From contig NZ_CP139781.1 in NCBI RefSeq assembly GCF_019679435.2, forward strand, positions 1,674,001 through 1,738,000: 64,000 nt of DNA, read 5' to 3'. Shown here piece by piece: positions 1 through 64,000 of the stretch. A model generated the notes under the pieces. The model did no database searches. It worked only from the letters and a program-made list of their open reading frames with translations, and was not told the DNA's origin. The translations under genes and the position numbers were made by a program. Each line of letters starts with the position of its first letter. The first letter of the stretch is position 1. Source of the DNA: Actomonas aquatica. GTDB taxonomy: Bacteria; Verrucomicrobiota; Verrucomicrobiia; Opitutales; Opitutaceae.

Positions 1-1
1 C

Positions 2-997
2 CCCGCTGCCCGCGACCTGCTCTCCCCCGAGGCGCCCGTAAACGGTAAGTTCTGCGAATTGCTCGCCCCCGACGCCGCCGAACAACTGCGCACCCAGATG
101 CAGCAGCAAAAAAGCACCGGCCGCAGCTCCATCCTCACCGAATTCGTCTACGGTCGCCGCATCCCCAACCAGGTCGAAATCACCGCCGCCCACCTCGACG
201 GCGACTCCATCATATTCAACATCCGCGACATCACCGAACGCCAATCCCTCGAAGCGCAGCTCATCAGCATGCAGCGCCTCGAGGTGCTTGGCCAACTCGC
301 CGGCGGCATCGCCCACGACCTCAACAACATCCTCGCCGCCGTCATGGGCACCGCCTCGCTCATGGAACTCACCTCGCCCGAGGCCGATAAAAAGCACCTC
401 AAAACCATTCTCACCAGCAGCCGCCGCGGTGCCGAGATGCTGCGCCAGCTCCTCGCCTTCTCCCGCGGCTCCGACACCGACATCGGCGCGGTGGATGTCA
501 CCGAGGTCGCCCGCGAAGTCGCCGATGTCGCTTCCGAGACCTTCCCTGCCGTGATCGACGTGCGCTTCGAGACGCCCGCCGAAGCGTCCCTGCCCGACAT
601 CACCGCCAACGCCTCGCAGCTCCACCAGATTTTCATGAACCTCTGTGTGAACGCCCGCGATGCCCTGCTCCCGGGCGGTGGCACACTCACCGTCACCCTC
701 GGCCGCCGCACCATCGAATCCGTGGAAGGCCTCACCGATTCCTCCGGCGGCAAACCCGGCGATTACCTCACGGTGGCCGTGTCCGACACCGGCACCGGCA
801 TCCCGCCCGAAGTGCGCCCTCGCCTCTTCGAACCTTTCTTTTCCACCAAACCCCAGGGCCGCGGCACCGGCCTGGGTCTGCCCACCGTCGCCCGCCTCGT
901 GCACCTGCACCACGGCTTCATCTCCCTCGACAGCACCGTCGGCCAAGGCACCACCTTCACCTGCCACTTTCCCCTCACGCCCCCGGCCTCCGACTGA
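2..997 (+). CDS. Sensor histidine kinase, 3' part (5' end outside window)
   Basis: The frame is open from the first bases, so the start lies upstream of the window. The visible part begins in a PAS-like segment ending in FNIRDITERQ, then shows a HisKA dimerisation/phosphoacceptor helix (LAGGIAHDLNN, His is the expected phosphorylation site), an N-box (HQIFMNLCVNARDAL) and G-boxes (DTGTGIPP, GRGTGLGLPT) of the ATPase domain. The protein ends soon after the G2 box with no receiver domain, so it would signal to a separate regulator. No membrane segment or sensor identity can be seen in this fragment. The IAHDLNN form is typical of PAS-linked kinases. Partner unknown; no response regulator follows it. 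Confidence 0.93.
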   Translation, partial: PAARDLLSPEAPVNGKFCELLAPDAAEQLRTQMQQQKSTGRSSILTEFVYGRRIPNQVEITAAHLDGDSIIFNIRDITERQSLEAQLISMQRLEVLGQLAGGIAHDLNNILAAVMGTASLMELTSPEADKKHLKTILTSSRRGAEMLRQLLAFSRGSDTDIGAVDVTEVAREVADVASETFPAVIDVRFETPAEASLPDITANASQLHQIFMNLCVNARDALLPGGGTLTVTLGRRTIESVEGLTDSSGGKPGDYLTVAVSDTGTGIPPEVRPRLFEPFFSTKPQGRGTGLGLPTVARLVHLHHGFISLDSTVGQGTTFTCHFPLTPPASD

Positions 998-1538
998 GCG
1001 GAGAAACACCGCTGGTTTCTCAACCGCAGAAATCACCGCGGTTCACAGCAACACCCACTGTAGCCGGGGTCGGTGACCCCGGTTCGCCCTGTGAGTCCAC
1101 AGAGGATAACGAAGCAAAGCAGTCCAAGGTGGATACCGCTACGGATCAAACCGCAGATCACGCCGATAACCGCAGATACCGAGAGGCACCGCTGTTTTAA
1201 CGCAAAGACGCGAAGACAGTAAAGGTCGCAAAGCCGGGTGGACGTAGCGTTGTTTCCCCTGCCTCAACGCACGAGCCCCCGCCTTCGCGCCCTTCGCGCC
1301 CCCCTGCCCCTCGGCATCCCGTATCCTGAATCCCGCATCCCGCCCGCATCCTGCATCCCGCCTCCCCTCGCCTTTCACCATTCTCGATTCACTATTCACC
1401 ATTCCTCCCCCCTTTCAGCTTTCCCGATTTCAGCTTTTCAGCTTTTCGCGGTTCCTCCCACCCCGCCTTCCGTCTTGCTTTGGCGATAAGCGCCACGCAA
1501 CGTGGCCCTTTTCGCGCTCAACAACCGCGTCTCCGGAC
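998..1538. repeat. Non-coding spacer built of repeat modules
   Basis: No convincing gene. It holds a GC hairpin (CCGGGGTC-GGT-GACCCCGG, about 1065-1083) inside a module that recurs near 7870-7935; the module cgcagataccgagaggcaccg (about 1170-1190), found again near 4560 and 7775; and a heptamer run of CATCCCG-like units at 1315-1360. ORFs drawn across it are low-complexity and lack family resemblance. The same words reappear in the 4404-4885 and 7475-8100 spacers, so this looks like a dispersed, decaying intergenic repeat family. Confidence 0.75.
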
Positions 1539-3365
1539 ATGAACCAGAACATCCGCAACATCGCCATCATCGCCCACGTCGACCACGGGAAGACCACCCT
1601 CGTCGACAATCTGCTCAAACAGGGCGGAGCCTTCCGTGCCAACCAGCAGGTGGACGAACGCGCCATGGACTCTATGGACCTCGAGCGCGAAAAGGGCATC
1701 ACCATCAAGGCCAAGAACACCTCCGTGCATTGGGGCGACAAGATCATCAACATCGTCGACACCCCCGGGCACGCCGACTTCGGTGGTGAAGTGGAGCGCG
1801 CCCTGCGCATGGTCGACGGCGTGCTCCTGCTCGTCGACGCCTACGACGGCCCGCAGGCCCAGACCCGCTTCGTGCTCCGCAAGGCCCTCTCCCACGGCCT
1901 CAAGGTCATCATCGTCATCAACAAGATCGACCGCGAGAACGCCGACCCCAAGGGCATGTATGAGAAGGTCCTCGAACTCCTCCTCGAGCTCGACGCCAAC
2001 GAAGAACAATTCGACGCCCCCGTCGTTTACGGCTCCGGCCGCGACGGCTACATGGTGAAAAACCTCGAAGACGAGCACAAGGACCTCACCCCGCTCTTTG
2101 AAGCCGTGCTCGAGCACGTGCCGCCGCCCTTCGCCCGCCCCAACCAGCCTTTCCACATGCTCGTCTCCAACATCGATTGGAGCGACTACGTCGGCCGTAT
2201 CGCCATCGGCAAGATCCTCGGCGGCGAAGTCGACGTCGGCGACACCGTCTACGTGATGCGCCACAACGAGGACAAACGTCAGCGCGGCAAGATCACCAAG
2301 GTCATCGAGTTCTCCGGCCTCGGCACCACCGAGACCAGCCACGCCGTCGCCGGCAACATCGTCGGCCTCTCCGGCTTCGAGGACATCGACATCGGTGACA
2401 CCCTCACCGCCGACGCCGAAGGCCACGCCCTGCCCTTCACCGACATCGACCCGCCCACCCTCGAAATGCAGCTCGCCGTCAACGACGGCCCGCTGGTCGG
2501 CAAGGACGGCAAGTTCGTCACCTCCCGCCAGGTGCGCGAGCGTCTCTACCGCGAGGTGAAGACCAACATCTCGATTTCGGTCGAGGACGCCACCGTCGGC
2601 GGCGCCTTCAACGTCAAGGCCCGCGGCGCCATGCAGATCGCCGTGCTCGTCGAAACCATGCGCCGCGAGGGTTACGAGCTGCTCGTCTCCCGCCCGTCTG
2701 TCATCACCAAGACCGCCGAAGACGGCACCATCCTCGAGCCTTACGAAACGGTCTGGATCGAAGTGCCCGACGATTGCGTGGGCGCGATCATGCAGAACCT
2801 CGCCAACCGCAAGGGCCAGCTCACCAACATGGAGAAGCTCAACGCCACCACCATGGTGGAGGCCACCATCACCACCCGCGGCCTCATCGGCATGGAGGTT
2901 GACCTCGTCAACGCCACCAGCGGTCACGGCGTCATGTCCCACCTCTTCAAGGAATACGGTCCCTGGGCCGGCGAAATCGCCACCCGCCAGACCGGCACCC
3001 TCGTCGCCACCGAAGCCGGCGTCACCACCGCCTACGCCCTCGAGAGCATCCAGGAGCGCGGCAAACTCTTCACCGGCGCCGGCGAAGAGGTTTACGAGGG
3101 CATGATCATCGGCGAAAACCCGCGCGACGAAGACATCCCCGTCAACGCCGTGAAGGCCAAGCAGCTCACCAACTTCCGCTCCCAAGGTGAGGGCAAGGGC
3201 ATCCAGCTCACCCCCGCCATCAAGATGTCCCTCGAGCGCTGCATCGAATACATCGCCAACGACGAATACGTTGAGGTCACCCCGTCCTTCCTGCGCCTGC
3301 GCAAGAAGATCCTCAACAGCAACGAACGTCGCAAAGCCGAGCGCGCCGCCAAGTCGGGCAAATAA
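1539..3365 (+). CDS. typA: Ribosome-associated GTPase TypA/BipA
   Basis: A 608-residue translational GTPase of the usual TypA/BipA length. G1 is AHVDHGKT (residues 12-19), followed by the switch I/effector region with EREKGITIKAKN, G3 DTPGHADF and G4 NKID. The later EF-G-like domains and the TypA C-terminal region (TRGLIGMEVDLVNATSGHG, NFRSQGEGKGIQLTP) are complete. TypA binds 70S ribosomes and supports 50S assembly and growth under stress or cold. The ATG at 1539 gives the canonical N-terminus. It stands alone between non-coding spacers and is followed by a good intrinsic terminator. A 621-aa antisense frame across it is a codon-bias shadow. Confidence 0.97.
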   Translation: MNQNIRNIAIIAHVDHGKTTLVDNLLKQGGAFRANQQVDERAMDSMDLEREKGITIKAKNTSVHWGDKIINIVDTPGHADFGGEVERALRMVDGVLLLVDAYDGPQAQTRFVLRKALSHGLKVIIVINKIDRENADPKGMYEKVLELLLELDANEEQFDAPVVYGSGRDGYMVKNLEDEHKDLTPLFEAVLEHVPPPFARPNQPFHMLVSNIDWSDYVGRIAIGKILGGEVDVGDTVYVMRHNEDKRQRGKITKVIEFSGLGTTETSHAVAGNIVGLSGFEDIDIGDTLTADAEGHALPFTDIDPPTLEMQLAVNDGPLVGKDGKFVTSRQVRERLYREVKTNISISVEDATVGGAFNVKARGAMQIAVLVETMRREGYELLVSRPSVITKTAEDGTILEPYETVWIEVPDDCVGAIMQNLANRKGQLTNMEKLNATTMVEATITTRGLIGMEVDLVNATSGHGVMSHLFKEYGPWAGEIATRQTGTLVATEAGVTTAYALESIQERGKLFTGAGEEVYEGMIIGENPRDEDIPVNAVKAKQLTNFRSQGEGKGIQLTPAIKMSLERCIEYIANDEYVEVTPSFLRLRKKILNSNERRKAERAAKSGK

Positions 3366-3413
3366 ACGCCCGCCCGACGCCACACTCCCCGCTCTGCCGG
3401 CCCCTCTTCACTC

Positions 3414-3447
3414 GCCGCCGTCGCTCCCCGCGCCGGCGGCTTTTTTT
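3414..3447 (+). terminator. Rho-independent terminator of typA
   Basis: GCCGCCG (3414-3420) pairs with CGGCGGC (3434-3440), and a run of seven T follows at 3441-3447, about 50 bp after the typA stop codon. Confidence 0.75.
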
Positions 3448-3518
3448 GCCCCCAACTCTCGATTTCTACGTAGTTTTACGAGGATTTTGCCGATTTCCCT
3501 CCGCCGCTTACCGGGGCA

Positions 3519-4403
3519 ATGTCCCTACACTCCATGGGCTTGGAACTCGTCGAAACCGTCATCTACCTCACGAACACCCTGATTTGCGTCATTCTCGCCG
3601 TGTTGGTGACCGACGCGTGGTTCCGCGGAGATCACAAAGGGTCGCTCCTCTACTGGATGATCGCCGCTTGGGTGATGTTCGCCGCCGACGTGCTTTTTGC
3701 TTCGCGCCCCCTCCTCTCGCCCGTCGTCGCCCGCATCCTGCCCACCCTGCTCGTCACCGTTGGCCAGGCCATCCTGCTCATCGGCGCCCGGGTGAACTCC
3801 GGTCAGACCAAAGTCACGCTCGTCGAGCCCATCGGCGCCGTTGTGCTGCACGCGGTGCTGCTGACGGTGTTTCACTTCCTCGCCCCCGAGTCCCCGCTGC
3901 GTCGCGTCAGCAACGGCCTCATCTGGGCCACCCTTGCCTACCTGTCCTATCGCGGCCTGCGCCAATCGCCCCCTGTCTTCTGGCGCTCCTACACCGCCCC
4001 CGCCAAGGCCTTCATGGCCCACGCCATCTTCCACCTCGTGCGCACCGTGCTGGTGCTCCTGCCCCTCTCCTCCACCTCCGAAGCGCTCAACACCTTCGTC
4101 GCCATCCTCGGCGACCTCGAGGTCAGCTTCTTCATGGTCGCCCTCTTTGTCGGTCTCCTGCTGGCCCACCTCAAACAGCGCAACGAGCAGCTCTCCTCGG
4201 CCCTGGCCGAAGTGAAAACCCTCAGCGGCCTGCTCCCCATCTGTGCTTGGTGCAAAAAGGTGCGCGACGACGACGGCTACTGGCAGCAGGTCGATCACTA
4301 CTTCCGCAACCACAGCAAGATCCGCTTCAGCCACGGCATGTGCACCGACTGCGCCGACGACTTCCGCAAAGAAGCCGAAAAGCTCCAACCCTCCGACCTC
4401 TGA
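3519..4403 (+). CDS. Seven-TM membrane protein with C-terminal CxxC...CxxC domain
   Basis: A 294-residue protein. About seven hydrophobic segments fill the first ~215 residues (for example TNTLICVILAVLV, TLLVTVGQAILLIGA, VSFFMVALFVGLLLA). A short charged helix with coiled-coil character (LKQRNEQLSSALAEVKT) follows, then the tail LSGLLPICAWCKKVRDD...GYWQQV...FSHGMCTDCADDF. That tail, with two CxxC pairs, is familiar as the C-terminal extension of many bacterial PAS, GGDEF and receiver proteins and is probably a metal-binding or interaction module; here it sits directly on a membrane module. A signalling role is inferred, not shown. ATG at 3534 is an alternative start. The gene is monocistronic. 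Confidence 0.8.
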   Translation: MSLHSMGLELVETVIYLTNTLICVILAVLVTDAWFRGDHKGSLLYWMIAAWVMFAADVLFASRPLLSPVVARILPTLLVTVGQAILLIGARVNSGQTKVTLVEPIGAVVLHAVLLTVFHFLAPESPLRRVSNGLIWATLAYLSYRGLRQSPPVFWRSYTAPAKAFMAHAIFHLVRTVLVLLPLSSTSEALNTFVAILGDLEVSFFMVALFVGLLLAHLKQRNEQLSSALAEVKTLSGLLPICAWCKKVRDDDGYWQQVDHYFRNHSKIRFSHGMCTDCADDFRKEAEKLQPSDL

Positions 4404-5407
<1,004 letters not shown>

Positions 5408-5473
5408 AACGCCACCGTTCTGCGCCCCTTCCCGAGAGTCAACGAGCCCCGGCCGTATCCGGCTCGGTGATTT

Positions 5474-5489
5474 TAGATCAATTGATATA
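5474..5489. promoter_or_regulatory. Candidate operator, TATAYC-N4-GATATA dyad (copy 1)
   Basis: TAGATC-AATT-GATATA stands in an AT-rich island between the divergent DUF3299 and ABC transporter genes. It includes the perfect palindrome ATCAATTGAT. The right half and the 4-bp spacing match the sites at 26316, 29855, 45236 and 51723; the left half differs at the third base. Confidence 0.5.
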
Positions 5490-5582
5490 AGGTCGACTTT
5501 TGCGGGCCTCCAGCCGCCCTTACTCGATCCACCACCCGTTGCCGCTGCCGCTTCCGGCGTTCACCGCGCACCTGCTCGTCTC

Positions 5583-6272
5583 GTGTCTTTGCTCAAAATC
5601 TCCCAACTCACCAAAAGCTACGCGACCCCGGAAGGGTCCCGGCAGACGGTGGTCGATGTGCCGCAGTTCGATCTCGCCGCCGGCGAACAAGTCGCCGTGC
5701 GCGGCCGCAGCGGCACCGGCAAAACCACCTTCCTGCACCTCATCGCCGGCATCCTCGAGCCCGACTCCGGGTCGATTCACGTCGGCGAGACCGAGGTCAC
5801 CGCCCTCTCCGAATCCGGCCGCGACCGCTGGCGCGCCGCCCACCTCGGCTACATTTTCCAGACCTTCAACCTCCTCCAAGGCTTCACCGCTTTCGAAAAC
5901 GTGCTCCTCGGCACCGCCTTCGGCGGCCGGCGCCCCTTCCCCGAAAAAGCCACCGCCATGCTCGAGCGCGTCGACCTCGCCGCCCGCCGCGACTACCGCC
6001 CCCGCCAGCTCTCCACCGGCCAGCAACAACGCGTCGCCATCGCCCGCGCCCTCGTCAACCGCCCGCCCCTCGTCCTCGCCGACGAACCCACCGGCAACCT
6101 CGACCCCCACCACGCCGCCGAGGCCCTCGGCCTCATCCGCTCCGTCTGCTCCGAGACCGGCTCGGCCCTCCTGCTCGTCAGCCACGACGAGGCCGTGCTC
6201 AACGCCTTTCCCCGCATCGTCGATTTCGCCACCCTCAACCAAGCCGGCACCCCGGCGTCGGAGGTCCGCTGA
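5583..6272 (+). CDS. ABC transporter ATP-binding protein (LolD/MacB type)
   Basis: Start chosen at the GTG at 5583, because the frame upstream reads through the intergenic region and encodes nothing family-like. The 229-residue product has Walker [10 protein letters not shown] (residues 41-49), Q-loop YIFQTFNLL, a signature in the variant form [15 protein letters not shown], Walker B VLADEPTG with the D-loop, and the H-loop LLVSHD. This is the ATPase of a Type VII (MacB/LolCDE/FtsX-like) exporter, which couples ATP hydrolysis to mechanical work in the periplasm rather than classical transport. It overlaps the permease gene by one base (TGATG), so the two are translationally coupled. Substrate not predictable; the divergent DUF3299 gene hints at a metal-linked cluster. 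Confidence 0.9.
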
Positions 6273-7474
6273 TGCTGCTCTTCATCGTCCGGCGCAGCCT
6301 GCGCCAATACCTGCTCTCAACCATCGTCACCTCGCTCGCCATCGCCCTCGCGAGCGGCCTGTTGCTCTCCATCTGGACGATCAAAACCCAGAGCCAAGCC
6401 ACCTTCACTCGCATGAACAGCGGCTTCGATGCCGTGCTCGGCGCCCGCGGCTCCAAACTCCAGCTCGTCCTCAACGCCATCTTCCACCTCGAAGCCTCCT
6501 CCGGCAACGTCTCCGCCGAGGACTTCGCCGCCGTCCGCCGCCACCGCCTCGTTAAACGCGCCATCCCCATCGCCGTCGGCGACAACTACGAAGGCATCCG
6601 CCTCATCGGCACCGAGCCGGAGATGTTCACCGAGGTCGAAATCGAGCCCGAGCAAACCCACCGCTTCGCCGCCGGCCGCGCCTGGACCGACGAACACGCC
6701 CACGAAGCCGTCGTCGGCAGCTTCGCCGCCCGCCACCTCGGCCTGCGCACCGGCGACACCTTCCACCCCTCCCACGGCCTCGCCGACAACGACATCCACG
6801 AGCACGAAGAACTCTACACCGTCGTCGGCGTGCTGGAGCCCTCCGGCACCCCGGCCGACAAAGTCATCTGGATTCCGCTTCACGGCCTGCAGCACATGAG
6901 CGGACACAACGAAGCCGCGGCCGACGAAGTCAGCGCCGTGCTCATCCAACTGCGCACGCCCACCGCCGGCTTCATGCTCGACGGCTACTACAACCGCCAG
7001 GGCGACCGCCTCACCTTTGCGTATCCCATCGCCGCCATTGTTTCCGACCTCTTCAGCAAAATCGGCTGGTTCGACCGCGTCCTCGCCTGGGTTGCCTACC
7101 TCGTCGCCGCCGTCTCTGCGGCCACCGTGTTGGTCGCGATCTACAACTCCATGTCGGCCCGCCGCCGCGACCTCGCCATCCTGCGCGCCCTCGGCGCCTC
7201 GCGCCGCACCCTCTTTGGCTCGGTCGTGCTCGAAGCCATCGCGCTCGGTTTCATCGGCACCCTGGCCGGCTTCCTCGTGCACGGCGGCATCAGCCTGGTT
7301 TCGGCGACGATCATCCAGCGCGAAACCGGCGTGGTGATCGACCCATGGACGCTGCATCCCGTGATGCTCTGGGCCCCCTTGGCGATGATCGGCCTCTGTG
7401 CCCTCGGCGGCGCCCTCCCCGCCACCAAAGCCTACCGCACCGACGTCGCCGAACACCTCGCCCCCCAGTCCTAG
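6272..7474 (+). CDS. ABC transporter permease, FtsX/MacB-like
   Basis: A 400-residue protein with one N-terminal membrane segment ([21 protein letters not shown]), a periplasmic domain of roughly 230 residues, and three C-terminal segments ([68 protein letters not shown]). The coupling-helix region [21 protein letters not shown] is diagnostic of the FtsX/MacB permease fold. It is coupled to the ATPase upstream. The periplasmic domain contains several His residues (HEHEELY, SGHNEA), which would suit metal handling, but this is suggestive only. Confidence 0.88.
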
Positions 7475-7935
7475 CCCAGGAAAAACCGCGTCGATCCGCC
7501 TGCCCCACCGTGCAGGCCGCGAACCCTGCTCACGCTACGTTGGAAACGAGTTTCAACCGCGAAGCACCGCTGTTTTAACGCATCCTCCGTCGCTCTATGA
7601 GCTATGGCTGACCGGGAAGAACGCAAAGCCTGCTAAGGTGGACGCGGACCCCGCCTAAGGCGGGCAAGCGCCGGGCCGCGTCGTTCCACCTGCCCCTCGG
7701 CCGCACCTCCCTTTTCGTGACTTTTTGTGCCTTTTCGTGGCTAAAAAAAAGAACCGCAGATCACGCCGAAAACCGCAGATACCGAGAGGCACCGCAGGGG
7801 AAAAACCGCAAAGAACGCGAAGGTTCGCGAAGCCGAGAGGCACCGCGGCTTTTTTACCTCAGAAGACACCGCGGTTCACAGAAACATCTGCTGTAGCCGG
7901 GGTCGGTGACCCCGGTTCGCTGTGGAAGTCCCACC
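7475..7935. repeat. Non-coding spacer: second major cluster of intergenic repeat modules
   Basis: It contains the ttttaacgcatcctccgtcg module (about 7575), the ggtggacgcggacc...gccgcgtcgttccacc inverted arms (about 7640-7692), cttttcgtgactttttgtgc, the accgagaggcaccgc module (twice, about 7780-7840) and the CCGGGGTC-GGT-GACCCCGG hairpin module (about 7890-7920). All have counterparts in the two earlier spacers. ORFs across it are repeat-derived and not credible. Confidence 0.75.
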
Positions 7936-8503
7936 GAAGCAAAGCAGCCCTCCGTAACTACGAGCGTGAGCAAGAGGATGCCGCAAAGGATCAAACCCCA
8001 GATCGCGCCAAAAGCCGCAGAGGCCGCGAGGCATCGCAGCGAGGCCCACGGACCACACGGAAAGACACGGATTCAGGTGCCATCATCGGCAAGCCCAACA
8101 ATTGTGAGGCTCCGGCTTTCGTGTATTTCGAGTGTCCCGTGGGGCCAGGCTGGGTGCAGGAAAAAAACGCCGTTTTTCATGAAACGAATTATTTCGGTCC
8201 TTGGCTTAAAACTCTCGTAATCACATGAGCATTATAGCCTTGGATTCTATGGTGGGTTCATGAAGACGATGTGCGCCGCGGAATTATGCGGCGTTTTGCA
8301 GCCCGACCAAACCACGTTGCAATTTCCCGCTCGCAGAAACGCCGCTTTTTGCCGAACGTCATCCCGGCCTGCTCAGGCTAAAATATCCCCTATCATCCTG
8401 ACGAAGATGACCTTAACCTCTACCGACCGCCGTATCGAATCCGATCAGCTTTCGGAATTAACAGGCGAAAACGCCGCATAATAACACTGTTCGACAAGAA
8501 GAG
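7936..8503. other. Non-coding junction between core spacer and accessory region
   Basis: No gene that I can support. Base composition shifts to lower GC from about 8100 onward. A degenerate copy of the accgagaggcaccgc module lies near 7980-8040. A hairpin with a T run is listed separately. The 73-aa frame at 8260 has no recognisable features. The last 20 bases include aagaag, a plausible ribosome binding site for the HAD gene. Confidence 0.5.
8274..8297 (+). terminator. Possible intrinsic terminator
   Basis: CGCCGC (8274-8279) pairs with GCGGCG (8288-8293) across an 8-base AT-rich loop, followed by TTTT. No gene immediately precedes it, so it may belong to a lost gene or an insertion boundary. 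Confidence 0.35.
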
Positions 8504-9082
8504 ATGGAAATACCGCGTCTATTGATCGTTCTGGATCTCGACGAGACGCTTATCCGGGCGACGGGAAATCCCACGCTTGATCCGCCAGATTTCACCATCG
8601 ATTCCTATCGCGTAAGACGGCGTCCGATGGTCCACGAGTTTTTGTGCGCTGCAGCGACTTTTGCCGATCTTGGCATTTGGAGTTCGGCGAGTGAGTCATA
8701 CGTCGATGCGATTGTCCGAAAAATTGTGCCTGATTCGATTTCGCTTCAGTTTGTGTGGGCTCGGTCGCGTTGCACGCGGCAATACGATTCTGAGCAGATG
8801 GAGGAATACTGGGTGAAAGACCTAAAGAAGGTGCGTCGGTTAGGGTATCCCCTTGAGCGAGTGTTGATGGTCGATGATTCGCCCGAGAAAGTTGAGCGCC
8901 ATTTCGGAAACTACGTGCGCGTAGAACCATTTTATGGAGACCAGAATGACCGAGTCCTACCTGATTTGGAGCGCTACCTTCGCTCCTTCATCTCCGTTCC
9001 AAACGTCAGAACCGTCGAGAAGCGGGGCTGGCAGCACGATCAAAACCAGATAGAGTCGAATCGGGTAGGCGGAGGTAATTAG
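8504..9082 (+). CDS. FCP1/NIF-like HAD phosphatase, 3' end altered by intron
   Basis: A 192-residue HAD-superfamily protein of the NLI-interacting-factor/FCP1 type: DLDETLI (Asp11 nucleophile, Asp13 acid/base), WSSASE as the second motif, and a distal K...RVLMVDDSPEK motif. Such enzymes remove phosphate from phosphoserine or small phosphoesters; the substrate here is unknown. The aagaag upstream of ATG 8504 is a fair Shine-Dalgarno site. GC is clearly lower than in the flanking core genes, which suggests transfer. The last residues (RVGGGN) are read from the 3' end of the group II intron; removing 9060-10954 would give ...IESKGT and a stop, so the pre-insertion protein was about the same length. 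Confidence 0.8.
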   Translation: MEIPRLLIVLDLDETLIRATGNPTLDPPDFTIDSYRVRRRPMVHEFLCAAATFADLGIWSSASESYVDAIVRKIVPDSISLQFVWARSRCTRQYDSEQMEEYWVKDLKKVRRLGYPLERVLMVDDSPEKVERHFGNYVRVEPFYGDQNDRVLPDLERYLRSFISVPNVRTVEKRGWQHDQNQIESNRVGGGN

Positions 9083-9096
9083 CCTCCGCCCCCCAC

Positions 9097-9128
9097 ACCA
9101 CCCGGCGTGCGGGTCCGCACCGGGCGGT
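9097..9128 (-). ncRNA. Group II intron domain V
   Basis: A 32-nt hairpin: 8-bp lower stem with one G-U pair, 2-nt bulge on the 3' side, 5-bp upper stem, 4-nt loop. This is the catalytic core hairpin of group II ribozymes. Domain VI, with the expected branch region in its loop CTAATTA, follows 6 nt later on the minus strand. Confidence 0.85.
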
Positions 9129-9137
9129 TCCGAGTCG

Positions 9138-10697
9138 TTATCGGACCGTAGTTGGATAATGGATATGCGTCCAAAGCTGGACGAGGGAGGGCAGGCCTTC
9201 GACGGTGAGCCAGTCGTTGTGCAGGGCTTGGTTGAGGGCCGGGGATTTGGACATGGCCCAACATCCCGAGCCGGACAGCCCGTTGAGGATCGCGTCGCGT
9301 TTGCTCACGCCGAGGCGCAGCAACTGGCGGATTCGGTTCCGACGGGTCTTCCACATCTTCCAATAGCAGCAACGCAGGCGTCGTCTGATCCAGTGTTCGA
9401 GGTGGCGCACCGCGCCATAGGTGCGGCTCAGTCCGTAGTAACCCATCCACCCGCGCAGATACTGCCCGAGGTGTTGGATACGCACGGCCATCGCCACGCC
9501 CCAGCGGCGGCTGGTCAACTCACGCACTTCGTGTTCGAACCGCCAGAGCGATTGCTCGCTCCAGACGATACGACTGCCTTTGAAGGCAAAGCCGAGGAAC
9601 GTGAGCGCATTCGTTTGCACGACCGCACTCTTCGTCTCGTTCACCTTTAGTTTGAGCGTGTCTTCCAGGAACCGGCTGATGCTGGCCATGACCCGTTCGC
9701 CCGCGCGCTGACTCTTCACCAGGATGACAAAGTCGTCGGCGTAGCGAGCGAAGCGGTGGCCGCGTCGCTCCAGTTCGTGATCGAGGTCATCGAGGACGAC
9801 GTTGGCGAGTAACGGCGAGAGAGGCCCGCCTTGCGGCACGCCCTCGGCCGTGCGTTGCCAACGCCCGTCCACTGCAACTCCTGCCCGCAGGTAACGGGCG
9901 ATCAGACGCAGGACGCGTCGATCCTTCACCTTGCGGGCCACCCTCACCATCAGCACATCGTGGTTCACCCGGTCGAAGAACTTCGATAGGTCGAGGTCCA
10001 CCGCGATGCGGCGGCCCTCTTGTTTGATCGTGTTCGCGACATGGCGCACCGCGTCGTGGGCGCGACGGTGGGGGCGGAAGCCATAGCTGTGATCGCTGAA
10101 CCCCGGCTCGAAGATCGGGCCGAGTTGTTGGGCGATCGTCTGTTGGATCACTCGGTCGAGGACGGTGGGGATGCCCAATGGGCGCACCCCGCCGTCCGGT
10201 TTGGCCAGTTCCACGCGGCGCACCGGCGCGGGCACGTAGGTGCCTGCGAGCAATGCGTCGCGCAGTCTTGGCCAGTGCTCGCGGAAGCGGGCCGGGAAGT
10301 CGTCGATGGTGATGCCATCGACGCCCGGTGCTCCGCGGTTGGCCTTCACCCGTCTCCACGCTGTGGATACATTGGTCGTATCCAGGATCGCTTCGAGCAG
10401 GTGGTCGGCCTGTCCCTGTCCCTGTTCATATCCCGCGTCCGGCGGGACCGCTTCGCACCACCAGTCCGCAACGCCGGGCGGCGTTTGGGCGGACGATGAG
10501 CGGGCGGAGCCGGACGCGTGCGTTCGGTTCGGGCCTTCGTCGGGGTGAGACCTCCGGATCCTTCGGCGGACGGGTAACCCGTCGGAGCCTACTCCCGGCT
10601 CGTTTCCGCGGCGACTACTACGCCCTCTGCTGACTCCTGCGCGCGCTCCGCCGGTGTTGCCACCGACGATGCTTCCGGAAGGCACCGGATGCTTCAC
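9138..10697 (-). CDS. ltrA: Group II intron reverse transcriptase/maturase
   Basis: The open frame gives 519 residues from a GTG, but homology-like sequence starts only near residue 95 (QADHLLEAILDTTNVSTAW), so the real start is uncertain; no in-frame ATG precedes it. RT motifs are intact: NRGAPGVDGITIDDF, VRPLGIPTVLDRVIQQ, HSYGFRPHRRAHDAV, DLDLSKFFDRVNHD, GVPQGGPLSPLLANV and catalytic RYADDFVILV. The maturase domain ends in GLSGSGCWAMSKSPALNQAL...HIHYP, with no HNH endonuclease domain, which fits bacterial class C introns that use stem-loop targets. It should splice and mobilise the surrounding intron. No frameshift is seen, so it may be active. Confidence 0.93.
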   Translation of the reverse strand: MKHPVPSGSIVGGNTGGARAGVSRGRSSRRGNEPGVGSDGLPVRRRIRRSHPDEGPNRTHASGSARSSSAQTPPGVADWWCEAVPPDAGYEQGQGQADHLLEAILDTTNVSTAWRRVKANRGAPGVDGITIDDFPARFREHWPRLRDALLAGTYVPAPVRRVELAKPDGGVRPLGIPTVLDRVIQQTIAQQLGPIFEPGFSDHSYGFRPHRRAHDAVRHVANTIKQEGRRIAVDLDLSKFFDRVNHDVLMVRVARKVKDRRVLRLIARYLRAGVAVDGRWQRTAEGVPQGGPLSPLLANVVLDDLDHELERRGHRFARYADDFVILVKSQRAGERVMASISRFLEDTLKLKVNETKSAVVQTNALTFLGFAFKGSRIVWSEQSLWRFEHEVRELTSRRWGVAMAVRIQHLGQYLRGWMGYYGLSRTYGAVRHLEHWIRRRLRCCYWKMWKTRRNRIRQLLRLGVSKRDAILNGLSGSGCWAMSKSPALNQALHNDWLTVEGLPSLVQLWTHIHYPTTVR

Positions 10698-11008
10698 GCG
10701 CAGGCCTCCCCGGATAAGAGCATCAACGTCCCTCGCACGAGCGCATCGTCTACCCTGCGGCCTGAACCTGTGGGCTTCATCATGTGGTGGTGACTCGCCC
10801 CGGCCGCTAAGCCTTTTACGATGTTCCTGTTCGTCGCCCCGCGAGTCCGCCTACGGCTTCTTTCAGACCCAGCCTCGCGACTGCGCCCTTGCCCTCGGCT
10901 ACTGCTTTTCATAACTCAATGTTCATTACTCCATTAACTTACAAGTTCTTGCACAGGGGACTTGAACCCCATTCGTTGACGCCCATGCCGGGCATACACC
11001 AACCACTC

Positions 11009-11050
11009 GAGCCAACGAGCCACAGCGCTCCGCGCTGTGACTCGCGGCTC
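11009..11050. repeat. Imperfect hairpin before ATG 11062 (attC-like site 1)
   Basis: GAGCC-AAC-GAG(C)-CACAGCGC-TCC-GCGCTGTG-(A)CTC-GC-GGCTC folds into a long stem with an asymmetric internal loop (AAC opposite GC). An 11-nt spacer (acttaaaaacg) then leads to the next start codon. It shares both conserved ends and the asymmetric loop with the site at 11455. Cassette recombination sites (attC) have conserved outer boxes, extra unpaired bases on one arm and a variable centre, but a full R''/R' pair is not present. Confidence 0.45.
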
Positions 11051-11061
11051 ACTTAAAAACG

Positions 11062-11502
11062 ATGGGCGAAGAAATGCCGAACGAAGACCAGTCTTCTAGC
11101 ATCCTGCATCGGATTCTGGATCGGGAGCTATTGCCGGATTTCACCATTTGGCGTGAATACTTTGGGGCACCGAGTCCGGTAGAGGTTGTTATCGATCGAG
11201 CTTTGGAAGCCCTGTCTAGTGCGATTCCCGACGACACGCATTGTGTTTTGCACGGTTGGATAGATCAGGCCGTATTGGAGATTGTCGCGATCGATCGCGT
11301 TGCAGAAATCCGCGATCGAACGAAGCGATATCGGCCAGATCAAGGAGGTGACTCAGGTTTGCTTGCTGTTGTCGGCAGAAGGATCCTCGTCCTCGAATTC
11401 TCGTATGAACGCGGGGAGGCTTTACTTACTGAATACAAGCCCATCCAGCCGCCCGAGCCAACGAGCACCGCGTCGGCGCTCGCGGCTCAGCTAAATCGAT
11501 GA
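11062..11502 (+). CDS. Hypothetical protein, cassette-like
   Basis: A 146-residue soluble, acidic protein that I do not recognise. A second in-frame ATG at 11074 is an alternative start. The body alternates helices (SSILHRILDRELLPDFTIWREYF) and probable strands (LLAVVGRRILVLEFSYERGEALLTEYKP). The last ~15 residues (EPTSTASALAAQLNR) are read from the attC-like hairpin, so the C-terminus may be incidental. The stop overlaps the next start (ATGA), so the two are translationally coupled. Lower GC than the core genes. Confidence 0.6.
   Translation: MGEEMPNEDQSSSILHRILDRELLPDFTIWREYFGAPSPVEVVIDRALEALSSAIPDDTHCVLHGWIDQAVLEIVAIDRVAEIRDRTKRYRPDQGGDSGLLAVVGRRILVLEFSYERGEALLTEYKPIQPPEPTSTASALAAQLNR
11455..11488. 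repeat. Imperfect hairpin before ATG 11499 (attC-like site 2)
   Basis: GAGCC-AAC-GAGC-A-CCG-CGT-CGG-C-GCTC-GC-GGCTC has the same arms and the same AAC/GC internal loop as the hairpin at 11009 but an unrelated centre. A 10-nt spacer (agctaaatcg) leads to the start codon. Confidence 0.45.
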
Positions 11503-12176
11503 CAGTAGATTCCTTAGTATCATTTTCTGAGATTTGGAAAGAGTTAGGAGGCATTTTCGGGACGGCGGCCGCCATCCTGACGCTTCTTATTCGCTATCGT
11601 GAACATCGATCAGCGCAGTCCACTAAGCCCCCGCCGAAAAAGTCTGACTACGATGTCGCTATCGAAGCTTTTGGTTCAGATGCAGTTCTCCGGACCGTTT
11701 TTCAGGATCTCAAGAAGATTGACCTAATCAGAAAGAACATCGACATCACAGTATCACCTGAAGAAATCGGTCCTCTTATTCGGTTTATGAAGTCAGGCGT
11801 GGCGACTCCTTACGAGCTTAAGCGAGCATGGGCCTACAGGAAGTTTCGCAGAAATCGGAGAGGAGAGATTGTGCGATTAACTTTTCGTTTAGGCTGCTTC
11901 GATCGGTGCACCTTACATGCCATGAACGCGTATTCCATCGCTCTTGCATTCTTTTTCATGGGGTCAATGCTCCTGAATATATATGCCTCATTTGCGATGC
12001 CACTCCCGGTTTTATCGCTCCTTCTATTGGTTTGCCTAATTATTAGTATCACCCTGATCAGTGATTCTTTGACTGCGGCATCGAGGCTGGAACGTCGACT
12101 ACGCACGCGAAGAGGAATTAGAAGGTCGAAAAAATCGCCGGAGATAAGGCCGACAAATCAGCCTGTCTCAACTTAG
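11499..12176 (+). CDS. Hypothetical membrane protein, cassette-like
   Basis: A 225-residue protein of unknown function. An N-terminal hydrophobic helix (GIFGTAAAILTLLIRY) is followed by a soluble segment (DYDVAIEAFGSDAVLRTVFQDLKKIDLIRKN...) and then two adjacent hydrophobic segments (YSIALAFFFMGSMLLNIY, LPVLSLLLLVCLIISITLI) with a basic tail (RLERRLRTRRGIRRSKK). It is probably an inner-membrane protein with its middle domain in the cytoplasm. The start overlaps the upstream stop by four bases. Low GC and AT-rich codons point to transfer. No toxin, immunity or defence family could be recognised. Confidence 0.6.
   Translation: MTVDSLVSFSEIWKELGGIFGTAAAILTLLIRYREHRSAQSTKPPPKKSDYDVAIEAFGSDAVLRTVFQDLKKIDLIRKNIDITVSPEEIGPLIRFMKSGVATPYELKRAWAYRKFRRNRRGEIVRLTFRLGCFDRCTLHAMNAYSIALAFFFMGSMLLNIYASFAMPLPVLSLLLLVCLIISITLISDSLTAASRLERRLRTRRGIRRSKKSPEIRPTNQPVST
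12141..12169. repeat. Imperfect hairpin before ATG 12182 (attC-like site 3)
   Basis: GAGA-TA-AGGC-N10-GCCT-G-TCTC repeats the architecture of the two previous sites (two short stems with an unequal internal loop) although the bases differ. It is followed by aacttagacgttatgc, whose CGTTATGC end resembles the core (GTTRRRY-like) end of integron cassette sites. ATG 12182 lies inside that end. Confidence 0.45.
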
Positions 12177-12181
12177 ACGTT

Positions 12182-12724
12182 ATGCAAGAAATCGACAGAA
12201 TCGATAATTTCGACGAAACTGGAAACTCCGTCGATGCATGGAAACAGAAAGCCGAAGAGTTGTCGTTTTGCGCCGAGGGTCTTCAATCCCATGCAGACTC
12301 CGAGTCTTCGAAAGTCTACGATCTTCAAAAACAGATCATACTGCAAATGAGCTCATTCTGGGTGAAGCAGATGCTGAGGGGGTTTACTTTGGAGTGTTTA
12401 CTCAAAGCACTGTGGCTCAAAAATGGGAATTCTTTATGCGACCAAGGAAGATACAACGGTCTTGATGGAATTAAGAACCATAGAATTCACGAAATGGCAC
12501 CAAAAGTCGGTTTTCAAACGAACGACACAGAAAAGAGAGTCCTACGCATACTCGGTGCTTTTGCTACCTCTGGAGGCAGGTATCCGGTATTCACAAAATA
12601 TGACAGCTTGAGTAAGGACTTCGGAAGCGGAAATCCGAAGTTTATTCTGGAGTGGAACCTTCAAGAACTTGAACCTGCTTATTTCGAACTAAGGAGAAAA
12701 CTAGTTAATGAAATTGAAGAATAA
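12182..12724 (+). CDS. Hypothetical protein, possibly HEPN-like
   Basis: A 180-residue, mainly helical protein. The segment RGFTLECLLKALWLKNG followed by HRIHEMAPKVGFQ is reminiscent of HEPN-domain proteins, in which a helix of the form (E/A)LxLKALL(I/L)K precedes a His-rich second helix; the full catalytic RxxxxH motif is not clearly seen, so this is a weak suggestion. No signal peptide or membrane segment. GC is low. It stands alone between two cassette-like boundaries with no partner nucleotidyltransferase gene, which argues against a standard MNT-HEPN toxin pair. Confidence 0.55.
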   Translation: MQEIDRIDNFDETGNSVDAWKQKAEELSFCAEGLQSHADSESSKVYDLQKQIILQMSSFWVKQMLRGFTLECLLKALWLKNGNSLCDQGRYNGLDGIKNHRIHEMAPKVGFQTNDTEKRVLRILGAFATSGGRYPVFTKYDSLSKDFGSGNPKFILEWNLQELEPAYFELRRKLVNEIEE

Positions 12725-12872
12725 CCAGTCGTCTCATAGGGAACCGGACCGGGTCATGTCGTCACATTGTCTCATTCCCCAAAAAATCGGATCCTCTGCT
12801 CCCTTCGCTGGCTTCAAATTCGATGGTGATTTTCAAGGTGCTGCGCTTGCCAGATATGTAACGTTATATCGA
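12720..12872. other. Candidate long cassette boundary between two ORFs
   Basis: The segment starts with ATAAC (over the stop of the previous gene) and ends with aacgttatatcg, whose GTTAT can pair with it; the end resembles the acgttatgc end at 12177-12185. At about 150 bp it would be long for an attC site, and I cannot draw a full stem. Otherwise nothing is seen in it. Confidence 0.25.
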
Positions 12873-12894
12873 CATACCCCAATCAACCTGCCCC

Positions 12895-13401
12895 ATGACT
12901 TACGAACGTGATATCGAGACCCGCCGGACGGTGCTTCTCATCGTCGCCGGCGGGATTCTGCTGCTGGCTGCTTGGTCCTTTTATCACCTTCCAACCTCCC
13001 CGGCCCCCTCCTGGAGGAACTGGGTTACGCCCGCCGGATGGACCGTCATTGGCGTGTTTCAGCTCATTCTCGCGTTGGTTCATCGTTACGACCGGGTGCG
13101 CATCAGCCTCGACGACTCAAACTGGTCGATCCACGTGAACAAACGCCTGTGGTATCAGGGAGCGCCGCTTACCGCGAACCAGATCACCGAAGACCAAGTC
13201 GCCTTTAACCTCCACCCGCCTCGGCCGTGGCGATCTCGCCCCCTCGCCAAGCGGTGGCTTTCCGACGAAGTGATCGCTTGCTTCCGCTCCATCACAAATC
13301 CCGCTCCAAGCCTGAGCTCGGACGGAAACCACGCCCTCCATTCCACCCAACCCACGAGCCCCCACTACAACGCCGTCTCCAGCCGGCACACCGCGCAGTG
13401 A
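12895..13401 (+). CDS. Hypothetical two-TM protein
   Basis: A 168-residue protein. Two hydrophobic segments (TVLLIVAGGILLLAAWSFY and WTVIGVFQLILALVHRY) are followed by a soluble part with strand-rich sequence (RVRISLDDSNWSIHVNKRLWYQGAPL), reminiscent of small membrane-anchored PH-like domains, but I cannot name a family. The Pro/Ser/His-rich tail looks unstructured. GC is higher than in the preceding cassette-like genes, so it may have a different origin. Confidence 0.55.
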   Translation: MTYERDIETRRTVLLIVAGGILLLAAWSFYHLPTSPAPSWRNWVTPAGWTVIGVFQLILALVHRYDRVRISLDDSNWSIHVNKRLWYQGAPLTANQITEDQVAFNLHPPRPWRSRPLAKRWLSDEVIACFRSITNPAPSLSSDGNHALHSTQPTSPHYNAVSSRHTAQ

Positions 13402-13414
13402 GTGAGTTCAGGCA

Positions 13415-13648
13415 ATGAAAGACGATTCCACTGCCGAACTGCGAGAGGCCGGGAAGATCTGGCTCTGCCTCATTTTCAGCGTGATGTGGATAGGACTCGG
13501 AGTCGCCGGCTTCGCGTTCGTCCTCAATAGCCAATACTTTGGTCGAATACCGCTGGCATCACTCGGAGCCATCGTGCTCAGCGGCTTCATTCTCCTGAAA
13601 GGGGGCTACATGTTCGTCAGATCCCTGATCGCCCTATTTCGCCCATAA
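13415..13648 (+). CDS. Small two-TM hypothetical protein
   Basis: A 77-residue protein with two predicted membrane helices (KIWLCLIFSVMWIGLGVAGFAF and LGAIVLSGFILLKGGYMF) joined by a short loop. It starts 13 bp after the previous gene and may be co-transcribed with it. Function unknown; small size lowers confidence. Confidence 0.5.
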   Translation: MKDDSTAELREAGKIWLCLIFSVMWIGLGVAGFAFVLNSQYFGRIPLASLGAIVLSGFILLKGGYMFVRSLIALFRP

Positions 13649-13758
13649 TTTGGCTCAGTTAGGGAGTGATACTTGGTCGCTCGGCCGGTGCGCCTCACCC
13701 CTCATGGCTGGACAGAGGGAGCGCTGAGGCGAGATGGTGGTGAGCTCGCTTGTTTCCT

Positions 13759-14316
13759 ATGAATCTGCTTCTGCACGCTGCTTACTTCGCCGCCGTCAAA
13801 CACTCCGACCAACGGAGGAAAAACACCGCGGCCGCGCCTTACATCAACCATCCGCTGGAGGTGTCCTGTCACTTGTCCGAGGTGGGTGGAATCTCCGATG
13901 AGGCCGTGCTCATCGCTGCCGTGCTGCACGATACGGTCGAAGACACTGCCACCACCCGCGAGGAGATCGCCACCACATTCGGCGAGACGGTCGCGGCCCT
14001 CGTCATGGAATGCACCGACGACAAGAGCCTGGAGAAAGCCGAACGCAAACGCCTGCAGGTCGTGAACGCGCCGAAGAAAAGCCCCGGTGCCAAGGCCATC
14101 AAGATCGCCGACAAAACCTGCAACCTGCGCTCCATCCTCGTCGATCCGCCCGCCGGTTGGTCCTGGACCCGCCAATACGACTACTTCGTTTGGGCCAGCA
14201 AGGTTGTCGCTGGACTTCTGGGCCACCACCCCGCCTTGGACGAAGACGTGCAACGCGTCCTGCAAGAGGGTCTGGACAAACTCCAACCTCTCGCCGCCGC
14301 CGAAGGCACGGCGTGA
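13759..14316 (+). CDS. MESH1-like HD pyrophosphohydrolase (copy 1)
   Basis: ATG 13759 is preferred to the upstream TTG at 13750. The 185-residue single-domain protein matches the MESH1 branch of RelA/SpoT hydrolases: YINHPLEV (His31), LLHDTVEDT-type motif (LHDTVEDT, His57-Asp58, Glu61-Asp62), ECTDDKSLEKAERKRLQV and AIKIADKTCNLR. Such enzymes need Mn2+ and remove the 3'-pyrophosphate of (p)ppGpp; animal MESH1 also acts on NADPH. There is no synthetase or regulatory domain, so it would be a stand-alone alarmone hydrolase. It is one of two nearly identical copies; differences include Ser/Ala and Ser/Thr changes near the N-terminus and near residue 168. Confidence 0.88.
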   Translation: MNLLLHAAYFAAVKHSDQRRKNTAAAPYINHPLEVSCHLSEVGGISDEAVLIAAVLHDTVEDTATTREEIATTFGETVAALVMECTDDKSLEKAERKRLQVVNAPKKSPGAKAIKIADKTCNLRSILVDPPAGWSWTRQYDYFVWASKVVAGLLGHHPALDEDVQRVLQEGLDKLQPLAAAEGTA

Positions 14317-14489
14317 TAGCCGCTCCCGGTCTCTCGGCGTAGGCTGCGAGCTTGCTCGCGCTCCCCTTGCCTCTCGGTAAAACCCGGCGTTCAAACGCAG
14401 AGCCCTTTAACCGCGACGCCGCCCGGAGGCTTGCCCGCCTTTGGCGGGTCGGCGTCCACCTCAAGGCAGTGCTTCCCCTGCCCTCTTCC
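14317..14489. other. Non-coding spacer within duplication copy 1
   Basis: Between convergent genes. It includes cggaggcttgcccgcc/ggcgggtc, an imperfect hairpin that could end transcription from both sides. The same spacer is present at 17000-17171. Confidence 0.5.
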
Positions 14490-15777
14490 TCAATGCGTTG
14501 CTGGGGCGCTGTAGGCGGGGGCTCCGGCCGGGGTGGCTGAACCTCCCGGCGTCGGCGCCACCGGCGCCTGGATGGTGCCGCGAATCTCGGCGGCCCGTTT
14601 GAGGCCGGCCGCGCTGCTGCGACCCGTGAAGCGCAGACAGAGGCGATCCATAAACACGTAGGTAATCGGCACGACAAACAGGGTCATGATCGTCGCGATG
14701 CCGAGTCCACCCACGATGACCAGACCGAGCGGGTTGCGGATCTCCGCGCCCGCCCCCTGCGCGAACGCGATCGGGACCGCACCGAGGATGGTCGATACCG
14801 ACGTCATCAAGATCGGGCGGAAGCGCGCCGAGGTCGCCTGAAACACCGCCGTCGACGCATCCAAGCCTCTCTCGATTTGGAGCTGGTTGGCGAACTCCAC
14901 GATGAGGATGCCGTTCTTCGCGATGAGTCCGATCAGCATGATCAGACCAAAGCGCGAAAACAGGTTGTCGGTCATCGCCGGCCCCCAATACCGCGTCGCA
15001 TACAACACCGTGATGCCTCCCGCCACGGCGATCACCACGCCGGTGAAAATGGTGAAGGGATGGACCCACGACTCAAACTGCGCCGCGAGAATCAAAAAGG
15101 TGAACAGCAGCGCCAGGCCGAACATCACGTAGGTGTCCCCCGCGCCTTCCAAAAACTGCCGCGCCGGGCCGTCCCACGCATAGGTGCTGCCCGCCGGCAG
15201 CAACGCGTCGATTCGGTCCTGCAGATAGGTGATGGCGTCGCCCATCGCCACGCCGTCAGCCAGCGGCGCCGAGAGCGTGACCGAGCGCAGGCGGTTGAAG
15301 TGCGGGTAACTCTCCGGCACGGCGTTTTCGTCCCACGTCACGAGGTTGCCCAATTGCACCAGACTGCCCCGCTCCGAGCGCACGTAGATGCGCGCGAGAT
15401 CGCCCGGGGTCATGCGACGGCTGTCCTCCACCTGTAGAATCACGTCGTATTGCTGACCGCCGCGCTGAAACTGCGTGACCCGCCGACTGCCCAGCAAGGT
15501 CTCCAAGGTCGTGGCGATGTCCCGCACCGGCACCGCGAGGTCGGCCGCCTTGGCGCGATCGATGCGCACATCGAGCTGCGGTTTCGTCGGCGACGGATAA
15601 AGCCGCACCGGCCCAAACACGCCACTCGCTTCCATGTCCTCCACAAACTGCTCCCCGCTGGTCTGCAGCTCCTCAAAATCACTGCCCTGCAAGACCAGTT
15701 GCAGGGAGCTGCCCCGCCCCGGTCCACCACCACCGCCGAACGGACGCTTCGGTCCCACGCTCACCTGCAGGCCGGGG
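14490..15777 (-). pseudogene. Truncated RND efflux pump gene (3' portion)
   Basis: It encodes residues ~638-1061 of the pump at 17172-20357 in an intact frame (about 424 codons from GTG 15764) but lacks the first ~637 residues, including TM1-6 and most of the porter domain. Few substitutions separate it from the full gene (for example SERGSL versus SARGSL, FTGVVIAV versus FTGVAIAV, GLDASTAV versus GLDASAAV). It cannot make a pump. The break at 15777 coincides with the end of the direct repeat, so this is a duplication fragment rather than a decayed gene. The sequence upstream of it has no recognisable promoter. Confidence 0.92.
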
Positions 15778-15880
15778 CGACCGGAAGACGTCAGGTCTTG
15801 ACTCTTGACAACTAATAAATCCCGACGCGAAAAGCCCCGCCTTTCCTCCTGCCGAAGACTGAATTCGGACCGAAAATCAA

Positions 15881-16279
15881 ATGAACTCGACCAGGTGGAT
15901 TATCTTCCCGTGCTTCCTGATTTTCGCTGCTGGGTGCTATCGGCAAACTGAAGCGGCTTACCTTGACCTACTCCCTCCCGGCGCAAGTGAAGTCCGTTCC
16001 ACCACCATACCTGCCGGCATAGACTTCAGCGTTTTTATTAAAGCCAAACTCACACATGGTGAGTTTCATCAATTTATCAATGCCACGGGATTAACGGCCG
16101 GCGACATCAGGAATGTCTCACTCATACCAGAGGACGACGTTTCGGCTTGGTGGCACCCACAAGGGACTGGACCGCAATACTCCAAGAAGGAGGCTCATAG
16201 AGATTCCGACATCGTGAATGCGGTTCTGTGGGCAACCTATGAAGAGGGAACCCTGTATTTCCACCACATCGACCTCTAG
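15881..16279 (+). CDS. Putative lipoprotein of unknown function
   Basis: A 132-residue protein with a lipoprotein signal (WIIFPCFLIFAAGC, lipobox AAGC, Cys19), so it would be anchored in a membrane facing the periplasm. The mature part (LPPGASEVRSTTIPAGIDFSVFIKAKLTHGEFHQFIN) resembles no family I know. It has lower GC than its neighbours and lies in the 0.6-kb unique segment between the two copies of the duplication, which suggests that it arrived with, or marks, the insertion. Confidence 0.6.
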   Translation: MNSTRWIIFPCFLIFAAGCYRQTEAAYLDLLPPGASEVRSTTIPAGIDFSVFIKAKLTHGEFHQFINATGLTAGDIRNVSLIPEDDVSAWWHPQGTGPQYSKKEAHRDSDIVNAVLWATYEEGTLYFHHIDL

Positions 16280-16375
16280 CTCCGCCACCACCCAAGCATC
16301 GCAAAAAACAGGAACTCAAACCTCGCACGCTGGCAGGCCGACCCAATCCGACAAAGCCAAGCTCAACCGAGCCTT

Positions 16376-18459
16376 CCTCATCCCTCGTGGCTGGACAGGG
16401 GGAGCGCTGAGGCGAGATGGTGGTGGGCTCGTTTGTTTCCTATGAATCTGCTTCTGCACGCTGCTTACTTCGCCGCCGTCAAACACTCCGACCAACGGAG
16501 GAAAAACACCGCGGCCGCGCCTTACATCAACCATCCGCTGGAGGTCGCCTGTCACTTGTCCGAGGTGGGGGGAATCACCGATGAGGCCGTGCTCATCGCT
16601 GCCGTGCTGCACGATACGGTCGAAGACACCGCCACCACCCGCGAGGAGATCGCCACCACGTTCGGCGAGACGGTCGCGGCCCTCGTCATGGAATGCACCG
16701 ACGACAAGAGCCTGGAGAAAGCCGAGCGCAAACGCCTGCAGGTCGTGAACGCGCCGAAGAAGAGCCCCGGCGCCAAGGCCATCAAGATCGCCGACAAAAC
16801 CTGCAACCTGCGCTCCATCCTCGTCGATCCGCCCGCCGGTTGGTCGTGGACGCGCCAATACGACTACTTCCTTTGGGCCAACAAGGTCGTCGCCGGACTC
16901 CTGGGCCATCACTCTGCCTTGGATGCTGACGTGCAACGCGTCCTGCAAGAGGGTCTGGACAAACTCCAACCTCTCGCCGCCGCCGAAGGCACGGCGTGAT
17001 AGCCGCTCCCGGTCTATCGGCGTAGGCTGCGAGCTTGCTCGCGCTCCCCTTGCCTCTCGGTAAACCCCGGCGTTCAAACGCAGAGCCCTTCAACCGCGAC
17101 GCCGCCCGGAGGCTTGCCCGCCTTTGGCGGGTCGGCGTCCACCTCAAGGCAGTGCCTCCCTGCCCTCTTCCTCAATGCGTCGCTGGGGCGCTGTAGGCGG
17201 GGGCTCCGGCCGGGGTCGCTGAACCTCCCGGCGTCGGTGCCACCGGCGCTTGGATCGTGCCGCGAATCTCGGCGGCGCGCTTGAGACCGGCCGCGCTGCT
17301 GCGCCCCGTGAAGCGCAGGCAGAGGCGATCCATAAACACGTAGGTAATCGGCACGACAAACAGGGTCATGATCGTCGCGATGCCGAGCCCACCCACGATT
17401 ACCAGACCGAGCGGATTGCGGATCTCCGCGCCCGCCCCCGACGCAAACGCGATCGGGACCGCGCCGAGGATGGTCGATACCGACGTCATCAGGATCGGGC
17501 GGAAGCGCGCCGAGGTCGCCTGAAACACCGCCGCCGACGCATCCAGGCCTTTCTCGATTTGGAGCTGGTTGGCGAACTCCACGATGAGGATGCCGTTCTT
17601 GGCGATGAGGCCGATCAGCATGATGAGACCGAAGCGCGAAAACAGGTTGTCGGTCATCGCCGGTCCCCAATAGCGCGTCGCATACAACACCGTGATGCCA
17701 CCCGCCACGGCGATCGCCACGCCGGTGAAAATGGTGAAGGGATGGACCCACGACTCAAACTGCGCCGCGAGAATCAAAAAGGTGAACAGCAGCGCAAGGC
17801 CGAACATCACGTAGGTGTCCCCCGCGCCTTCCAAAAACTGCCGCGCCGGGCCGTCCCACGCATAGGTGCTGCCCGCCGGCAGTAACGCGTCGATTCGGTC
17901 CTGCAGATAAGTAATGGCGTCGCCCATCGCCACACCGTCGGCCAAGGGCGCCGAGAGGGTGACCGAGCGCAGGCGGTTGAAGTGAGGGTAACTCTCCGGC
18001 ACGGCGTTTTCGTCCCACGTCACGAGGTTGCCCAACTGCACCAGACTGCCCCGCGCCGAGCGCACGTAGATGCGCGCGAGATCCCCCGGAGTCATGCGAC
18101 GGCTGTCCTCCACCTGCAGGATCACGTCGTATTGCTGACCGCCGCGCTGGAACTGCGTGACCCGCCGACTGCCCAGCAAGGTCTCCAAGGTCGTGGCGAT
18201 GTCCCGCACCGGCACCGCGAGGTCGGCCGCCTTGGCGCGATCGATGCGCACATCAAGCTGCGGTTTCGTCGGCGAGGGATAAAGCCGCACCGGCCCAAAC
18301 ACGCCACTCGCTTCCATGTCCTCCACAAACTGCTCCCCGCTGGTCTGCAGCTCCTCAAAATCACTGCCCTGCAAGACCAGTTGCAGGGAGCTGCCCCGCC
18401 CCGGTCCACCACCACCGCCGAACGGACGTTTGGGTCCCACACTCACCTGCAGGCCGGGG
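16376..18459. repeat. Direct duplication, copy 2 (2.08 kb)
   Basis: Partner of 13693-15777. Here the RND gene continues beyond the repeat edge into its full length, so this copy is the original locus and copy 1 the derived one. Confidence 0.92.
16442..16999 (+). CDS. MESH1-like HD pyrophosphohydrolase (copy 2)
   Basis: Nearly identical to the gene at 13759 and with the same metal-binding motifs (YINHPLEV, LHDTVEDT, IADKTCNLR). The 185-residue frame is intact, so the genome carries two functional copies unless one is silent. It is convergent with the full-length RND gene downstream. The upstream 60 bp are also duplicated, so both copies may share the same expression signals. Confidence 0.88.
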   Translation: MNLLLHAAYFAAVKHSDQRRKNTAAAPYINHPLEVACHLSEVGGITDEAVLIAAVLHDTVEDTATTREEIATTFGETVAALVMECTDDKSLEKAERKRLQVVNAPKKSPGAKAIKIADKTCNLRSILVDPPAGWSWTRQYDYFLWANKVVAGLLGHHSALDADVQRVLQEGLDKLQPLAAAEGTA

Positions 18460-20357
18460 ATCTTGTCGCGGGCAATGCGGCGCACTTCGGAAATGAGGTC
18501 CTGGGTGGTGCGCTCGCGTTCTTCCCAAAGGGTCAGCGTGCCGGTCACGTAGGCGCGCCCCGATGTCTGACGCTGAAAGGTGCGATCGATTTCCGGAATC
18601 TTGAGAATCTCCTCCTCCAGCTGCCGGCCGTAGGAATCGGTGTATTCCGGCGTCGCGCCCACCGGCGGCTGTATGTTGGCCGTGAATACGCCACGATCCT
18701 CCGCCGGAATGAGTTCGCGCTGCAGTTGGGTGTAGAGCCACAGGCCGAGCACGGTCATGGCCAGCGACCCGATCATCACCACGGCGCGCCAGCGCATGGT
18801 CAGCGCCAGCAGCGCGTTGAAACCGCGGTTGAGCGCCGCAAAGGCCGGTTCGGTTTTGTCGTAGAGCCACCCGTGGCCGCCCTGCTCGCGGGGCGGCGAC
18901 AACAGGCGTGAGCACAGCATGGGCGACAGCGTGAGTGCGACCACGGCCGACATCACGACCGCCACCACCAGGGTGATGCCAAACTCGAAGAAGAGCCGCC
19001 CTGTCTGCCCCGACTGAAAAGCCACCGGCAAAAACACCGCCGCCAGCGTGAGCGTCGTCGCGATGATGGCGAAAGCGACCTGCCGCGCGCCGTGCACCGC
19101 CGCGGCGACCGGCGACTCGCCCGTCTCGATGCGGCGATAGATGTTTTCCAACATCACGATGGCGTCATCCACCACCAGGCCGATCGCCAGCACGCAGGCC
19201 AGCAGAGTCAGGATGTTGATCGAAAAGCCCAGCGCCGCGATCACCGCCACCGTGCCCACCAGCGAGACCGGCACCGCCAGCAGCGGAATGATGGTCGCGC
19301 GCCAGTTGCGCAGGAAGAGGAAAATCACCGTCACCACCAGCAACAGCGCTTCGTAAAGCGTGCGGTAAACCTCATCGACGGTGCGCTCGACGTAGGCCGA
19401 GTCGTCCTTGCTGAGCTCCACCACGATGCCGTCCGGCATCTCGCGCTGAAACACCGGAATGAGCGCCTTCACGCCATCGCATAGTTCGAGCAGGTTGGAC
19501 GTGGGCTGCCGCAGCACCTGCACGCCCACACTCGGTCGGGCGTTGAAGTAAGTTTTGCTGCGATAGTCCTCGGCGCCCAACTCCACCCGCCCGATGTCGC
19601 GGAACTTCACCTGGTAATCGCCGCGCGTCGCCAGCACAAGGTTCTCAAAATCCGACACCTCGGTCATGCTGCCCATGAGCCGCACCGGGAACTCCTGCGT
19701 GCGCGATTCGATGCGGCCACTCGGCACTTCGACATTCTGGCGCTCAAGCGCCGTTTGCACATCGGCCACGGTGAGGTTGTAGGCCGCCAGCCGATCGCTA
19801 TCGATCCACAGCCGCATCGCATAACGCGCCCCGTCGACCTGCACCGCGCCCATGCCGGGCAGCGCCTGCAAGCGTGGCACGACGATCTGCTCGATCATCT
19901 CCACAATCTCGAGGCGGTCATACACCTCGGAGTTAAACGACAAGGTGATGACCGGCGTCGTGTCGGGATCCACTTTGCTGATCCGCGGCCGATCCACCTC
20001 CTCCGGTAGCCGCACCCGTGAAACGAGATCGCGCACGTCGTTGGCCGCTTCGTCGACATCCCGATCCAGATCAAACTCGATCGTGATGCGCGAACTCTGC
20101 TCCGACGAGGTGGAGCGCATGACGTTGATGCCCTCCACTGCCGAGAGTTGTTCCTCCAGCGGATCGGTCACCTTGGTCTCCACCACCTCGGCGGAGGCTC
20201 CGCGATAGGTCGTCGAGACACTCACCGACGGCGATTCCACATTCGGGTATTCGCGGATCGGGAGCTGTTTAAACGAAAGCGCGCCGATGAGCACGATGAG
20301 CAAACAGCCCACGATGCAGATCACCGGGCGACGGATCGAGAGATCGGAGAGGATCAT
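17172..20357 (-). CDS. RND efflux transporter, inner-membrane pump (HAE1 family)
   Basis: A 1061-residue protein of full RND length. The N-terminus MILSDLSIRRPV leads into TM1, and the TM4 proton-relay pair is in LVVDDAIVMLENIYRRIE; twelve membrane segments with two large periplasmic loops are expected. A glycine-rich stretch (PFGGGGGPGRG) lies in the second loop. It exports small amphiphilic compounds in exchange for protons, with the adaptor encoded 6 bp upstream and an outer-membrane channel not found in this window. The long Pro/Ala tail (IQAPVAPTPGGSATPAG) is likely cytoplasmic and disordered. Its 3' 1.27 kb is duplicated upstream. Confidence 0.95.
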   Translation of the reverse strand: MILSDLSIRRPVICIVGCLLIVLIGALSFKQLPIREYPNVESPSVSVSTTYRGASAEVVETKVTDPLEEQLSAVEGINVMRSTSSEQSSRITIEFDLDRDVDEAANDVRDLVSRVRLPEEVDRPRISKVDPDTTPVITLSFNSEVYDRLEIVEMIEQIVVPRLQALPGMGAVQVDGARYAMRLWIDSDRLAAYNLTVADVQTALERQNVEVPSGRIESRTQEFPVRLMGSMTEVSDFENLVLATRGDYQVKFRDIGRVELGAEDYRSKTYFNARPSVGVQVLRQPTSNLLELCDGVKALIPVFQREMPDGIVVELSKDDSAYVERTVDEVYRTLYEALLLVVTVIFLFLRNWRATIIPLLAVPVSLVGTVAVIAALGFSINILTLLACVLAIGLVVDDAIVMLENIYRRIETGESPVAAAVHGARQVAFAIIATTLTLAAVFLPVAFQSGQTGRLFFEFGITLVVAVVMSAVVALTLSPMLCSRLLSPPREQGGHGWLYDKTEPAFAALNRGFNALLALTMRWRAVVMIGSLAMTVLGLWLYTQLQRELIPAEDRGVFTANIQPPVGATPEYTDSYGRQLEEEILKIPEIDRTFQRQTSGRAYVTGTLTLWEERERTTQDLISEVRRIARDKIPGLQVSVGPKRPFGGGGGPGRGSSLQLVLQGSDFEELQTSGEQFVEDMEASGVFGPVRLYPSPTKPQLDVRIDRAKAADLAVPVRDIATTLETLLGSRRVTQFQRGGQQYDVILQVEDSRRMTPGDLARIYVRSARGSLVQLGNLVTWDENAVPESYPHFNRLRSVTLSAPLADGVAMGDAITYLQDRIDALLPAGSTYAWDGPARQFLEGAGDTYVMFGLALLFTFLILAAQFESWVHPFTIFTGVAIAVAGGITVLYATRYWGPAMTDNLFSRFGLIMLIGLIAKNGILIVEFANQLQIEKGLDASAAVFQATSARFRPILMTSVSTILGAVPIAFASGAGAEIRNPLGLVIVGGLGIATIMTLFVVPITYVFMDRLCLRFTGRSSAAGLKRAAEIRGTIQAPVAPTPGGSATPAGAPAYSAPATH

Positions 20358-20363
20358 GGAAAA

Positions 20364-21470
20364 TCAGTCGACAGCGTGAAACTCCGGACGGAGTTCGTCG
20401 CGCAGCGGGATGGTCTTCAGGGCGCGACCGGCCGGCAGATTGATCGCGCCCACGCCGGACGCCACCACCGGTTGACCGTCATCGACGGCGGTGGCCGGGA
20501 TCACTTCCACCAATCCTTCGCTACGCAGACCGGCCTGCACCGGCACAAATTTGGCCACCTGCTTTTCGCCCTGCCGATCCACCACCGTGATGCGCATGCC
20601 GTCACGCGTGACCAGCAGCGCGCTCTCGGGCACGACCAGGATGTCGTGGCGCACATCGAGCACCAGTTCGACGTTGGCAAACATGCCGGGCTTCAAACCC
20701 GCCGGCGAGCGCTCGAGCCACCCCTTCACCGCGGTCGAACGCGTGTCGCGATCGATGCCCGGGCTCACAAAATACACTTCCCCGTCCACGCCATCCAACG
20801 ACTCCAGCGCTCGCGAACTCACGCGAAACGTCGTCCCTGGGCGCACCTTGCGTTGATAGGCTTCGGGCACCTGAAACTCGATCTTCAGCTTCGAAACATC
20901 CTCCACCGTGGTGACGATGGTTTGATTGGAAACGTAATCTCCGGGGGAGATTTCGCGACCGCCCGCCAGACCGGTGAACGGCGCCCGCACGGTCGTTTTG
21001 TCCAGCCGGCTGCGTTGCAGCTCCACGCGCGCCCGCGCACTCAGGAGGCGCGCCCTCGCGGCATCGATGTCGGCCTGCGGAATCGTGTTCTGCCGACCGA
21101 GCTCTTCCATGCGGCGGTAGTTGGACTCGGCCAACTCCAGCTCCGCCTCCACCTCCAGCAACTGGGCGCGGATTTCGGTGTCGTCGATCCGCAGCAGGGT
21201 CTGCCCGGCCTTCACCAAACTGCCCTCTTCAAACTCGATACTCGTCACCACGCCCGACGCCTGCGGCCGCACTTCGGCCGATTCACGCGCGGCGATGGAG
21301 CCGACCAGCGTGAGGTTCTCCACCAGATCGCGTCGCGCCAGGGGCACGACTTCGACCAGTTGTTCGTAGTTGGCGTTACTGCGCGCAACCGCGGCGGTGG
21401 GTTTGCCGCAGCCTCCACTCAGGAGACTCAGACAAGAAACAACGGCAAGACACGCGCGGGAAGACTTCAT
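20364..21470 (-). CDS. RND periplasmic adaptor (membrane fusion) lipoprotein
   Basis: The start is set at the ATG at 21470, which gives a lipoprotein signal (MKSSRACLAVVSCLSLLSGGCGK, lipobox SGGC); the longer open frame adds 37 non-signal residues. The 368-residue product has the adaptor order: barrel-sandwich/lipoyl half (SAEVRPQASGVVTSIEFEEGSLVKAG), alpha-hairpin (LEVEAELELAESNYRRMEELGRQN), second lipoyl half (TVRAPFTGLAG), then the beta-barrel and membrane-proximal domains. It bridges the RND pump to an outer-membrane channel. It is 6 bp from the pump gene and preceded by the amidohydrolase gene on the same strand. Confidence 0.92.
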   Translation of the reverse strand: MKSSRACLAVVSCLSLLSGGCGKPTAAVARSNANYEQLVEVVPLARRDLVENLTLVGSIAARESAEVRPQASGVVTSIEFEEGSLVKAGQTLLRIDDTEIRAQLLEVEAELELAESNYRRMEELGRQNTIPQADIDAARARLLSARARVELQRSRLDKTTVRAPFTGLAGGREISPGDYVSNQTIVTTVEDVSKLKIEFQVPEAYQRKVRPGTTFRVSSRALESLDGVDGEVYFVSPGIDRDTRSTAVKGWLERSPAGLKPGMFANVELVLDVRHDILVVPESALLVTRDGMRITVVDRQGEKQVAKFVPVQAGLRSEGLVEVIPATAVDDGQPVVASGVGAINLPAGRALKTIPLRDELRPEFHAVD

Positions 21471-21513
21471 AGGGTGGCAAAAGGAAGGAACGAGCGCGCA
21501 CAACCGGCGGCGC

Positions 21514-23025
21514 TCACTTGCGGTAATCGAGCGGCGGTGGCCGATCCCCGAGCAGCGGCTCGTAATGGAAGTCGGCCCCACGGCGCGCTTCGAGATCGTC
21601 CGATGCCGCGGCGAGGATCTCGGCGTCGGTGAACAAATCCATGGCGGTGAGCGCCAGCGTCTTGGCGGCGACCATCATGCCCTTGGTGCCGATGGACATG
21701 CCGCCGGCCGCGACGGCCTGCCAACTATGCCCGGGCGTGCCCGGCACCCAGGTGGCCGTGCCGAGACCGATGGTCGGCACCGTCCAGCTGATGTCGGCCA
21801 CGTCGGTCGAAGCCGGGAACGGCGGCGACTTCGGGCGGAAGGGCTGCACCTGCGCGGCGACTTCCAGCGCGGCCGCCCGGCCGCCCGGCAAGGTCGCGCC
21901 GATCCGCTCGGCAAACTCCCGCTCCGCGTCGTCGTAGGTCACACCGCCGACGAGTTCGAGATTCTCCCACATGGTGCGACCCAGCGGTTCGTTGGGCAGC
22001 AGCTCGTAATTGCCGTGAATGATCTCCCAGTCGACCGTCGTGCCGGTGCCGGCGGCCGCGCCCTGCGCCGCCGCTTCGAGGCGTCCCCAGACATCCTGGA
22101 TCACGCGACGATCGGGATTGCGCACGTAATAAAACACTTCGGCGAAGTCGGGCACCACGTTGGGCGCCTCGCCGCCTTTTGTAATCACATAGTGGATACG
22201 CGTGTCCGACGGGACGTGTTCGCGCATCAGGTTGGCCATGAAGTTGAGTGCCTCGACGCCGTCGAGCGCCGAGCGACCGCGCTCGGGCGCGCCGGCCGCG
22301 TGCGAGGACACGCCATGGAAACGAAACTTGGCCGATTTGTTGGCCATGGAACTGCCCATGCCCACGCCGTTGCGATCACCCGCGTGCCAGTGCAGCACCG
22401 CGCTCGCGTCATCAAATTTACCGGCCCGCACGAGGTAAACTTTGCCGGAACCACCCTCCTCCGCCGGACACCCGTAGTAACGCAGGGTGCCCTTCACATT
22501 GTTTGCCGCCATCCATTCCTTCACCGCCACCGCGGCCGCAGCCGAGCCGGTGCCAAACAAATGGTGCCCGCAGGCATGACCGGCGATCGCACCATCGGTG
22601 CGCAACTCGCGCTCCGGCGAGGCCGTCTGCAACACGCCGGGCAAGGCGTCGTATTCCCCCAACATGCCGATGATCGGCTCTCCCTCGCCATAGCTGGCAA
22701 TGAAGGCCGTGGGCATGCCTGCCACGCCGGCCTCGATCGAAAACCCCGCTGCCGCCAGTTCGTCCTGCAGCAGCCGGGTGCTTTTGAATTCCTGATAACC
22801 GACTTCGGCCAAGCTCCAGATTTCGTGCGCCATCTCACCGTAGTGAGCGGTGCGTTCATCCAGCCGCCCGATGACCGCCTGCTTGTCGGCGGGATCTGCC
22901 TGCCCGCTGACTCCCAGCGCCGTCACCAGACCGAAAGTCAGTCCAGTGAGGCGCCGGGCCCAGCAAGGAGGGAGTGCTCCCCAGAATGGGAACCGAGATA
23001 CATTCTGTTGAGCACTCCCCGTCAT
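21514..23025 (-). CDS. Exported M20-family amidohydrolase (AbgB-like)
   Basis: A 503-residue protein. A long N-terminus with a hydrophobic stretch (LTGLTFGLVTALGVSGQ) indicates export. M20 hallmarks: GHACGHH (residues 149-155, metal ligands), CPAEEGGSGK (Glu189-Glu190, catalytic base and ligand), and the dimerisation-domain motif FRFHGVSSHAAGAPERGRSALD. The overall pattern matches aminobenzoyl-glutamate hydrolase subunit B and related amidohydrolases, which split N-acyl amino acids or short peptides. It lies 54 bp after the TonB-dependent receptor gene on the same strand, so the receptor may import its substrate or product; that link is inference. Confidence 0.88.
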   Translation of the reverse strand: MTGSAQQNVSRFPFWGALPPCWARRLTGLTFGLVTALGVSGQADPADKQAVIGRLDERTAHYGEMAHEIWSLAEVGYQEFKSTRLLQDELAAAGFSIEAGVAGMPTAFIASYGEGEPIIGMLGEYDALPGVLQTASPERELRTDGAIAGHACGHHLFGTGSAAAAVAVKEWMAANNVKGTLRYYGCPAEEGGSGKVYLVRAGKFDDASAVLHWHAGDRNGVGMGSSMANKSAKFRFHGVSSHAAGAPERGRSALDGVEALNFMANLMREHVPSDTRIHYVITKGGEAPNVVPDFAEVFYYVRNPDRRVIQDVWGRLEAAAQGAAAGTGTTVDWEIIHGNYELLPNEPLGRTMWENLELVGGVTYDDAEREFAERIGATLPGGRAAALEVAAQVQPFRPKSPPFPASTDVADISWTVPTIGLGTATWVPGTPGHSWQAVAAGGMSIGTKGMMVAAKTLALTAMDLFTDAEILAAASDDLEARRGADFHYEPLLGDRPPPLDYRK

Positions 23026-23079
23026 CGTATGGCTTTCTGAAACGAACTTGGCTTGGTGTTTCGGACTTCTCGCGAGGGC

Positions 23080-26000
23080 TTAGAACTCGCGGGTAAGGCT
23101 CAGGGAGTAGGCGCGGCCGATCCAGAGGGACGTGCCCGTGCCACCGGTGTAGCCCGTGCCGTCGGCGTCGTAGAGCGCCGGCTCCTCGTCGAGGACGTTG
23201 TTCACACCGAGGCGGACGCGGGTGTTGCGCAGCCAGGAGCGAGCGTCGTCACCGAACTTGTAGGAGAGACCCAGATTGATCTGCAGCTGGGAGTCACCCT
23301 TCTCGTAGTAGTAGGTCTGACCATCGTTGTAGACCACGGCGATGTAGCTCGGGGAGCCCGCGCCTTCATAACCCGCGAGGGTCGTGGTGGCGTCGGTGCG
23401 AATGGCACTCTGGTAAGTGGCGTTGATGGAGGCGTTCCAAGGGCCGCTGTTCCAGACCAGGGTCGTGGAGGACTTCCACTCCGGCAGCTCGAGCGAGACG
23501 ATGTCGTCATCAATCGGGGAGGTCGGGGTGTCCTGGGTGTATTTCTCGATGAACTGCGACCAGGTGGTGTTGAAGCGGAAGCTTCCCCACGGGGTCTGCG
23601 GCAGGTTGTAATCGATCTGGTAGTCAACACCGTTGGTGAAGGCTTCACCCGTGCCGTTGATCAGCTGACGGGTGGTGCCGATCCAGCGACCGACCGGAGC
23701 CATCCACTCGCTCTGCGGGAGGTTGGCATAGGTGGCGGCGAAACGAGCGCGGTCGTCGTCGTTGACGGGAGCACGCAGCGTGTAGGGATCACCCACGTAG
23801 GTATCGATCGAATCCGGATCCTCGTGGTAACCCACGTCGATATCCATGATGTCGACGCCCGCGGCGAGCTGCTGCTGGGTGTAGGCGAGGAGCAGCGCCT
23901 CGTCATCACCCGTGCTGCGGGTCTGGTTGAGCACGAGGTTGGTCTGCTCGATTTCCCAATAGTCCACACTCACGGTGAGACCCTTCACGCCCGGGACTTC
24001 CACGACGATACCGGCGGAGAAACCTTCGGACTCTTCCGGCATGAGGTCCGGATTCGGCGAAGAGTAGGTGCGGGTGAGCACGCGGCTGTCGGCGGCCTGA
24101 CCGGCGCTGGTGAAGTAGTTGCTGCGCACGACGTCGAGCGCACCGGGAGGCGTGGCGACGGTGAAGGAGGTCGGCTGGTTCATGTCGGTGAGATCCGGCG
24201 CGTGGAAACCTTCGTTGAGGGAGGCGCGCACCATGATCCAGTCGTTCGGCTTCCAGTTCAGGCCGAACTTCGGCTTGGTGGTGTTGCCGAAGTCACTGTA
24301 GTCTTCGAAACGAACCGAGGCGGTGGCCTCGAGGGAGTAAACGAGCGGGACATCGTTGTCCGGGCGAGCGAGCGGCAGGACCGCTTCGGCGTAGGCGCTG
24401 GCCACCGTGCGGCTGGCGGCGTAGTTGTATTTCGGCGACATGACGAGGATGTCGTTATTGCCCTGGTCAACCGTAGGATCGTCCTCGGGATTGGTGCCCA
24501 CGTAGGGATCCTTGTAGTCGACCTTTTCTTCGTAGCGCCATTCCAGACCCACGGAGGTCGCGAGCGGACCGGCCCAGAGGTCGAAGATGTTGCCGGAGGC
24601 ACGGGCGTCGACACTGCCGAGGCGGCTGTGACCGATGCGGTTGGCGCTCTGGGTGTAGTAGTCGATGACTTCAGCCGGGTTCGAGTAGGGCTGGTCGGCG
24701 ACAACCTGACCGTTCTCCACCTTGAAGGTGTAATCGAAGGGATTGTAAGCGTCCGGCGTGGTGCGCAGGGCGGCGGTCTTGATGAGGGACTCGCGGATGC
24801 TGTTGATCGCACGGTCGGTGATGCGGTAGGCACCGAACATGGCGGCGGCTTCCCAGTTCCAGGTGGACTCACCGAACTGGCCGCGCAGACCACCGAGGAT
24901 GCGATACATGCGGTCGGTCGCTTCGACACGCTCCGGACCACCGTCCATGGCCAGCTTGGTGGCGATGGTGATGGGGCGCGGCTCGCCGTCGATCTTGGTG
25001 CCATTGGCGCCACCGACCTCGTAGAAGGCCGAACCGAAGGGATTGTAGGGATTACCCTCGCTCAGGGTGACGCGGGCGTCGGACGAGCGGATCGAAATCG
25101 CCTGACGGCCGGTCTTCGAATTGCTCATGTAGCCGAGCACTTCACCGAAGGCGGTGAGCTTCGGGGAGATTTCAAACTCTACGCGGCTGAAGAGCGAACC
25201 ACGGGTGGCGAACGGCTGACCGATCTGGTATTCCGCGTAGTTCATGTAAAGGTCGCGCGGCAGCGAGGACGTGGTGACCTGCGGCGTGCCGTTGACCGGG
25301 TAGAACCAGTAAACCTGACCGGAAGTCGCGTCGGCCCCGAGGCGGAAGGACGGCCAGTTGGTCGTGCTGGAACGGCCATCGTAGGGACCACCCGGAGCGT
25401 CGAACGGCGGGCGGGCCTCATCGAGACGATTGGTCGAAGCCGACCGATCGCGCTCGCGGAAGTAGATGGCGTCACGATTGAAGATGTTGAAGGTCGAAAT
25501 CCAGTGACCACGGCCTTCGGCAAACACGGTGCCGTAGCTGAGGGTCGCCTGGGAGCTCATGCCACCACCGTGCTCGGTCGCACCAAAACGCAGCGACATG
25601 GTGCCGCCCTGCAGGTTGGTGTCGGAGATGTAATTGATCACGCCCGCGACCGCATCGGCACCATAAATGGCCGAGGCACCGTCACGCAGCACTTCGATCT
25701 GTTGCAGACCCACGGCCGGCAAGGTGTTGATGTTCACCGTCGAGTCGGCCGGGCTCAGGGAGCTGACCGGGTTGAAGGGAACGCGGCGACCGTTCATCAG
25801 CACCAGCGTATTGGATTGACCAATACCGCGGAGCGAGGCGGCGGCATTACCACCACGGGAGGCCACGGAATTCACCGAGGTCTCGTTCTTGGGGAATTCG
25901 GTAATCTGCGGGATACCGGCCAACAGGTCGAAGGAGGTTTCCGCGTCGCGCGCCTCGATTTGGGCATTATCAAAGAGCGTAACCGGCAAAACGGTTTCGG

Positions 26001-26184
26001 CATCCATACGCTGGATGTTCGAACCCGTGGTGACGAACGCCTCCATGACGATGGTGTCATTGGGAGCGGCGGAACTGTCTTCATTGGAGGTCGGGGCCAC
26101 TTGACCCGAGACCAACGCACTTGCTGTCGCGAAGATTAGACCGGCCGCGACTCTCCGGTGGCTGTAGTAGTTTGATCGGTGCAT
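23080..26184 (-). CDS. TonB-dependent outer-membrane receptor 1
   Basis: A 1034-residue protein. A signal peptide (RRVAAGLIFATASALVSGQ) is followed by a short linker with a TonB-box-like segment (DTIVMEAFVTTGSNI), the plug domain (DAETSFDLLAGIPQITEFP, SLRGIGQSNTLVLMNGRRV, LPAVGLQQIEVLRDGASAIYG) and a 22-strand barrel ending in the aromatic residue of YSLSLTREF. It should import a large substrate across the outer membrane using ExbB/ExbD/TonB energy, none of which is encoded here. The downstream exported amidohydrolase suggests a peptide or N-acyl amino acid ligand. A long antisense frame over the whole gene is an artefact of codon bias. Confidence 0.95.
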   Translation of the reverse strand: MHRSNYYSHRRVAAGLIFATASALVSGQVAPTSNEDSSAAPNDTIVMEAFVTTGSNIQRMDAETVLPVTLFDNAQIEARDAETSFDLLAGIPQITEFPKNETSVNSVASRGGNAAASLRGIGQSNTLVLMNGRRVPFNPVSSLSPADSTVNINTLPAVGLQQIEVLRDGASAIYGADAVAGVINYISDTNLQGGTMSLRFGATEHGGGMSSQATLSYGTVFAEGRGHWISTFNIFNRDAIYFRERDRSASTNRLDEARPPFDAPGGPYDGRSSTTNWPSFRLGADATSGQVYWFYPVNGTPQVTTSSLPRDLYMNYAEYQIGQPFATRGSLFSRVEFEISPKLTAFGEVLGYMSNSKTGRQAISIRSSDARVTLSEGNPYNPFGSAFYEVGGANGTKIDGEPRPITIATKLAMDGGPERVEATDRMYRILGGLRGQFGESTWNWEAAAMFGAYRITDRAINSIRESLIKTAALRTTPDAYNPFDYTFKVENGQVVADQPYSNPAEVIDYYTQSANRIGHSRLGSVDARASGNIFDLWAGPLATSVGLEWRYEEKVDYKDPYVGTNPEDDPTVDQGNNDILVMSPKYNYAASRTVASAYAEAVLPLARPDNDVPLVYSLEATASVRFEDYSDFGNTTKPKFGLNWKPNDWIMVRASLNEGFHAPDLTDMNQPTSFTVATPPGALDVVRSNYFTSAGQAADSRVLTRTYSSPNPDLMPEESEGFSAGIVVEVPGVKGLTVSVDYWEIEQTNLVLNQTRSTGDDEALLLAYTQQQLAAGVDIMDIDVGYHEDPDSIDTYVGDPYTLRAPVNDDDRARFAATYANLPQSEWMAPVGRWIGTTRQLINGTGEAFTNGVDYQIDYNLPQTPWGSFRFNTTWSQFIEKYTQDTPTSPIDDDIVSLELPEWKSSTTLVWNSGPWNASINATYQSAIRTDATTTLAGYEGAGSPSYIAVVYNDGQTYYYEKGDSQLQINLGLSYKFGDDARSWLRNTRVRLGVNNVLDEEPALYDADGTGYTGGTGTSLWIGRAYSLSLTREF

Positions 26185-26315
26185 GGCTTTGTTGATCCGC
26201 GGACGCAGCTAATTGCTCGCGTCCGCAACGTGCTCACTTTTGCCGGGTGCCCCTGGGACGCTCCCCGACGCTCATCACTCGATCAGGGCCGGACCGGTTC
26301 CCCAACGCCGCCAAG

Positions 26316-26331
26316 TATACCTTTGGATATA
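26316..26331. promoter_or_regulatory. Candidate operator dyad (copy 2), upstream of receptor 1
   Basis: TATACC-TTTG-GATATA lies about 130 bp upstream of the receptor-1 start and just after the end of the receptor-2 gene. With the flanking G and C, the dyad extends to GTATACC...GGATATAC. Confidence 0.55.
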
Positions 26332-26339
26332 CCCCTGTA

Positions 26340-29300
26340 TTAGAAGCTCTTGATCAGCTCCAACCCCCACGTGCGTCCCGCTACCAACCGCGCATGCGCC
26401 TCCATGGAAAACCCGGCCGCGTTGGACTGTAGCGGCGGCTCTTCATCGGTGACGTTGGCGACTTTGAGACGTGCCGTGCAGCGCCGCAGCCAGGACCACC
26501 GCGCCCGGTCATCAAACTGATAGGACAACGCCAGATCGGCGCTCAGGGTGCTCGCCACCCGGTAGGCGAAAAGCTGCTCCCCGCGATCCGCCAGGCGCAT
26601 GATGTAATCGGGTTCGCCCAATTGGGCGTAGGTTGCGGCGGAAGTGGTCGCCGTCGTATCGGCAAAGCGGCTGGTGTAATAGGCGGTCAACGACACGCCC
26701 CAACCACCGCCCCGCCAGGACAGGCTGCTGATCCCGCGCAGGCGCTGCCCGATCTCGGTGTCGCGCCGGGCCTGCCGTTGCCCAGTGCTTTCGTTTATCG
26801 TGTATGAACGAAGCAAATACGATGCGTTGAGATCAAAATCCCACACCCCGGAAGACGTGCGTCCGCTGCTCCACTCCAGGCCAAAATCGACGCCCGAGGC
26901 ATAGCCACTGCGGTTGTTCTGAAACGGTCGAGCCAGATAGTCGACCGCGCCGATCACCGGTCGCTGTTCGTCGGCCGGTTGGTTGGCGTTGTAGTCCGCA
27001 AACAGCGCCTGGTCGGCGGCAGTCGGACGCAGGCGCTGCACCCGCGGGTCGCCCCGATAAAAGGCCGTGCCGCTGCCGAGGTTGATGCTCGCCGCCGGCA
27101 CGCCCGCCGCCACCTGCTCCGCAATGTAGCTGGTGAGCAAGCGGTAGTCGCTGGCCATGATTTCGAAACCCGAATCGGAGCCGACCACGCTGCTTTGTTC
27201 AGTGAGCCAGTAATCCAGCTTCAGGGTGAGGTTCTCCACCCCGGGCACCTCCGCCGCGAAACCCGTGTTGAAACCCACCGCCTCCTCCGGCTGCAAATCC
27301 GGGCTGCCCGGGTAGTAGATGTTGGCCGAGTAGGTCCCCTCCCCCGTCACCGTGCGGCGATAGTTGTCCGACACTCCGGTCAGCACGCGGCGGCGCGGCA
27401 GCGCGTGCAGCACCGCGAGGTTGGGCGCGCGGAAACTCCGGTCCAGCGAGGCGTGCACCTGCAGTCGCGGACTGATCAACCAGTTCAGCCCAAAACGCGG
27501 GGCCAGCTCGTCACCAAAATCATCATACCGTTCGTAGCGTCCGGCAAAGGTGAGCTCGAGATACGGATCGCTGCTGCCGGCGGCCGCCTCACCAAAGATC
27601 GGCACCGCGCTCTCCACGTAAACCGCCGCCACGTTGCGATGCGCGCGGATGTTGGCCGTGGGCGAGGCCTGCACAAAATCATTGTCCTCCGGATCCAATC
27701 CAGAATCAGCGGGATTGAGCCCCGCATAAGGCGCGCGCCAGTCACTGAAGCGTTCGGCCCGGTATTCGATGCCAAAGGCCAGTTGCAGCACGCGGTCCCC
27801 CGGGAGCAGCACGTCGCCGGTCGCGCGAAAATCGGCCATCGTGAGCGAGGTGCGACCGATCCGCTCAAACTCGTCGACATACAACGCCACCGCTTCGGCG
27901 GAGTTGGGCTGCGGCTGATCGGTTACCACCGCGTCGCCATTCACCAGGAAGATGTAGCCGAAGGGGTTGAAGGCCAGCGCATCGCTGCGTCGCGCCGCCG
28001 CCTGCAGCAGGCTTTCCCGCACTTCGTTGCGCGAGATGTCCCGGGTCGAAGCGGCACTGTGCAGCAGAGCCGATTCCCAACTCCAACTTCCCGCCCAACG
28101 GCCGCGCAACCCCAGCAACCCGCGCCACACTTCGGAACGGATGTCGATCTGCTCCGGCCCGGCGTCGACCAATGAGACGCTGCGCAAGGTCAGTTCCTGC
28201 GGGCTCCCCACCAGTCGCGGCGAACCGTCCGGCGCGGCCGAACCATCCACAGCCCAGAACTGCGCGCCGTAGGGGTTGTAGGGATTGTCGACGCTGAGCA
28301 CGACCGGCTGGTCGACTCCACTGGCGCCGTTGTAGGGAATGGGCCGGCGCTGCACGAAGGAATCCGCCACGTAGCCGGAAAACTCGCCAAAGGCCGTGAG
28401 GTCCGGCGTGAGGTCAAACTCCAGCAGGTTGTAGAGATTGATCCGATCGGCCTCGGGAAACGCCGACTGCGACTCGTTGACGTTGTAATAATACTCCGGG
28501 TCGGCGCTTTGGCTCGGACGTTCCGTCGTCAGGACCGGCACGCTGCCGGCCCCATTCTCCGGCCGGAAGTAATAATCGGTCGAACTGGAGCCGACGCGAA
28601 AGCGCGGGAAACGGCCCACGCTCGACGCATCGTCAAACGCTCCGCCGGCCTGGTCAAACGGCACCGGCGCGCGGTCGGTCTTCACCGCTTCGGCGGAGAA
28701 CTCCCGATCCGCCATCAGCAGCGGTTCGCGGTGAAAGAAGTCGACCACCGAGAAATACCTCCCCCGCCCTTCCGCAAAGGCCCCACCGCCCATCCAGTGC
28801 ACTGAGGTTTCCTCGTTTTCGCCCGCCTCCGGAATCGCCACCTGCACGCCAATTTCCTGTCCGCGGAAATCCGTTTCCATGCGGTAGTTCACCACCCCGG
28901 CCACCGCGTCAAAACCGTGCGTCGAGGACGCCCCGCCCTTGAGCACATCGATCTGGTAGAAGCCGTGCATCGGCAACTGGTTCACATTGACGGTGAGGGT
29001 CGGCACCGACTGCTCGTCGAGCGGCGCGATCGGGTGGGCCACCATGCGGCGACCATTCAGCAGCAGCAGGGTGTTGCCGGATCCAAGCCCGCGCAGACTG
29101 ATGGCGGTATTGTCGCCCCGAGCAGAGGTGCCTGCGACCGCAGACACGTTGAGGGGCAAGCCATTCACCTCCGGCACCGTCGCCAACAGCATGGCTGGCG
29201 TGATCGCACTGCGTTGGGCCAGCGCCTCGCGGTCCAGATGGCGCTGGCTGAGGGAGGCCGCGCCGATGCGTTGCAGGTGCGAGCCCGTGATGGTGTCCCG

Positions 29301-29771
29301 CGTCCACGACTCGCGGGTCTGGGCCAGACCGCGCAGCCGCGGCGCATGAATGGTGAGCTCCGCCAGCGTGGGCACCTCCCCATCGCGGCGCCAGACCGGC
29401 AGCCGCTGCGGCGGCACCACCAGCGTTTCACCCGGGCGCACCACGACGTCGGTCAACTGCAGCCGCAGGTCGTCCCCCTGAAACACCTGCAAGGTGTAAC
29501 CGCCTGGCCGCAGATCGGCCAAAATGTAACGACCGCTGCCATCGGTTTGCACGGTGAGGTCCGCCTCGACCGCGCGCACGATGAGCCCCTCCACCGGTCG
29601 GTTGTCCTCCGTAGAGAGCAAGGTCCCCTGCAAGGTCCCGCCCTGCCGTGCCGTCGGGTCCACCACCGGTGCTCTTTGGGCGCGCAGCAGCGGCTGAGGC
29701 GTGCCGATGACGAGAAACGCCATCAACGCCCAGCCGCGTCGGAATCCAAAATGAAGAAGACCTGCACCCAT
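26340..29771 (-). CDS. TonB-dependent outer-membrane receptor 2 with N-terminal carboxypeptidase-regulatory-like domain
   Basis: The frame is open from a TTG at 29837; the ATG at 29771 is preferred because it gives a compact signal sequence (FRRGWALMAFLVIGTPQPLLRAQ). A CarboxypepD-reg-like beta-sandwich (GTLQGTLLSTEDNRPVEGLI...GSGRYILADLRPGGYTLQV) precedes the plug (LATVPEVNGLP, SLRGLGSGNTLLLLNGRRM, MHGFYQIDVLKGGASSTHG). The barrel ends in GLELIKSF. Length from the ATG is 1143 residues. It shares plug motifs with receptor 1 and precedes it on the same strand, so the two are likely paralogues. The divergent hybrid kinase may sense the imported substrate. Confidence 0.93.
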   Translation of the reverse strand: MGAGLLHFGFRRGWALMAFLVIGTPQPLLRAQRAPVVDPTARQGGTLQGTLLSTEDNRPVEGLIVRAVEADLTVQTDGSGRYILADLRPGGYTLQVFQGDDLRLQLTDVVVRPGETLVVPPQRLPVWRRDGEVPTLAELTIHAPRLRGLAQTRESWTRDTITGSHLQRIGAASLSQRHLDREALAQRSAITPAMLLATVPEVNGLPLNVSAVAGTSARGDNTAISLRGLGSGNTLLLLNGRRMVAHPIAPLDEQSVPTLTVNVNQLPMHGFYQIDVLKGGASSTHGFDAVAGVVNYRMETDFRGQEIGVQVAIPEAGENEETSVHWMGGGAFAEGRGRYFSVVDFFHREPLLMADREFSAEAVKTDRAPVPFDQAGGAFDDASSVGRFPRFRVGSSSTDYYFRPENGAGSVPVLTTERPSQSADPEYYYNVNESQSAFPEADRINLYNLLEFDLTPDLTAFGEFSGYVADSFVQRRPIPYNGASGVDQPVVLSVDNPYNPYGAQFWAVDGSAAPDGSPRLVGSPQELTLRSVSLVDAGPEQIDIRSEVWRGLLGLRGRWAGSWSWESALLHSAASTRDISRNEVRESLLQAAARRSDALAFNPFGYIFLVNGDAVVTDQPQPNSAEAVALYVDEFERIGRTSLTMADFRATGDVLLPGDRVLQLAFGIEYRAERFSDWRAPYAGLNPADSGLDPEDNDFVQASPTANIRAHRNVAAVYVESAVPIFGEAAAGSSDPYLELTFAGRYERYDDFGDELAPRFGLNWLISPRLQVHASLDRSFRAPNLAVLHALPRRRVLTGVSDNYRRTVTGEGTYSANIYYPGSPDLQPEEAVGFNTGFAAEVPGVENLTLKLDYWLTEQSSVVGSDSGFEIMASDYRLLTSYIAEQVAAGVPAASINLGSGTAFYRGDPRVQRLRPTAADQALFADYNANQPADEQRPVIGAVDYLARPFQNNRSGYASGVDFGLEWSSGRTSSGVWDFDLNASYLLRSYTINESTGQRQARRDTEIGQRLRGISSLSWRGGGWGVSLTAYYTSRFADTTATTSAATYAQLGEPDYIMRLADRGEQLFAYRVASTLSADLALSYQFDDRARWSWLRRCTARLKVANVTDEEPPLQSNAAGFSMEAHARLVAGRTWGLELIKSF

Positions 29772-29854
29772 GGTTGCGCCCTGCGGGCGAAGCAGAATAA
29801 GCGCCGCCGTGACTGCCAACTCACGGAACCGGTGCAAATTTTTTCACCCCTAAA

Positions 29855-29870
29855 TATACCAAAAGATATA
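29855..29870. promoter_or_regulatory. Candidate operator dyad (copy 3), divergent region
   Basis: TATACC-AAAA-GATATA is placed 84 bp upstream of the receptor-2 ATG and 84 bp upstream of the hybrid kinase ATG, midway between the divergent genes. Confidence 0.55.
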
Positions 29871-29953
29871 CGCCCCAACCGTTCCGCCCCTTAATCCTGA
29901 TTTTCAACTGGCGGGCTCCCCCGCTCGGCGGGAAACCTGCTAAACCAAAGCCC

Positions 29954-32900
29954 ATGTCTTCTAACCGCTTGCACGCCATCGCCCGTCTGATGGGACGCGT
30001 GTATTCGTGGTTTGGTGACATTTGCCGCGAAGCGCTTGCGATTACCCGCCCCCGCCGCCGACGGCTGGTTTTAGGCAGCTTGATCGCAAGCTACTTGCTC
30101 GTCGCCGTCGCCACGGCGCCCGCCGCCGCTCCGGTGGTCGGTCGACCGGTCATCGCCCCGCTGCTCGCCGGTCCGGGCGAAGTCGATGGCCCGGTGTGGG
30201 CGGTGCTCGAAGCGGCCAACGGCGACGTGATTGTGGGCTCCAATCGGCTTGCCATTTTTGACCACCACGAGTGGCAGGTGCTCGCCCTCCCCGGCGCCCA
30301 CGCCTTCCGAGCCCTCACTCCGGCGCAGGAACCCGGCCGGGTCTGGGTAGGCGCACTGCACGAGATGGGCTCACTGCAGCTGGGGGACGACGACCGCTGG
30401 CATTACACCTCCCTCGTCGAAGCCTGGCGCCGTGATACTCAAACCAATTTGCGCGATGTCTGGGCCGTGAGCGCGTTTCCCGGTGGTTCGCTATGGCTCA
30501 CCTCGGATCGCGTCGCCCGCTGGGACGGCACGGCCTTCACTACGTGGGAGGCAACCGGTCCGGAACGCCTCATCGGCGCGGAGGGCGAACGCGCGCTCTA
30601 CTACTTCGATACCGGAGTCGGGTTGCAGCGATTGACCGCCGTCGGTTCGCCCCGGGTCCTCCTCGCCACCACCCAGATTCCCGGCGGCACCGTGACTTGG
30701 ATTCTCCCGCCCGATGGAGACGACGAGGCCCTGGTCTTTGGCACGCCCAAAGGCGTTTTTCGCCATACCGGCACCCTGCCTCTGGAACGTCTCGGTCCGC
30801 TCTCCGCCGAGTTGCAACACGCCCTGCCCGGACGCGCCATCGCGTTGCCCGACCAACGCTTTGCGGTGGGCACCTTCCGCTCCGGCGTGGTGGTGGCCGA
30901 GCTCGACGGCACCGTGGTCCAGGTCATCGACCGCAACCACGGCCTGCCGGACAATACCATCTACACCATCTCCCACACCGGGGATCATCTTTGGGTAGGT
31001 TACCAAGGCGGCGTTTCCCGCATCGATGGACTTGGCCACAGCGCCATGATCGATCGGCAGACGGGACTGGGTGACGGCGTGCCGCGCGGACTGTCGTTTG
31101 GTCCCGAGGGCGTGTGGCTGGTGACCAGTCACGACGTGATGCTGCTGCCGCCTGGTGCGACTCAACCCCAACCCGTGCTGGCCGACGAAGCCCTGTTGCG
31201 CGAAGGCGTGCACGACGGCGAGGCCTTTTGGGTGGGCGGACTCGGCGGCATCTGGCGACTTACCGCCGATGACGCCCGGCGTGAGCATTTTTCGCCCTCC
31301 GACGTCATGCAGCTGGTGCGCCCGCCGCAGGACACGCCAGGGACGGTGTTTTTGGAGGATTACGAACTCAAGATCCTGCGCCCGGCCCGCTTCGGCGGTT
31401 GGGTGGCCAAGGACCTGAGTGCCCAGATTTTTGATACACCGGTCTCCATGACTGCCACACCGGACGGCGACCTCTGGATCGGCACCGTGGCGGGTGGCAT
31501 CACCCGCTTTGGCTGGGACGGCCCGCCGAGTGCCGCGCGCAGCCGCCTGCAGGCCCGCACCCGTTTCCTGCCCGGGCAGGGTCTGCCGGAACACGCCAAC
31601 CACCTGCACGTGTTCGACCTCTTCGGTCGCACCATGGCGTTCTCCGCTCACGACATCCTGCAACTCTCGTCCGACGGCACCCGTTTCGATCTGGCCAGCG
31701 AGTTTTCCACCCTCACCGGCGTCGCGGCCGCCACCGCCCCCGACGGACGCAGCGCCTACTGGCTGGTGCGCGGCCAGGACCTGCCCCTACACCGCAACCT
31801 GGGCCTGCTGCGTATCACCCCCAATGGCGACGATCTGGAGATCACCGCCCTCACCGCCCCGGGCCTGCCGGAGTTGATGGCTCCGAGCTTTTTGGAGGTG
31901 GGAGCGTCGGCGCTCTGGATCGGCAATACCGAAGGCGTGCTGCGTATCGACCTCGCCGCCGTCACGCCCGCGCCCGCGCCGCCGCCGGTCGCCATTCACG
32001 TGGAGCCGCTCGCCACGACCGACGCCGCGTCGACCGCACTGCCGGCGTCCGGCCCGCTCGAACTCTCGGCCGACGAAAACCGCATTGAGCTGCGGGTGTT
32101 GGCCCGCGCCCACACCCGCGAAGCTTTGCTCCTGCAAACCCGTCTGGTGGGCGCCGCCACCGATTGGGAAGCCCCGCGCTATGGCAACCGCGCGGCCTTT
32201 ACCGGCCTCGAACCCGGCCACTACCACTTCGAGGCGCGCGCCGTCGACGGCCTGGGTCGCGCCGGTCCATCCACTACACTCGAATTCACCGTGCGACCGC
32301 ATTGGTATCGCACGCCTCTGGCCCAAGTCGCTTATGGCCTGATCACGCTCGGCGTCGCCCTCGGCATCTTCCGCTGGCGCCTGCTGCATCTGCGCCGCAA
32401 AAACGAGCACCTCAATCGCATGGTGGAAAAGCGCACCCGCGAACTCGCGCTGAGCAACCTGGCCAAAACCGACTTCCTCGAAAACATCTCCCACGAGATC
32501 CGCAATCCGCTCAACGGCCTCACCGGTTTGCTCGCGCTGTTGAAGGACGAAAACCTCGGCCCCCGCGAACGCCAACTCACCCGCTCCCTGCGCTCCGTCT
32601 CCCGCAAACTCATATCGGTGTTTGAGGACGTGCTCACCCAGGCCCGACTCGATTACGGACAGGTGCAGGTTGACCCGCGCCCCTTCCATCTGCGCGAGAC
32701 CCTCGAGGAGGTCATGGACCTCTTCCGGGTGCAGGCCGGCCAACAGAATCAGGCCCTTTCCCTGCTCTGGCCCGAGACCTTTCGCGACGAGTTCTACGGC
32801 GACGAACCGAAGATTCGCACCATCATCGAGAACTTCGTGGGCAACGCGCTCAAATATGCGCCCGGCGCCGCCATCGAGGTCTCGTTGCTCAACGATCCGA

Positions 32901-34003
32901 CCGAGGACAACAACCGCGATCCGGTGGAGCTTTTCATCGAAGTCGCCGACCAAGGCCCCGGCATTCCGGCCGAAGAGCAGGTTGTTGTCTTCTCCAAATT
33001 TGTCCGCGGCAACCGCGCCAAACAAAGTGGCCAGGTCGGCACCGGTCTCGGCCTCGCCACCTGCCGCTCACTCGCCCAACTTATGGGTGGTGAGGTCACC
33101 CTCCACAGCGAGCCCGGACAGGGTTCGGCCTTTACGCTCGTGCTCACGCTGCCGCGCTCGGACGTCGAAATTCATCCGCGCAACGCCCCCGATGCCGCCG
33201 CCGCGGCCCCCACCGCTCTCATCGCCGCGGGCGACAAGGGGCGCGCGCTGGTCGTCGAGGACGAGCCCTACAATCGCATCGCGCTCGAAGGCCTCGGCAT
33301 GGAGCTGGGGTATCAGGTCGACGTGACGGAAAACGCCGCCCAAGCCATCACCCACGCCCAACTGCATGACTACGACGTGATGTTCTTGGATTGGGAACTG
33401 CCCGGAGCCAAAGGCGCCGACGTCGCCCGGGCCGTGCGCGAACTACCGAATGGCGACCAGCCGATCATCCTCGCGACGACGGCGCACGATAGTGAAGAGA
33501 TCCGCCGTCGCTGCCGCGAAGCCGGCATGGATGAGTTCCTGCTCAAACCCTACGACACCGCGATGGTGCAACGTATCATCGCCACGGTGGAAGCTCGCCG
33601 CCGCGGCGACCAAGCGCCGGCAGAGCAGAACCCGGTGGTCACCTCCGCGGCGACCGAACCTTTTAACCGCAAAGCCTTCGCCTACTACTCGCTCAGCAAG
33701 GGCGAACACGAATCGACCGCCATCCAACAGTTCAGCGACAGCCTCGACCAGGAACTCATTCTGCTGCAGGACGCCATGACCGCGGCCGACCGCGAGAAGG
33801 CGCAATTTCACGCCCATCGCCTGCGCGCGTTGGCCGGACTCATCGGCGCGCGCGATTTGGGTCAGGCGGCCAAGACGCTGGAAGAACTCGCCATCCGCGC
33901 CAAAGGCACCAGCGAACTGCAACCCGCCTGGGCTCGCACCGATTCCGCCGCGGCCTACCTCCGCGCCCGCCTGCAAAGCCTCTCCGCCGAAGCCGGCCGG
34001 TAA
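29954..34003 (+). CDS. Hybrid two-component sensor with beta-propeller, receiver and Hpt domains
   Basis: A 1349-residue protein. A membrane segment near the N-terminus (LVLGSLIASYLLVAVATAP) precedes a long periplasmic region with propeller-type repeats (VWAVLEAANGDVIVGS, LWLTSDRVARWDG, NTIYTISHTGDHLWVGYQGGVSRIDG) and a Y_Y_Y-like sandwich (YHFEARAVDGLG). TM2 lies near residues 786-812. Next come HisKA (NISHEIRNPLNG, His near 844), HATPase (GPGIPAEE, GTGLGLATCRSL), a receiver (MFLDWELPG, Asp near 1145) and a C-terminal Hpt-like helix bundle (FHAHRLRALAGLIGA, His near 1286). This is the architecture of Bacteroides-type nutrient sensors but without the usual AraC domain. It faces the receptor genes; the NarL regulator downstream is a possible partner. 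Confidence 0.93.
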   Translation: MSSNRLHAIARLMGRVYSWFGDICREALAITRPRRRRLVLGSLIASYLLVAVATAPAAAPVVGRPVIAPLLAGPGEVDGPVWAVLEAANGDVIVGSNRLAIFDHHEWQVLALPGAHAFRALTPAQEPGRVWVGALHEMGSLQLGDDDRWHYTSLVEAWRRDTQTNLRDVWAVSAFPGGSLWLTSDRVARWDGTAFTTWEATGPERLIGAEGERALYYFDTGVGLQRLTAVGSPRVLLATTQIPGGTVTWILPPDGDDEALVFGTPKGVFRHTGTLPLERLGPLSAELQHALPGRAIALPDQRFAVGTFRSGVVVAELDGTVVQVIDRNHGLPDNTIYTISHTGDHLWVGYQGGVSRIDGLGHSAMIDRQTGLGDGVPRGLSFGPEGVWLVTSHDVMLLPPGATQPQPVLADEALLREGVHDGEAFWVGGLGGIWRLTADDARREHFSPSDVMQLVRPPQDTPGTVFLEDYELKILRPARFGGWVAKDLSAQIFDTPVSMTATPDGDLWIGTVAGGITRFGWDGPPSAARSRLQARTRFLPGQGLPEHANHLHVFDLFGRTMAFSAHDILQLSSDGTRFDLASEFSTLTGVAAATAPDGRSAYWLVRGQDLPLHRNLGLLRITPNGDDLEITALTAPGLPELMAPSFLEVGASALWIGNTEGVLRIDLAAVTPAPAPPPVAIHVEPLATTDAASTALPASGPLELSADENRIELRVLARAHTREALLLQTRLVGAATDWEAPRYGNRAAFTGLEPGHYHFEARAVDGLGRAGPSTTLEFTVRPHWYRTPLAQVAYGLITLGVALGIFRWRLLHLRRKNEHLNRMVEKRTRELALSNLAKTDFLENISHEIRNPLNGLTGLLALLKDENLGPRERQLTRSLRSVSRKLISVFEDVLTQARLDYGQVQVDPRPFHLRETLEEVMDLFRVQAGQQNQALSLLWPETFRDEFYGDEPKIRTIIENFVGNALKYAPGAAIEVSLLNDPTEDNNRDPVELFIEVADQGPGIPAEEQVVVFSKFVRGNRAKQSGQVGTGLGLATCRSLAQLMGGEVTLHSEPGQGSAFTLVLTLPRSDVEIHPRNAPDAAAAAPTALIAAGDKGRALVVEDEPYNRIALEGLGMELGYQVDVTENAAQAITHAQLHDYDVMFLDWELPGAKGADVARAVRELPNGDQPIILATTAHDSEEIRRRCREAGMDEFLLKPYDTAMVQRIIATVEARRRGDQAPAEQNPVVTSAATEPFNRKAFAYYSLSKGEHESTAIQQFSDSLDQELILLQDAMTAADREKAQFHAHRLRALAGLIGARDLGQAAKTLEELAIRAKGTSELQPAWARTDSAAAYLRARLQSLSAEAGR

Positions 34004-34047
34004 TGGGGGGGACCGCCGGCCCCCTTCCGGCGATCTTTATTCTTTAG

Positions 34048-34148
34048 TCTTTCTCTTTCTCTTTATCCCCACCGGCCAACCGGCTCCCGCTACCCGGCGA
34101 CGCTTCGCGTCGTCAGAGAAAGATAAAGACGAAAGAGAAAGAGAAAGA
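34048..34148. repeat. Pyrimidine/purine inverted repeat between convergent genes
   Basis: A 17-bp pyrimidine run TCTTTCTCTTTCTCTTT (34048-34064) is matched by its exact complement AAAGAGAAAGAGAAAGA at 34132-34148, with a smaller hairpin (cgacgc-ttcgc-gtcg, about 34098-34113) in the loop. It lies between the 3' ends of the hybrid kinase and the NarL regulator genes. It may act as a terminator for either strand, but no gene function is evident. Confidence 0.7.
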
Positions 34149-34204
34149 AGGGCACGACGACTTACCGGGCTTCCCTGCTCCTCGGCCGACTCAGGCCAAC
34201 CCAC

Positions 34205-34234
34205 AAAAAACCTGCGCCGGAAAACCGACGCAGG
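34205..34234 (-). terminator. Rho-independent terminator of the NarL-type regulator
   Basis: On the minus strand CCTGCGTCGG-TTTT-CCGGCGCAGG (34234-34211; one mismatch) is followed by TTTTTT (34210-34205), about 35 bp after the gene's stop codon. Confidence 0.85.
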
Positions 34235-34267
34235 CGAAAGATTGCCGCGTGACTTCTCGGGCTCCTC

Positions 34268-34954
34268 TCAGGCCGAGTGCGCCATCATGCCGGGCGAGTT
34301 CATATGCACAAACCCCTTGGCGATGGCGTAGCGCATGAGTTGCGGGGTGCTGTGCACGCCGATGCGCATCATGATCTTGTTGCGGTGCAACTTGACCGTG
34401 GTCGGCGCGAGGCCCACCCGCTGAGCGATCTCGTCGTTGCTCAGTCCCTGACCGAGCAGCGACAGTAGCGAGATCTCCCGATCGGACAGCACCTTGCTGA
34501 AGCTCATCGGATCAAAGCGGATCTCCTCCCGCACGCGGCGGGCGGTATTGGAAAGGTATTGGCGACCGTCGAGGACCGATTCGACCGCTTCCTGCAGCAC
34601 CTCGATGGGCTGCTCGTTCTTGTCGACGAATCCATTGATGCGCAGATGCGAGGCGCGGTGGATGGTAAACTCGTCGGTGTGCGCGGTGAGCGCGATGATC
34701 TTGGTCCGCTGGCAACACTCGCGGAACTTGGTGGTGAAATCCAAGCCCTCACCATCCGGCAGACACAGGTCGAGCAGGATGATATCGGGTTGCAGGTCCT
34801 GCGCGATCTCGAGGGCTTCCTGCCCCGACGTTGCGCCCATCACCTCGGCATCCGGCCAATTGCGCTGACAGGCTTCCACCAGCATGTCGCGCACGAGCTT
34901 CAGGTCTTCAACGACCAGAAATTTGAGTTCCCTACTGCGAGTCGGCATCACCAT
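34268..34954 (-). CDS. NarL/FixJ-type response regulator
   Basis: A 228-residue protein with an N-terminal receiver (VVEDLKLVRDML; phospho-acceptor Asp62 in LLDLCLPDGEG; Thr in ALTAHTDEF; Lys in GFVDKNEQP) and a C-terminal LuxR-type helix-turn-helix (LSDREISLLSLLGQGLSNDEIAQRVGLAPTTVKLHRNKIMMRIGV). It binds DNA as a dimer once phosphorylated by a kinase. An in-frame ATG at 34948 is an alternative start. It is convergent with the hybrid kinase and followed by its own terminator; pairing with that kinase is possible, but orphan regulators are common. Confidence 0.93.
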   Translation of the reverse strand: MVMPTRSRELKFLVVEDLKLVRDMLVEACQRNWPDAEVMGATSGQEALEIAQDLQPDIILLDLCLPDGEGLDFTTKFRECCQRTKIIALTAHTDEFTIHRASHLRINGFVDKNEQPIEVLQEAVESVLDGRQYLSNTARRVREEIRFDPMSFSKVLSDREISLLSLLGQGLSNDEIAQRVGLAPTTVKLHRNKIMMRIGVHSTPQLMRYAIAKGFVHMNSPGMMAHSA

Positions 34955-35165
34955 GCCCCTCTTCTAGCAAAAGCGCTGCCAGCCCCCGGAACTGTTTCGA
35001 AAAAGAAGCCCTTTGAGAGGAAATTTCATAACACCGGTCTCCGGCATTCTTCGCGCTCATAGTCGGCGGTCCTAACGCAAAAAAAATGCGCCCCACCGCG
35101 AACGGTGGGGCGCAATCTACAACACAGTTAACCGTAAAAAATGTGCGGAGGACTGTTAAGTGCCC
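34955..35165. other. Regulator promoter region and downstream end of the Bat/M14 operon
   Basis: No gene. The part next to 34954 holds the regulator's promoter region (no clear -35/-10 picked). The part next to 35166 contains the operon terminator listed separately. Confidence 0.5.
35079..35114 (-). terminator. Strong terminator of the MoxR-Bat-M14 operon
   Basis: On the minus strand, a perfect 12-bp stem (GCGCCCCACCG core with its complement) closes a TTCG loop (cgaa on the plus strand) at 35114-35087 and is followed by eight T (35086-35079), about 50 bp after the M14 stop codon. Confidence 0.92.
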
Positions 35166-37982
35166 TTAGAGTTCGAGCTCCTCGGCCTGACCCTGGTAGA
35201 GGCCATTGAAGAAGAGCTTGAACGTGCCGTGCGGCGTGGCGCGGAAGGTCGCTTCGATGGAGATGAGGACGAGATCGCCCTCACCCATCTTGGCGCTGGT
35301 GGCGACTTCACCACCGTCGAGGTAGTGCTCACCCATCGCCCAACCGGAGTAGAGCAAATCGGTGCCGTCGAACCAGGCGACCTGCTCCGCGTGAATCTCC
35401 TCGTCGTCCTTGCGATGGAAGACCGGGCTGCTGTCGAAGAAGACGTAACCATCGGACGGCATGCCATAAGCCAGCGGCGTCTTGTTGTTGAACTTGGCGC
35501 GCAGGATGGAACCGGGGACGTAGAACTTCTTGCTGTCGAGCGGCACGCGCTCGCCTTGGGCATTCCACTCGGTGAGGTGGTCGGTGACGGGCAGGCCCAT
35601 CGAGCGGCCGATGACCGAGGACGAACCGATCGCGAGCAGGGTGCCGCCTTCGGCCACGAAGGTCTTCAGTGGCGGGATGCTCTCGCTCTGGGTCAGCTGA
35701 CCGAGCATGGAGCGGTATTCCTCCGGAATCGTATCCGGCTCCGGCATACGGCGGAAACGACCGCGGCTGCCTTCGGAGTAGGTGCTGCTGGGCACCACGA
35801 TCACGTCGAAGGCGGCGCGCAGGTTGCCGGCGTCGAGCACCTGCGGGAAGATCACTTCGTAATCGAACTCGTATTGTTCGAACATCCAACGCAGCCAACC
35901 GGAGGGCATGACACCACCGTAGAGGTCGACCAGACCGATGCGGATCGGCTTGAGCTTCATCGCTTCGCCGGTCGGCTCCTCGGAGACACCGAAGGCCGGA
36001 ATGCCGAGATCGCTGGCGGCGGTCTTGACGATGGCGGAGGACTCGGCGGTGGCCGGGATCCAGAGAGTGCCGGTGCCGAGGGCGTGGCCGTCGACCGTGC
36101 GCTCATCCTTGAGCCAGTAAACCTCTTCGCCGGCCTTCATGAGGCGGTTGGTGAGGATGACCGCGTCGTTGATCTTGTGGGAAACGAGGTAACCCACCGG
36201 GCTGGCCGGGCCGTAAACCTTGGCGGCGGCCGGCTTCTGCATCTCAAAGCTCTGACGCTCGAAGGGACCGTCGAAGTCTTCGAACACGCGGTCGAAGTCC
36301 ACGCCCATCTGCACCACCGGCGTCCAGCCCGCGATGTCGTAGGGACGCATGGGCGGGCCACCCGGATACTCGAGATCGATCGGGTGATCCTGCGGCTCAA
36401 ACATGTCGCGGATGGCGGGGCGGAAGGACTGGTTGGCCTTCACCACGTATGAACCAGCCGGATACGTCTTGCCGTTGACCTCGAAGTCGGCGGTGGCGAG
36501 ATCGACGAAGATGCCCTGCTTGAGGAGCACGTTGACAAACTTGACCGCGGTCGGGAAGTCCGCCTGGTCCTTGCTGATGATGTAGCCGCGGGCATCGCGG
36601 GCGTCAGGCGCCTGCAGCACGGTCTCGTAGAGCTCGGCCGGGACGGTCGGGTTCTTGCCGCCGCGCCAGCGCACACGCATGGCGACTTCTTCAGTCATGG
36701 TTTCCTTGCCGGCCGCTTCGAGTTCCTCGATCAGGCGAGCGCCTTCTTCCTTGAGCTTGTTGACGCGGGTCGGGGAGATGGTCCAGCTGTCGGTCTCACC
36801 CTTTTCGATGGAACGACGGCCCATCTTGTAGATGTCCCAGAGGAGCTGCTCGCGGTTGCGGGAAGCGTAGTCGAGGACGGCGCGCTCGACCTCGATCATG
36901 TAGTCGATCGACATGCGGTAGTGCCACATCTGCGGCTTGATCGCCATCGGGCGCTCGCTGTCCGGGAGCTGCTTTTCCGGCACGAGCGGCACGGGTCCGG
37001 GCGTCGGGTTGCCGATGATCTCGGTGAGCAGACCGATCTGGTTGTGGTAATACACCGCGGTGCGCATGCCGCCGTTCCACCAGGTGGAGTAAGGGGCGTT
37101 GGAGCGCATGGAGGAACCACCCATGCCCTTGGAGAGCAGGCGGGCGTGCATGGCGGCGCCGACGCGCTCGATGCCGACCGGAATGAGCGGGTCGAAGTTG
37201 TAGTTAAAGGGATCGCGGAACGGCGGGATGAAGATCACCTGACCGAGCGGACCCGTCTGGTGCACGTTGTGCATGATCTGCGGGTTCCAATCGATGAACA
37301 GCACCTTGTTCTGGTTAATGGTCTCCGGCATGTTGTTCATGATCGAGTCACGGTTGTTATCGTGACCGACATACTTGTGATAGAGCACCGGCAGGTAGTT
37401 GAGGGAACGCTTCTCGGGATCCTCCTCGCGCATATACCAGTTGGCCACCAGCTCGACACCGTCCGGATTCGGAATCGGCATGAGCAGGATGACGTCGTCG
37501 AGGAAACGCATGGTCTCGCGATCCTCGAGACTCACCATCTGGTAAATCATCTCGGCGAGCGACTGGGCGTTGACGGTCTCGGTGGCGTGCAGACCACCAT
37601 CGATCCAGACCACCGCCTTACCTTCCTGAGCGAGAGCTTCGGCTTCGTCTTCCGGCATCTCGGCCACCGAAAGTCGACGGGAGATGTCCTGGTAGTAGTC
37701 GAGTTTGGCGTGGTTCTCCGGCGAAGTGATGATGCCCATCAGCATGGGACGGCCTTCCACGGTGGTGCCGATGTTCACGACCTTGAGGCGGTCGGACTCT
37801 TCATCCCACTTCTTCATCATCGTGGAAATCTGAGTGTAGTTGGCCATGTGGTAGTCATCGCCAATGTTGAAACCTAACATCTCCTTGGGAGGAGTGATGG
37901 ACGGCGCCGCCACCAATGTGGAGACAGCCAGCCCACAAAGAATAGCGCCGCGCAACAGGCGATCGATGGGTCGTTTTATCAT
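35166..37982 (-). CDS. Exported M14-family zinc metallopeptidase 1
   Basis: A 938-residue protein with a signal peptide (LLRGAILCGLAVSTLVAAPS). Zinc ligands are visible as LHATETVN (His132, Glu135) and the third His in IMHNVHQTG; the Arg/Asn substrate site is in HDNNRDSIMNN; LLTEIIGNP probably supplies the catalytic Glu. Beyond the peptidase domain there is a long C-terminal region with a Rossmann/GATase-like segment (FDVIVVPSSTYSEG...FVAEGGTLLAIGSSSVIGRS). M14 enzymes trim C-terminal residues from peptides. It is the last gene of the MoxR-Bat operon, 51 bp after batD/E, and has a paralogue at 48819. Confidence 0.88.
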   Translation of the reverse strand: MIKRPIDRLLRGAILCGLAVSTLVAAPSITPPKEMLGFNIGDDYHMANYTQISTMMKKWDEESDRLKVVNIGTTVEGRPMLMGIITSPENHAKLDYYQDISRRLSVAEMPEDEAEALAQEGKAVVWIDGGLHATETVNAQSLAEMIYQMVSLEDRETMRFLDDVILLMPIPNPDGVELVANWYMREEDPEKRSLNYLPVLYHKYVGHDNNRDSIMNNMPETINQNKVLFIDWNPQIMHNVHQTGPLGQVIFIPPFRDPFNYNFDPLIPVGIERVGAAMHARLLSKGMGGSSMRSNAPYSTWWNGGMRTAVYYHNQIGLLTEIIGNPTPGPVPLVPEKQLPDSERPMAIKPQMWHYRMSIDYMIEVERAVLDYASRNREQLLWDIYKMGRRSIEKGETDSWTISPTRVNKLKEEGARLIEELEAAGKETMTEEVAMRVRWRGGKNPTVPAELYETVLQAPDARDARGYIISKDQADFPTAVKFVNVLLKQGIFVDLATADFEVNGKTYPAGSYVVKANQSFRPAIRDMFEPQDHPIDLEYPGGPPMRPYDIAGWTPVVQMGVDFDRVFEDFDGPFERQSFEMQKPAAAKVYGPASPVGYLVSHKINDAVILTNRLMKAGEEVYWLKDERTVDGHALGTGTLWIPATAESSAIVKTAASDLGIPAFGVSEEPTGEAMKLKPIRIGLVDLYGGVMPSGWLRWMFEQYEFDYEVIFPQVLDAGNLRAAFDVIVVPSSTYSEGSRGRFRRMPEPDTIPEEYRSMLGQLTQSESIPPLKTFVAEGGTLLAIGSSSVIGRSMGLPVTDHLTEWNAQGERVPLDSKKFYVPGSILRAKFNNKTPLAYGMPSDGYVFFDSSPVFHRKDDEEIHAEQVAWFDGTDLLYSGWAMGEHYLDGGEVATSAKMGEGDLVLISIEATFRATPHGTFKLFFNGLYQGQAEELEL

Positions 37983-38033
37983 GGTTGTGTTTTCGTTGTC
38001 AGGAAAGGTGCCGGGGGTGCGCCGGCGGGAGAA

Positions 38034-40268
38034 TCAGCGGTAGACGTAGGTCAGCTCTTCCGAGCGCACCCAGCCGGTCTGGCCGTTGGGAAAGGCGAGT
38101 TGGGTCCAGCCCAGGAAGGTGCGACCAGCGGTCGCGAGCGTGCCCGCGGGCAGCGGCACGGTTTTCTGGGCGGCGTTGGCTTCGGTCGGCACGGAACGCA
38201 GCGCCGTGTCGAGTGTGACGATGGCGGTTTCTTCGGCGCCCAACGCGCCGTAGCTCGCCTGCGCCTGCACCGCGACCAAAGCCACCGCGAGCGCGAGCCC
38301 CGCAGGCACCAAGGGCCAACCGGCCTGCGCTCCGCGGCGACCGCCGTAAAACAGCCACAGGCTTCCAGCCAGCGCGAGGCCCACGACAAAACACGCCGCG
38401 GCAAACACCCGCGACCAACCGCCCACCGAAAAATGGGTCGCCACGCGATACCAACCGGGCCGATGCGCCAGTTGCAAAATCTTGGTCTGGTCGATGCCGG
38501 AGCGATCAAGGCTGAGCAACAGCTGCCAGCGCACCGCCGGGTCGCCCGGGTCCAAACACAGCGCCACCAGCGACTCCATGGCCGACTCCGACCACCGGTC
38601 GAGCTGGGCCAGCGCCAGCGCACGATTGTAGTGCGGCGCGACCGCCAAGGGCTCCTCCGCCGCGGCCGCCGCCCAGGCGGTTTCCGCCGCGACAAAATCA
38701 CCCGCGAGGTAAGCCTGCGTGCCGGCATCCTCCGCCGCCTGCAACCGCGGCGCGCCCGCGCCGAGCGCCAGCGCGACCAGCAGCGCACTGACTGCACTCG
38801 GCCACAGGTTGCGGCGCAGAAAAATGGCACTCAACGGCGGCTCGACCGTGGCGGTGGCGGACAGCAACAGGGTCGCCGCCGACGCCCAATCGGCCGGCAG
38901 GATGTCCGCCCCACCGTAAATCACCGCATCGGCTTCCGCCCAAACGCGCTGCCACTCGTCCGGCGTGCCCAAGGTGCTTGCCGCCAAAGCGCGTTGCATC
39001 GGCACGCCGCAGGCCGGGTGCACTCCCAGACCCAGTGTTGTCGCGGTGGCTTCCTGCCAGGCGATAAGTTGACGACGAATGGCCACCGTCACCGGCGCCC
39101 CTGTCGCAGGCAGTTGGCTCAGAATCGCCATCGCCCGCGCCCGTGCTTCGCGTTGGCCGCGCAGCGGATCGGTCAGCTTGCGCCGACGCGCCGCCAGCGC
39201 CAACCACAGCACCACCGGCAATGAAAGGGCTGCCACCGCCGGTATCCACCATTTGGACACAGCCACTGGATGAATTCCCCGCGTAGCACCTGACGAGGGA
39301 TCCAAGGGCAACGGCGGCGGCAAATCGGGCACGGCCACGCCGGTGTGCTCCGGCATGCCTTCTTCCGCGGCGGTCGCCGTGCCAATCACCTGCAGCGGGT
39401 GGGCCGGCGTTTGCAGCGTGCGATACTCCCCGGCGGCCGGGTCAAAATAAACAAACGCCACCGGCGGCAGCGTGAAGTTGCCCGGACGACGCGGCACCAG
39501 ACTCAGCTCCTCGCTCAGGACTGCATCAAAGGCTTTGCCGTCGATCGCCGAACGACGCTCACCGGGGCTGACGACTTCGAAATTTTTCGCCAGCGGTCGC
39601 GCCGGGAGCCGACGGATCTGCGGCCAGTTGCCCGTGCCGCGCAGCTCCAGCGTCCACGTGACCGCTTCGCCGACATTCACCTTGTCGGTCGTGGCCGTGG
39701 AAGTGAGTTCAAACTGCCCCACCGCGCCGGAGAAGCCTTCGGGCGCCGGCTGCGGCAAGGGATTGATCGTGAGCGTGAGCGGCGCGCTCGCCACCGGCAC
39801 CTGGATCACCACCCCACCCTGCTGAAAACCGACCGAGCGATCGGCGCTCTGGATGTTCACCTTCTGGGTGGCGGCCTCGAGCGTGATGCGTCCGGGCGAG
39901 GGCACGTAGCCGCGCGTGGTGACCGCCTGCGTGGCCATCCAATTGGTGCCGAAGCGTTGGCGGCCTTTTTCCGGCTCCGACCAATCCTCAACCTGCATGT
40001 TGTCGCTGCGCCATTCGACCGAACCCACCATCGACTGAAACTTCGCTTCCGGCACGAGCGTGCGGAACGTCAGCGGGAATAACTCCCCGGTCCAAAAGGT
40101 TTCCTGCGGCGCCGTCAGCGTAGCCGACACGTTGGCCTCGGCGGCGATGGTTGCCGTCGTGCTGCCCAGCATCAGCGCAAACGCGGCGCCCAGCAGCTGG
40201 GATGGCCCCTGCCACCATCGTCGATTCGTTGAGATCTCTGCTACTGCTGCTTCCCGCATTGGCGGCAT
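38034..40268 (-). CDS. BatD-BatE fusion protein (aerotolerance operon)
   Basis: The start is set at ATG 40268, which overlaps the batB stop (TAATG), not the TTG six bases upstream. The 744-residue protein has a signal peptide, two BatD-type sandwich domains (TLELRGTGNWPQIRRLPARPLAKNFEV), a membrane helix (WWIPAVAALSLPVVLWLALA), a cytoplasmic stretch, then further membrane helices, a TPR-like part (DFVAAETAWAAAAAEEPLAVAPHYNRALALAQLDRW) and a C-terminal SH3-type domain (FLGWTQLAFPNGQTGWVRSEELTYV). TPR plus SH3 is the make-up of BatE, so this looks like a natural BatD-BatE fusion. Bat proteins form an envelope complex linked to stress or oxygen tolerance; the mechanism is not known. Confidence 0.85.
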   Translation of the reverse strand: MPPMREAAVAEISTNRRWWQGPSQLLGAAFALMLGSTTATIAAEANVSATLTAPQETFWTGELFPLTFRTLVPEAKFQSMVGSVEWRSDNMQVEDWSEPEKGRQRFGTNWMATQAVTTRGYVPSPGRITLEAATQKVNIQSADRSVGFQQGGVVIQVPVASAPLTLTINPLPQPAPEGFSGAVGQFELTSTATTDKVNVGEAVTWTLELRGTGNWPQIRRLPARPLAKNFEVVSPGERRSAIDGKAFDAVLSEELSLVPRRPGNFTLPPVAFVYFDPAAGEYRTLQTPAHPLQVIGTATAAEEGMPEHTGVAVPDLPPPLPLDPSSGATRGIHPVAVSKWWIPAVAALSLPVVLWLALAARRRKLTDPLRGQREARARAMAILSQLPATGAPVTVAIRRQLIAWQEATATTLGLGVHPACGVPMQRALAASTLGTPDEWQRVWAEADAVIYGGADILPADWASAATLLLSATATVEPPLSAIFLRRNLWPSAVSALLVALALGAGAPRLQAAEDAGTQAYLAGDFVAAETAWAAAAAEEPLAVAPHYNRALALAQLDRWSESAMESLVALCLDPGDPAVRWQLLLSLDRSGIDQTKILQLAHRPGWYRVATHFSVGGWSRVFAAACFVVGLALAGSLWLFYGGRRGAQAGWPLVPAGLALAVALVAVQAQASYGALGAEETAIVTLDTALRSVPTEANAAQKTVPLPAGTLATAGRTFLGWTQLAFPNGQTGWVRSEELTYVYR

Positions 40269-42106
40269 TACCAATCCTCCCCCGAGGTCACCACCGGCAA
40301 TTCCGGCGATTCCATCAATTGATATAGCCGCGCCGGAGAGTCCTCGCTCTCGATCTGCGCGAGCCGATGGAGCGGCAGCGAAAGGTCCACTTCACCGCTC
40401 TGCGGCGGCACGGCCATGGTGAAGGTTGGGCGACGGCGACGGCGGTCCTGTTCCTCCTCCACCGGCGGTTCCGCCACGGTCGTGAGGTCGCCAAAAGCCG
40501 AGCCCTCCCCCTGGCGGGACGGGCGGTCGCGCAACTCGTCCGGGATTTCCATACCGTCGTCCTCCGGCTCATTGCGTTGCCGGCGATTTTCCTGCTCGTC
40601 CTCGGCCATCGCCAGGAGCGTTTCCAAACTCACGTTGCCGGCACTCTCCGCCGCGTAAACTTTGGCCGGCGCGAGCGTGCGTTTTAGCAACCCTTCGAGG
40701 CGCTTCGCGATCACGTCCCAGCCGGCGCCTTCCGGCTCGAGGGAACGACCGGCTTCGATCGCCGCAGCGACATCGGCCAGAATCGAGAGCGCAGGTTTCT
40801 CGCGGATCTGCAGCTTGGTTTCGATGTAACCCATCGTGTCGATGCAGAAGCCAGCGTAATCCAACGCGTTGGGTCCGCCTTCCCGCTCCAGCATCAAACC
40901 GATGCGGTTGGTCACGATGATCGCCTGACCATCGACGGGCGAACTCGGGCGCTGGTTCGGTCCGATGGCATTTTCATCGCCGTCGAGCGCGAGTGAAAGG
41001 TTGTGACTGCTCACCGCCACCAGCGCCGCTAAGAGCACCAGCGAAAGCGACCGTGCCAGACCCACCGGACGCAGGCGACGCTCCGGCGGTGCCTCGGGCA
41101 ATTCGAACCGCTTGTGGTGCGGTCGATACGGCACCTCCCAAGCAAAGCTCGCAAACAAGAGCAGCAGCGCCGGCAACAGCGCCCACCCAAAACGTTCCTC
41201 CTGCACCGGCGTCGCCTGATCCAAGGCGGCCGCCCGCGGCGCACTGCGGTGCAACTCCTCCAAAATGTCGGCCAGCTGCAGGTAGGTGTTGCCCGCCACG
41301 TAACGGCCGCCGGTGGCCGCGGCCATCGCCTCCAGCGAACCGGGATCGGCCTTCGACAAAACTTCCGCGCCGGTCGCATCACGCACCACTCCACCCTCGC
41401 GCGCCGGGATCACCGCGCCGGCCTGCGTGCCGACCGCGACCGCCACGATGCGAATGTTGCGCTCCTGCAACTGCGGCAGCTTTTCTCGCCAATTCGGGTC
41501 CGAAGTCTCACCGTCGCTGATCACGATGAGGTAGCGCTCGTTGGCGGAGTTTTCGTCAAAGGCTTCCAGCGCCGCGTCCAACATCGCCGAGTAGCGGGTG
41601 CCGCCGCGCGGGAAGTTGTCGGGGTTGAGCGAGTCGAGCGTCTCGATGAGGATCTGATAATCGAGGCTCAGCGGCAGCTGCACAAAGGCGTTGCCCGCAA
41701 ACGGCGCCAAACCCACGCGCACGCCCACCAGCTTGTCGAGCATGCCGAGCGTCATGAGCCGCCCGTGTTCGATGCGCGAGGGACGCACGTCCCGGGCCAG
41801 CATGCTGCGCGACATGTCCATCGCCACCACCACATCACTCGCCGGATCGTATACGGGTTGTTCGGTCTCGCCCCACCGCGGTTGCGCAAATGCGACCACC
41901 GCCAGCGCGAGGCCCAACCACAGCCGCCAACGCCAGACGCTGCGTCCCAGTTGGCGCTGACCAAAAATCAATTCCCCTTGCCCCGCCCAAACGCGCGCGA
42001 TGTGCGGCAGTCGGCGCGCGATCGCGTCACGTCGACGCCACTCCATGCCCGCCGCCACCAGCACCGGCACGAGCAACCAAAACGCTTCCGGTTGTCCCCA
42101 TTGCAT
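40268..42106 (-). CDS. BatB-like von Willebrand A protein with long C-terminal extension
   Basis: The start is set at ATG 42106, which overlaps the upstream batA stop by one base (TGATG). The 612-residue protein has two N-terminal membrane helices (AFWLLVPVLVAAGM, WRLWLGLALAVVAFAQP), a VWA domain with an intact MIDAS (AMDMSRSML, Asp97; GGTRY; ISDGETSD), another membrane helix (ALLPALLLLFASFAWEV), and a ~260-residue C-terminal part that is Glu/Arg-rich (EDEQENRRQRNEPEDDGMEI) and may stand in for the TPR protein BatC. It works with BatA at the inner membrane. Confidence 0.88.
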   Translation of the reverse strand: MQWGQPEAFWLLVPVLVAAGMEWRRRDAIARRLPHIARVWAGQGELIFGQRQLGRSVWRWRLWLGLALAVVAFAQPRWGETEQPVYDPASDVVVAMDMSRSMLARDVRPSRIEHGRLMTLGMLDKLVGVRVGLAPFAGNAFVQLPLSLDYQILIETLDSLNPDNFPRGGTRYSAMLDAALEAFDENSANERYLIVISDGETSDPNWREKLPQLQERNIRIVAVAVGTQAGAVIPAREGGVVRDATGAEVLSKADPGSLEAMAAATGGRYVAGNTYLQLADILEELHRSAPRAAALDQATPVQEERFGWALLPALLLLFASFAWEVPYRPHHKRFELPEAPPERRLRPVGLARSLSLVLLAALVAVSSHNLSLALDGDENAIGPNQRPSSPVDGQAIIVTNRIGLMLEREGGPNALDYAGFCIDTMGYIETKLQIREKPALSILADVAAAIEAGRSLEPEGAGWDVIAKRLEGLLKRTLAPAKVYAAESAGNVSLETLLAMAEDEQENRRQRNEPEDDGMEIPDELRDRPSRQGEGSAFGDLTTVAEPPVEEEQDRRRRRPTFTMAVPPQSGEVDLSLPLHRLAQIESEDSPARLYQLMESPELPVVTSGEDW

Positions 42107-43167
42107 CAGGCCATGTCCTCCTTGGTTCCGCCGGCCCGCGCAGTCCACGCGCCGACCACGATGAGCCCCACCGAGGCGCCGAGAAACCACGTGAACAGTT
42201 CCCGCGCCCGCAGATGCGCGCGCGCCGTAAACGATACCTTCTGGCTCGCATCGATCGCCGCAAACGCGGCCTTCACGGTGTCGGCGCTATCCGCGCGATA
42301 AAATTCTCCACCGGTGCGGGTCGCGACTTGGCGCAGCGTGCCTTCATCGAGATCGGAAACGATGCGGCGGTAGCCGGTTTTGTTGCCGGCCGAGTCGAAG
42401 ATCGGAAAAGGCGCCGTGCCCGCCCGCCCGGCGCCAATCGTATAAACCGGAATGCCGCGCGCTTCGGCGATGTCGGCCGCCTGCATCGGTTTGAGCGCAC
42501 CGGCGTTGTTGGCGCCATCGGTCAACAGCACGACAAACGCGCCCGCGTCGTCCTGCTCCGTCGCCTTGCCCTCGCCCGCACCCGCGCCTTCCTCATCATC
42601 GTCGCCGTCGCGCGAGTGATCGAGTCGCGCCAGCGCCATGCCGAGTCCGTCGCCGATCGCGGTGCCGTCCTCCATGATGCCGATGCGCAACTTCTGCGTC
42701 TGCCGTGTGAGCCAACCGTGGTCAAAGGTCGGCGGCGCCAGCGTGTAAGCACGCCCGGCAAAAACGATGAGCCCGATGCGGTCGTCCGGCCGATCCGCCA
42801 TGAAGGCCTGGATGACCGGTTTGATCGCTTCGAGGCGATTGATGCGTTGCCCATCGCGCTCGTAATCCTCGGCCAACATCGAGCCCGACAGGTCGATCGC
42901 CAGCATGATGTCGTAACCCTGCTTGAGCACTTCGTTGTGGCCTTCGAGCACCTGCGGTCGGCTGAGTGCGACGACGCCCAAAACCAGTCCCAACATGGTG
43001 AATACCGCCGCTTGATTGGACAGCGGGTTGATCGGCAACCGGCACCAAGTCGCAACGTAAGGCACGACCATGGCATTGGCCCCGCGCCGCCAGCGCCACC
43101 ACGCCACGAGCGGCAACAAGAGCAGCAGCGCCAGCCAGCCGGGATATTGAAGCGAGAGGTCGTTCAT
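42106..43167 (-). CDS. BatA-like von Willebrand A membrane protein
   Basis: A 353-residue protein. Two N-terminal helices (GWLALLLLLPLVAWW; AAVFTMLGLVLGVVALS) precede a VWA domain with a complete MIDAS: IDLSGSML (Asp92), the Thr site in DGTAIGDGL and LLTDGANNAG. A C-terminal helix (LFTWFLGASVGLIVVGAW) follows. An acidic loop (DGDDDEEGAGAGEG) interrupts the VWA fold. Position after DUF58 and MoxR (3-bp gap) fits the standard MoxR-DUF58-BatA-BatB order; MoxR ATPases are thought to act as chaperones for such VWA proteins. Confidence 0.9.
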   Translation of the reverse strand: MNDLSLQYPGWLALLLLLPLVAWWRWRRGANAMVVPYVATWCRLPINPLSNQAAVFTMLGLVLGVVALSRPQVLEGHNEVLKQGYDIMLAIDLSGSMLAEDYERDGQRINRLEAIKPVIQAFMADRPDDRIGLIVFAGRAYTLAPPTFDHGWLTRQTQKLRIGIMEDGTAIGDGLGMALARLDHSRDGDDDEEGAGAGEGKATEQDDAGAFVVLLTDGANNAGALKPMQAADIAEARGIPVYTIGAGRAGTAPFPIFDSAGNKTGYRRIVSDLDEGTLRQVATRTGGEFYRADSADTVKAAFAAIDASQKVSFTARAHLRARELFTWFLGASVGLIVVGAWTARAGGTKEDMA

Positions 43168-43170
43168 CGC

Positions 43171-44088
43171 TCAGTGGGCCGCCATGTGACCTTGGAAAAA
43201 CCGCGCCAACGCTTCCGGCATGGAGCCGTCGGCGAGCACGACCAGCCGCTCACGCGGATCGCGAAACAGCGCCGCAAAACGTTCCTCGCGCTTCGCCACC
43301 CATTCGGCATGCGCGGCGCGTTGGTCCTTGGCGCGCGGATCGAGCACCACCAGGTGCTGCGCCATCGGATCGTAAATCGTGAGCGGCTGGTCGGTCGGCA
43401 GTTCACGCTCCCAAGGATCGTCCACCCGGAAACCGAGCACGCGATAGCGGCCCTTCATCATGGTCCAGCCGAGTGGCTCCGCCTGCGGCGCAAAATCTCC
43501 ACCCCACACCAACACGCTGTGCCGCGGCGCCGCCTGACCCACAAACCGCCACGGCACGCGCACGGGTCGCGTATCGTTGAGTTCCGGCGGGGGCTCGGCC
43601 AGCAGCTTGGCCGCGGCGTGCATGATGGCGTCGCGACCACGCACGGGTTTGGTGAGACGATAACCGCCCGGCCGCGCGTGAATGATCCCGATGCGATCAC
43701 GGTTCTCGGCCGCCAGCATCATGACTTGGCAAATCAACTCGAGCAGCGCATCGCGTTTGCTGCGACCGGCGGAGCCAAACTGCAGCGAGAGGCGGTCCTC
43801 AAACACGATCAGAATGGTGAGCTCGCGCTCCTCCACGAACTTCTTGCGGTAAGGCTCCCGCATGCGCGCGGTGACCTTCCAATCGATGTCCCGAACGTCG
43901 TCGCCGTAGGTGTAACGCACGACCTGATCGAACTCCATGCCCTTGCCGCGAAACACCGAACGGTATTCGCCGGCCAGCGGGTTGGACACCTGCTGCTTCA
44001 TGCGCCACTCGAACTGCCCGAGCGTGCTGATCGCCGCGCGAATGGCTTGGGCTGGACTGGTGCCCGTCCCTGAGGTCGAAGCGCTCAT
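43171..44088 (-). CDS. DUF58 domain protein of the MoxR/Bat operon
   Basis: A 305-residue protein. The DUF58 core is visible as GKGMEFDQVVRYTYGDDVRDIDWKVTARMREPYRKKFVEERELTILIVFE in pieces (for example YTYGDDVRDIDWKVTAR), followed by a VWA-like remainder (DRLSLQFGSAGRSKRDALLELI). The family always travels with MoxR ATPases and VWA proteins and may act as their cytosolic adaptor. It starts 45 bp after moxR and is separated by 3 bp from batA. Confidence 0.9.
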   Translation of the reverse strand: MSASTSGTGTSPAQAIRAAISTLGQFEWRMKQQVSNPLAGEYRSVFRGKGMEFDQVVRYTYGDDVRDIDWKVTARMREPYRKKFVEERELTILIVFEDRLSLQFGSAGRSKRDALLELICQVMMLAAENRDRIGIIHARPGGYRLTKPVRGRDAIMHAAAKLLAEPPPELNDTRPVRVPWRFVGQAAPRHSVLVWGGDFAPQAEPLGWTMMKGRYRVLGFRVDDPWERELPTDQPLTIYDPMAQHLVVLDPRAKDQRAAHAEWVAKREERFAALFRDPRERLVVLADGSMPEALARFFQGHMAAH

Positions 44089-44132
44089 GCGGTCCCTCCG
44101 CGGCCGTGCTCAAGCAAACGCATAAGCTCAGG

Positions 44133-45140
44133 TCAGGCGGCCACCGATTTGGCGTCGTCCGCGGACTCCACGTCGGACTCGGCGGGCACGGGCACGTTGG
44201 CCAGGAGGTTCGCGATGATCTTTTCGGTGCTCAGGCCCTCGGCCTCAGCCTCGTAGGTCAGGCCCACGCGATGGCGCAAAATCGCCGGCGCGAGCGAGCG
44301 CACGATGTCGGGTGTGACGAAGCTCTGCCCCTGCATGAGCGCCCGGGCGCGGGAGGCCTGGAAGAGCGCCAGACAAGCGCGCGGCGAGGCGCCGAAGCTG
44401 AGCAATTGCGGCTCCCCGTTCTGGCCCGGCTGGGCGAGTTCACGGGTGCCGCGCACGAGCTTGAGGATGTAGCGTTTCACCACCCGCGAGACGAGGATCT
44501 GGTCCACCGCTTCGCGCAGCTTGAGCAACTCCTCGCCGCTCGAGACCGCCACGAGTTTGGGTTTGGCGGTCACCTGCCCCCAACGGTCCATCATGGTCTC
44601 CTCGTCGGCCTCGCTCGGATAGTCGACGAGCAGTTTGAAGAGAAAACGGTCGAGCTGCGCTTCGGGCAGCGGATAAGTGCCCTCCTGCTCCACCGGGTTC
44701 TGCGTCGCCATGACGAAGAACGGCTTGGGCAGCGGGTGGGTCTGGCCACCGATCGTGACCTGCTTCTCCTGCATGGCCTCGAGCAGGGCGCTCTGCACCT
44801 TGGAGGGAGAGCGGTTGATTTCGTCGGCCAGCACGAGGTTGGCGAACACGGGGCCCTTGTGGACGGAGAACTCGCCGGTCTGCGGTTGGAAAATCATCGT
44901 GCCCACCACGTCGCTGGGCAGCAGGTCGGGCGTGAACTGCACGCGGTCGCCATCGACACCGAGCGCGGACCCGAGGGAGTTGATCAACAAGGTCTTGGCC
45001 AGACCCGGCATGCCCTCGAGCAGCACGTGACCGTCGGCCAGCAAGGCGACGAGCAGTTGGTCGATTACCTCTTCCTGGCCGAGGACCGCCTTGGCGACCT
45101 CCTGCTTGATTTTGGCTCCCCATTCCGGACCGGATATCAT
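44133..45140 (-). CDS. MoxR-family AAA+ ATPase
   Basis: A 335-residue AAA+ protein. Walker A lies in the MoxR form GHVLLEGMPGLAKT, Walker B in LVLADEINRSPSKVQSALLEAMQEKQ, sensor 1 in FVMATQNPVEQEGTYPLPEAQLDRF (read in parts), and the C-terminal lid contains GASPRACLALFQASRARAL. MoxR ATPases remodel or metallate partner proteins with VWA domains, here the Bat proteins encoded downstream. It is the first gene of a six-gene operon. A candidate operator dyad lies 96 bp upstream. Confidence 0.93.
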   Translation of the reverse strand: MISGPEWGAKIKQEVAKAVLGQEEVIDQLLVALLADGHVLLEGMPGLAKTLLINSLGSALGVDGDRVQFTPDLLPSDVVGTMIFQPQTGEFSVHKGPVFANLVLADEINRSPSKVQSALLEAMQEKQVTIGGQTHPLPKPFFVMATQNPVEQEGTYPLPEAQLDRFLFKLLVDYPSEADEETMMDRWGQVTAKPKLVAVSSGEELLKLREAVDQILVSRVVKRYILKLVRGTRELAQPGQNGEPQLLSFGASPRACLALFQASRARALMQGQSFVTPDIVRSLAPAILRHRVGLTYEAEAEGLSTEKIIANLLANVPVPAESDVESADDAKSVAA

Positions 45141-45235
45141 CGCTAACTTTCGTTGAGATTACGCTGTGCCGGCCCTTCCGGCCCGCGAATACCTGCAGTG
45201 AGACTTCCGCCCAAGACCGCCGCGACGCGGTCGAT

Positions 45236-45251
45236 TATATAATCCGATATA
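45236..45251. promoter_or_regulatory. Candidate operator dyad (copy 4), upstream of moxR
   Basis: TATATA-ATCC-GATATA, in an AT-rich patch of the 160-bp gap between the SDF symporter end and the moxR start. Confidence 0.5.
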
Positions 45252-45266
45252 CCCCGATGCCGATTA

Positions 45267-45295
45267 CGCGGCCGCCTACCCTCTAGGCGGCCGCG
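45267..45295. terminator. GC-rich hairpin after the SDF symporter gene
   Basis: A perfect 12-bp stem (CGCGGCCGCCTA with its complement) with loop CCCTC lies 7 bp beyond the symporter stop. No T run follows on either strand, so it may slow or end transcription, or protect the mRNA end. Confidence 0.55.
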
Positions 45296-45301
45296 CTGCT
45301 A

Positions 45302-46555
45302 TCAATCGTCGCCGACTGAAGCAAAGGCATCGAAATCAAATTCACCCTCCGACTTGGCCACGATGACCGAGACGACACAGTCGCCGGAGACATTCACCGC
45401 GGTGCGGACCATATCGAGCAGACGGTCCACGCCGTAAATCACGCCGATCGCGGCCACCGGCAGTCCCACCTGCTGAAACACCATCGCCAGCATGATCAGA
45501 CCCACGCCGGGCACGCCGGCTGTGCCGATGGACGACAGGGTCGCCATGAGCACCACCATGAGGTAACCCTGCACGCCGATGTCCACATTCAGCGCCTGGG
45601 CGATGAAGACCGTGGCCACCCCCTGCAGGATCGCCGTGCCATCCATGTTGATGGTCGCGCCGAGCGGAATAGTGAAGGCCCCCACGGCCGGTTTTACGCC
45701 GAGGCGGTGCTCCACCGTTTCGAGCGTGAGCGGCAGCGTGGCGTTGCTGCTCGCTGTGGAGAAGGCGAAGAGCTGCACCTTGCGCACTTTGCGCATGAAG
45801 GTGCGCACACTCAGGCCCGTGCAGACCCGGAAGAGCAGACCGTAGGTCACGAAGAGGTGCACCAGCAGCACACCAACCACGAGGAAGAAGTATTTGCCCA
45901 GCGCGAGGATGGCCGGGAGCCCCTCCGCCGCGAAGGTGCGGGCGACGAGTGCAAAGACACCGAAGGGCGCGATCTGCATGAGCAGCATCACCAACTTCAT
46001 CACGATGTCGTTGAGGTCGTTGGCGAGCCGCAGCACACGCTGCCCGGGTTCACCCGCCAGGCAGGTGGCTACGCCAAAGAGAATGGCAAACACGATGATC
46101 TGCAGCATGTTGCCTTCCGCCATCGAAGCGAAGGGATTGCTGGGAAATACATTCATGATCACCTCGGTGAGCGGCGGGCTTTCCCGCACCGCAAACTCCG
46201 CCGTGTAGTCGAGGCTCAGGCCGTCGCCCGGACGTATCAGCACGGCCAATACGATGGCGGTGCTCACGGCGATGGCGGTCGTGGCCAGATAAAAAGCCAC
46301 CGTCTTCAGGCCGATGCGACCGAGTCGCCGCACGTCGTTGAGCGAAGCCGTGCCGCAGATGAGCGAGAGCAGCACCAGCGGCACCACCAGCAGCTGCAGC
46401 GACTTCACAAAAATGCGCCCCACCACCGGGAAGACGCCATCGACCAACCAGGCAAAGCCCGGCGTTGCGGGTCCGACCATATTGATCACCACCCCGAGCG
46501 CGGCGCCGAGCACCATGCCGATGAGGATATTGCGGGTGAGGTTGGCGGATTTCAT
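45302..46555 (-). CDS. Dicarboxylate/amino acid:cation symporter (SDF/DAACS family)
   Basis: A 417-residue protein of typical length for Glt-type transporters. Signatures: the hairpin-1 serine-rich motif (STASSNATLPLTLE), TM7 (PLGATINMDGTAILQGVATVFIAQ, as NMDGTA) and hairpin 2 (SSIGTAGVPGVGLIMLAMVFQQVGLP). It takes up acidic or neutral amino acids or C4-dicarboxylates with Na+ or H+. It begins 13 bp after threonine synthase, so co-transcription suggests an amino acid substrate such as threonine, serine or glutamate; the sequence alone does not decide. Confidence 0.93.
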   Translation of the reverse strand: MKSANLTRNILIGMVLGAALGVVINMVGPATPGFAWLVDGVFPVVGRIFVKSLQLLVVPLVLLSLICGTASLNDVRRLGRIGLKTVAFYLATTAIAVSTAIVLAVLIRPGDGLSLDYTAEFAVRESPPLTEVIMNVFPSNPFASMAEGNMLQIIVFAILFGVATCLAGEPGQRVLRLANDLNDIVMKLVMLLMQIAPFGVFALVARTFAAEGLPAILALGKYFFLVVGVLLVHLFVTYGLLFRVCTGLSVRTFMRKVRKVQLFAFSTASSNATLPLTLETVEHRLGVKPAVGAFTIPLGATINMDGTAILQGVATVFIAQALNVDIGVQGYLMVVLMATLSSIGTAGVPGVGLIMLAMVFQQVGLPVAAIGVIYGVDRLLDMVRTAVNVSGDCVVSVIVAKSEGEFDFDAFASVGDD

Positions 46556-46568
46556 CGTCGCAAAGCGC

Positions 46569-47735
46569 TTAGTCGCTGAAGCACTCCAGGTATTTGAGGC
46601 CGCAGCCGGTGTTGAAGATCACGACGCGTTCGTCGCGCTCGATTTTGCCGTCCATCAGCAGCTGCACCAGCGCAGCATGGCAGGCGGCGCCCTCCGGGGC
46701 GGCGAAGATACCCTCGCAACGACCCATCTCCCGCACCGAGGCCAGCATGGCTTCGTCGGACACCGCGACCGCTCCGCCGTGCGAGCGGCGAATGGCGTCG
46801 AGCATGATGAAGTCGCCGATCGCCTTCGGCACGCGCAGGCCGGACGCCTTGGTGTGCGCGTTGGCAAACATCTCGGCCTTTTCGGCGCCGGATTCGAAGG
46901 CCCGCACGATCGGCGCGCAGCCCTCGGCCTGGACGGAGTAAATGCGCGGGCGACGCGAATCGATCCAGCCCATGCGCTCCATCTCATCAAAGGCCTTCCA
47001 CATGCCGATGAGCCCCGTGCCCCCGCCCGTCGGGTAAAGCAGCGCATCGGGCAGCTCCCAGTTGAGTTGCTCGGCCAGTTCGTAACCGAGGGTCTTTTTG
47101 CCCTCGATGCGATACGGCTCCTTCAGCGTGGAAACATCAAACCAGCCCTCGGCCTCCTTGCGGCGCCCAACCTCGGCCCCGCAGTCGGTGATGAGGCCAT
47201 CCATCAAGGTGACCCGGGCGCCCATTTCGCGACACTCGATCACGTTGGCGATCGGGGTGTCCTTGGGCATAAAAATGTAGGCCGGCAAACCAGCGCGTGC
47301 CGCATAGGCCGCCATCGCGCCCGCCGCATTGCCCGCGGACGGCACCGCGAGTTTTTCCACGCCGAGTTCCTTGGCCATGGATACCGCCGCCGTCATGCCG
47401 CGGGCTTTAAAACTGCCGGTCGGATTCTGCCCCTCGTCCTTGATGTAGAGGTGCTTCATGCCGATTGCGGAGCCGAGACGCTGCACCGACAGGAGCGGCG
47501 TCATCCCCTCGCCCAAACTCACGATGTTGGCCGGATCCTCCACCGGGAGCACTTCCCGGTAGCGCCACATCGAGGCCTCGCGGCCGCGCAGGGATTCCGG
47601 CGAAAGCGTCTGGGCGGCGGCCTCCAAATCATACTCCACCAACAACGGTAGTCCGCACACGCGGCACAGGTTGTGGATTTCGCCGGCGGGGTGGGTTTCG
47701 CCGCAGCTGGAGCAAGTGAGTTTGGTAACGTTCAT
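46569..47735 (-). CDS. thrC: Threonine synthase
   Basis: The start is set at ATG 47735, since the frame above it (to 47888) encodes only basic, non-family residues and the proposed promoter region. The 388-residue protein has an N-terminal zinc-ribbon-like part (CSSCGETHP...CRVCG) and the PLP enzyme fold: [18 protein letters not shown] with PLP-binding Lys110, [17 protein letters not shown], and [13 protein letters not shown] as the phosphate loop. This is the fold-type II, two-CxxC form of threonine synthase, which turns O-phosphohomoserine into threonine. A related threonine-deaminase-like role cannot be excluded. Operon with the SDF symporter. Confidence 0.88.
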
Positions 47736-47815
47736 AAAAGCAGAAGGCGCGAGCGCCGACGGGTTGTATGCGATAAGTGGTGACGCCGGATTTTTCCGCC
47801 GACGAGGGTTTCGCT

Positions 47816-47831
47816 TATACCTCCTGCAATA
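47816..47831. promoter_or_regulatory. Degenerate operator-like dyad (copy 6), upstream of thrC
   Basis: TATACC-TCCT-GCAATA: left half identical to copies 2 and 3, right half off at two positions; 81 bp upstream of the thrC ATG. It is the weakest member of the set. Confidence 0.3.
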
Positions 47832-47844
47832 GCCGCGGGGTTTG

Positions 47845-48819
47845 TCAGGCGATCCACCCCGCCCGGATCGCGAGGTAGGTGCCCACACACACCACGAACC
47901 ACAGCAGCACGCCCATCTGTAGCGCCCGCAGCCCCGCCTGACGCCAGGCCTGCCAACTCATCCCGACCCCGACCAAAAACAAACTCAGCGTCAGCAAACG
48001 CTTCGCGCCCGTCACCACCACGGGAGCCAACTCGCTCAGCCCCGGCAGCCACGTAAAGAGCGCCGACACGAGGAGGAATCCGCCGATAAACCACGGGATC
48101 GCCACGCGGCGCCGAGTCCCTTGATCGCCCTGCCCGCGGAAGGCCAGCCCGAGGCCCAGCGCCACGGGAACGATCCAGAGCGCGCGCGCCAATTTGACGG
48201 TGGTGGCAATGGCCAGCGCCTCCTCCCCACCGGCCAGCGACGCGCCCACCACCGAGCTGGTGTCGTGGATCGCCAGTGCGCACCACAGCCCATAAGCCTC
48301 GGGCGCGAGATGCGTCCACGCCCCCAGCACCGGGAAGAGCAACAAGGCCACCGCGTTGAGCAAAAACACCGTGGCGAGCGACGCAGAGATCTCGTCGTTT
48401 TCCGCCCGAATCACCGGGGCCACCGCCGCGATCGCACTGCCGCCACAAATCGCGGTGCCCACCATGATGAGCGTGCCCAACCGCGATTTTACGCCCAGCC
48501 ACCGTATGAGCCCAAACGCGACCGCCCCGGTCAGCAGTAGACTCACCGCCGTGTATCCCAAACCCGCCACGCCCACCCGCGCGACCACGGCCAGGTTGAG
48601 CCCGGCACCGATGCCCACCACCGCCGATTTTAACAACAGGTGGGTGGCCCGCGAGAGTGGCAGCCACGTTGGCGCCCCCACGCTGAAACCCACCGCCATG
48701 CCGGCCAACAGGGCCAGCCAAGGAGGCACTCCGACGACGAGCGTCGCGATCACGCCGGCGAGCAACAGCCCACTCGGCAGCATCGTCGACGCCGTCGTCG
48801 GCGTGGCCCCCGACGTCAT
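47845..48819 (-). CDS. YeiH/UPF0324-family membrane transporter
   Basis: A 324-residue protein with about ten hydrophobic segments. The family hallmark VGTAICGGSAIAAVAPVI is present, as are NLAVVARVGVAGLGY and HDTSSVVGASLAGG. Members are annotated as putative sulfate exporters, though transport activity is poorly documented. The start codon overlaps the stop of the M14 peptidase gene (TAATG), so the two are translationally coupled, an unusual pairing; a role in exporting or importing products linked to peptide use is conceivable but unproven. Confidence 0.88.
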   Translation of the reverse strand: MTSGATPTTASTMLPSGLLLAGVIATLVVGVPPWLALLAGMAVGFSVGAPTWLPLSRATHLLLKSAVVGIGAGLNLAVVARVGVAGLGYTAVSLLLTGAVAFGLIRWLGVKSRLGTLIMVGTAICGGSAIAAVAPVIRAENDEISASLATVFLLNAVALLLFPVLGAWTHLAPEAYGLWCALAIHDTSSVVGASLAGGEEALAIATTVKLARALWIVPVALGLGLAFRGQGDQGTRRRVAIPWFIGGFLLVSALFTWLPGLSELAPVVVTGAKRLLTLSLFLVGVGMSWQAWRQAGLRALQMGVLLWFVVCVGTYLAIRAGWIA

Positions 48820-51578
48820 TACTGCAACGCCGCAGCGAGACCGTCGCTCGCGATCGCAGTCGAGGGACCGTGATACATTGCGTTGAAGAGCAGCTTGGTG
48901 GTCGCCCGGGCCTGCGCGCGGAAGTCCACCTGGGTGGCAAAGGTCACCACCATACCGTCACCCACCGTGAACGACACCACGTTGGCCTGGTCGTGCAGGT
49001 AGTCTTCACCAAGCAGCCAGCCGCTTTGCAGCACGTCCTGCTCCGGGTATTTGGAGACCACCGAAGCCTTGACGCCAAACGACGGACGCAGGCGGTAGGC
49101 TTGGTTGCGCATGAAGAAGACCGGCCACTCCTCCGGCATGCCCCAGGCCACCGGGTTGCTCGGGTCGAAGAGGTTGTCGAGCAACGCGCCCGGGCAATAG
49201 AAGAGCGTCGTCGGATCGGCCACTTCCTCGCGCAGCGTGGTGAGCAGCGAGGTCGGGCTCATGAAGGTGGCCTTCAACTTTTCGTCGATGGCCGAAGCTT
49301 TCACCATCTTCGCGTCAGCGTCGGAGCTACCACTCTCCCACCAGCGCTCCGGCGGTTCCGGCAGCACCTTTTCGATCGGCAGGTCGAGCAACTCCCGGGC
49401 GGTTTCCACCGCCGAGCCGATGGCCAGCAGAGTGCCGCCGTCGTGGACCCAGTCCTGCAGCTTGTCCCAGCCTTCTTCGCCGATGCCGGCCGCCCAGCCC
49501 CAGACGGCGGGATCATTCTTCTCCTGATCCAAGCCTTTGACCAAACGTTGTTTCGAAAGTCCGGCGGGCATCACGATCACGTCATAGCGCGCGGATAGAT
49601 CGCCGTCAAAGTCGGAGGCTTTCACCACCTCATAATTCACTTCGTATTGATCGAAGATCCACATGAGCCAGCCGCCCGGCATGAGATTGGCGGAGCGGTA
49701 GAGCCCCACTCGCGTGCCCGGCTTGAGCGCGAAGCCCGGCACCTCCGGCAACTCAGCCGTGGCGCCCACCGGCAGACCGAGGTCGGTCGCCGCCATGGCC
49801 ATGATCGGGCGCGTCGCCGCCGTGATCGGCGCGATGAGCGTGCCCGGGGCCCAGGTTTTGCCGTCGAGCGTCACCGCTTCCTGGATACGCACAGCCGGCA
49901 CGCCATGGGACTGCAGTTGGGCAACGACTTTGAACAGACCGTAGGACTCGGGCCCCACGAGGTAATAACCGCGATTCAGGGACGGCAGCGTCTTGGGGGC
50001 CGCGGCCACCGACTCCACGCGCTCCAGCGCCACGTCGAAGGCTTCATCAATCGTATCCACTTCGACGCCCATCAACATCCACAGGGTGTGACCGGTGGCA
50101 TCGTAGGGGCGCTTGGGCGGACCACCCGGGAACTCGGTGAGGTGCGGATACTCCTGCTGCTCCAGCATCGTCTTGGCGAACGCGCCGTAGGGCTGGGCGA
50201 CCTTGATCACCCAGGACCCGGCGGCGTAGTCCTTGCCACCCGCGCTGAAGGCGGCGGTGGCCTGATCGATCTCCAATTCGGCGACCTCGAGGATCTCGAG
50301 CATCTCATAGGTCGCATACGGGTCACGCTGATCAGCCGGCACGACAAAGGCAAACGGGCCGTCGGTGCGCTCGGTCCAGGACTTCTGCACCGTGTAGAAG
50401 TTGGTCAGGAACTCCTTGCTGTAGCGGGCGACATGTTTGATGCCGGCCATCGCCACGATCACGCCGTAATCGACCTGATCCTGCAGGGTCCACGTGTCGC
50501 TGGAGTAAGCCACCGGGAAGTCGCGGCGCGTCTCCTGCGGGCCGAGCGGGCTGCCGTCCTTGCTCACCTGCGGATCGGCGAGGTTGGAACGGGCGATCTC
50601 GGTGAGGATGCGGGGCTGGCCCTTGTAGATCATGAACTGGCGAGCCGGGGTCCAACCGTCGAAACGTTCGCCCCAGGTCACGCCTTCCTTGCCCGCGGCG
50701 AAGAGCGCCTCGGCCATGGCCTGGCCGACCGTGGCCTGCTCGATCTTGAGCAGCTGGTGCATGTTGGGATCAAAGGGATCGTCGAAGGGCGGCACCCAGA
50801 TGCGGGCCCCGTTGTTGCCCATCTGGTGCATGTCGTGGGTGATCACCGGACGGAAGCGCGCCTGGATGCCGAGGTTCACGCGGGTCTCCTTCTGCGTGAA
50901 CATGAACCAGTCGCGGTTGTCGTCGTGACCGGTGTATTTGTGATATAAATCCGGATACACGCGCTGATAGGGCGTGTCCTTGGTCTCATACCAATGGTTG
51001 ACCACGTGGAACTGCCCATCGGGATTTTGCGACGGCAGGATCACCACCACGGACTCGTCGAGGATCTCGGCGATGTCCTCGGACGTGCCGGTGGTTAGCT
51101 CGTAGGCGACCTCGGTGACGGAGGCGATATTGCAAACTTCCGTGGAGTGAATGGTCGCGTAAAGGAAGTAGACTGGCTTGCCCTCGGCGATGAGGGCCTG
51201 GGCTTCGGTCTCGTCGAGACCGCGCGGATCGGCCAAGCGTTGGTTGATCTCCAGCAGGCGGTCGAGGTTGGCGAGATTCTCGGGCGAGCTCACCACGATC
51301 ATGCCGAAGGTATTGCCCTCGGTCGTCGTGCCCGGCTCCTCGTAGATGACGCGATCGCTGCCGTCCGCGAGGGTCTGCAGGTAACGCAGGACCTCGGGGT
51401 ATTTCACCAGCTCGCCGGTGGCACCGGGCTTGAAGCCAAAAAACGTTTCCGGGTTCGGCAGGGAGGACGCTGCGCCCAACACGGCACTCGTCCACAGGCA
51501 AAGGGCGGCGATGAAGCCAGCCCGCTTGATGCGCGCGGCGCGTCGGTTGGAGAGCGCCAGCATTATCAAAATCATCAT
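48819..51578 (-). CDS. Exported M14-family zinc metallopeptidase 2
   Basis: A 919-residue paralogue of the peptidase at 35166. A signal peptide (RAGFIAALCLWTSAVLGAAS) is followed by the zinc site TIHSTEVCN (His144, Glu147) with the third His in ITHDMHQMG, the substrate site HDDNRDWFMF, and ILTEIARSN as the likely catalytic-Glu strand. The C-terminal region again has a Rossmann/GATase-like segment (YDVIVMPAGLSKQ...WVHDGGTLLAIGSAVETARELL). Homologues are known in gut and marine bacteria as large M14 proteins, substrates unknown. It is coupled to the YeiH-type gene; a candidate operator lies 145 bp upstream. Confidence 0.88.
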   Translation of the reverse strand: MMILIMLALSNRRAARIKRAGFIAALCLWTSAVLGAASSLPNPETFFGFKPGATGELVKYPEVLRYLQTLADGSDRVIYEEPGTTTEGNTFGMIVVSSPENLANLDRLLEINQRLADPRGLDETEAQALIAEGKPVYFLYATIHSTEVCNIASVTEVAYELTTGTSEDIAEILDESVVVILPSQNPDGQFHVVNHWYETKDTPYQRVYPDLYHKYTGHDDNRDWFMFTQKETRVNLGIQARFRPVITHDMHQMGNNGARIWVPPFDDPFDPNMHQLLKIEQATVGQAMAEALFAAGKEGVTWGERFDGWTPARQFMIYKGQPRILTEIARSNLADPQVSKDGSPLGPQETRRDFPVAYSSDTWTLQDQVDYGVIVAMAGIKHVARYSKEFLTNFYTVQKSWTERTDGPFAFVVPADQRDPYATYEMLEILEVAELEIDQATAAFSAGGKDYAAGSWVIKVAQPYGAFAKTMLEQQEYPHLTEFPGGPPKRPYDATGHTLWMLMGVEVDTIDEAFDVALERVESVAAAPKTLPSLNRGYYLVGPESYGLFKVVAQLQSHGVPAVRIQEAVTLDGKTWAPGTLIAPITAATRPIMAMAATDLGLPVGATAELPEVPGFALKPGTRVGLYRSANLMPGGWLMWIFDQYEVNYEVVKASDFDGDLSARYDVIVMPAGLSKQRLVKGLDQEKNDPAVWGWAAGIGEEGWDKLQDWVHDGGTLLAIGSAVETARELLDLPIEKVLPEPPERWWESGSSDADAKMVKASAIDEKLKATFMSPTSLLTTLREEVADPTTLFYCPGALLDNLFDPSNPVAWGMPEEWPVFFMRNQAYRLRPSFGVKASVVSKYPEQDVLQSGWLLGEDYLHDQANVVSFTVGDGMVVTFATQVDFRAQARATTKLLFNAMYHGPSTAIASDGLAAALQ

Positions 51579-51722
51579 AGATGGGTCGGGGTTGAATCCG
51601 CCGCGGCTGCGACACCGAGGAGGTCCTCCCTCCCCAGTGCCGCCGCCTACAGACGAACGCCAAAAGAACTACGTTCAGCGTGCACCCTGCGGACCTCCGC
51701 CGCTCGTTTTAATCCCGCCGGG

Positions 51723-51738
51723 TATATCTCGCGATATA
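51723..51738. promoter_or_regulatory. Candidate operator dyad (copy 5), upstream of M14 peptidase 2
   Basis: TATATC-TCGC-GATATA is a perfect 6-4-6 inverted repeat and the best member of the set. It lies in the gap between the esterase gene's 3' end and the peptidase start. Confidence 0.55.
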
Positions 51739-51770
51739 GCGGATCGCAGGCGAACTCGCTGATCAAAACG

Positions 51771-51842
51771 TGTCGGGCGTAAAGCCCGACCCACAGCAAA
51801 GCGCTGAAACCTGAAAATGTGGGTCGGGCTTTACGCCCGACA
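51771..51842. repeat. REP-like element, 25-bp perfect inverted repeat (copy 1)
   Basis: Arms at 51771-51795 and 51818-51842 are perfect reverse complements around a 22-nt loop. Each arm holds a smaller palindrome (TCGGGC-GTAAA-GCCCGA). The same arms recur at 57184-57252 around an unrelated 19-nt loop. It lies downstream of the esterase gene and could terminate its transcript. A GC-rich GAGGCCGG repeat follows at 51860-51895. Confidence 0.92.
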
Positions 51843-51922
51843 TCAGCCCCTCCGCTGTAGCCGGCCGCGCTGAGGCCGGCCTCGCTGAGGCCGGTCCGTA
51901 GCGCTGCTCCCCAGCCCTGCCT

Positions 51923-52720
51923 TTACGGCAAAGTCGCCCAGGCCGCGTAATACCGTCGGCCCAACTCGCGCAGGGCAGCGGTCTCGAAATGAATCCCGTC
52001 CGGCTTGGCGGTGAGCCCTTTGGCGGATACCCACACCACGTGCGCATCCGCCGCCGCGATGCTGCGGTTGGCCGCGTCGACTTGCTGCTGCGGCTCGCTC
52101 AGGGCATCCGGCGTAAAGCGTCCGGTCTGCCCAATCACAATCGGCACGGTCGGCGCAGCCAAGGCGGCGCGGAAACGTTGCAGCAGTTCCCGCAAACCCG
52201 CCTCGTAATTCTCGGCCAGTCCCGGATGCGAGTCGCTCTCACCCTGGTGCCACAGGATGCCACGCAGGGTGCCGTCGGTCATGGCCAGTTTCGCTCGGCG
52301 GGTAGCGTCGAACCACGGATGACTCCGCGTCTGCTCAAAATACGCGCCCACCGCCCAATCGTGCAGGGCCGAGCCGCCACAAGCGGCCGGGATGAGTCCC
52401 ACGTCCACGTCGGGATGGGCCGCGCGGTAAGCAGCGGCGAAGCTCTTCGCCAGTCCGGCGCCGGCCATCGATTTGTCCCAATGGTAAGGTTCCACCGCCG
52501 GCATCCAGCGATCCTCAGCGCCCCAGACCCACACGCCTTCGAGAGGTGCGTTGTCGGCCGGATCGATCTCCCCGCGGCCAGCCATGTTGGACTGCCCCAC
52601 GAGAAGAAAGAGGTGCAGCTCCCGGGTCGGCTGCTCGGCCGCGTTCACGCTGCCTGTGGCCAGCGGCAGCAGCAGCAGAGCGGCGCCAACCGCGAGGCGA
52701 TGGAAGAGAAATCGGAACAT
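51923..52720 (-). CDS. Secreted SGNH/CE6-type carbohydrate acetylesterase
   Basis: A 265-residue protein with a signal peptide (RLAVGAALLLLPLATGSVNA). LLVGQSNMAGRG carries the nucleophilic Ser44; ACGGSALHDW and ILWHQGESDS are further blocks of the sialate-O-acetylesterase-like (DUF303) family; DGIHFETAA near the C-terminus gives the catalytic Asp/His. Family members in CE6 remove acetyl groups from xylan. It begins 5 bp after the GH10 xylanase gene, so the pair probably acts on acetylated xylan outside the cytoplasm. Confidence 0.9.
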   Translation of the reverse strand: MFRFLFHRLAVGAALLLLPLATGSVNAAEQPTRELHLFLLVGQSNMAGRGEIDPADNAPLEGVWVWGAEDRWMPAVEPYHWDKSMAGAGLAKSFAAAYRAAHPDVDVGLIPAACGGSALHDWAVGAYFEQTRSHPWFDATRRAKLAMTDGTLRGILWHQGESDSHPGLAENYEAGLRELLQRFRAALAAPTVPIVIGQTGRFTPDALSEPQQQVDAANRSIAAADAHVVWVSAKGLTAKPDGIHFETAALRELGRRYYAAWATLP

Positions 52721-52725
52721 AGGAA

Positions 52726-54870
52726 TTAACGCACTTCGTAGACTTCGATCAGAGCCGTGCCGTCGCCGCCATCGGCGCCATTCACCTGCACGGTATAACC
52801 CTGGCCACCGGCTTCAACCACAAGCAGCAACGCCGCATCGGTGCTACCCGCCGTGAGCGGGAACGCGCCCAGGTCGCCCATCAGGGTCGCCAACGAAGCA
52901 TCCCAGTCGTCGTTGGTCGCGATCACATTGCGCGCGGCGTCATACACCGTGATCTGCGGATTTGCCAAGACCCCCGGCACCCCAAAGCGGCTGTTGAGTT
53001 CCGGCCCCACACCACGAATGAGCACGCGGGCATGGCCCGGACCACCGACCGTGAAGCCGGCCGTGAGCACCTTGTCGCCCGGACCCGTGTAGGTGAGCGC
53101 CGAGACGTTGACGAGCCGCGGACCGGTCGCACTGGCCGCCGGATCATAGACCTCGCTCAGAATCACCCCACCCTCGTCGCCGGTGATCTCCACGGTCTTG
53201 CTGCCGCTCACGTTTGCGATCACGGCGGCATCCTTGCTGTCGACCACGAAGGGGAAGCCTCCCACCGCGTTGGCGGTATCGAAGATGTCGGCGTAAACCC
53301 AATCGTCATTGGCCGCGATCACGGTCGGCCCTTCCTGCACGGAGAGGCGCGGGTCGGGCATCGTGCCGCTAACGTTGTAGGCCGCCAGACTCGGGCCGGC
53401 GACGCGTGCCAGGACGGATTTGCTGCCCCCATCAACCACGAAGCCGAGGCTCAGGTTTTGGCCGGCATCGAGCGGCGCGCGCACCGACAGATTGGTGAGG
53501 TAGCTGCCGCTGGTGTCCGGCGGCGTGGTGTTAAACTCGACGTCCAACGTCTGGTCGCTGCTCAGGTCGCGCACGAAGGTTTGGGTCTCGCCGTTGTAGG
53601 TCACCGTGATGCGGTGCTGGCCTTTGAACACCGTGCCGGTGAAATCGCCGCTGGCATCGGACAAGCCGTTGAGGTCGGTCCACCAAGTGCCCTTGACGCG
53701 GTCCACCCACACCTGACCGCTCGGCTTGATGACCCAGTTGGAGTCGTCGGTATCGTCGAAGAAGATCGCATTGTCCCGCCAGTGGATCGAGTCGCGCAGG
53801 CCCCAGATCGTCACGCCGTCGACCGACGGGTGCTCGAACGCGCCTTCCAGCACGTTGGCCGTGACCTCGGCCTGTTGCGCGGGGGTGGCTGAGGTCCAGC
53901 CGTTGGTGTTGATGTCGAGCTCGGTGATTTCGATGCGCAGGCCCGGCAGACCATCGGGGTGATTGGCCGTTGCAGGCATCGGCGCGGCCAGCAGATCGAG
54001 GCGGCGTTTGATCTGCTCCTTGCTGATGTAGCGATCCATGTGCGCCTGCAGACCGATACCGTAAACCGGACCGCCCGCATCGCGCACGGCGTCGACGAAG
54101 TTTTTATAGGCGATCACGTCGGAATCGTTCTCCTGCCAGAAGTTGAGGATGTTGTATTCGTTGAAGAACAACTGCGCCGCCGGCTGCGCCTGCTGGGCGA
54201 GTTTGAACCACTCGGCGACCTCGGCCGCCTGTTCCGCGACCAAGGTGGTGTTGGTCGAGCCCGGCACCGCTTTTTCAATGATGAACTCCCGCTCGTGGAA
54301 GTGCTCGTTGTAGAGATCGAAATTCACCACTCCGGTGTCCTTCAGCTCGGTGTGATACTCCGTCACATGATTGCGGATACGGGTCTTGGCCGCTGCGGCA
54401 TCGGTCTGGTTGCGCAGGTCGGACGGCACCTGGTAGGAGGCGCCCCAGATGGTGACGTGGCCTCGCACGCGGAAGTCGTAGTCACTGTTGAAGGGTTTAA
54501 AGGCCATCGCGTCGCTGATGGTCGCGCGAGTGGTGTCCCAGGGACGGCCCTCCACATAGGTCCACTTCATGTAGTTACCGAAGGTGAGCGAGTTGAAGTA
54601 GGTCTGCAGCGCATCGAGTCCCCGCACATCATATTCGGACTGACCTTGGTAAAGCTCGCCATACACGACAGCGGTGCCGAAGCGGAAGGAAGGGTTGAGC
54701 ATCTCCACCTGCACGGTCGCGCCCTGCAACGGCGCGTCGTCCTGGTTCGTCACCTGCACCTCTAGGGTGCTTTGGCGATGGGAGAGATCCTGACCGTGGA
54801 GCCAGGCACCAGTGGTTCCCAGCAGCGAGAGAGCAAACGTCGACAGACGCAGGCGAAACGAGGCCGTCAT
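52726..54870 (-). CDS. Secreted GH10 endo-1,4-beta-xylanase with C-terminal repeat module
   Basis: A 714-residue protein. Signal peptide (LSTFALSLLGTTGAWLHGQ), a short N-terminal sandwich (LEVQVTNQDDAPLQGATVQVEM), then the GH10 barrel with acid/base Glu189 in FDLYNEHF and nucleophile Glu317 in EITELDI; WGLRDSIHWRDNA matches the GH10 C-terminal Trp region. The last ~250 residues carry two copies of a module (LTNLSVRAPLDAGQNLSLGF / VNVSALTYTGPGDKVLTAGF, then VLARVAGPSLAAYN / VLIRGVGPELNSRF) seen in many verrucomicrobial exoproteins, probably for surface attachment or export. It degrades xylan backbones with the esterase encoded next. Confidence 0.93.
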   Translation of the reverse strand: MTASFRLRLSTFALSLLGTTGAWLHGQDLSHRQSTLEVQVTNQDDAPLQGATVQVEMLNPSFRFGTAVVYGELYQGQSEYDVRGLDALQTYFNSLTFGNYMKWTYVEGRPWDTTRATISDAMAFKPFNSDYDFRVRGHVTIWGASYQVPSDLRNQTDAAAAKTRIRNHVTEYHTELKDTGVVNFDLYNEHFHEREFIIEKAVPGSTNTTLVAEQAAEVAEWFKLAQQAQPAAQLFFNEYNILNFWQENDSDVIAYKNFVDAVRDAGGPVYGIGLQAHMDRYISKEQIKRRLDLLAAPMPATANHPDGLPGLRIEITELDINTNGWTSATPAQQAEVTANVLEGAFEHPSVDGVTIWGLRDSIHWRDNAIFFDDTDDSNWVIKPSGQVWVDRVKGTWWTDLNGLSDASGDFTGTVFKGQHRITVTYNGETQTFVRDLSSDQTLDVEFNTTPPDTSGSYLTNLSVRAPLDAGQNLSLGFVVDGGSKSVLARVAGPSLAAYNVSGTMPDPRLSVQEGPTVIAANDDWVYADIFDTANAVGGFPFVVDSKDAAVIANVSGSKTVEITGDEGGVILSEVYDPAASATGPRLVNVSALTYTGPGDKVLTAGFTVGGPGHARVLIRGVGPELNSRFGVPGVLANPQITVYDAARNVIATNDDWDASLATLMGDLGAFPLTAGSTDAALLLVVEAGGQGYTVQVNGADGGDGTALIEVYEVR

Positions 54871-55021
54871 AATGAAGGGTATAAGGGGTTAAAAGGGGGC
54901 GGGAGCGGTAATCTTGCCGCGACGCGGCGCGGGGCAACCTGTCCTTCGGTTCTAAAATAAGCACAGCCCGAAAAAGCGGCTCTACGTTGCGTCTTGCCCG
55001 ATCGAATCCACCTTAGCCGCC
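54871..55021. other. Divergent promoter region of xylanase and 55022 gene
   Basis: It contains an AT-rich patch ggtataaggggttaaaa near the xylanase start that could be a -10 region, but no copy of the TATAYC-N4-GATATA dyad. Nothing else is seen. Confidence 0.4.
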
Positions 55022-55876
55022 ATGCGTTTGCCTTTCCGCTGTCTCCTCGCCGCGCCCCTCGTGGTGGCGACCGTTATCGCCCAAGCTCCCTTCAGTCCGC
55101 GGCTGCTGCAGGACGATTCCATCTGGGGTGACGGCAAGGCCGAGGTGACGGTCTTTGCGGCGCAGGAGAAACGTTATGGCGAACTGCGCGAAACAGAGGT
55201 GCGCCACATCGTGGTGCGCGAAGACTTTGCCGCCGACGCGCAGGTCAAAGCCGACAACTGGCAGGCTCCCGGCACCTACCCGGTCATCAAACTCAACCAG
55301 ATCATCACCGTGCCCACCGGCACCTACCGCTACGATCAGGGCCATTCCGCTTTCTGGCGGGTGAGCGACGGACAACTCATCAAGTTCGCCTCCACCACCA
55401 ACGACTCCTGCGGCCTAAGCTACAAACAGGGCAACCTCACCGCGGGGGACTGGCACTACCGCGCCTTCACCTACTGGGAAGGTATGAGCGAGGTGGATAC
55501 CACCGCCGCCGCCCCGGTCGGCGCCCTCACCTACGACGAGTTGCCTTTCAAACTCCGCACCCTCGACTGGGGCAAAACCACCCTCTTCGAAGCGCCGCTG
55601 CTGGAAACGGTGATCGACTCCAAAGCCGACACCCTCGCCTGGGCCCCGGCGGCCTTCGCCATCCAACGCGTGCCCGACGGCTGGCGCGTCACGGTGAGTC
55701 ACGCCCACGGCACCGACCGCCTCACCTTCGATCGCGAGAGTCCCCACACCCTGCGCCGCTGGATCCGCTGGGACGGCAGCCGCCTCGAACGCACGCACAC
55801 CATTCGCCTCCCCTACTGGCAACTCAACCAACCCGGCGACGAACACTACCTGCAACCCGGCGCCACGTATCCGTGA
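55022..55876 (+). CDS. Secreted protein of a family often mislabelled Maf
   Basis: A 284-residue protein with a signal peptide (LLAAPLVVATVIAQA). The sequence WGDGKAEVTVFAAQEKRYGELRETEVRHIVVREDF, read in pieces (DGKAEVTVF, KRYGELRE, VREDF), with VIKLNQIITVPTGTYRYDQ and TNDSCGLSYKQ, matches from memory a Bacteroidota/Verrucomicrobiota envelope family labelled septum formation inhibitor Maf in databases; it has no nucleotide-pyrophosphatase motifs, so that label would be wrong. Function unknown. It diverges from the xylanase gene. Confidence 0.65.
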   Translation: MRLPFRCLLAAPLVVATVIAQAPFSPRLLQDDSIWGDGKAEVTVFAAQEKRYGELRETEVRHIVVREDFAADAQVKADNWQAPGTYPVIKLNQIITVPTGTYRYDQGHSAFWRVSDGQLIKFASTTNDSCGLSYKQGNLTAGDWHYRAFTYWEGMSEVDTTAAAPVGALTYDELPFKLRTLDWGKTTLFEAPLLETVIDSKADTLAWAPAAFAIQRVPDGWRVTVSHAHGTDRLTFDRESPHTLRRWIRWDGSRLERTHTIRLPYWQLNQPGDEHYLQPGATYP

Positions 55877-56011
55877 CCGCGAGGCGTTTGCCCGCGCAGC
55901 CGCACTGGCGGATGAATCAGGCGTTCTGTTCAAACCCAGCGAGATTTTTTCTGATTCCAGCCAGCCCGAAATTGAGCCTGACCTCCTTCGCCCGAGCGGC
56001 ACATTCGCGGC

Positions 56012-57163
56012 ATGCGTTCCGCCGCCATTGCGACCCTCGCCTTATCGATTCTCGCCCTGCCCCAAACGCTTCTGAGCTGGGACACCGTCCTGCAATTCCC
56101 CAATGATGAGGGGCTGTGGGGATATCCCCGCAGCTCCCCCGCGGATAACGCTCCGTCCCCCGGTCTCGCCACCGGCGAAAACGGGGTGATCTACCACGCC
56201 GTTTTTGGCGCGGACACCGCGCGCAACCCCACTCGCGCCTACCCTGCCATCGAATGGGATACGCCGCCCTTATTTGGGGGATACATGCTGTATTCGGAAA
56301 ACCACTCCAACGGCAGCTTCGGTCCCAACTTCGTGTGCACGATCAGCGCTTCAGCCAACGGCCACGGCGCCATTTCACTGCCCGTAACCGAAATCATCAA
56401 GACCGGCACCACCGGCACGCTCACCAACGTAGTGCTCGGCACGCTTGTAACTCCGACCGCGATTTCCGGTGACGGTGAGTTCCGCATCTTGCTGCTCGAA
56501 AAAACCTACGACCACCCCATGGCCAACGGCGGAATCGCCGAGTTCCGCGGCGCCGCTTTCGACGGCAACCGTTGGTTGGTCACCGCCGACGCGGCCAGCG
56601 ACGTGCCCAACACCGGCGTCAAATCCGTCATGGTCTCCACCCGCTCCGGTTGGCACGTCCTCGATACCACAAGCTTCACCTACGACGCGGAAACCACCAC
56701 CGCGCCCGCCGGCCCCCTCACCCAGGCTGGAGTGTGGTTTATGGCGGAGGAAACCAGCGCGCCGGCCGAGGCGGGGTTCCAGTTCGGGGTTTCCGACAGC
56801 TACTTCACCGCACGGGTCACACCGACGGTTTATCACCCCGACGAAGACGGTGATAATCAGATCTCTCTCTCCGAGCTCTTGAACGTGATCGAGCTCTACA
56901 ACAGTCGCTCTGGTTCCACCCGCACCGGCCGCTATGACACCAACTTTGCTGCCGACTCCACCAGCGACCCCACCGCCATCGCGCTCTACGAGACCTACTA
57001 TGCCGCCGACACCGATCGCGACGGCACCATTTCTCTGAGCGAACTCCTCCGCGTCATCGAACTCTACAACGTTCGTGAGGGCACCACGCGCGTCGGCCGC
57101 TACCACCTAGATTCGCAGTTCGACGATGGCGTGGCCCCCGGCGCAGCCGTGGTCGTGCCGTGA
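56012..57163 (+). CDS. Secreted protein with two dockerin/EF-hand-like repeats
   Basis: A 383-residue protein. Signal peptide (AIATLALSILALPQTLLS), then a ~250-residue beta-rich domain that I cannot name, then two matching repeats of about 50 residues: DEDGDNQISLSELLNVIELYN...RTGRY and DTDRDGTISLSELLRVIELYN...RVGRY. The Dx(D/N)xDG loops are calcium-binding in type, as in dockerins, and this repeat is recurrent at the C-terminus of verrucomicrobial exoproteins. A role in surface assembly or cell attachment is plausible; no cohesin is seen in this window. It starts 135 bp after the previous gene. Confidence 0.75.
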   Translation: MRSAAIATLALSILALPQTLLSWDTVLQFPNDEGLWGYPRSSPADNAPSPGLATGENGVIYHAVFGADTARNPTRAYPAIEWDTPPLFGGYMLYSENHSNGSFGPNFVCTISASANGHGAISLPVTEIIKTGTTGTLTNVVLGTLVTPTAISGDGEFRILLLEKTYDHPMANGGIAEFRGAAFDGNRWLVTADAASDVPNTGVKSVMVSTRSGWHVLDTTSFTYDAETTTAPAGPLTQAGVWFMAEETSAPAEAGFQFGVSDSYFTARVTPTVYHPDEDGDNQISLSELLNVIELYNSRSGSTRTGRYDTNFAADSTSDPTAIALYETYYAADTDRDGTISLSELLRVIELYNVREGTTRVGRYHLDSQFDDGVAPGAAVVVP

Positions 57164-57183
57164 TCAGAGGGGGCTGGTCGAGT

Positions 57184-57252
57184 TGTCGGGCGTAAAGCCC
57201 GACCCACAGTGACTGCGCCAACCTCCTTGTGGGTCGGGCTTTACGCCCGACA
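57184..57252. repeat. REP-like element, 25-bp perfect inverted repeat (copy 2)
   Basis: Arms at 57184-57208 and 57228-57252 are identical to those at 51771-51842, with a different 19-nt loop. It sits between convergent genes (dockerin-like protein and RND pump 2), as expected for a bidirectional terminator or REP element. It is followed by gaggccggctacagc, the inverse of the ctgtagccggc found beside copy 1. Confidence 0.92.
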
Positions 57253-57294
57253 GCGCCGTCGAGGCCGGCTACAGCAGAGGACCCCCCTCCCCGC

Positions 57295-60200
57295 TTACTC
57301 GCGGGCTCCGGCCAGGGACTCCTGCTTCGCCACTTCCTTTTCGATCTGGGCCGCTTGCACCAGACCGTGGGCACTGGACTTGCCGGTGACCTTCATGACC
57401 ATCGCGTCCATCATGATGTAGATCGCCGGAATCACGAAGAGCGTGAGGAAGGTCGCGATCGCCAGGCCGCCCACAATGGCCAGACCCATCGGGTTGCGCG
57501 TTTCGCTGCCCGGACCGCTGGCCAGCGCGAGCGGCAAGGCACCGAGGATGGTCGACACCGCCGTCATCAGAATCGGCCGGAAACGCAACGTGGCCGCTTC
57601 GTGCGCGGCCTGCGCGGCGTTACGCCCCTCGATGCGAAGTTGGTTGGCGAACTCGACAATCAGAATGCCGTTCTTCGCCACCAGGCCGATCAACATGATC
57701 AGGCCGAAGCGCGAGAACAGGTTGTCGGTCATCGGCGTGCCCCAGAAACGCGAGGCCCACAGCACGGCCACGCCGCCGGTGAGCGCCAGCACCACGCCAC
57801 TGAAGATCGTGATGGGATGAATCCATGACTCGAACTGAGCCGCGAGAATCAGGAAAGTGAATACAAGCGCCAATCCGAAGAGCACGCGCGCATCGGCCGA
57901 GCTTTCGACAAACTCCCGCGTCTCGCCGTCCCAGGTGTAGTTGTAGTTCTCGGGCAGGATCGCGGTCGCGAGGCGTTCGAGTTCCGCCACACCGTCACCT
58001 TGGGTGAAACCTTCGTTGAGCTGCGCTGAGACCGAGATGGAACGTTGGCGATCAAAGTGCGGGTAGGCCTCGGGCACGATCTCCTCGCTCGTCTCCACGA
58101 GGTTGCTGAGCTGCACCAGATGACCATCCGTCGAGCGCAGGTAGATCTTGCCGAGATCGGCCGGCGAGGTGCGATCGGCGTCCTCGACCTGCAGCATGAC
58201 ATCATACTCGTCGGCGCCGCGGCGGAAACGGGTCACGCGGCGACCACCGAAGAGGGACTCGAGCGTGGTCGCCACGTCGAAAACCGGTACATTGAGGTCG
58301 GCCGCGCGCGCGCGGTCCACCTGCACGTTGAGCTGCGGTTTGTTGGGCTCGGGGCTGATGCGCGGACGATTCAGCACCGTGCTGTCGCGCAGGCCGGCGG
58401 TGATCTGTTCGGCGATGCTTTGGAGCTGCTTAAACTCGGGTCCGACCAGCACCATCTCGACGCCACCCGAGGCACTGCGGCGTCCGCCCAGCGGGCGCAC
58501 TGGCGCGGCGATGATCATGCCCCCGGGATTGGCGGCAAACTTGGAACGCAGGTCGGCCAACACCTCCTGGGTGGAGCGTTCGCGATCCTCCCAGTTCTTG
58601 AGCATCACAAACATGAACCCCCGGTTGGCGCCGCCGCCGCCAAATCCGGTGATGCGAAACATCTTTTGGATTTCGGGGGTGTTGAGCAGCACGGCCTCGG
58701 AGTCGCTGGCGTAGCTCGCGGCGTATTGCGGCGTCGAACCGAGCGGGAAATTCATGATCACGCGGAACACACCGCGGTCCTCGTTGGGCGTGAGTTCACG
58801 CTGCAGGTGGCCATAAAACCACGGGCCCGCCGCCGCAAAACCCGCGACGACCAGCAGCACCACCCACTTCACTCGCAGCACCGCGGCCAAGGTCCGCGAA
58901 AACACCGAGTTGATCGCCTCAAACATCGGCTCGGTGAGGCGGTAAAACAGACCGTGGGTGATTTTGCCGTCCGCCCCGTGGTGCGCATTGAGCAGCCGCG
59001 AACACAACATCGGCGTGAGCGTGAGTGCGATGAGACTCGAGACCGAAACCGCCACCGCGAGGGTGATGCCGAACTCAAAAAACAGCCGCCCCGTGCGCCC
59101 CGATTGGAAAGCCACCGGCACAAACACCGCGATGAGCGTGAGCGTCGTCGAAATGACCGCGAAAGCCATCTGCCGCGCACCGAAGATCGCCGCGTGGATG
59201 GGCCCCTCTCCTTCCTCGATGCGCCGATAAATGTTTTCCAGCATCACGATGGCGTCGTCCACCACCAGGCCCACTGCCAGCACCAGCGCGAGCATGGTGA
59301 GCAGGTTGAGGCTGAACCCAAACAACTGGATCACCGCAAACGAACCGACGATCGACACCGGGATTGCCACCAACGGGATCACCGTCGCCCGCCAGTCACG
59401 CAGGAAGAGGAAGATCGTGAGCACGACCAACACGCCGGCCACGTAGAGCGTAAAATACACCTCATCGACCGAGCGCTCGATGAACACACTGGTGTCGTAA
59501 GCGACCTCGAGATTCACGCCTTCCGGCAGGTTGCGTCGCAACGCGGGCAACTGGGCTTTGATCTCGTCGGCCACCTGCAGGAGGTTGGCCTGGGTCTGCT
59601 TCTGCACGCGCATGCCGACCGCAGTGCGACCGTTGTAGTAGGCCTGCACGCGGTAGTCGCTGGAGCCGAGTTCCACCCGGCCCACGTCGGAAAATTTGAT
59701 CTGCGTATTGCCCCGCGTTGCGAGCACCAGGTTCTCGTAGTCGCTCACCTCGTTGAGGCGGCCTTCCAGGCGCATGCCAAACTCGCGCGTGACCGACTCG
59801 ATGCGACCGCTGGGGATGTCGACATTCTGCTGGCGCAGCGCGCGTTCGATGTCGGACACCGTCAACTGATAGGCGGCAAGCCGATCGGGATCGACCCACA
59901 GGCGCATCGCAAAGCGCGGCGCCCACAAGCTCACGCGGGAGACGCCCGGCACGGTTTGCAAACGTTGCACGACGACGTTCTCCGCGAGCTCCGCCAACTC
60001 GAGGCGCGAGAAGCGATCAGAGTTCATCGAGATGGTAAGCACCGGATCGGCGTCGGAGTCGGCCTTCTCGACGTCGGGCGAACGCACCTCGTCGGGCAGG
60101 CGATCCTGCACGCGGCCCACCTTGTCGCGCACGTCGTTGGCGGCTTCGTTGATGTCGCGGCGCAAGTCGAATTCGAGGCTCACGCTGCCGCGACCGGCGT

Positions 60201-60453
60201 TGGCGTTGGCGCGCATGATGCGCACGCCATCGATGGAAGAGAGCTCCTCCTCCAGCGGATCCACGATCTGGGTCTCCACCACCTCGGCCGCGGCGCCAGG
60301 ATAGTTGGCGTCGACCGAAACGATGGGTGATTCGATGTCGGGGTATTCCCGCACCGGCAGGCGCAGAAAGGACAGGCAGCCCACCAAGATGATGAGCAAA
60401 GCCAGGACGATACAGACGACCGGGCGTTTGATGGAAACGTCGGAGAGCAGCAT
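57295..60453 (-). CDS. RND efflux transporter, inner-membrane pump 2
   Basis: A 1052-residue protein with the same order as the pump at 17172: MLLSDVSIKRPVVCIV start, TM4 relay in LVVDDAIVMLENIYRRIEEGEG, second-half motif LFSRFGLIMLIGLVAKNGILIVEFANQLR (in pieces) and ALPLALASGPGSETRNPMG near the end. It has clearly diverged from pump 1, so it is an old paralogue, not part of the recent duplication. It is a proton-driven efflux subunit; substrates cannot be predicted. The adaptor gene lies 30 bp upstream, and no outer-membrane channel gene is adjacent. Confidence 0.95.
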   Translation of the reverse strand: MLLSDVSIKRPVVCIVLALLIILVGCLSFLRLPVREYPDIESPIVSVDANYPGAAAEVVETQIVDPLEEELSSIDGVRIMRANANAGRGSVSLEFDLRRDINEAANDVRDKVGRVQDRLPDEVRSPDVEKADSDADPVLTISMNSDRFSRLELAELAENVVVQRLQTVPGVSRVSLWAPRFAMRLWVDPDRLAAYQLTVSDIERALRQQNVDIPSGRIESVTREFGMRLEGRLNEVSDYENLVLATRGNTQIKFSDVGRVELGSSDYRVQAYYNGRTAVGMRVQKQTQANLLQVADEIKAQLPALRRNLPEGVNLEVAYDTSVFIERSVDEVYFTLYVAGVLVVLTIFLFLRDWRATVIPLVAIPVSIVGSFAVIQLFGFSLNLLTMLALVLAVGLVVDDAIVMLENIYRRIEEGEGPIHAAIFGARQMAFAVISTTLTLIAVFVPVAFQSGRTGRLFFEFGITLAVAVSVSSLIALTLTPMLCSRLLNAHHGADGKITHGLFYRLTEPMFEAINSVFSRTLAAVLRVKWVVLLVVAGFAAAGPWFYGHLQRELTPNEDRGVFRVIMNFPLGSTPQYAASYASDSEAVLLNTPEIQKMFRITGFGGGGANRGFMFVMLKNWEDRERSTQEVLADLRSKFAANPGGMIIAAPVRPLGGRRSASGGVEMVLVGPEFKQLQSIAEQITAGLRDSTVLNRPRISPEPNKPQLNVQVDRARAADLNVPVFDVATTLESLFGGRRVTRFRRGADEYDVMLQVEDADRTSPADLGKIYLRSTDGHLVQLSNLVETSEEIVPEAYPHFDRQRSISVSAQLNEGFTQGDGVAELERLATAILPENYNYTWDGETREFVESSADARVLFGLALVFTFLILAAQFESWIHPITIFSGVVLALTGGVAVLWASRFWGTPMTDNLFSRFGLIMLIGLVAKNGILIVEFANQLRIEGRNAAQAAHEAATLRFRPILMTAVSTILGALPLALASGPGSETRNPMGLAIVGGLAIATFLTLFVIPAIYIMMDAMVMKVTGKSSAHGLVQAAQIEKEVAKQESLAGARE

Positions 60454-60483
60454 GGGTGAGCGGGTCGCGCCGAACGGCCGGTT

Positions 60484-61620
60484 CTAGGGTTGAGTGAACT
60501 CCGCGCGCAGCGGCTGCGGATCCAGCGGCGCGCCCGGGAACAGGATCAGCGCCCCTACACCGGAGGCGACCACTTCGGTCCCCTCGTTCAACACCCCGCG
60601 CAGGGGCACGACCTCCACGATGCCATGCGCGCGCAAGCCGGTGCGCACGGGCACGAACTGCGCGGCAGGCACCTCGCCGCTGCGGTCGACCACGATGATC
60701 TGCACGCCGCGCGAGTTGGTGAGGATGGCGCCTTCCGGCACCGCGAGGACGTCGCTCTTCTCCTCCAGCACGAGATTGATGTTGGCAAACATGCCGGGGC
60801 GCAGCGCCGCGTCGCTCGATTGCAGCACGGCCTTCACTTCCGAGGAGCGCACCGTGCGATCGATCGTCGAACTCACAAAATACACCTCACCGCGCAGGTC
60901 CTGATCGCTCTCCCCCGCCCGCACGCCGCGGGTGCGCACGTTGACCACCGTGCCGGGATGGACTTTGCCGAGGAAACGCTCCGGCACTTGGAAATCGATC
61001 TTCAACCGACTCAGGTCGTTGATCGTCGTGATGACCGTCGAGGGCGTCACGTAATCACCGGGCGAGATCGTGCGGGCTCCGACCACGCCGTCGAAGGGCG
61101 CGCGGATCTCCGTCTTGCCGATGCGCAGGCGGATGAGCGAAAGCTCGGCTTCGGCGGCGGCGAACTCGGAACGCGCCCGATCGTATTCCGACTGCGCGAT
61201 GGTGCGCGATTGGCTCAGGTTCTCCGAACGCTCGACATTCAGTTTGGCGAGATTGAAGCGGGCTTCGATCTGCGCGAGCTGAGCGCGCAACTCCGCGTCG
61301 TCGATCTTGAGTAACAGGTCCCCCGCCTTCACCTGCTGGCCTTCGTCAAAAAAGATGCCGCGCACGATGCCGCCGATCTCTGTGCGCATCTCGGCCGATT
61401 CGTTGGCCGCGAGCGAGCCCACCAGATTCAGGCTCTCGATCATGGGTCGCTTGCTCAGTGTGACCACCTCCACCGCCTGCGGCTGTTGGGCATTGGCCCG
61501 ACCCGCCTGCGAGCCGGTGAGCGGACGCTCCCCGCCCTCATTCTTGGCGCAACCGGTGGCCAACACGGCACCGATCAGCGCGACCAGCAAAGTCGAGGGA
61601 ATGGAACGAGGCAGGGGCAT
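60484..61620 (-). CDS. RND periplasmic adaptor lipoprotein 2
   Basis: The start is set at ATG 61620, which has an upstream AGAGGAAG ribosome site and gives a clean lipoprotein signal (MPLPRSIPSTLLVALIGAVL, lipobox ATGC); the frame above adds 13 residues only. The 378-residue product shows lipoyl half (EGQQVKAGDLLLKIDDAELRAQ), hairpin (ARFNLAKLNVERSENLSQSR), second lipoyl half (TEIRAPFDGVVGARTISPGDYV) and beta-barrel (VPERFLGKVHPGTVVNVRTRG). It joins pump 2 to an outer-membrane channel. Confidence 0.93.
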   Translation of the reverse strand: MPLPRSIPSTLLVALIGAVLATGCAKNEGGERPLTGSQAGRANAQQPQAVEVVTLSKRPMIESLNLVGSLAANESAEMRTEIGGIVRGIFFDEGQQVKAGDLLLKIDDAELRAQLAQIEARFNLAKLNVERSENLSQSRTIAQSEYDRARSEFAAAEAELSLIRLRIGKTEIRAPFDGVVGARTISPGDYVTPSTVITTINDLSRLKIDFQVPERFLGKVHPGTVVNVRTRGVRAGESDQDLRGEVYFVSSTIDRTVRSSEVKAVLQSSDAALRPGMFANINLVLEEKSDVLAVPEGAILTNSRGVQIIVVDRSGEVPAAQFVPVRTGLRAHGIVEVVPLRGVLNEGTEVVASGVGALILFPGAPLDPQPLRAEFTQP

Positions 61621-61742
61621 GCTTCCTCTGCATGAAGCGGCTTTCAACATCGGGGGCAAATACCGCCCCCGATTTACGTTAATAGCAAGCGAGCCGGTGT
61701 GAACGGCACGCGATTTTAGCGCGAAACGCGCCAGGCGCGACC

Positions 61743-62126
61743 TCAGGCCGTTTCAGCCGTGTAGGCTTCGCTGTCGAGCAGAGCGTCGATCGCGGCGGCA
61801 TCGGCCACCTTGACCTTCATGATCCAGCCACCCGCGTAGGGCTCCTGGTTGACCAGCTCCGGCGCACCGTCGAGGGCTTCGTTGACTTCCACGACTTCGC
61901 CGCTGACCGGCGCGTAGAGATCGGAGGCCGCCTTGACGGATTCCACCACGCCAAACACGGCGCCGGCTTCGAGCGTGTCGCCCACGGCCGGCAGTTCGAC
62001 GTAGGTGATGTCGCCCAGGCTGCTCTGGGCGTAGTCGGAGATCCCGACTTCCACCACGCCGTCTCCGGCGTCTTTCACCCATTCGTGGGACTTGGCGTAA
62101 CGGCGATCAGCAGGGACATTGCTCAT
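61743..62126 (-). CDS. gcvH: Glycine cleavage system H protein
   Basis: A 127-residue protein, the normal length for GcvH. The lipoylation site Lys65 lies in VESVKAASDLYAP, with SHEWVK near the N-terminus and the C-terminal EPYAGGWIMKVK. It carries the aminomethyl group from the P protein to the T protein through lipoate. Its start overlaps the gcvT stop (ATGA). No gcvP gene follows: the next gene on the strand is an efflux adaptor. Confidence 0.96.
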   Translation of the reverse strand: MSNVPADRRYAKSHEWVKDAGDGVVEVGISDYAQSSLGDITYVELPAVGDTLEAGAVFGVVESVKAASDLYAPVSGEVVEVNEALDGAPELVNQEPYAGGWIMKVKVADAAAIDALLDSEAYTAETA

Positions 62127-63229
62127 GACGATTTCTTTAGTTCGACGAAGGGCGGTTTGACCAGTTGCAAAACAAACTTCTTGCCGCGCAGGTCGACCGC
62201 GAGCTCCCCCGCTTCGACAGCGGCAGCCGGCACCAGCGCCGAACCGATGGCCTCGCCAAGCATGGGCGACATCGTGCCGGAGAGCACCGAGCCGACCACC
62301 GCGCCGCTGGCGTCCAACACCTCGGCGCCGGCCCGCACGATGCGGCGGTCGCCGGTGCGGAAGAACACCACGCGACGGCGCGCCGGGTCGGCCTTCTCGG
62401 CCTGGAGCGCTTCGGCGCCGGTGAAGCTGCCTTCCTTTTGAAATTTCACCGTCCAGCCAAGGCCGGCGGCGATGGGCGACAGGTCGTCATTCAACTCGTG
62501 CCCATAAAGCGGATACCCGGCCTCGAGGCGCAGGCTGTCGCGCGCGCCGAGTCCGGCCAGTTGCAGGCCGTGCGCCGCGCCCGCTTGCATGATGGCCTCG
62601 GCCAACGCCGGGGCATCACTGGTGGCGTGGTAAAGTTCAAAGCCGTCCTCGCCGGTGTAACCGGTGCGGCTGATGTAGCAGTGCACGCCCGCCACCGTGC
62701 CTTCGCCAAAGTGGTAATAGCGCAGCATGCCGAGCTTGGCTCCGGTCAGGCTCTGGAGAATCGTCTCCGCCTTCGGCCCTTGCACCGCCAGCAGCGCGTA
62801 ATCGTCGGAACGATCGGTGATGGTCACGTCAAAGCCCGCCGCCTGCTCACGCATCCAGGCGAGGTCCTTGGCGATGTTGCTAGCGTTGATGACCAGGAAA
62901 TAGCGCTCCGGCTCGTGCATGTAGACCAGCAGGTCATCCACCACGCCACCGTCGGGCCGGCACATCGGCGAATACAGCACGCGCCCCGGGTAGAGCTTGC
63001 TCACGTCATTGGTGACCAAGCGGTTCAGGAACGCCTCCGCCCCCGGACCGGTCACATCGGCTTCCCCCATGTGACTCACGTCAAACAAGCCGGCGGTCGT
63101 GCGCACGGCTTTGTGCTCTTCGAGGATGCTCTGGTATTGGACCGGCATATCCCAGCCGGCGAAATCCACCATGCGCCCGCCATGGGCGACGTGAAAGGCA
63201 TGAAGCGGGGTCCGTTGCAGTTCAGACAT
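62123..63229 (-). CDS. gcvT: Glycine cleavage system T protein (aminomethyltransferase)
   Basis: The start is set at ATG 63229, giving MSELQRTPLHAFHVAHGGRM, the usual GcvT N-terminus; the frame extends 31 codons further without similarity. The 368-residue protein has VDFAGWDMPVQYQS, DVSHMGEADVTGPGA, TGYTGEDGFELY (folate-binding region) and LRLEAGYPLYGHEL. It moves the methylene group from the H protein to tetrahydrofolate, releasing ammonia. The Shine-Dalgarno-like ggaggt lies only one base from this ATG, which is too close to be optimal, so an in-frame TTG just upstream cannot be ruled out. First gene of gcvTH. Confidence 0.96.
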   Translation of the reverse strand: MSELQRTPLHAFHVAHGGRMVDFAGWDMPVQYQSILEEHKAVRTTAGLFDVSHMGEADVTGPGAEAFLNRLVTNDVSKLYPGRVLYSPMCRPDGGVVDDLLVYMHEPERYFLVINASNIAKDLAWMREQAAGFDVTITDRSDDYALLAVQGPKAETILQSLTGAKLGMLRYYHFGEGTVAGVHCYISRTGYTGEDGFELYHATSDAPALAEAIMQAGAAHGLQLAGLGARDSLRLEAGYPLYGHELNDDLSPIAAGLGWTVKFQKEGSFTGAEALQAEKADPARRRVVFFRTGDRRIVRAGAEVLDASGAVVGSVLSGTMSPMLGEAIGSALVPAAAVEAGELAVDLRGKKFVLQLVKPPFVELKKSS

Positions 63230-63325
63230 ACCTCCGAGCAAGCGCGGGCCCGTCGACGCCCGCAAGAACTGGCTCCGGATTTTTATCGTCTTCACTGGCA
63301 CAAGGACCGCTAATCCCGACAACTC

Positions 63326-64000
63326 ATGTTCCTGTTCGCCCTCGCGATCGCTCTCACTCTTGGTATCTCTTTCATCTGTTCACTGATGGAGGCACTCATC
63401 CTGAGCACCACCGTCACAGAGGTGGAGATGCTCAAAAGAGCCAACCCTCGCCGGGGTCAGATCCTCGAGCAACTGCGCAACGGTTTGGAGGAAACCATCT
63501 CCACCATCCTTACGCTCAACACCATCGCGAACACCCTCGGCTCGATCACCATCGGCGGTCTCGCCATCAACCTGTTTGGGCAAACCGCCCTGGGCATCAT
63601 CTCCGCCCTCATGACGCTCGGCATCCTGTTCTTCTCCGAGGTCATCCCCAAGAACCTGGGCGTCGTCTATCGCAAGCAACTGCAACCGCACGTCGTTTAC
63701 CCGCTGCTGTGGATGCGCAACATGCTGCGTCCCGTCACCTACCTCTGCAATCTGCTGGTGCGCCTCGTCATCACCAGCGCGCCGGAGAAAACCGATTCCG
63801 AAGAGGAGATCATCCTGCTGGCCGAACGCGGCGCCCTCGACGGCTCCCTCACCAAGAGCGAATCCAGCATCATCGCCAACGCCCTCTCCCTCGACGATGT
63901 GCGCGTGCACGAGATCATGACCCCGCGCACGGTCATCACCGCGCTCAAGCGCACCGACACTGTCGGCGAAGTCTTCGACAGCTACGCCAACATCCCCTTC
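63326..64000 (+). CDS. CNNM/CorC-type membrane protein with CBS domains (3' end outside window)
   Basis: Open from ATG 63326 to the window edge (225 codons, no stop). It begins with a DUF21/CNNM transmembrane module: TM1 (FLFALAIALTLGISFICSLMEA in part), the family-typical LSTTVTEVEML, then hydrophobic segments NTLGSITIGGLAINLF and LGIISALMTLGILFFSEVIPKNLG, where the EVIPK motif is diagnostic. After residue ~195 a CBS-pair domain starts (VRVHEIMTPRTVITALKRTDTV). Related proteins are Mg2+/Co2+ efflux or homeostasis factors. It is divergent from gcvT. Confidence 0.9.
   Translation, partial: MFLFALAIALTLGISFICSLMEALILSTTVTEVEMLKRANPRRGQILEQLRNGLEETISTILTLNTIANTLGSITIGGLAINLFGQTALGIISALMTLGILFFSEVIPKNLGVVYRKQLQPHVVYPLLWMRNMLRPVTYLCNLLVRLVITSAPEKTDSEEEIILLAERGALDGSLTKSESSIIANALSLDDVRVHEIMTPRTVITALKRTDTVGEVFDSYANIPF

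Follow-up and report, generated by a model that had tools for sequence, protein, structure and literature searches.

How did a stretch of the Actomonas aquatica genome come to hold two MESH1 genes and, beside one of them, an RND pump gene that has lost its head? The window, that is, the whole stretch of DNA analysed, is 64,000 nucleotides long and comprises bases 1674001–1738000 of a genome assembled as one contig of 6.1 Mb. When the window is aligned to itself by BLAST (E 0.0), one long direct repeat emerges, 13693–15777 (+) matching 16376–18459 (+), with exactly the coordinates given in the preliminary description of this DNA. The copies are 96.0% identical over 2085 columns, with 82 mismatches and one 1-base gap, and a repeat scan separately returned two 300-nt stretches of 96% and 95% identity. 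The 83 differing columns lie along the entire length of the repeat, at 1 to 10 per 100 columns, and the longest gap free of differences is 153; the earlier wording that the copies match "almost base for base" was thus an overstatement.

Each copy of the repeat contains a MESH1-like gene, a short spacer, and, on the opposite strand, the 3′ portion of an RND gene. The spacer, which spans 14317–14489 in copy 1, is 173 bp long there and 172 bp long in copy 2, and the single 1-base gap of the alignment falls within it. It shows about 5 differing columns, in proportion fewer than at synonymous sites, and in copy 1 it holds a short repeat (about 14339–14378) that is also found at some 40 further places in the genome. 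In copy 2, this portion belongs to the complete RND pump gene, 17172–20357 (−), encoding 1061 amino acids (PF00873, 1.2e-284), whose product is 83% identical to its counterpart in the congener G001. Copy 1 has just the 3′ fragment, 14490–15777 (−), matching PF00873 positions 666–1020; the start and about 60% of the gene length are gone. The truncation claimed earlier is borne out, as what is left is a 424-residue ORF of the gene's end, 14490–15764 (−), free of stops and frameshifts.

The break has the sharp edge that was described for it. Beyond the repeat, the RND gene goes on to its start in copy 2, whereas copy 1 gives way at position 15777 to a different segment of 598 bp, 15778–16375 (+), which parts the two copies. 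This segment has a GC content of 0.527 and holds an ORF, 15881–16279, of 132 residues, which looks lipoprotein-like by eye. No Pfam, NCBIfam, or PADLOC family matched it, a search of 33 related genomes found no relative, and no mobile or selectable element was recognised in it. Since the DNA between the copies is lower in GC, the repeat is not a simple tandem duplication, in agreement with the first account.

The site before insertion can be read from the closest congener, G001, in which the neighbours on both sides are in identical order, without the island or MESH1. There (locus L057), an FtsX-type ABC permease gene, 10879–12081, and the RND gene, 7726–10893, are convergent and overlap by 15 bases. 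In the window, the same permease gene, 6272–7474 (+), is the left neighbour of the inserted region, and the interval between permease and RND holds about 9.7 kb absent from G001, with integron-cassette debris and the two MESH1 genes in it. Given the convergent pair in G001, these 9.7 kb (7475 to 17171) are most simply explained as an insertion here, the exact empty site being known from G001 alone. In a second relative, G010 (L060), a few hundred bases separate the end of the RND gene from typA. It had been proposed to ask which relatives lack copy 1. None of the seven congeners gave a MESH1 match, and the G001 site is without the island altogether.

The part of the island to the left of copy 1 holds integron remnants. 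A NIF-type phosphatase gene, 8504–9082 (+; PF03031, 1.1e-34), has its last codons within a group II intron on the minus strand, which spans 9059 to about 11000, was recognised by Rfam, and carries an RT/maturase ORF, 9138–10697 (TIGR04416, 406 bits). The edges of the intron were set by comparison with the copies in G006, and its insertion point is approximate. Three attC sites follow, all on the forward strand. The first, 11001–11067 (model match 10991–11067, 48.6 bits, E 2.6e-8), has its R″ end broken by the intron; the second is at 11438–11504 (69.7 bits, E 1.1e-12), and the third, at 12124–12185 (41.5 bits, E 7.5e-7), is degraded. They were found with a covariance model built from 36 aligned sites out of 39, which recovers 58 sites in the five pieces of DNA examined, its 36 source sites included; in the window, the next best match has an E value of 0.83. 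Between the attC sites, in 11062–12176 (+), the ORF list gives two cassette ORFs, 11062–11502 and 11499–12176, neither of which matches a Pfam, NCBIfam, or PADLOC family. With three attC sites and no integrase adjoining, the segment 11001–12185 can be classed as a CALIN.

All nine integrase matches in the genome are outside the window, and the integron integrase is about 1.4 Mb away. The island has short matches in many places within 3.077–3.091 Mb and 1.421–1.434 Mb of the same genome, and the array at 3.077–3.091 Mb ends beside that integrase gene, 3091876–3092796 (TIGR02249, 360.8 bits against a cut-off of 265). A second match above the cut-off is found at 6104943–6105734 (281.3 bits). As a control for the family, all 14 control genomes match below the cut-off and 0/14 above it. 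The accessible part of PMC7923331 describes group IIC-attC introns as lying inside attC sites, opposite to the cassette ORFs. The window's intron, with its RT/maturase, its position inside an attC, and its orientation opposed to the cassettes, appears to be of this type, class IIC being assigned from the insertion site. Three related introns in G006 gave no attC match with the same covariance model, so insertion into attC is seen solely for the intron in the window. The whole thus resembles the CALINs and attC introns in the available text of that paper, with three attC sites and the integrase elsewhere, and differs from the CALIN cassettes described there in that the MESH1 copies are not bounded by attC. 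A literature search of titles and abstract openings, in which subscription journals were mostly outside coverage, found no paper on integrons of this family.

That MESH1 itself is an integron cassette was considered and rejected, as no attC flanks either copy. A search with filters off gave matches near them at chance level (13340–13359, E 4.1; 16336–16352, E 4.2), and the model gave no attC in three further loci (L001, L002, and L047). With no convincing attC at its flanks, MESH1 adjoins cassette debris and is not itself a cassette.

The RND parts of the repeat bear most directly on how the second copy arose. They differ at 51 bases, 45 of them synonymous and 6 nonsynonymous. When the changes are polarised with G001 as the outgroup, 13 synonymous and 2 nonsynonymous changes fall on the branch of copy 1 and 17 and 3 on that of copy 2; the other 16 differences (15 synonymous, 1 nonsynonymous) are unassigned to either branch and were excluded from the neutrality test. 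In an unconstrained fragment, about 70% of the changes are expected to be nonsynonymous. If the copy-1 fragment had been neutral throughout, the probability of 2 or fewer nonsynonymous changes of 15 is 7.9e-6, with the changes treated as independent; if it had been neutral for half of its branch, P = 0.02. Between the copies, dN/dS is 0.05 and dS 0.13 for the RND part, and the corresponding values for the MESH1 pair are 0.16 and 0.10. Judged by these changes, the headless fragment is a sequence that evolved under purifying selection and therefore would have belonged to a complete gene during most of the divergence of the copies. From the mostly synonymous change and the low dN/dS, both versions would have diverged mainly as intact genes and at a similar pace, and the similar branch lengths would fit two lineages of intact RND genes. 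The synonymous and nonsynonymous comparison proposed in the preliminary description thus contradicts its word "recent", which the 96.0% identity and the dS of 0.10–0.13 do not suit either. Likewise, "duplication" holds for the direct repeat but sits badly, given the constraint kept by the headless fragment, with copying in place.

One way to account for the constraint is that the fragment is a selected stand-alone gene for the C-terminal part of the transporter. The open frame does extend from the fragment into the 598-bp segment, to 469 residues in all. It corresponds to no more than the transporter's final portion, PF00873 positions 666–1020 of 1021, and we consider such a gene extremely unlikely. 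A tandem duplication in place that was truncated at birth, with the left 598-bp unit lost afterwards, would explain the head-to-tail order, and a single unit of 2.68 kb would be enough for it. This history leaves the copy-1 fragment without function from the start, against which stand the 13 to 2 ratio and both probabilities given above. The 96% identity also differs from that of recent repeats in two of this genome's cassette arrays, which are 99.1–100% identical: one array (L083) has a repeat of 5510 bp at 99.98%, and the other (L081) has repeats of 1875, 488, 445, and 399 bp at 99.1–100%. Birth in a truncated state is accordingly very unlikely in our judgement.

We propose instead, with about even confidence, that one copy came from a sister strain in which MESH1 already lay beside RND, and that it arrived as about 2.7 kb of DNA. 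With 13 synonymous changes to 2 nonsynonymous, the copy-1 fragment diverged as part of an intact gene, for which such a strain is the simplest setting. The donor would have carried MESH1 next to its own RND gene, and a piece of about 2.68 kb, made up of the 598-bp segment, MESH1, and the 3′ part of RND, would have circularised and entered by a single crossover within the shared 2.08 kb. The product would read left flank, repeat, 598 bp, repeat, and the rest of RND, with the truncated RND gene on the left and the full one on the right. One-sided homologous/illegitimate recombination would be an alternative route to the same end product. The junction sequences are compatible with an insertion of this kind. 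Both single-crossover and homology-facilitated illegitimate recombination are described for linear DNA in the available part of PMC3240628. As in the Campbell-type integration treated there, direct repeats flank a foreign segment and one joint is abrupt and non-homologous; unlike it, the event here is deduced from its product alone. Counted against import are the low divergence of the spacer, a skew of MESH1 protein change toward copy 1, and the lack of a donor, for the arrangement expected of the sister strain was not found among the seven congeners, closer strains being outside the searched sets. The kinds of process called upon in this account, namely MESH1/SAH enzymes, recombination products, CALINs, and introns in attC, are all known.

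The main rival to import is an old duplication in place that took in the RND gene at full length. Both genes would have stayed functional and diverged, until a later deletion cut RND copy 1 and brought it next to the 598-bp segment. It accounts for the synonymous pattern without any transfer. It needs two events, however, and a long coexistence of full-length neighbours without gene conversion, and comparison of the window with itself reveals no remnant in the island of a second 5′ part of this RND gene, nor any of the HlyD partner. We regard this history as possible but not probable. A further explanation, that the assembly is a chimera of two strains from one sample, draws on the divergence of about 4%, a value in the range seen between strains or species. 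With a genome in one 6.1-Mb contig, completeness 100, and contamination 0.21, a two-strain chimera seems improbable to us; those same values, together with the 4% divergence, make misassembly of a single locus unlikely as well.

The cargo in each copy of the repeat is a MESH1-like small alarmone hydrolase gene. The copy-1 gene, 13750–14316 (+; PF13328, 2.1e-18), starts with TTG as listed, and an ATG at 13759 is possible too; the copy-2 gene is at 16433–16999 (+; PF13328, 7.3e-19). As first described, both ORFs are intact, with 188 residues each, and the proteins are 96.8% identical. Their HD_4 domains score 67 and 68.5 bits against a Pfam cut-off of 27.2. In the PDB, copy 2 matches human and fly MESH1 best (E 1.6e-47 to 2.3e-45), with human MESH1 (3nr1) at 1.6e-47. 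Pfam finds HD_4/HD only and no synthetase domain within the 188 residues, and the NCBIfam model spoT_relA covers the HD part only, at 83–85 bits with a cut-off of 499. Copy 2 was aligned to 3nr1 and both copies to the proteins of 24 loci. The HD and ED motifs, whose residues presumably have their usual roles in these proteins, are present in both copies and in register with human MESH1. The W and R of GWSxxR, which we take to be the NADPH-site motif, are likewise aligned with human MESH1 and kept in both; a literature search on these residues of the NADPH site returned nothing. Protein change is heavier in copy 1 (end branch 0.033 versus 0 for copy 2), which may reflect some relaxed selection there.

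These two genes are the host's sole PF13328 matches. No MESH1 was found in the seven congeners, by protein search or by PF13328 (0/7 each). Among 56 relatives, several of them incomplete drafts, the protein search gave 2 weak matches (36% identity) and PF13328 gave 3, 1 of which is above the cut-off. Vertical inheritance in the genus, set against these counts, was rejected. In a tree of 26 rows, the two copies pair (100/99), a Pirellula sequence is next (97/91), and a Verrucomicrobiales sequence joins at 83/80; most remaining forks are without resolution. The nearest relatives are in one Verrucomicrobiales and two Pirellulaceae genomes (L013, L014, and L015), and Pfam analysis of ten neighbouring ORFs at these loci gave no RND or other gene in common with the window. 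In Rhodopirellula, the MESH1 gene adjoins a NADAR-domain gene, a weak hint of NAD-type chemistry. Matches were found in 113 phage records and 332 plasmid records, every one under 60% identity (54.9% at best for plasmids), and in none of the viral contigs; the plasmid records indicate that relatives of MESH1 do travel on large replicons. PADLOC gave no match to a known defence gene. The literature search, again of titles and abstract openings and with subscription journals mostly outside coverage, found no article about MESH1 from Verrucomicrobia or Planctomycetes.

A search for the RelA_SpoT synthetase domain (PF04607) found none in the host genome, and among 57 genomes including the host's, the domain matched in one, G011; 11/14 control genomes match. 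The two genes thus probably encode orphan small alarmone hydrolases. Of 21 genomes bearing MESH1 relatives, 17 have a PF04607 match, and the four without it include the nearest three, whose completeness is not stated. A synthetase-free setting is therefore no rule for bacterial MESH1, but it holds for the nearest kin. Atkinson 2011 lists zero RSHs in three Verrucomicrobia and one Planctomycete and reports long RSHs as absent from the PVC superphylum, in the portion available (PMC3153485), and the accessible text of PMC8118318 agrees that these phyla have no RSHs.

The nearest characterised parallel is an orphan SAH of Xanthomonas, XccSAH, which hydrolyses alarmones and NADPH according to the available part of PMC9765508. 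Like it, the proteins here have a single HD_4 domain with HD and ED motifs and no synthetase domain; unlike it, they come from two nearby copies, and the search of A. aquatica gave no RelA_SpoT domain, while RelA and SpoT are both present in Xanthomonas. MESH1 is also reported as a CoA phosphatase in the accessible part of PMC13221220. From what is known of the family, both genes are expected to encode active metal-dependent 3′-phosphohydrolases. As the genome search gave no RelA/SpoT synthetase domain, they probably act on a cofactor (NADPH, CoA) or on alarmones that others make; either a cofactor role or protection from foreign alarmones would be plausible. More broadly, and tentatively, the MESH1 lineage may spread by transfer among synthetase-free bacteria, acting on NADPH/CoA or against the alarmone-making toxins of competitors, and be locally added to, as would have happened here. 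The synthetase-free setting in that reading is as in animals.

The interest of the locus is modest and twofold. A gene fragment that has lost its head can be used to tell import from copying, because constraint retained in it suggests that it once belonged to an intact gene at another place. And with two MESH1 genes in a bacterial host that has no recognisable alarmone synthetase, a non-alarmone role of the enzyme could be tested free of a (p)ppGpp background.

The segment at window 10991-12185, where two cassette ORFs accompany three attC sites, is a CALIN, that is, a cluster of integron cassettes without an integrase, and it resembles the integron arrays elsewhere in the genome. A group II intron at window 9059-11000 (minus strand) is inserted in an attC site. 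Genome G006 carries introns related to that of the window: four of its matches are long, at 81%, and others are partial.

Outside the window, a chromosomal integron with an integrase lies in L081 (G000:C1:3073000-3092999), in which 29 attC matches were counted from those of the covariance model. A second integron integrase, L084 (G000:C1:6104821-6105734), is probably frameshifted, since its match is divided between two frames. Within another attC array, L083 9588-20000 is a near-perfect (99.98%) tandem duplication with a period of 4.9 kb, extending to the end of the retrieved piece, which stops within the duplicated stretch.

The window has a second RND gene, at 57331-60453 (minus strand), whose protein is about 56% identical to the first. 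In Rhodopirellula baltica, a NADAR-domain gene (L015 10553-11065, minus strand) adjoins the MESH1 gene.

A short repeat at about 14339-14378, in the MESH1-RND spacer of the first copy, and at about 17022-17061 has some 40 further matching places in the genome. Some of the genomic matches form inverted pairs, and the repeat looks like a REP element.
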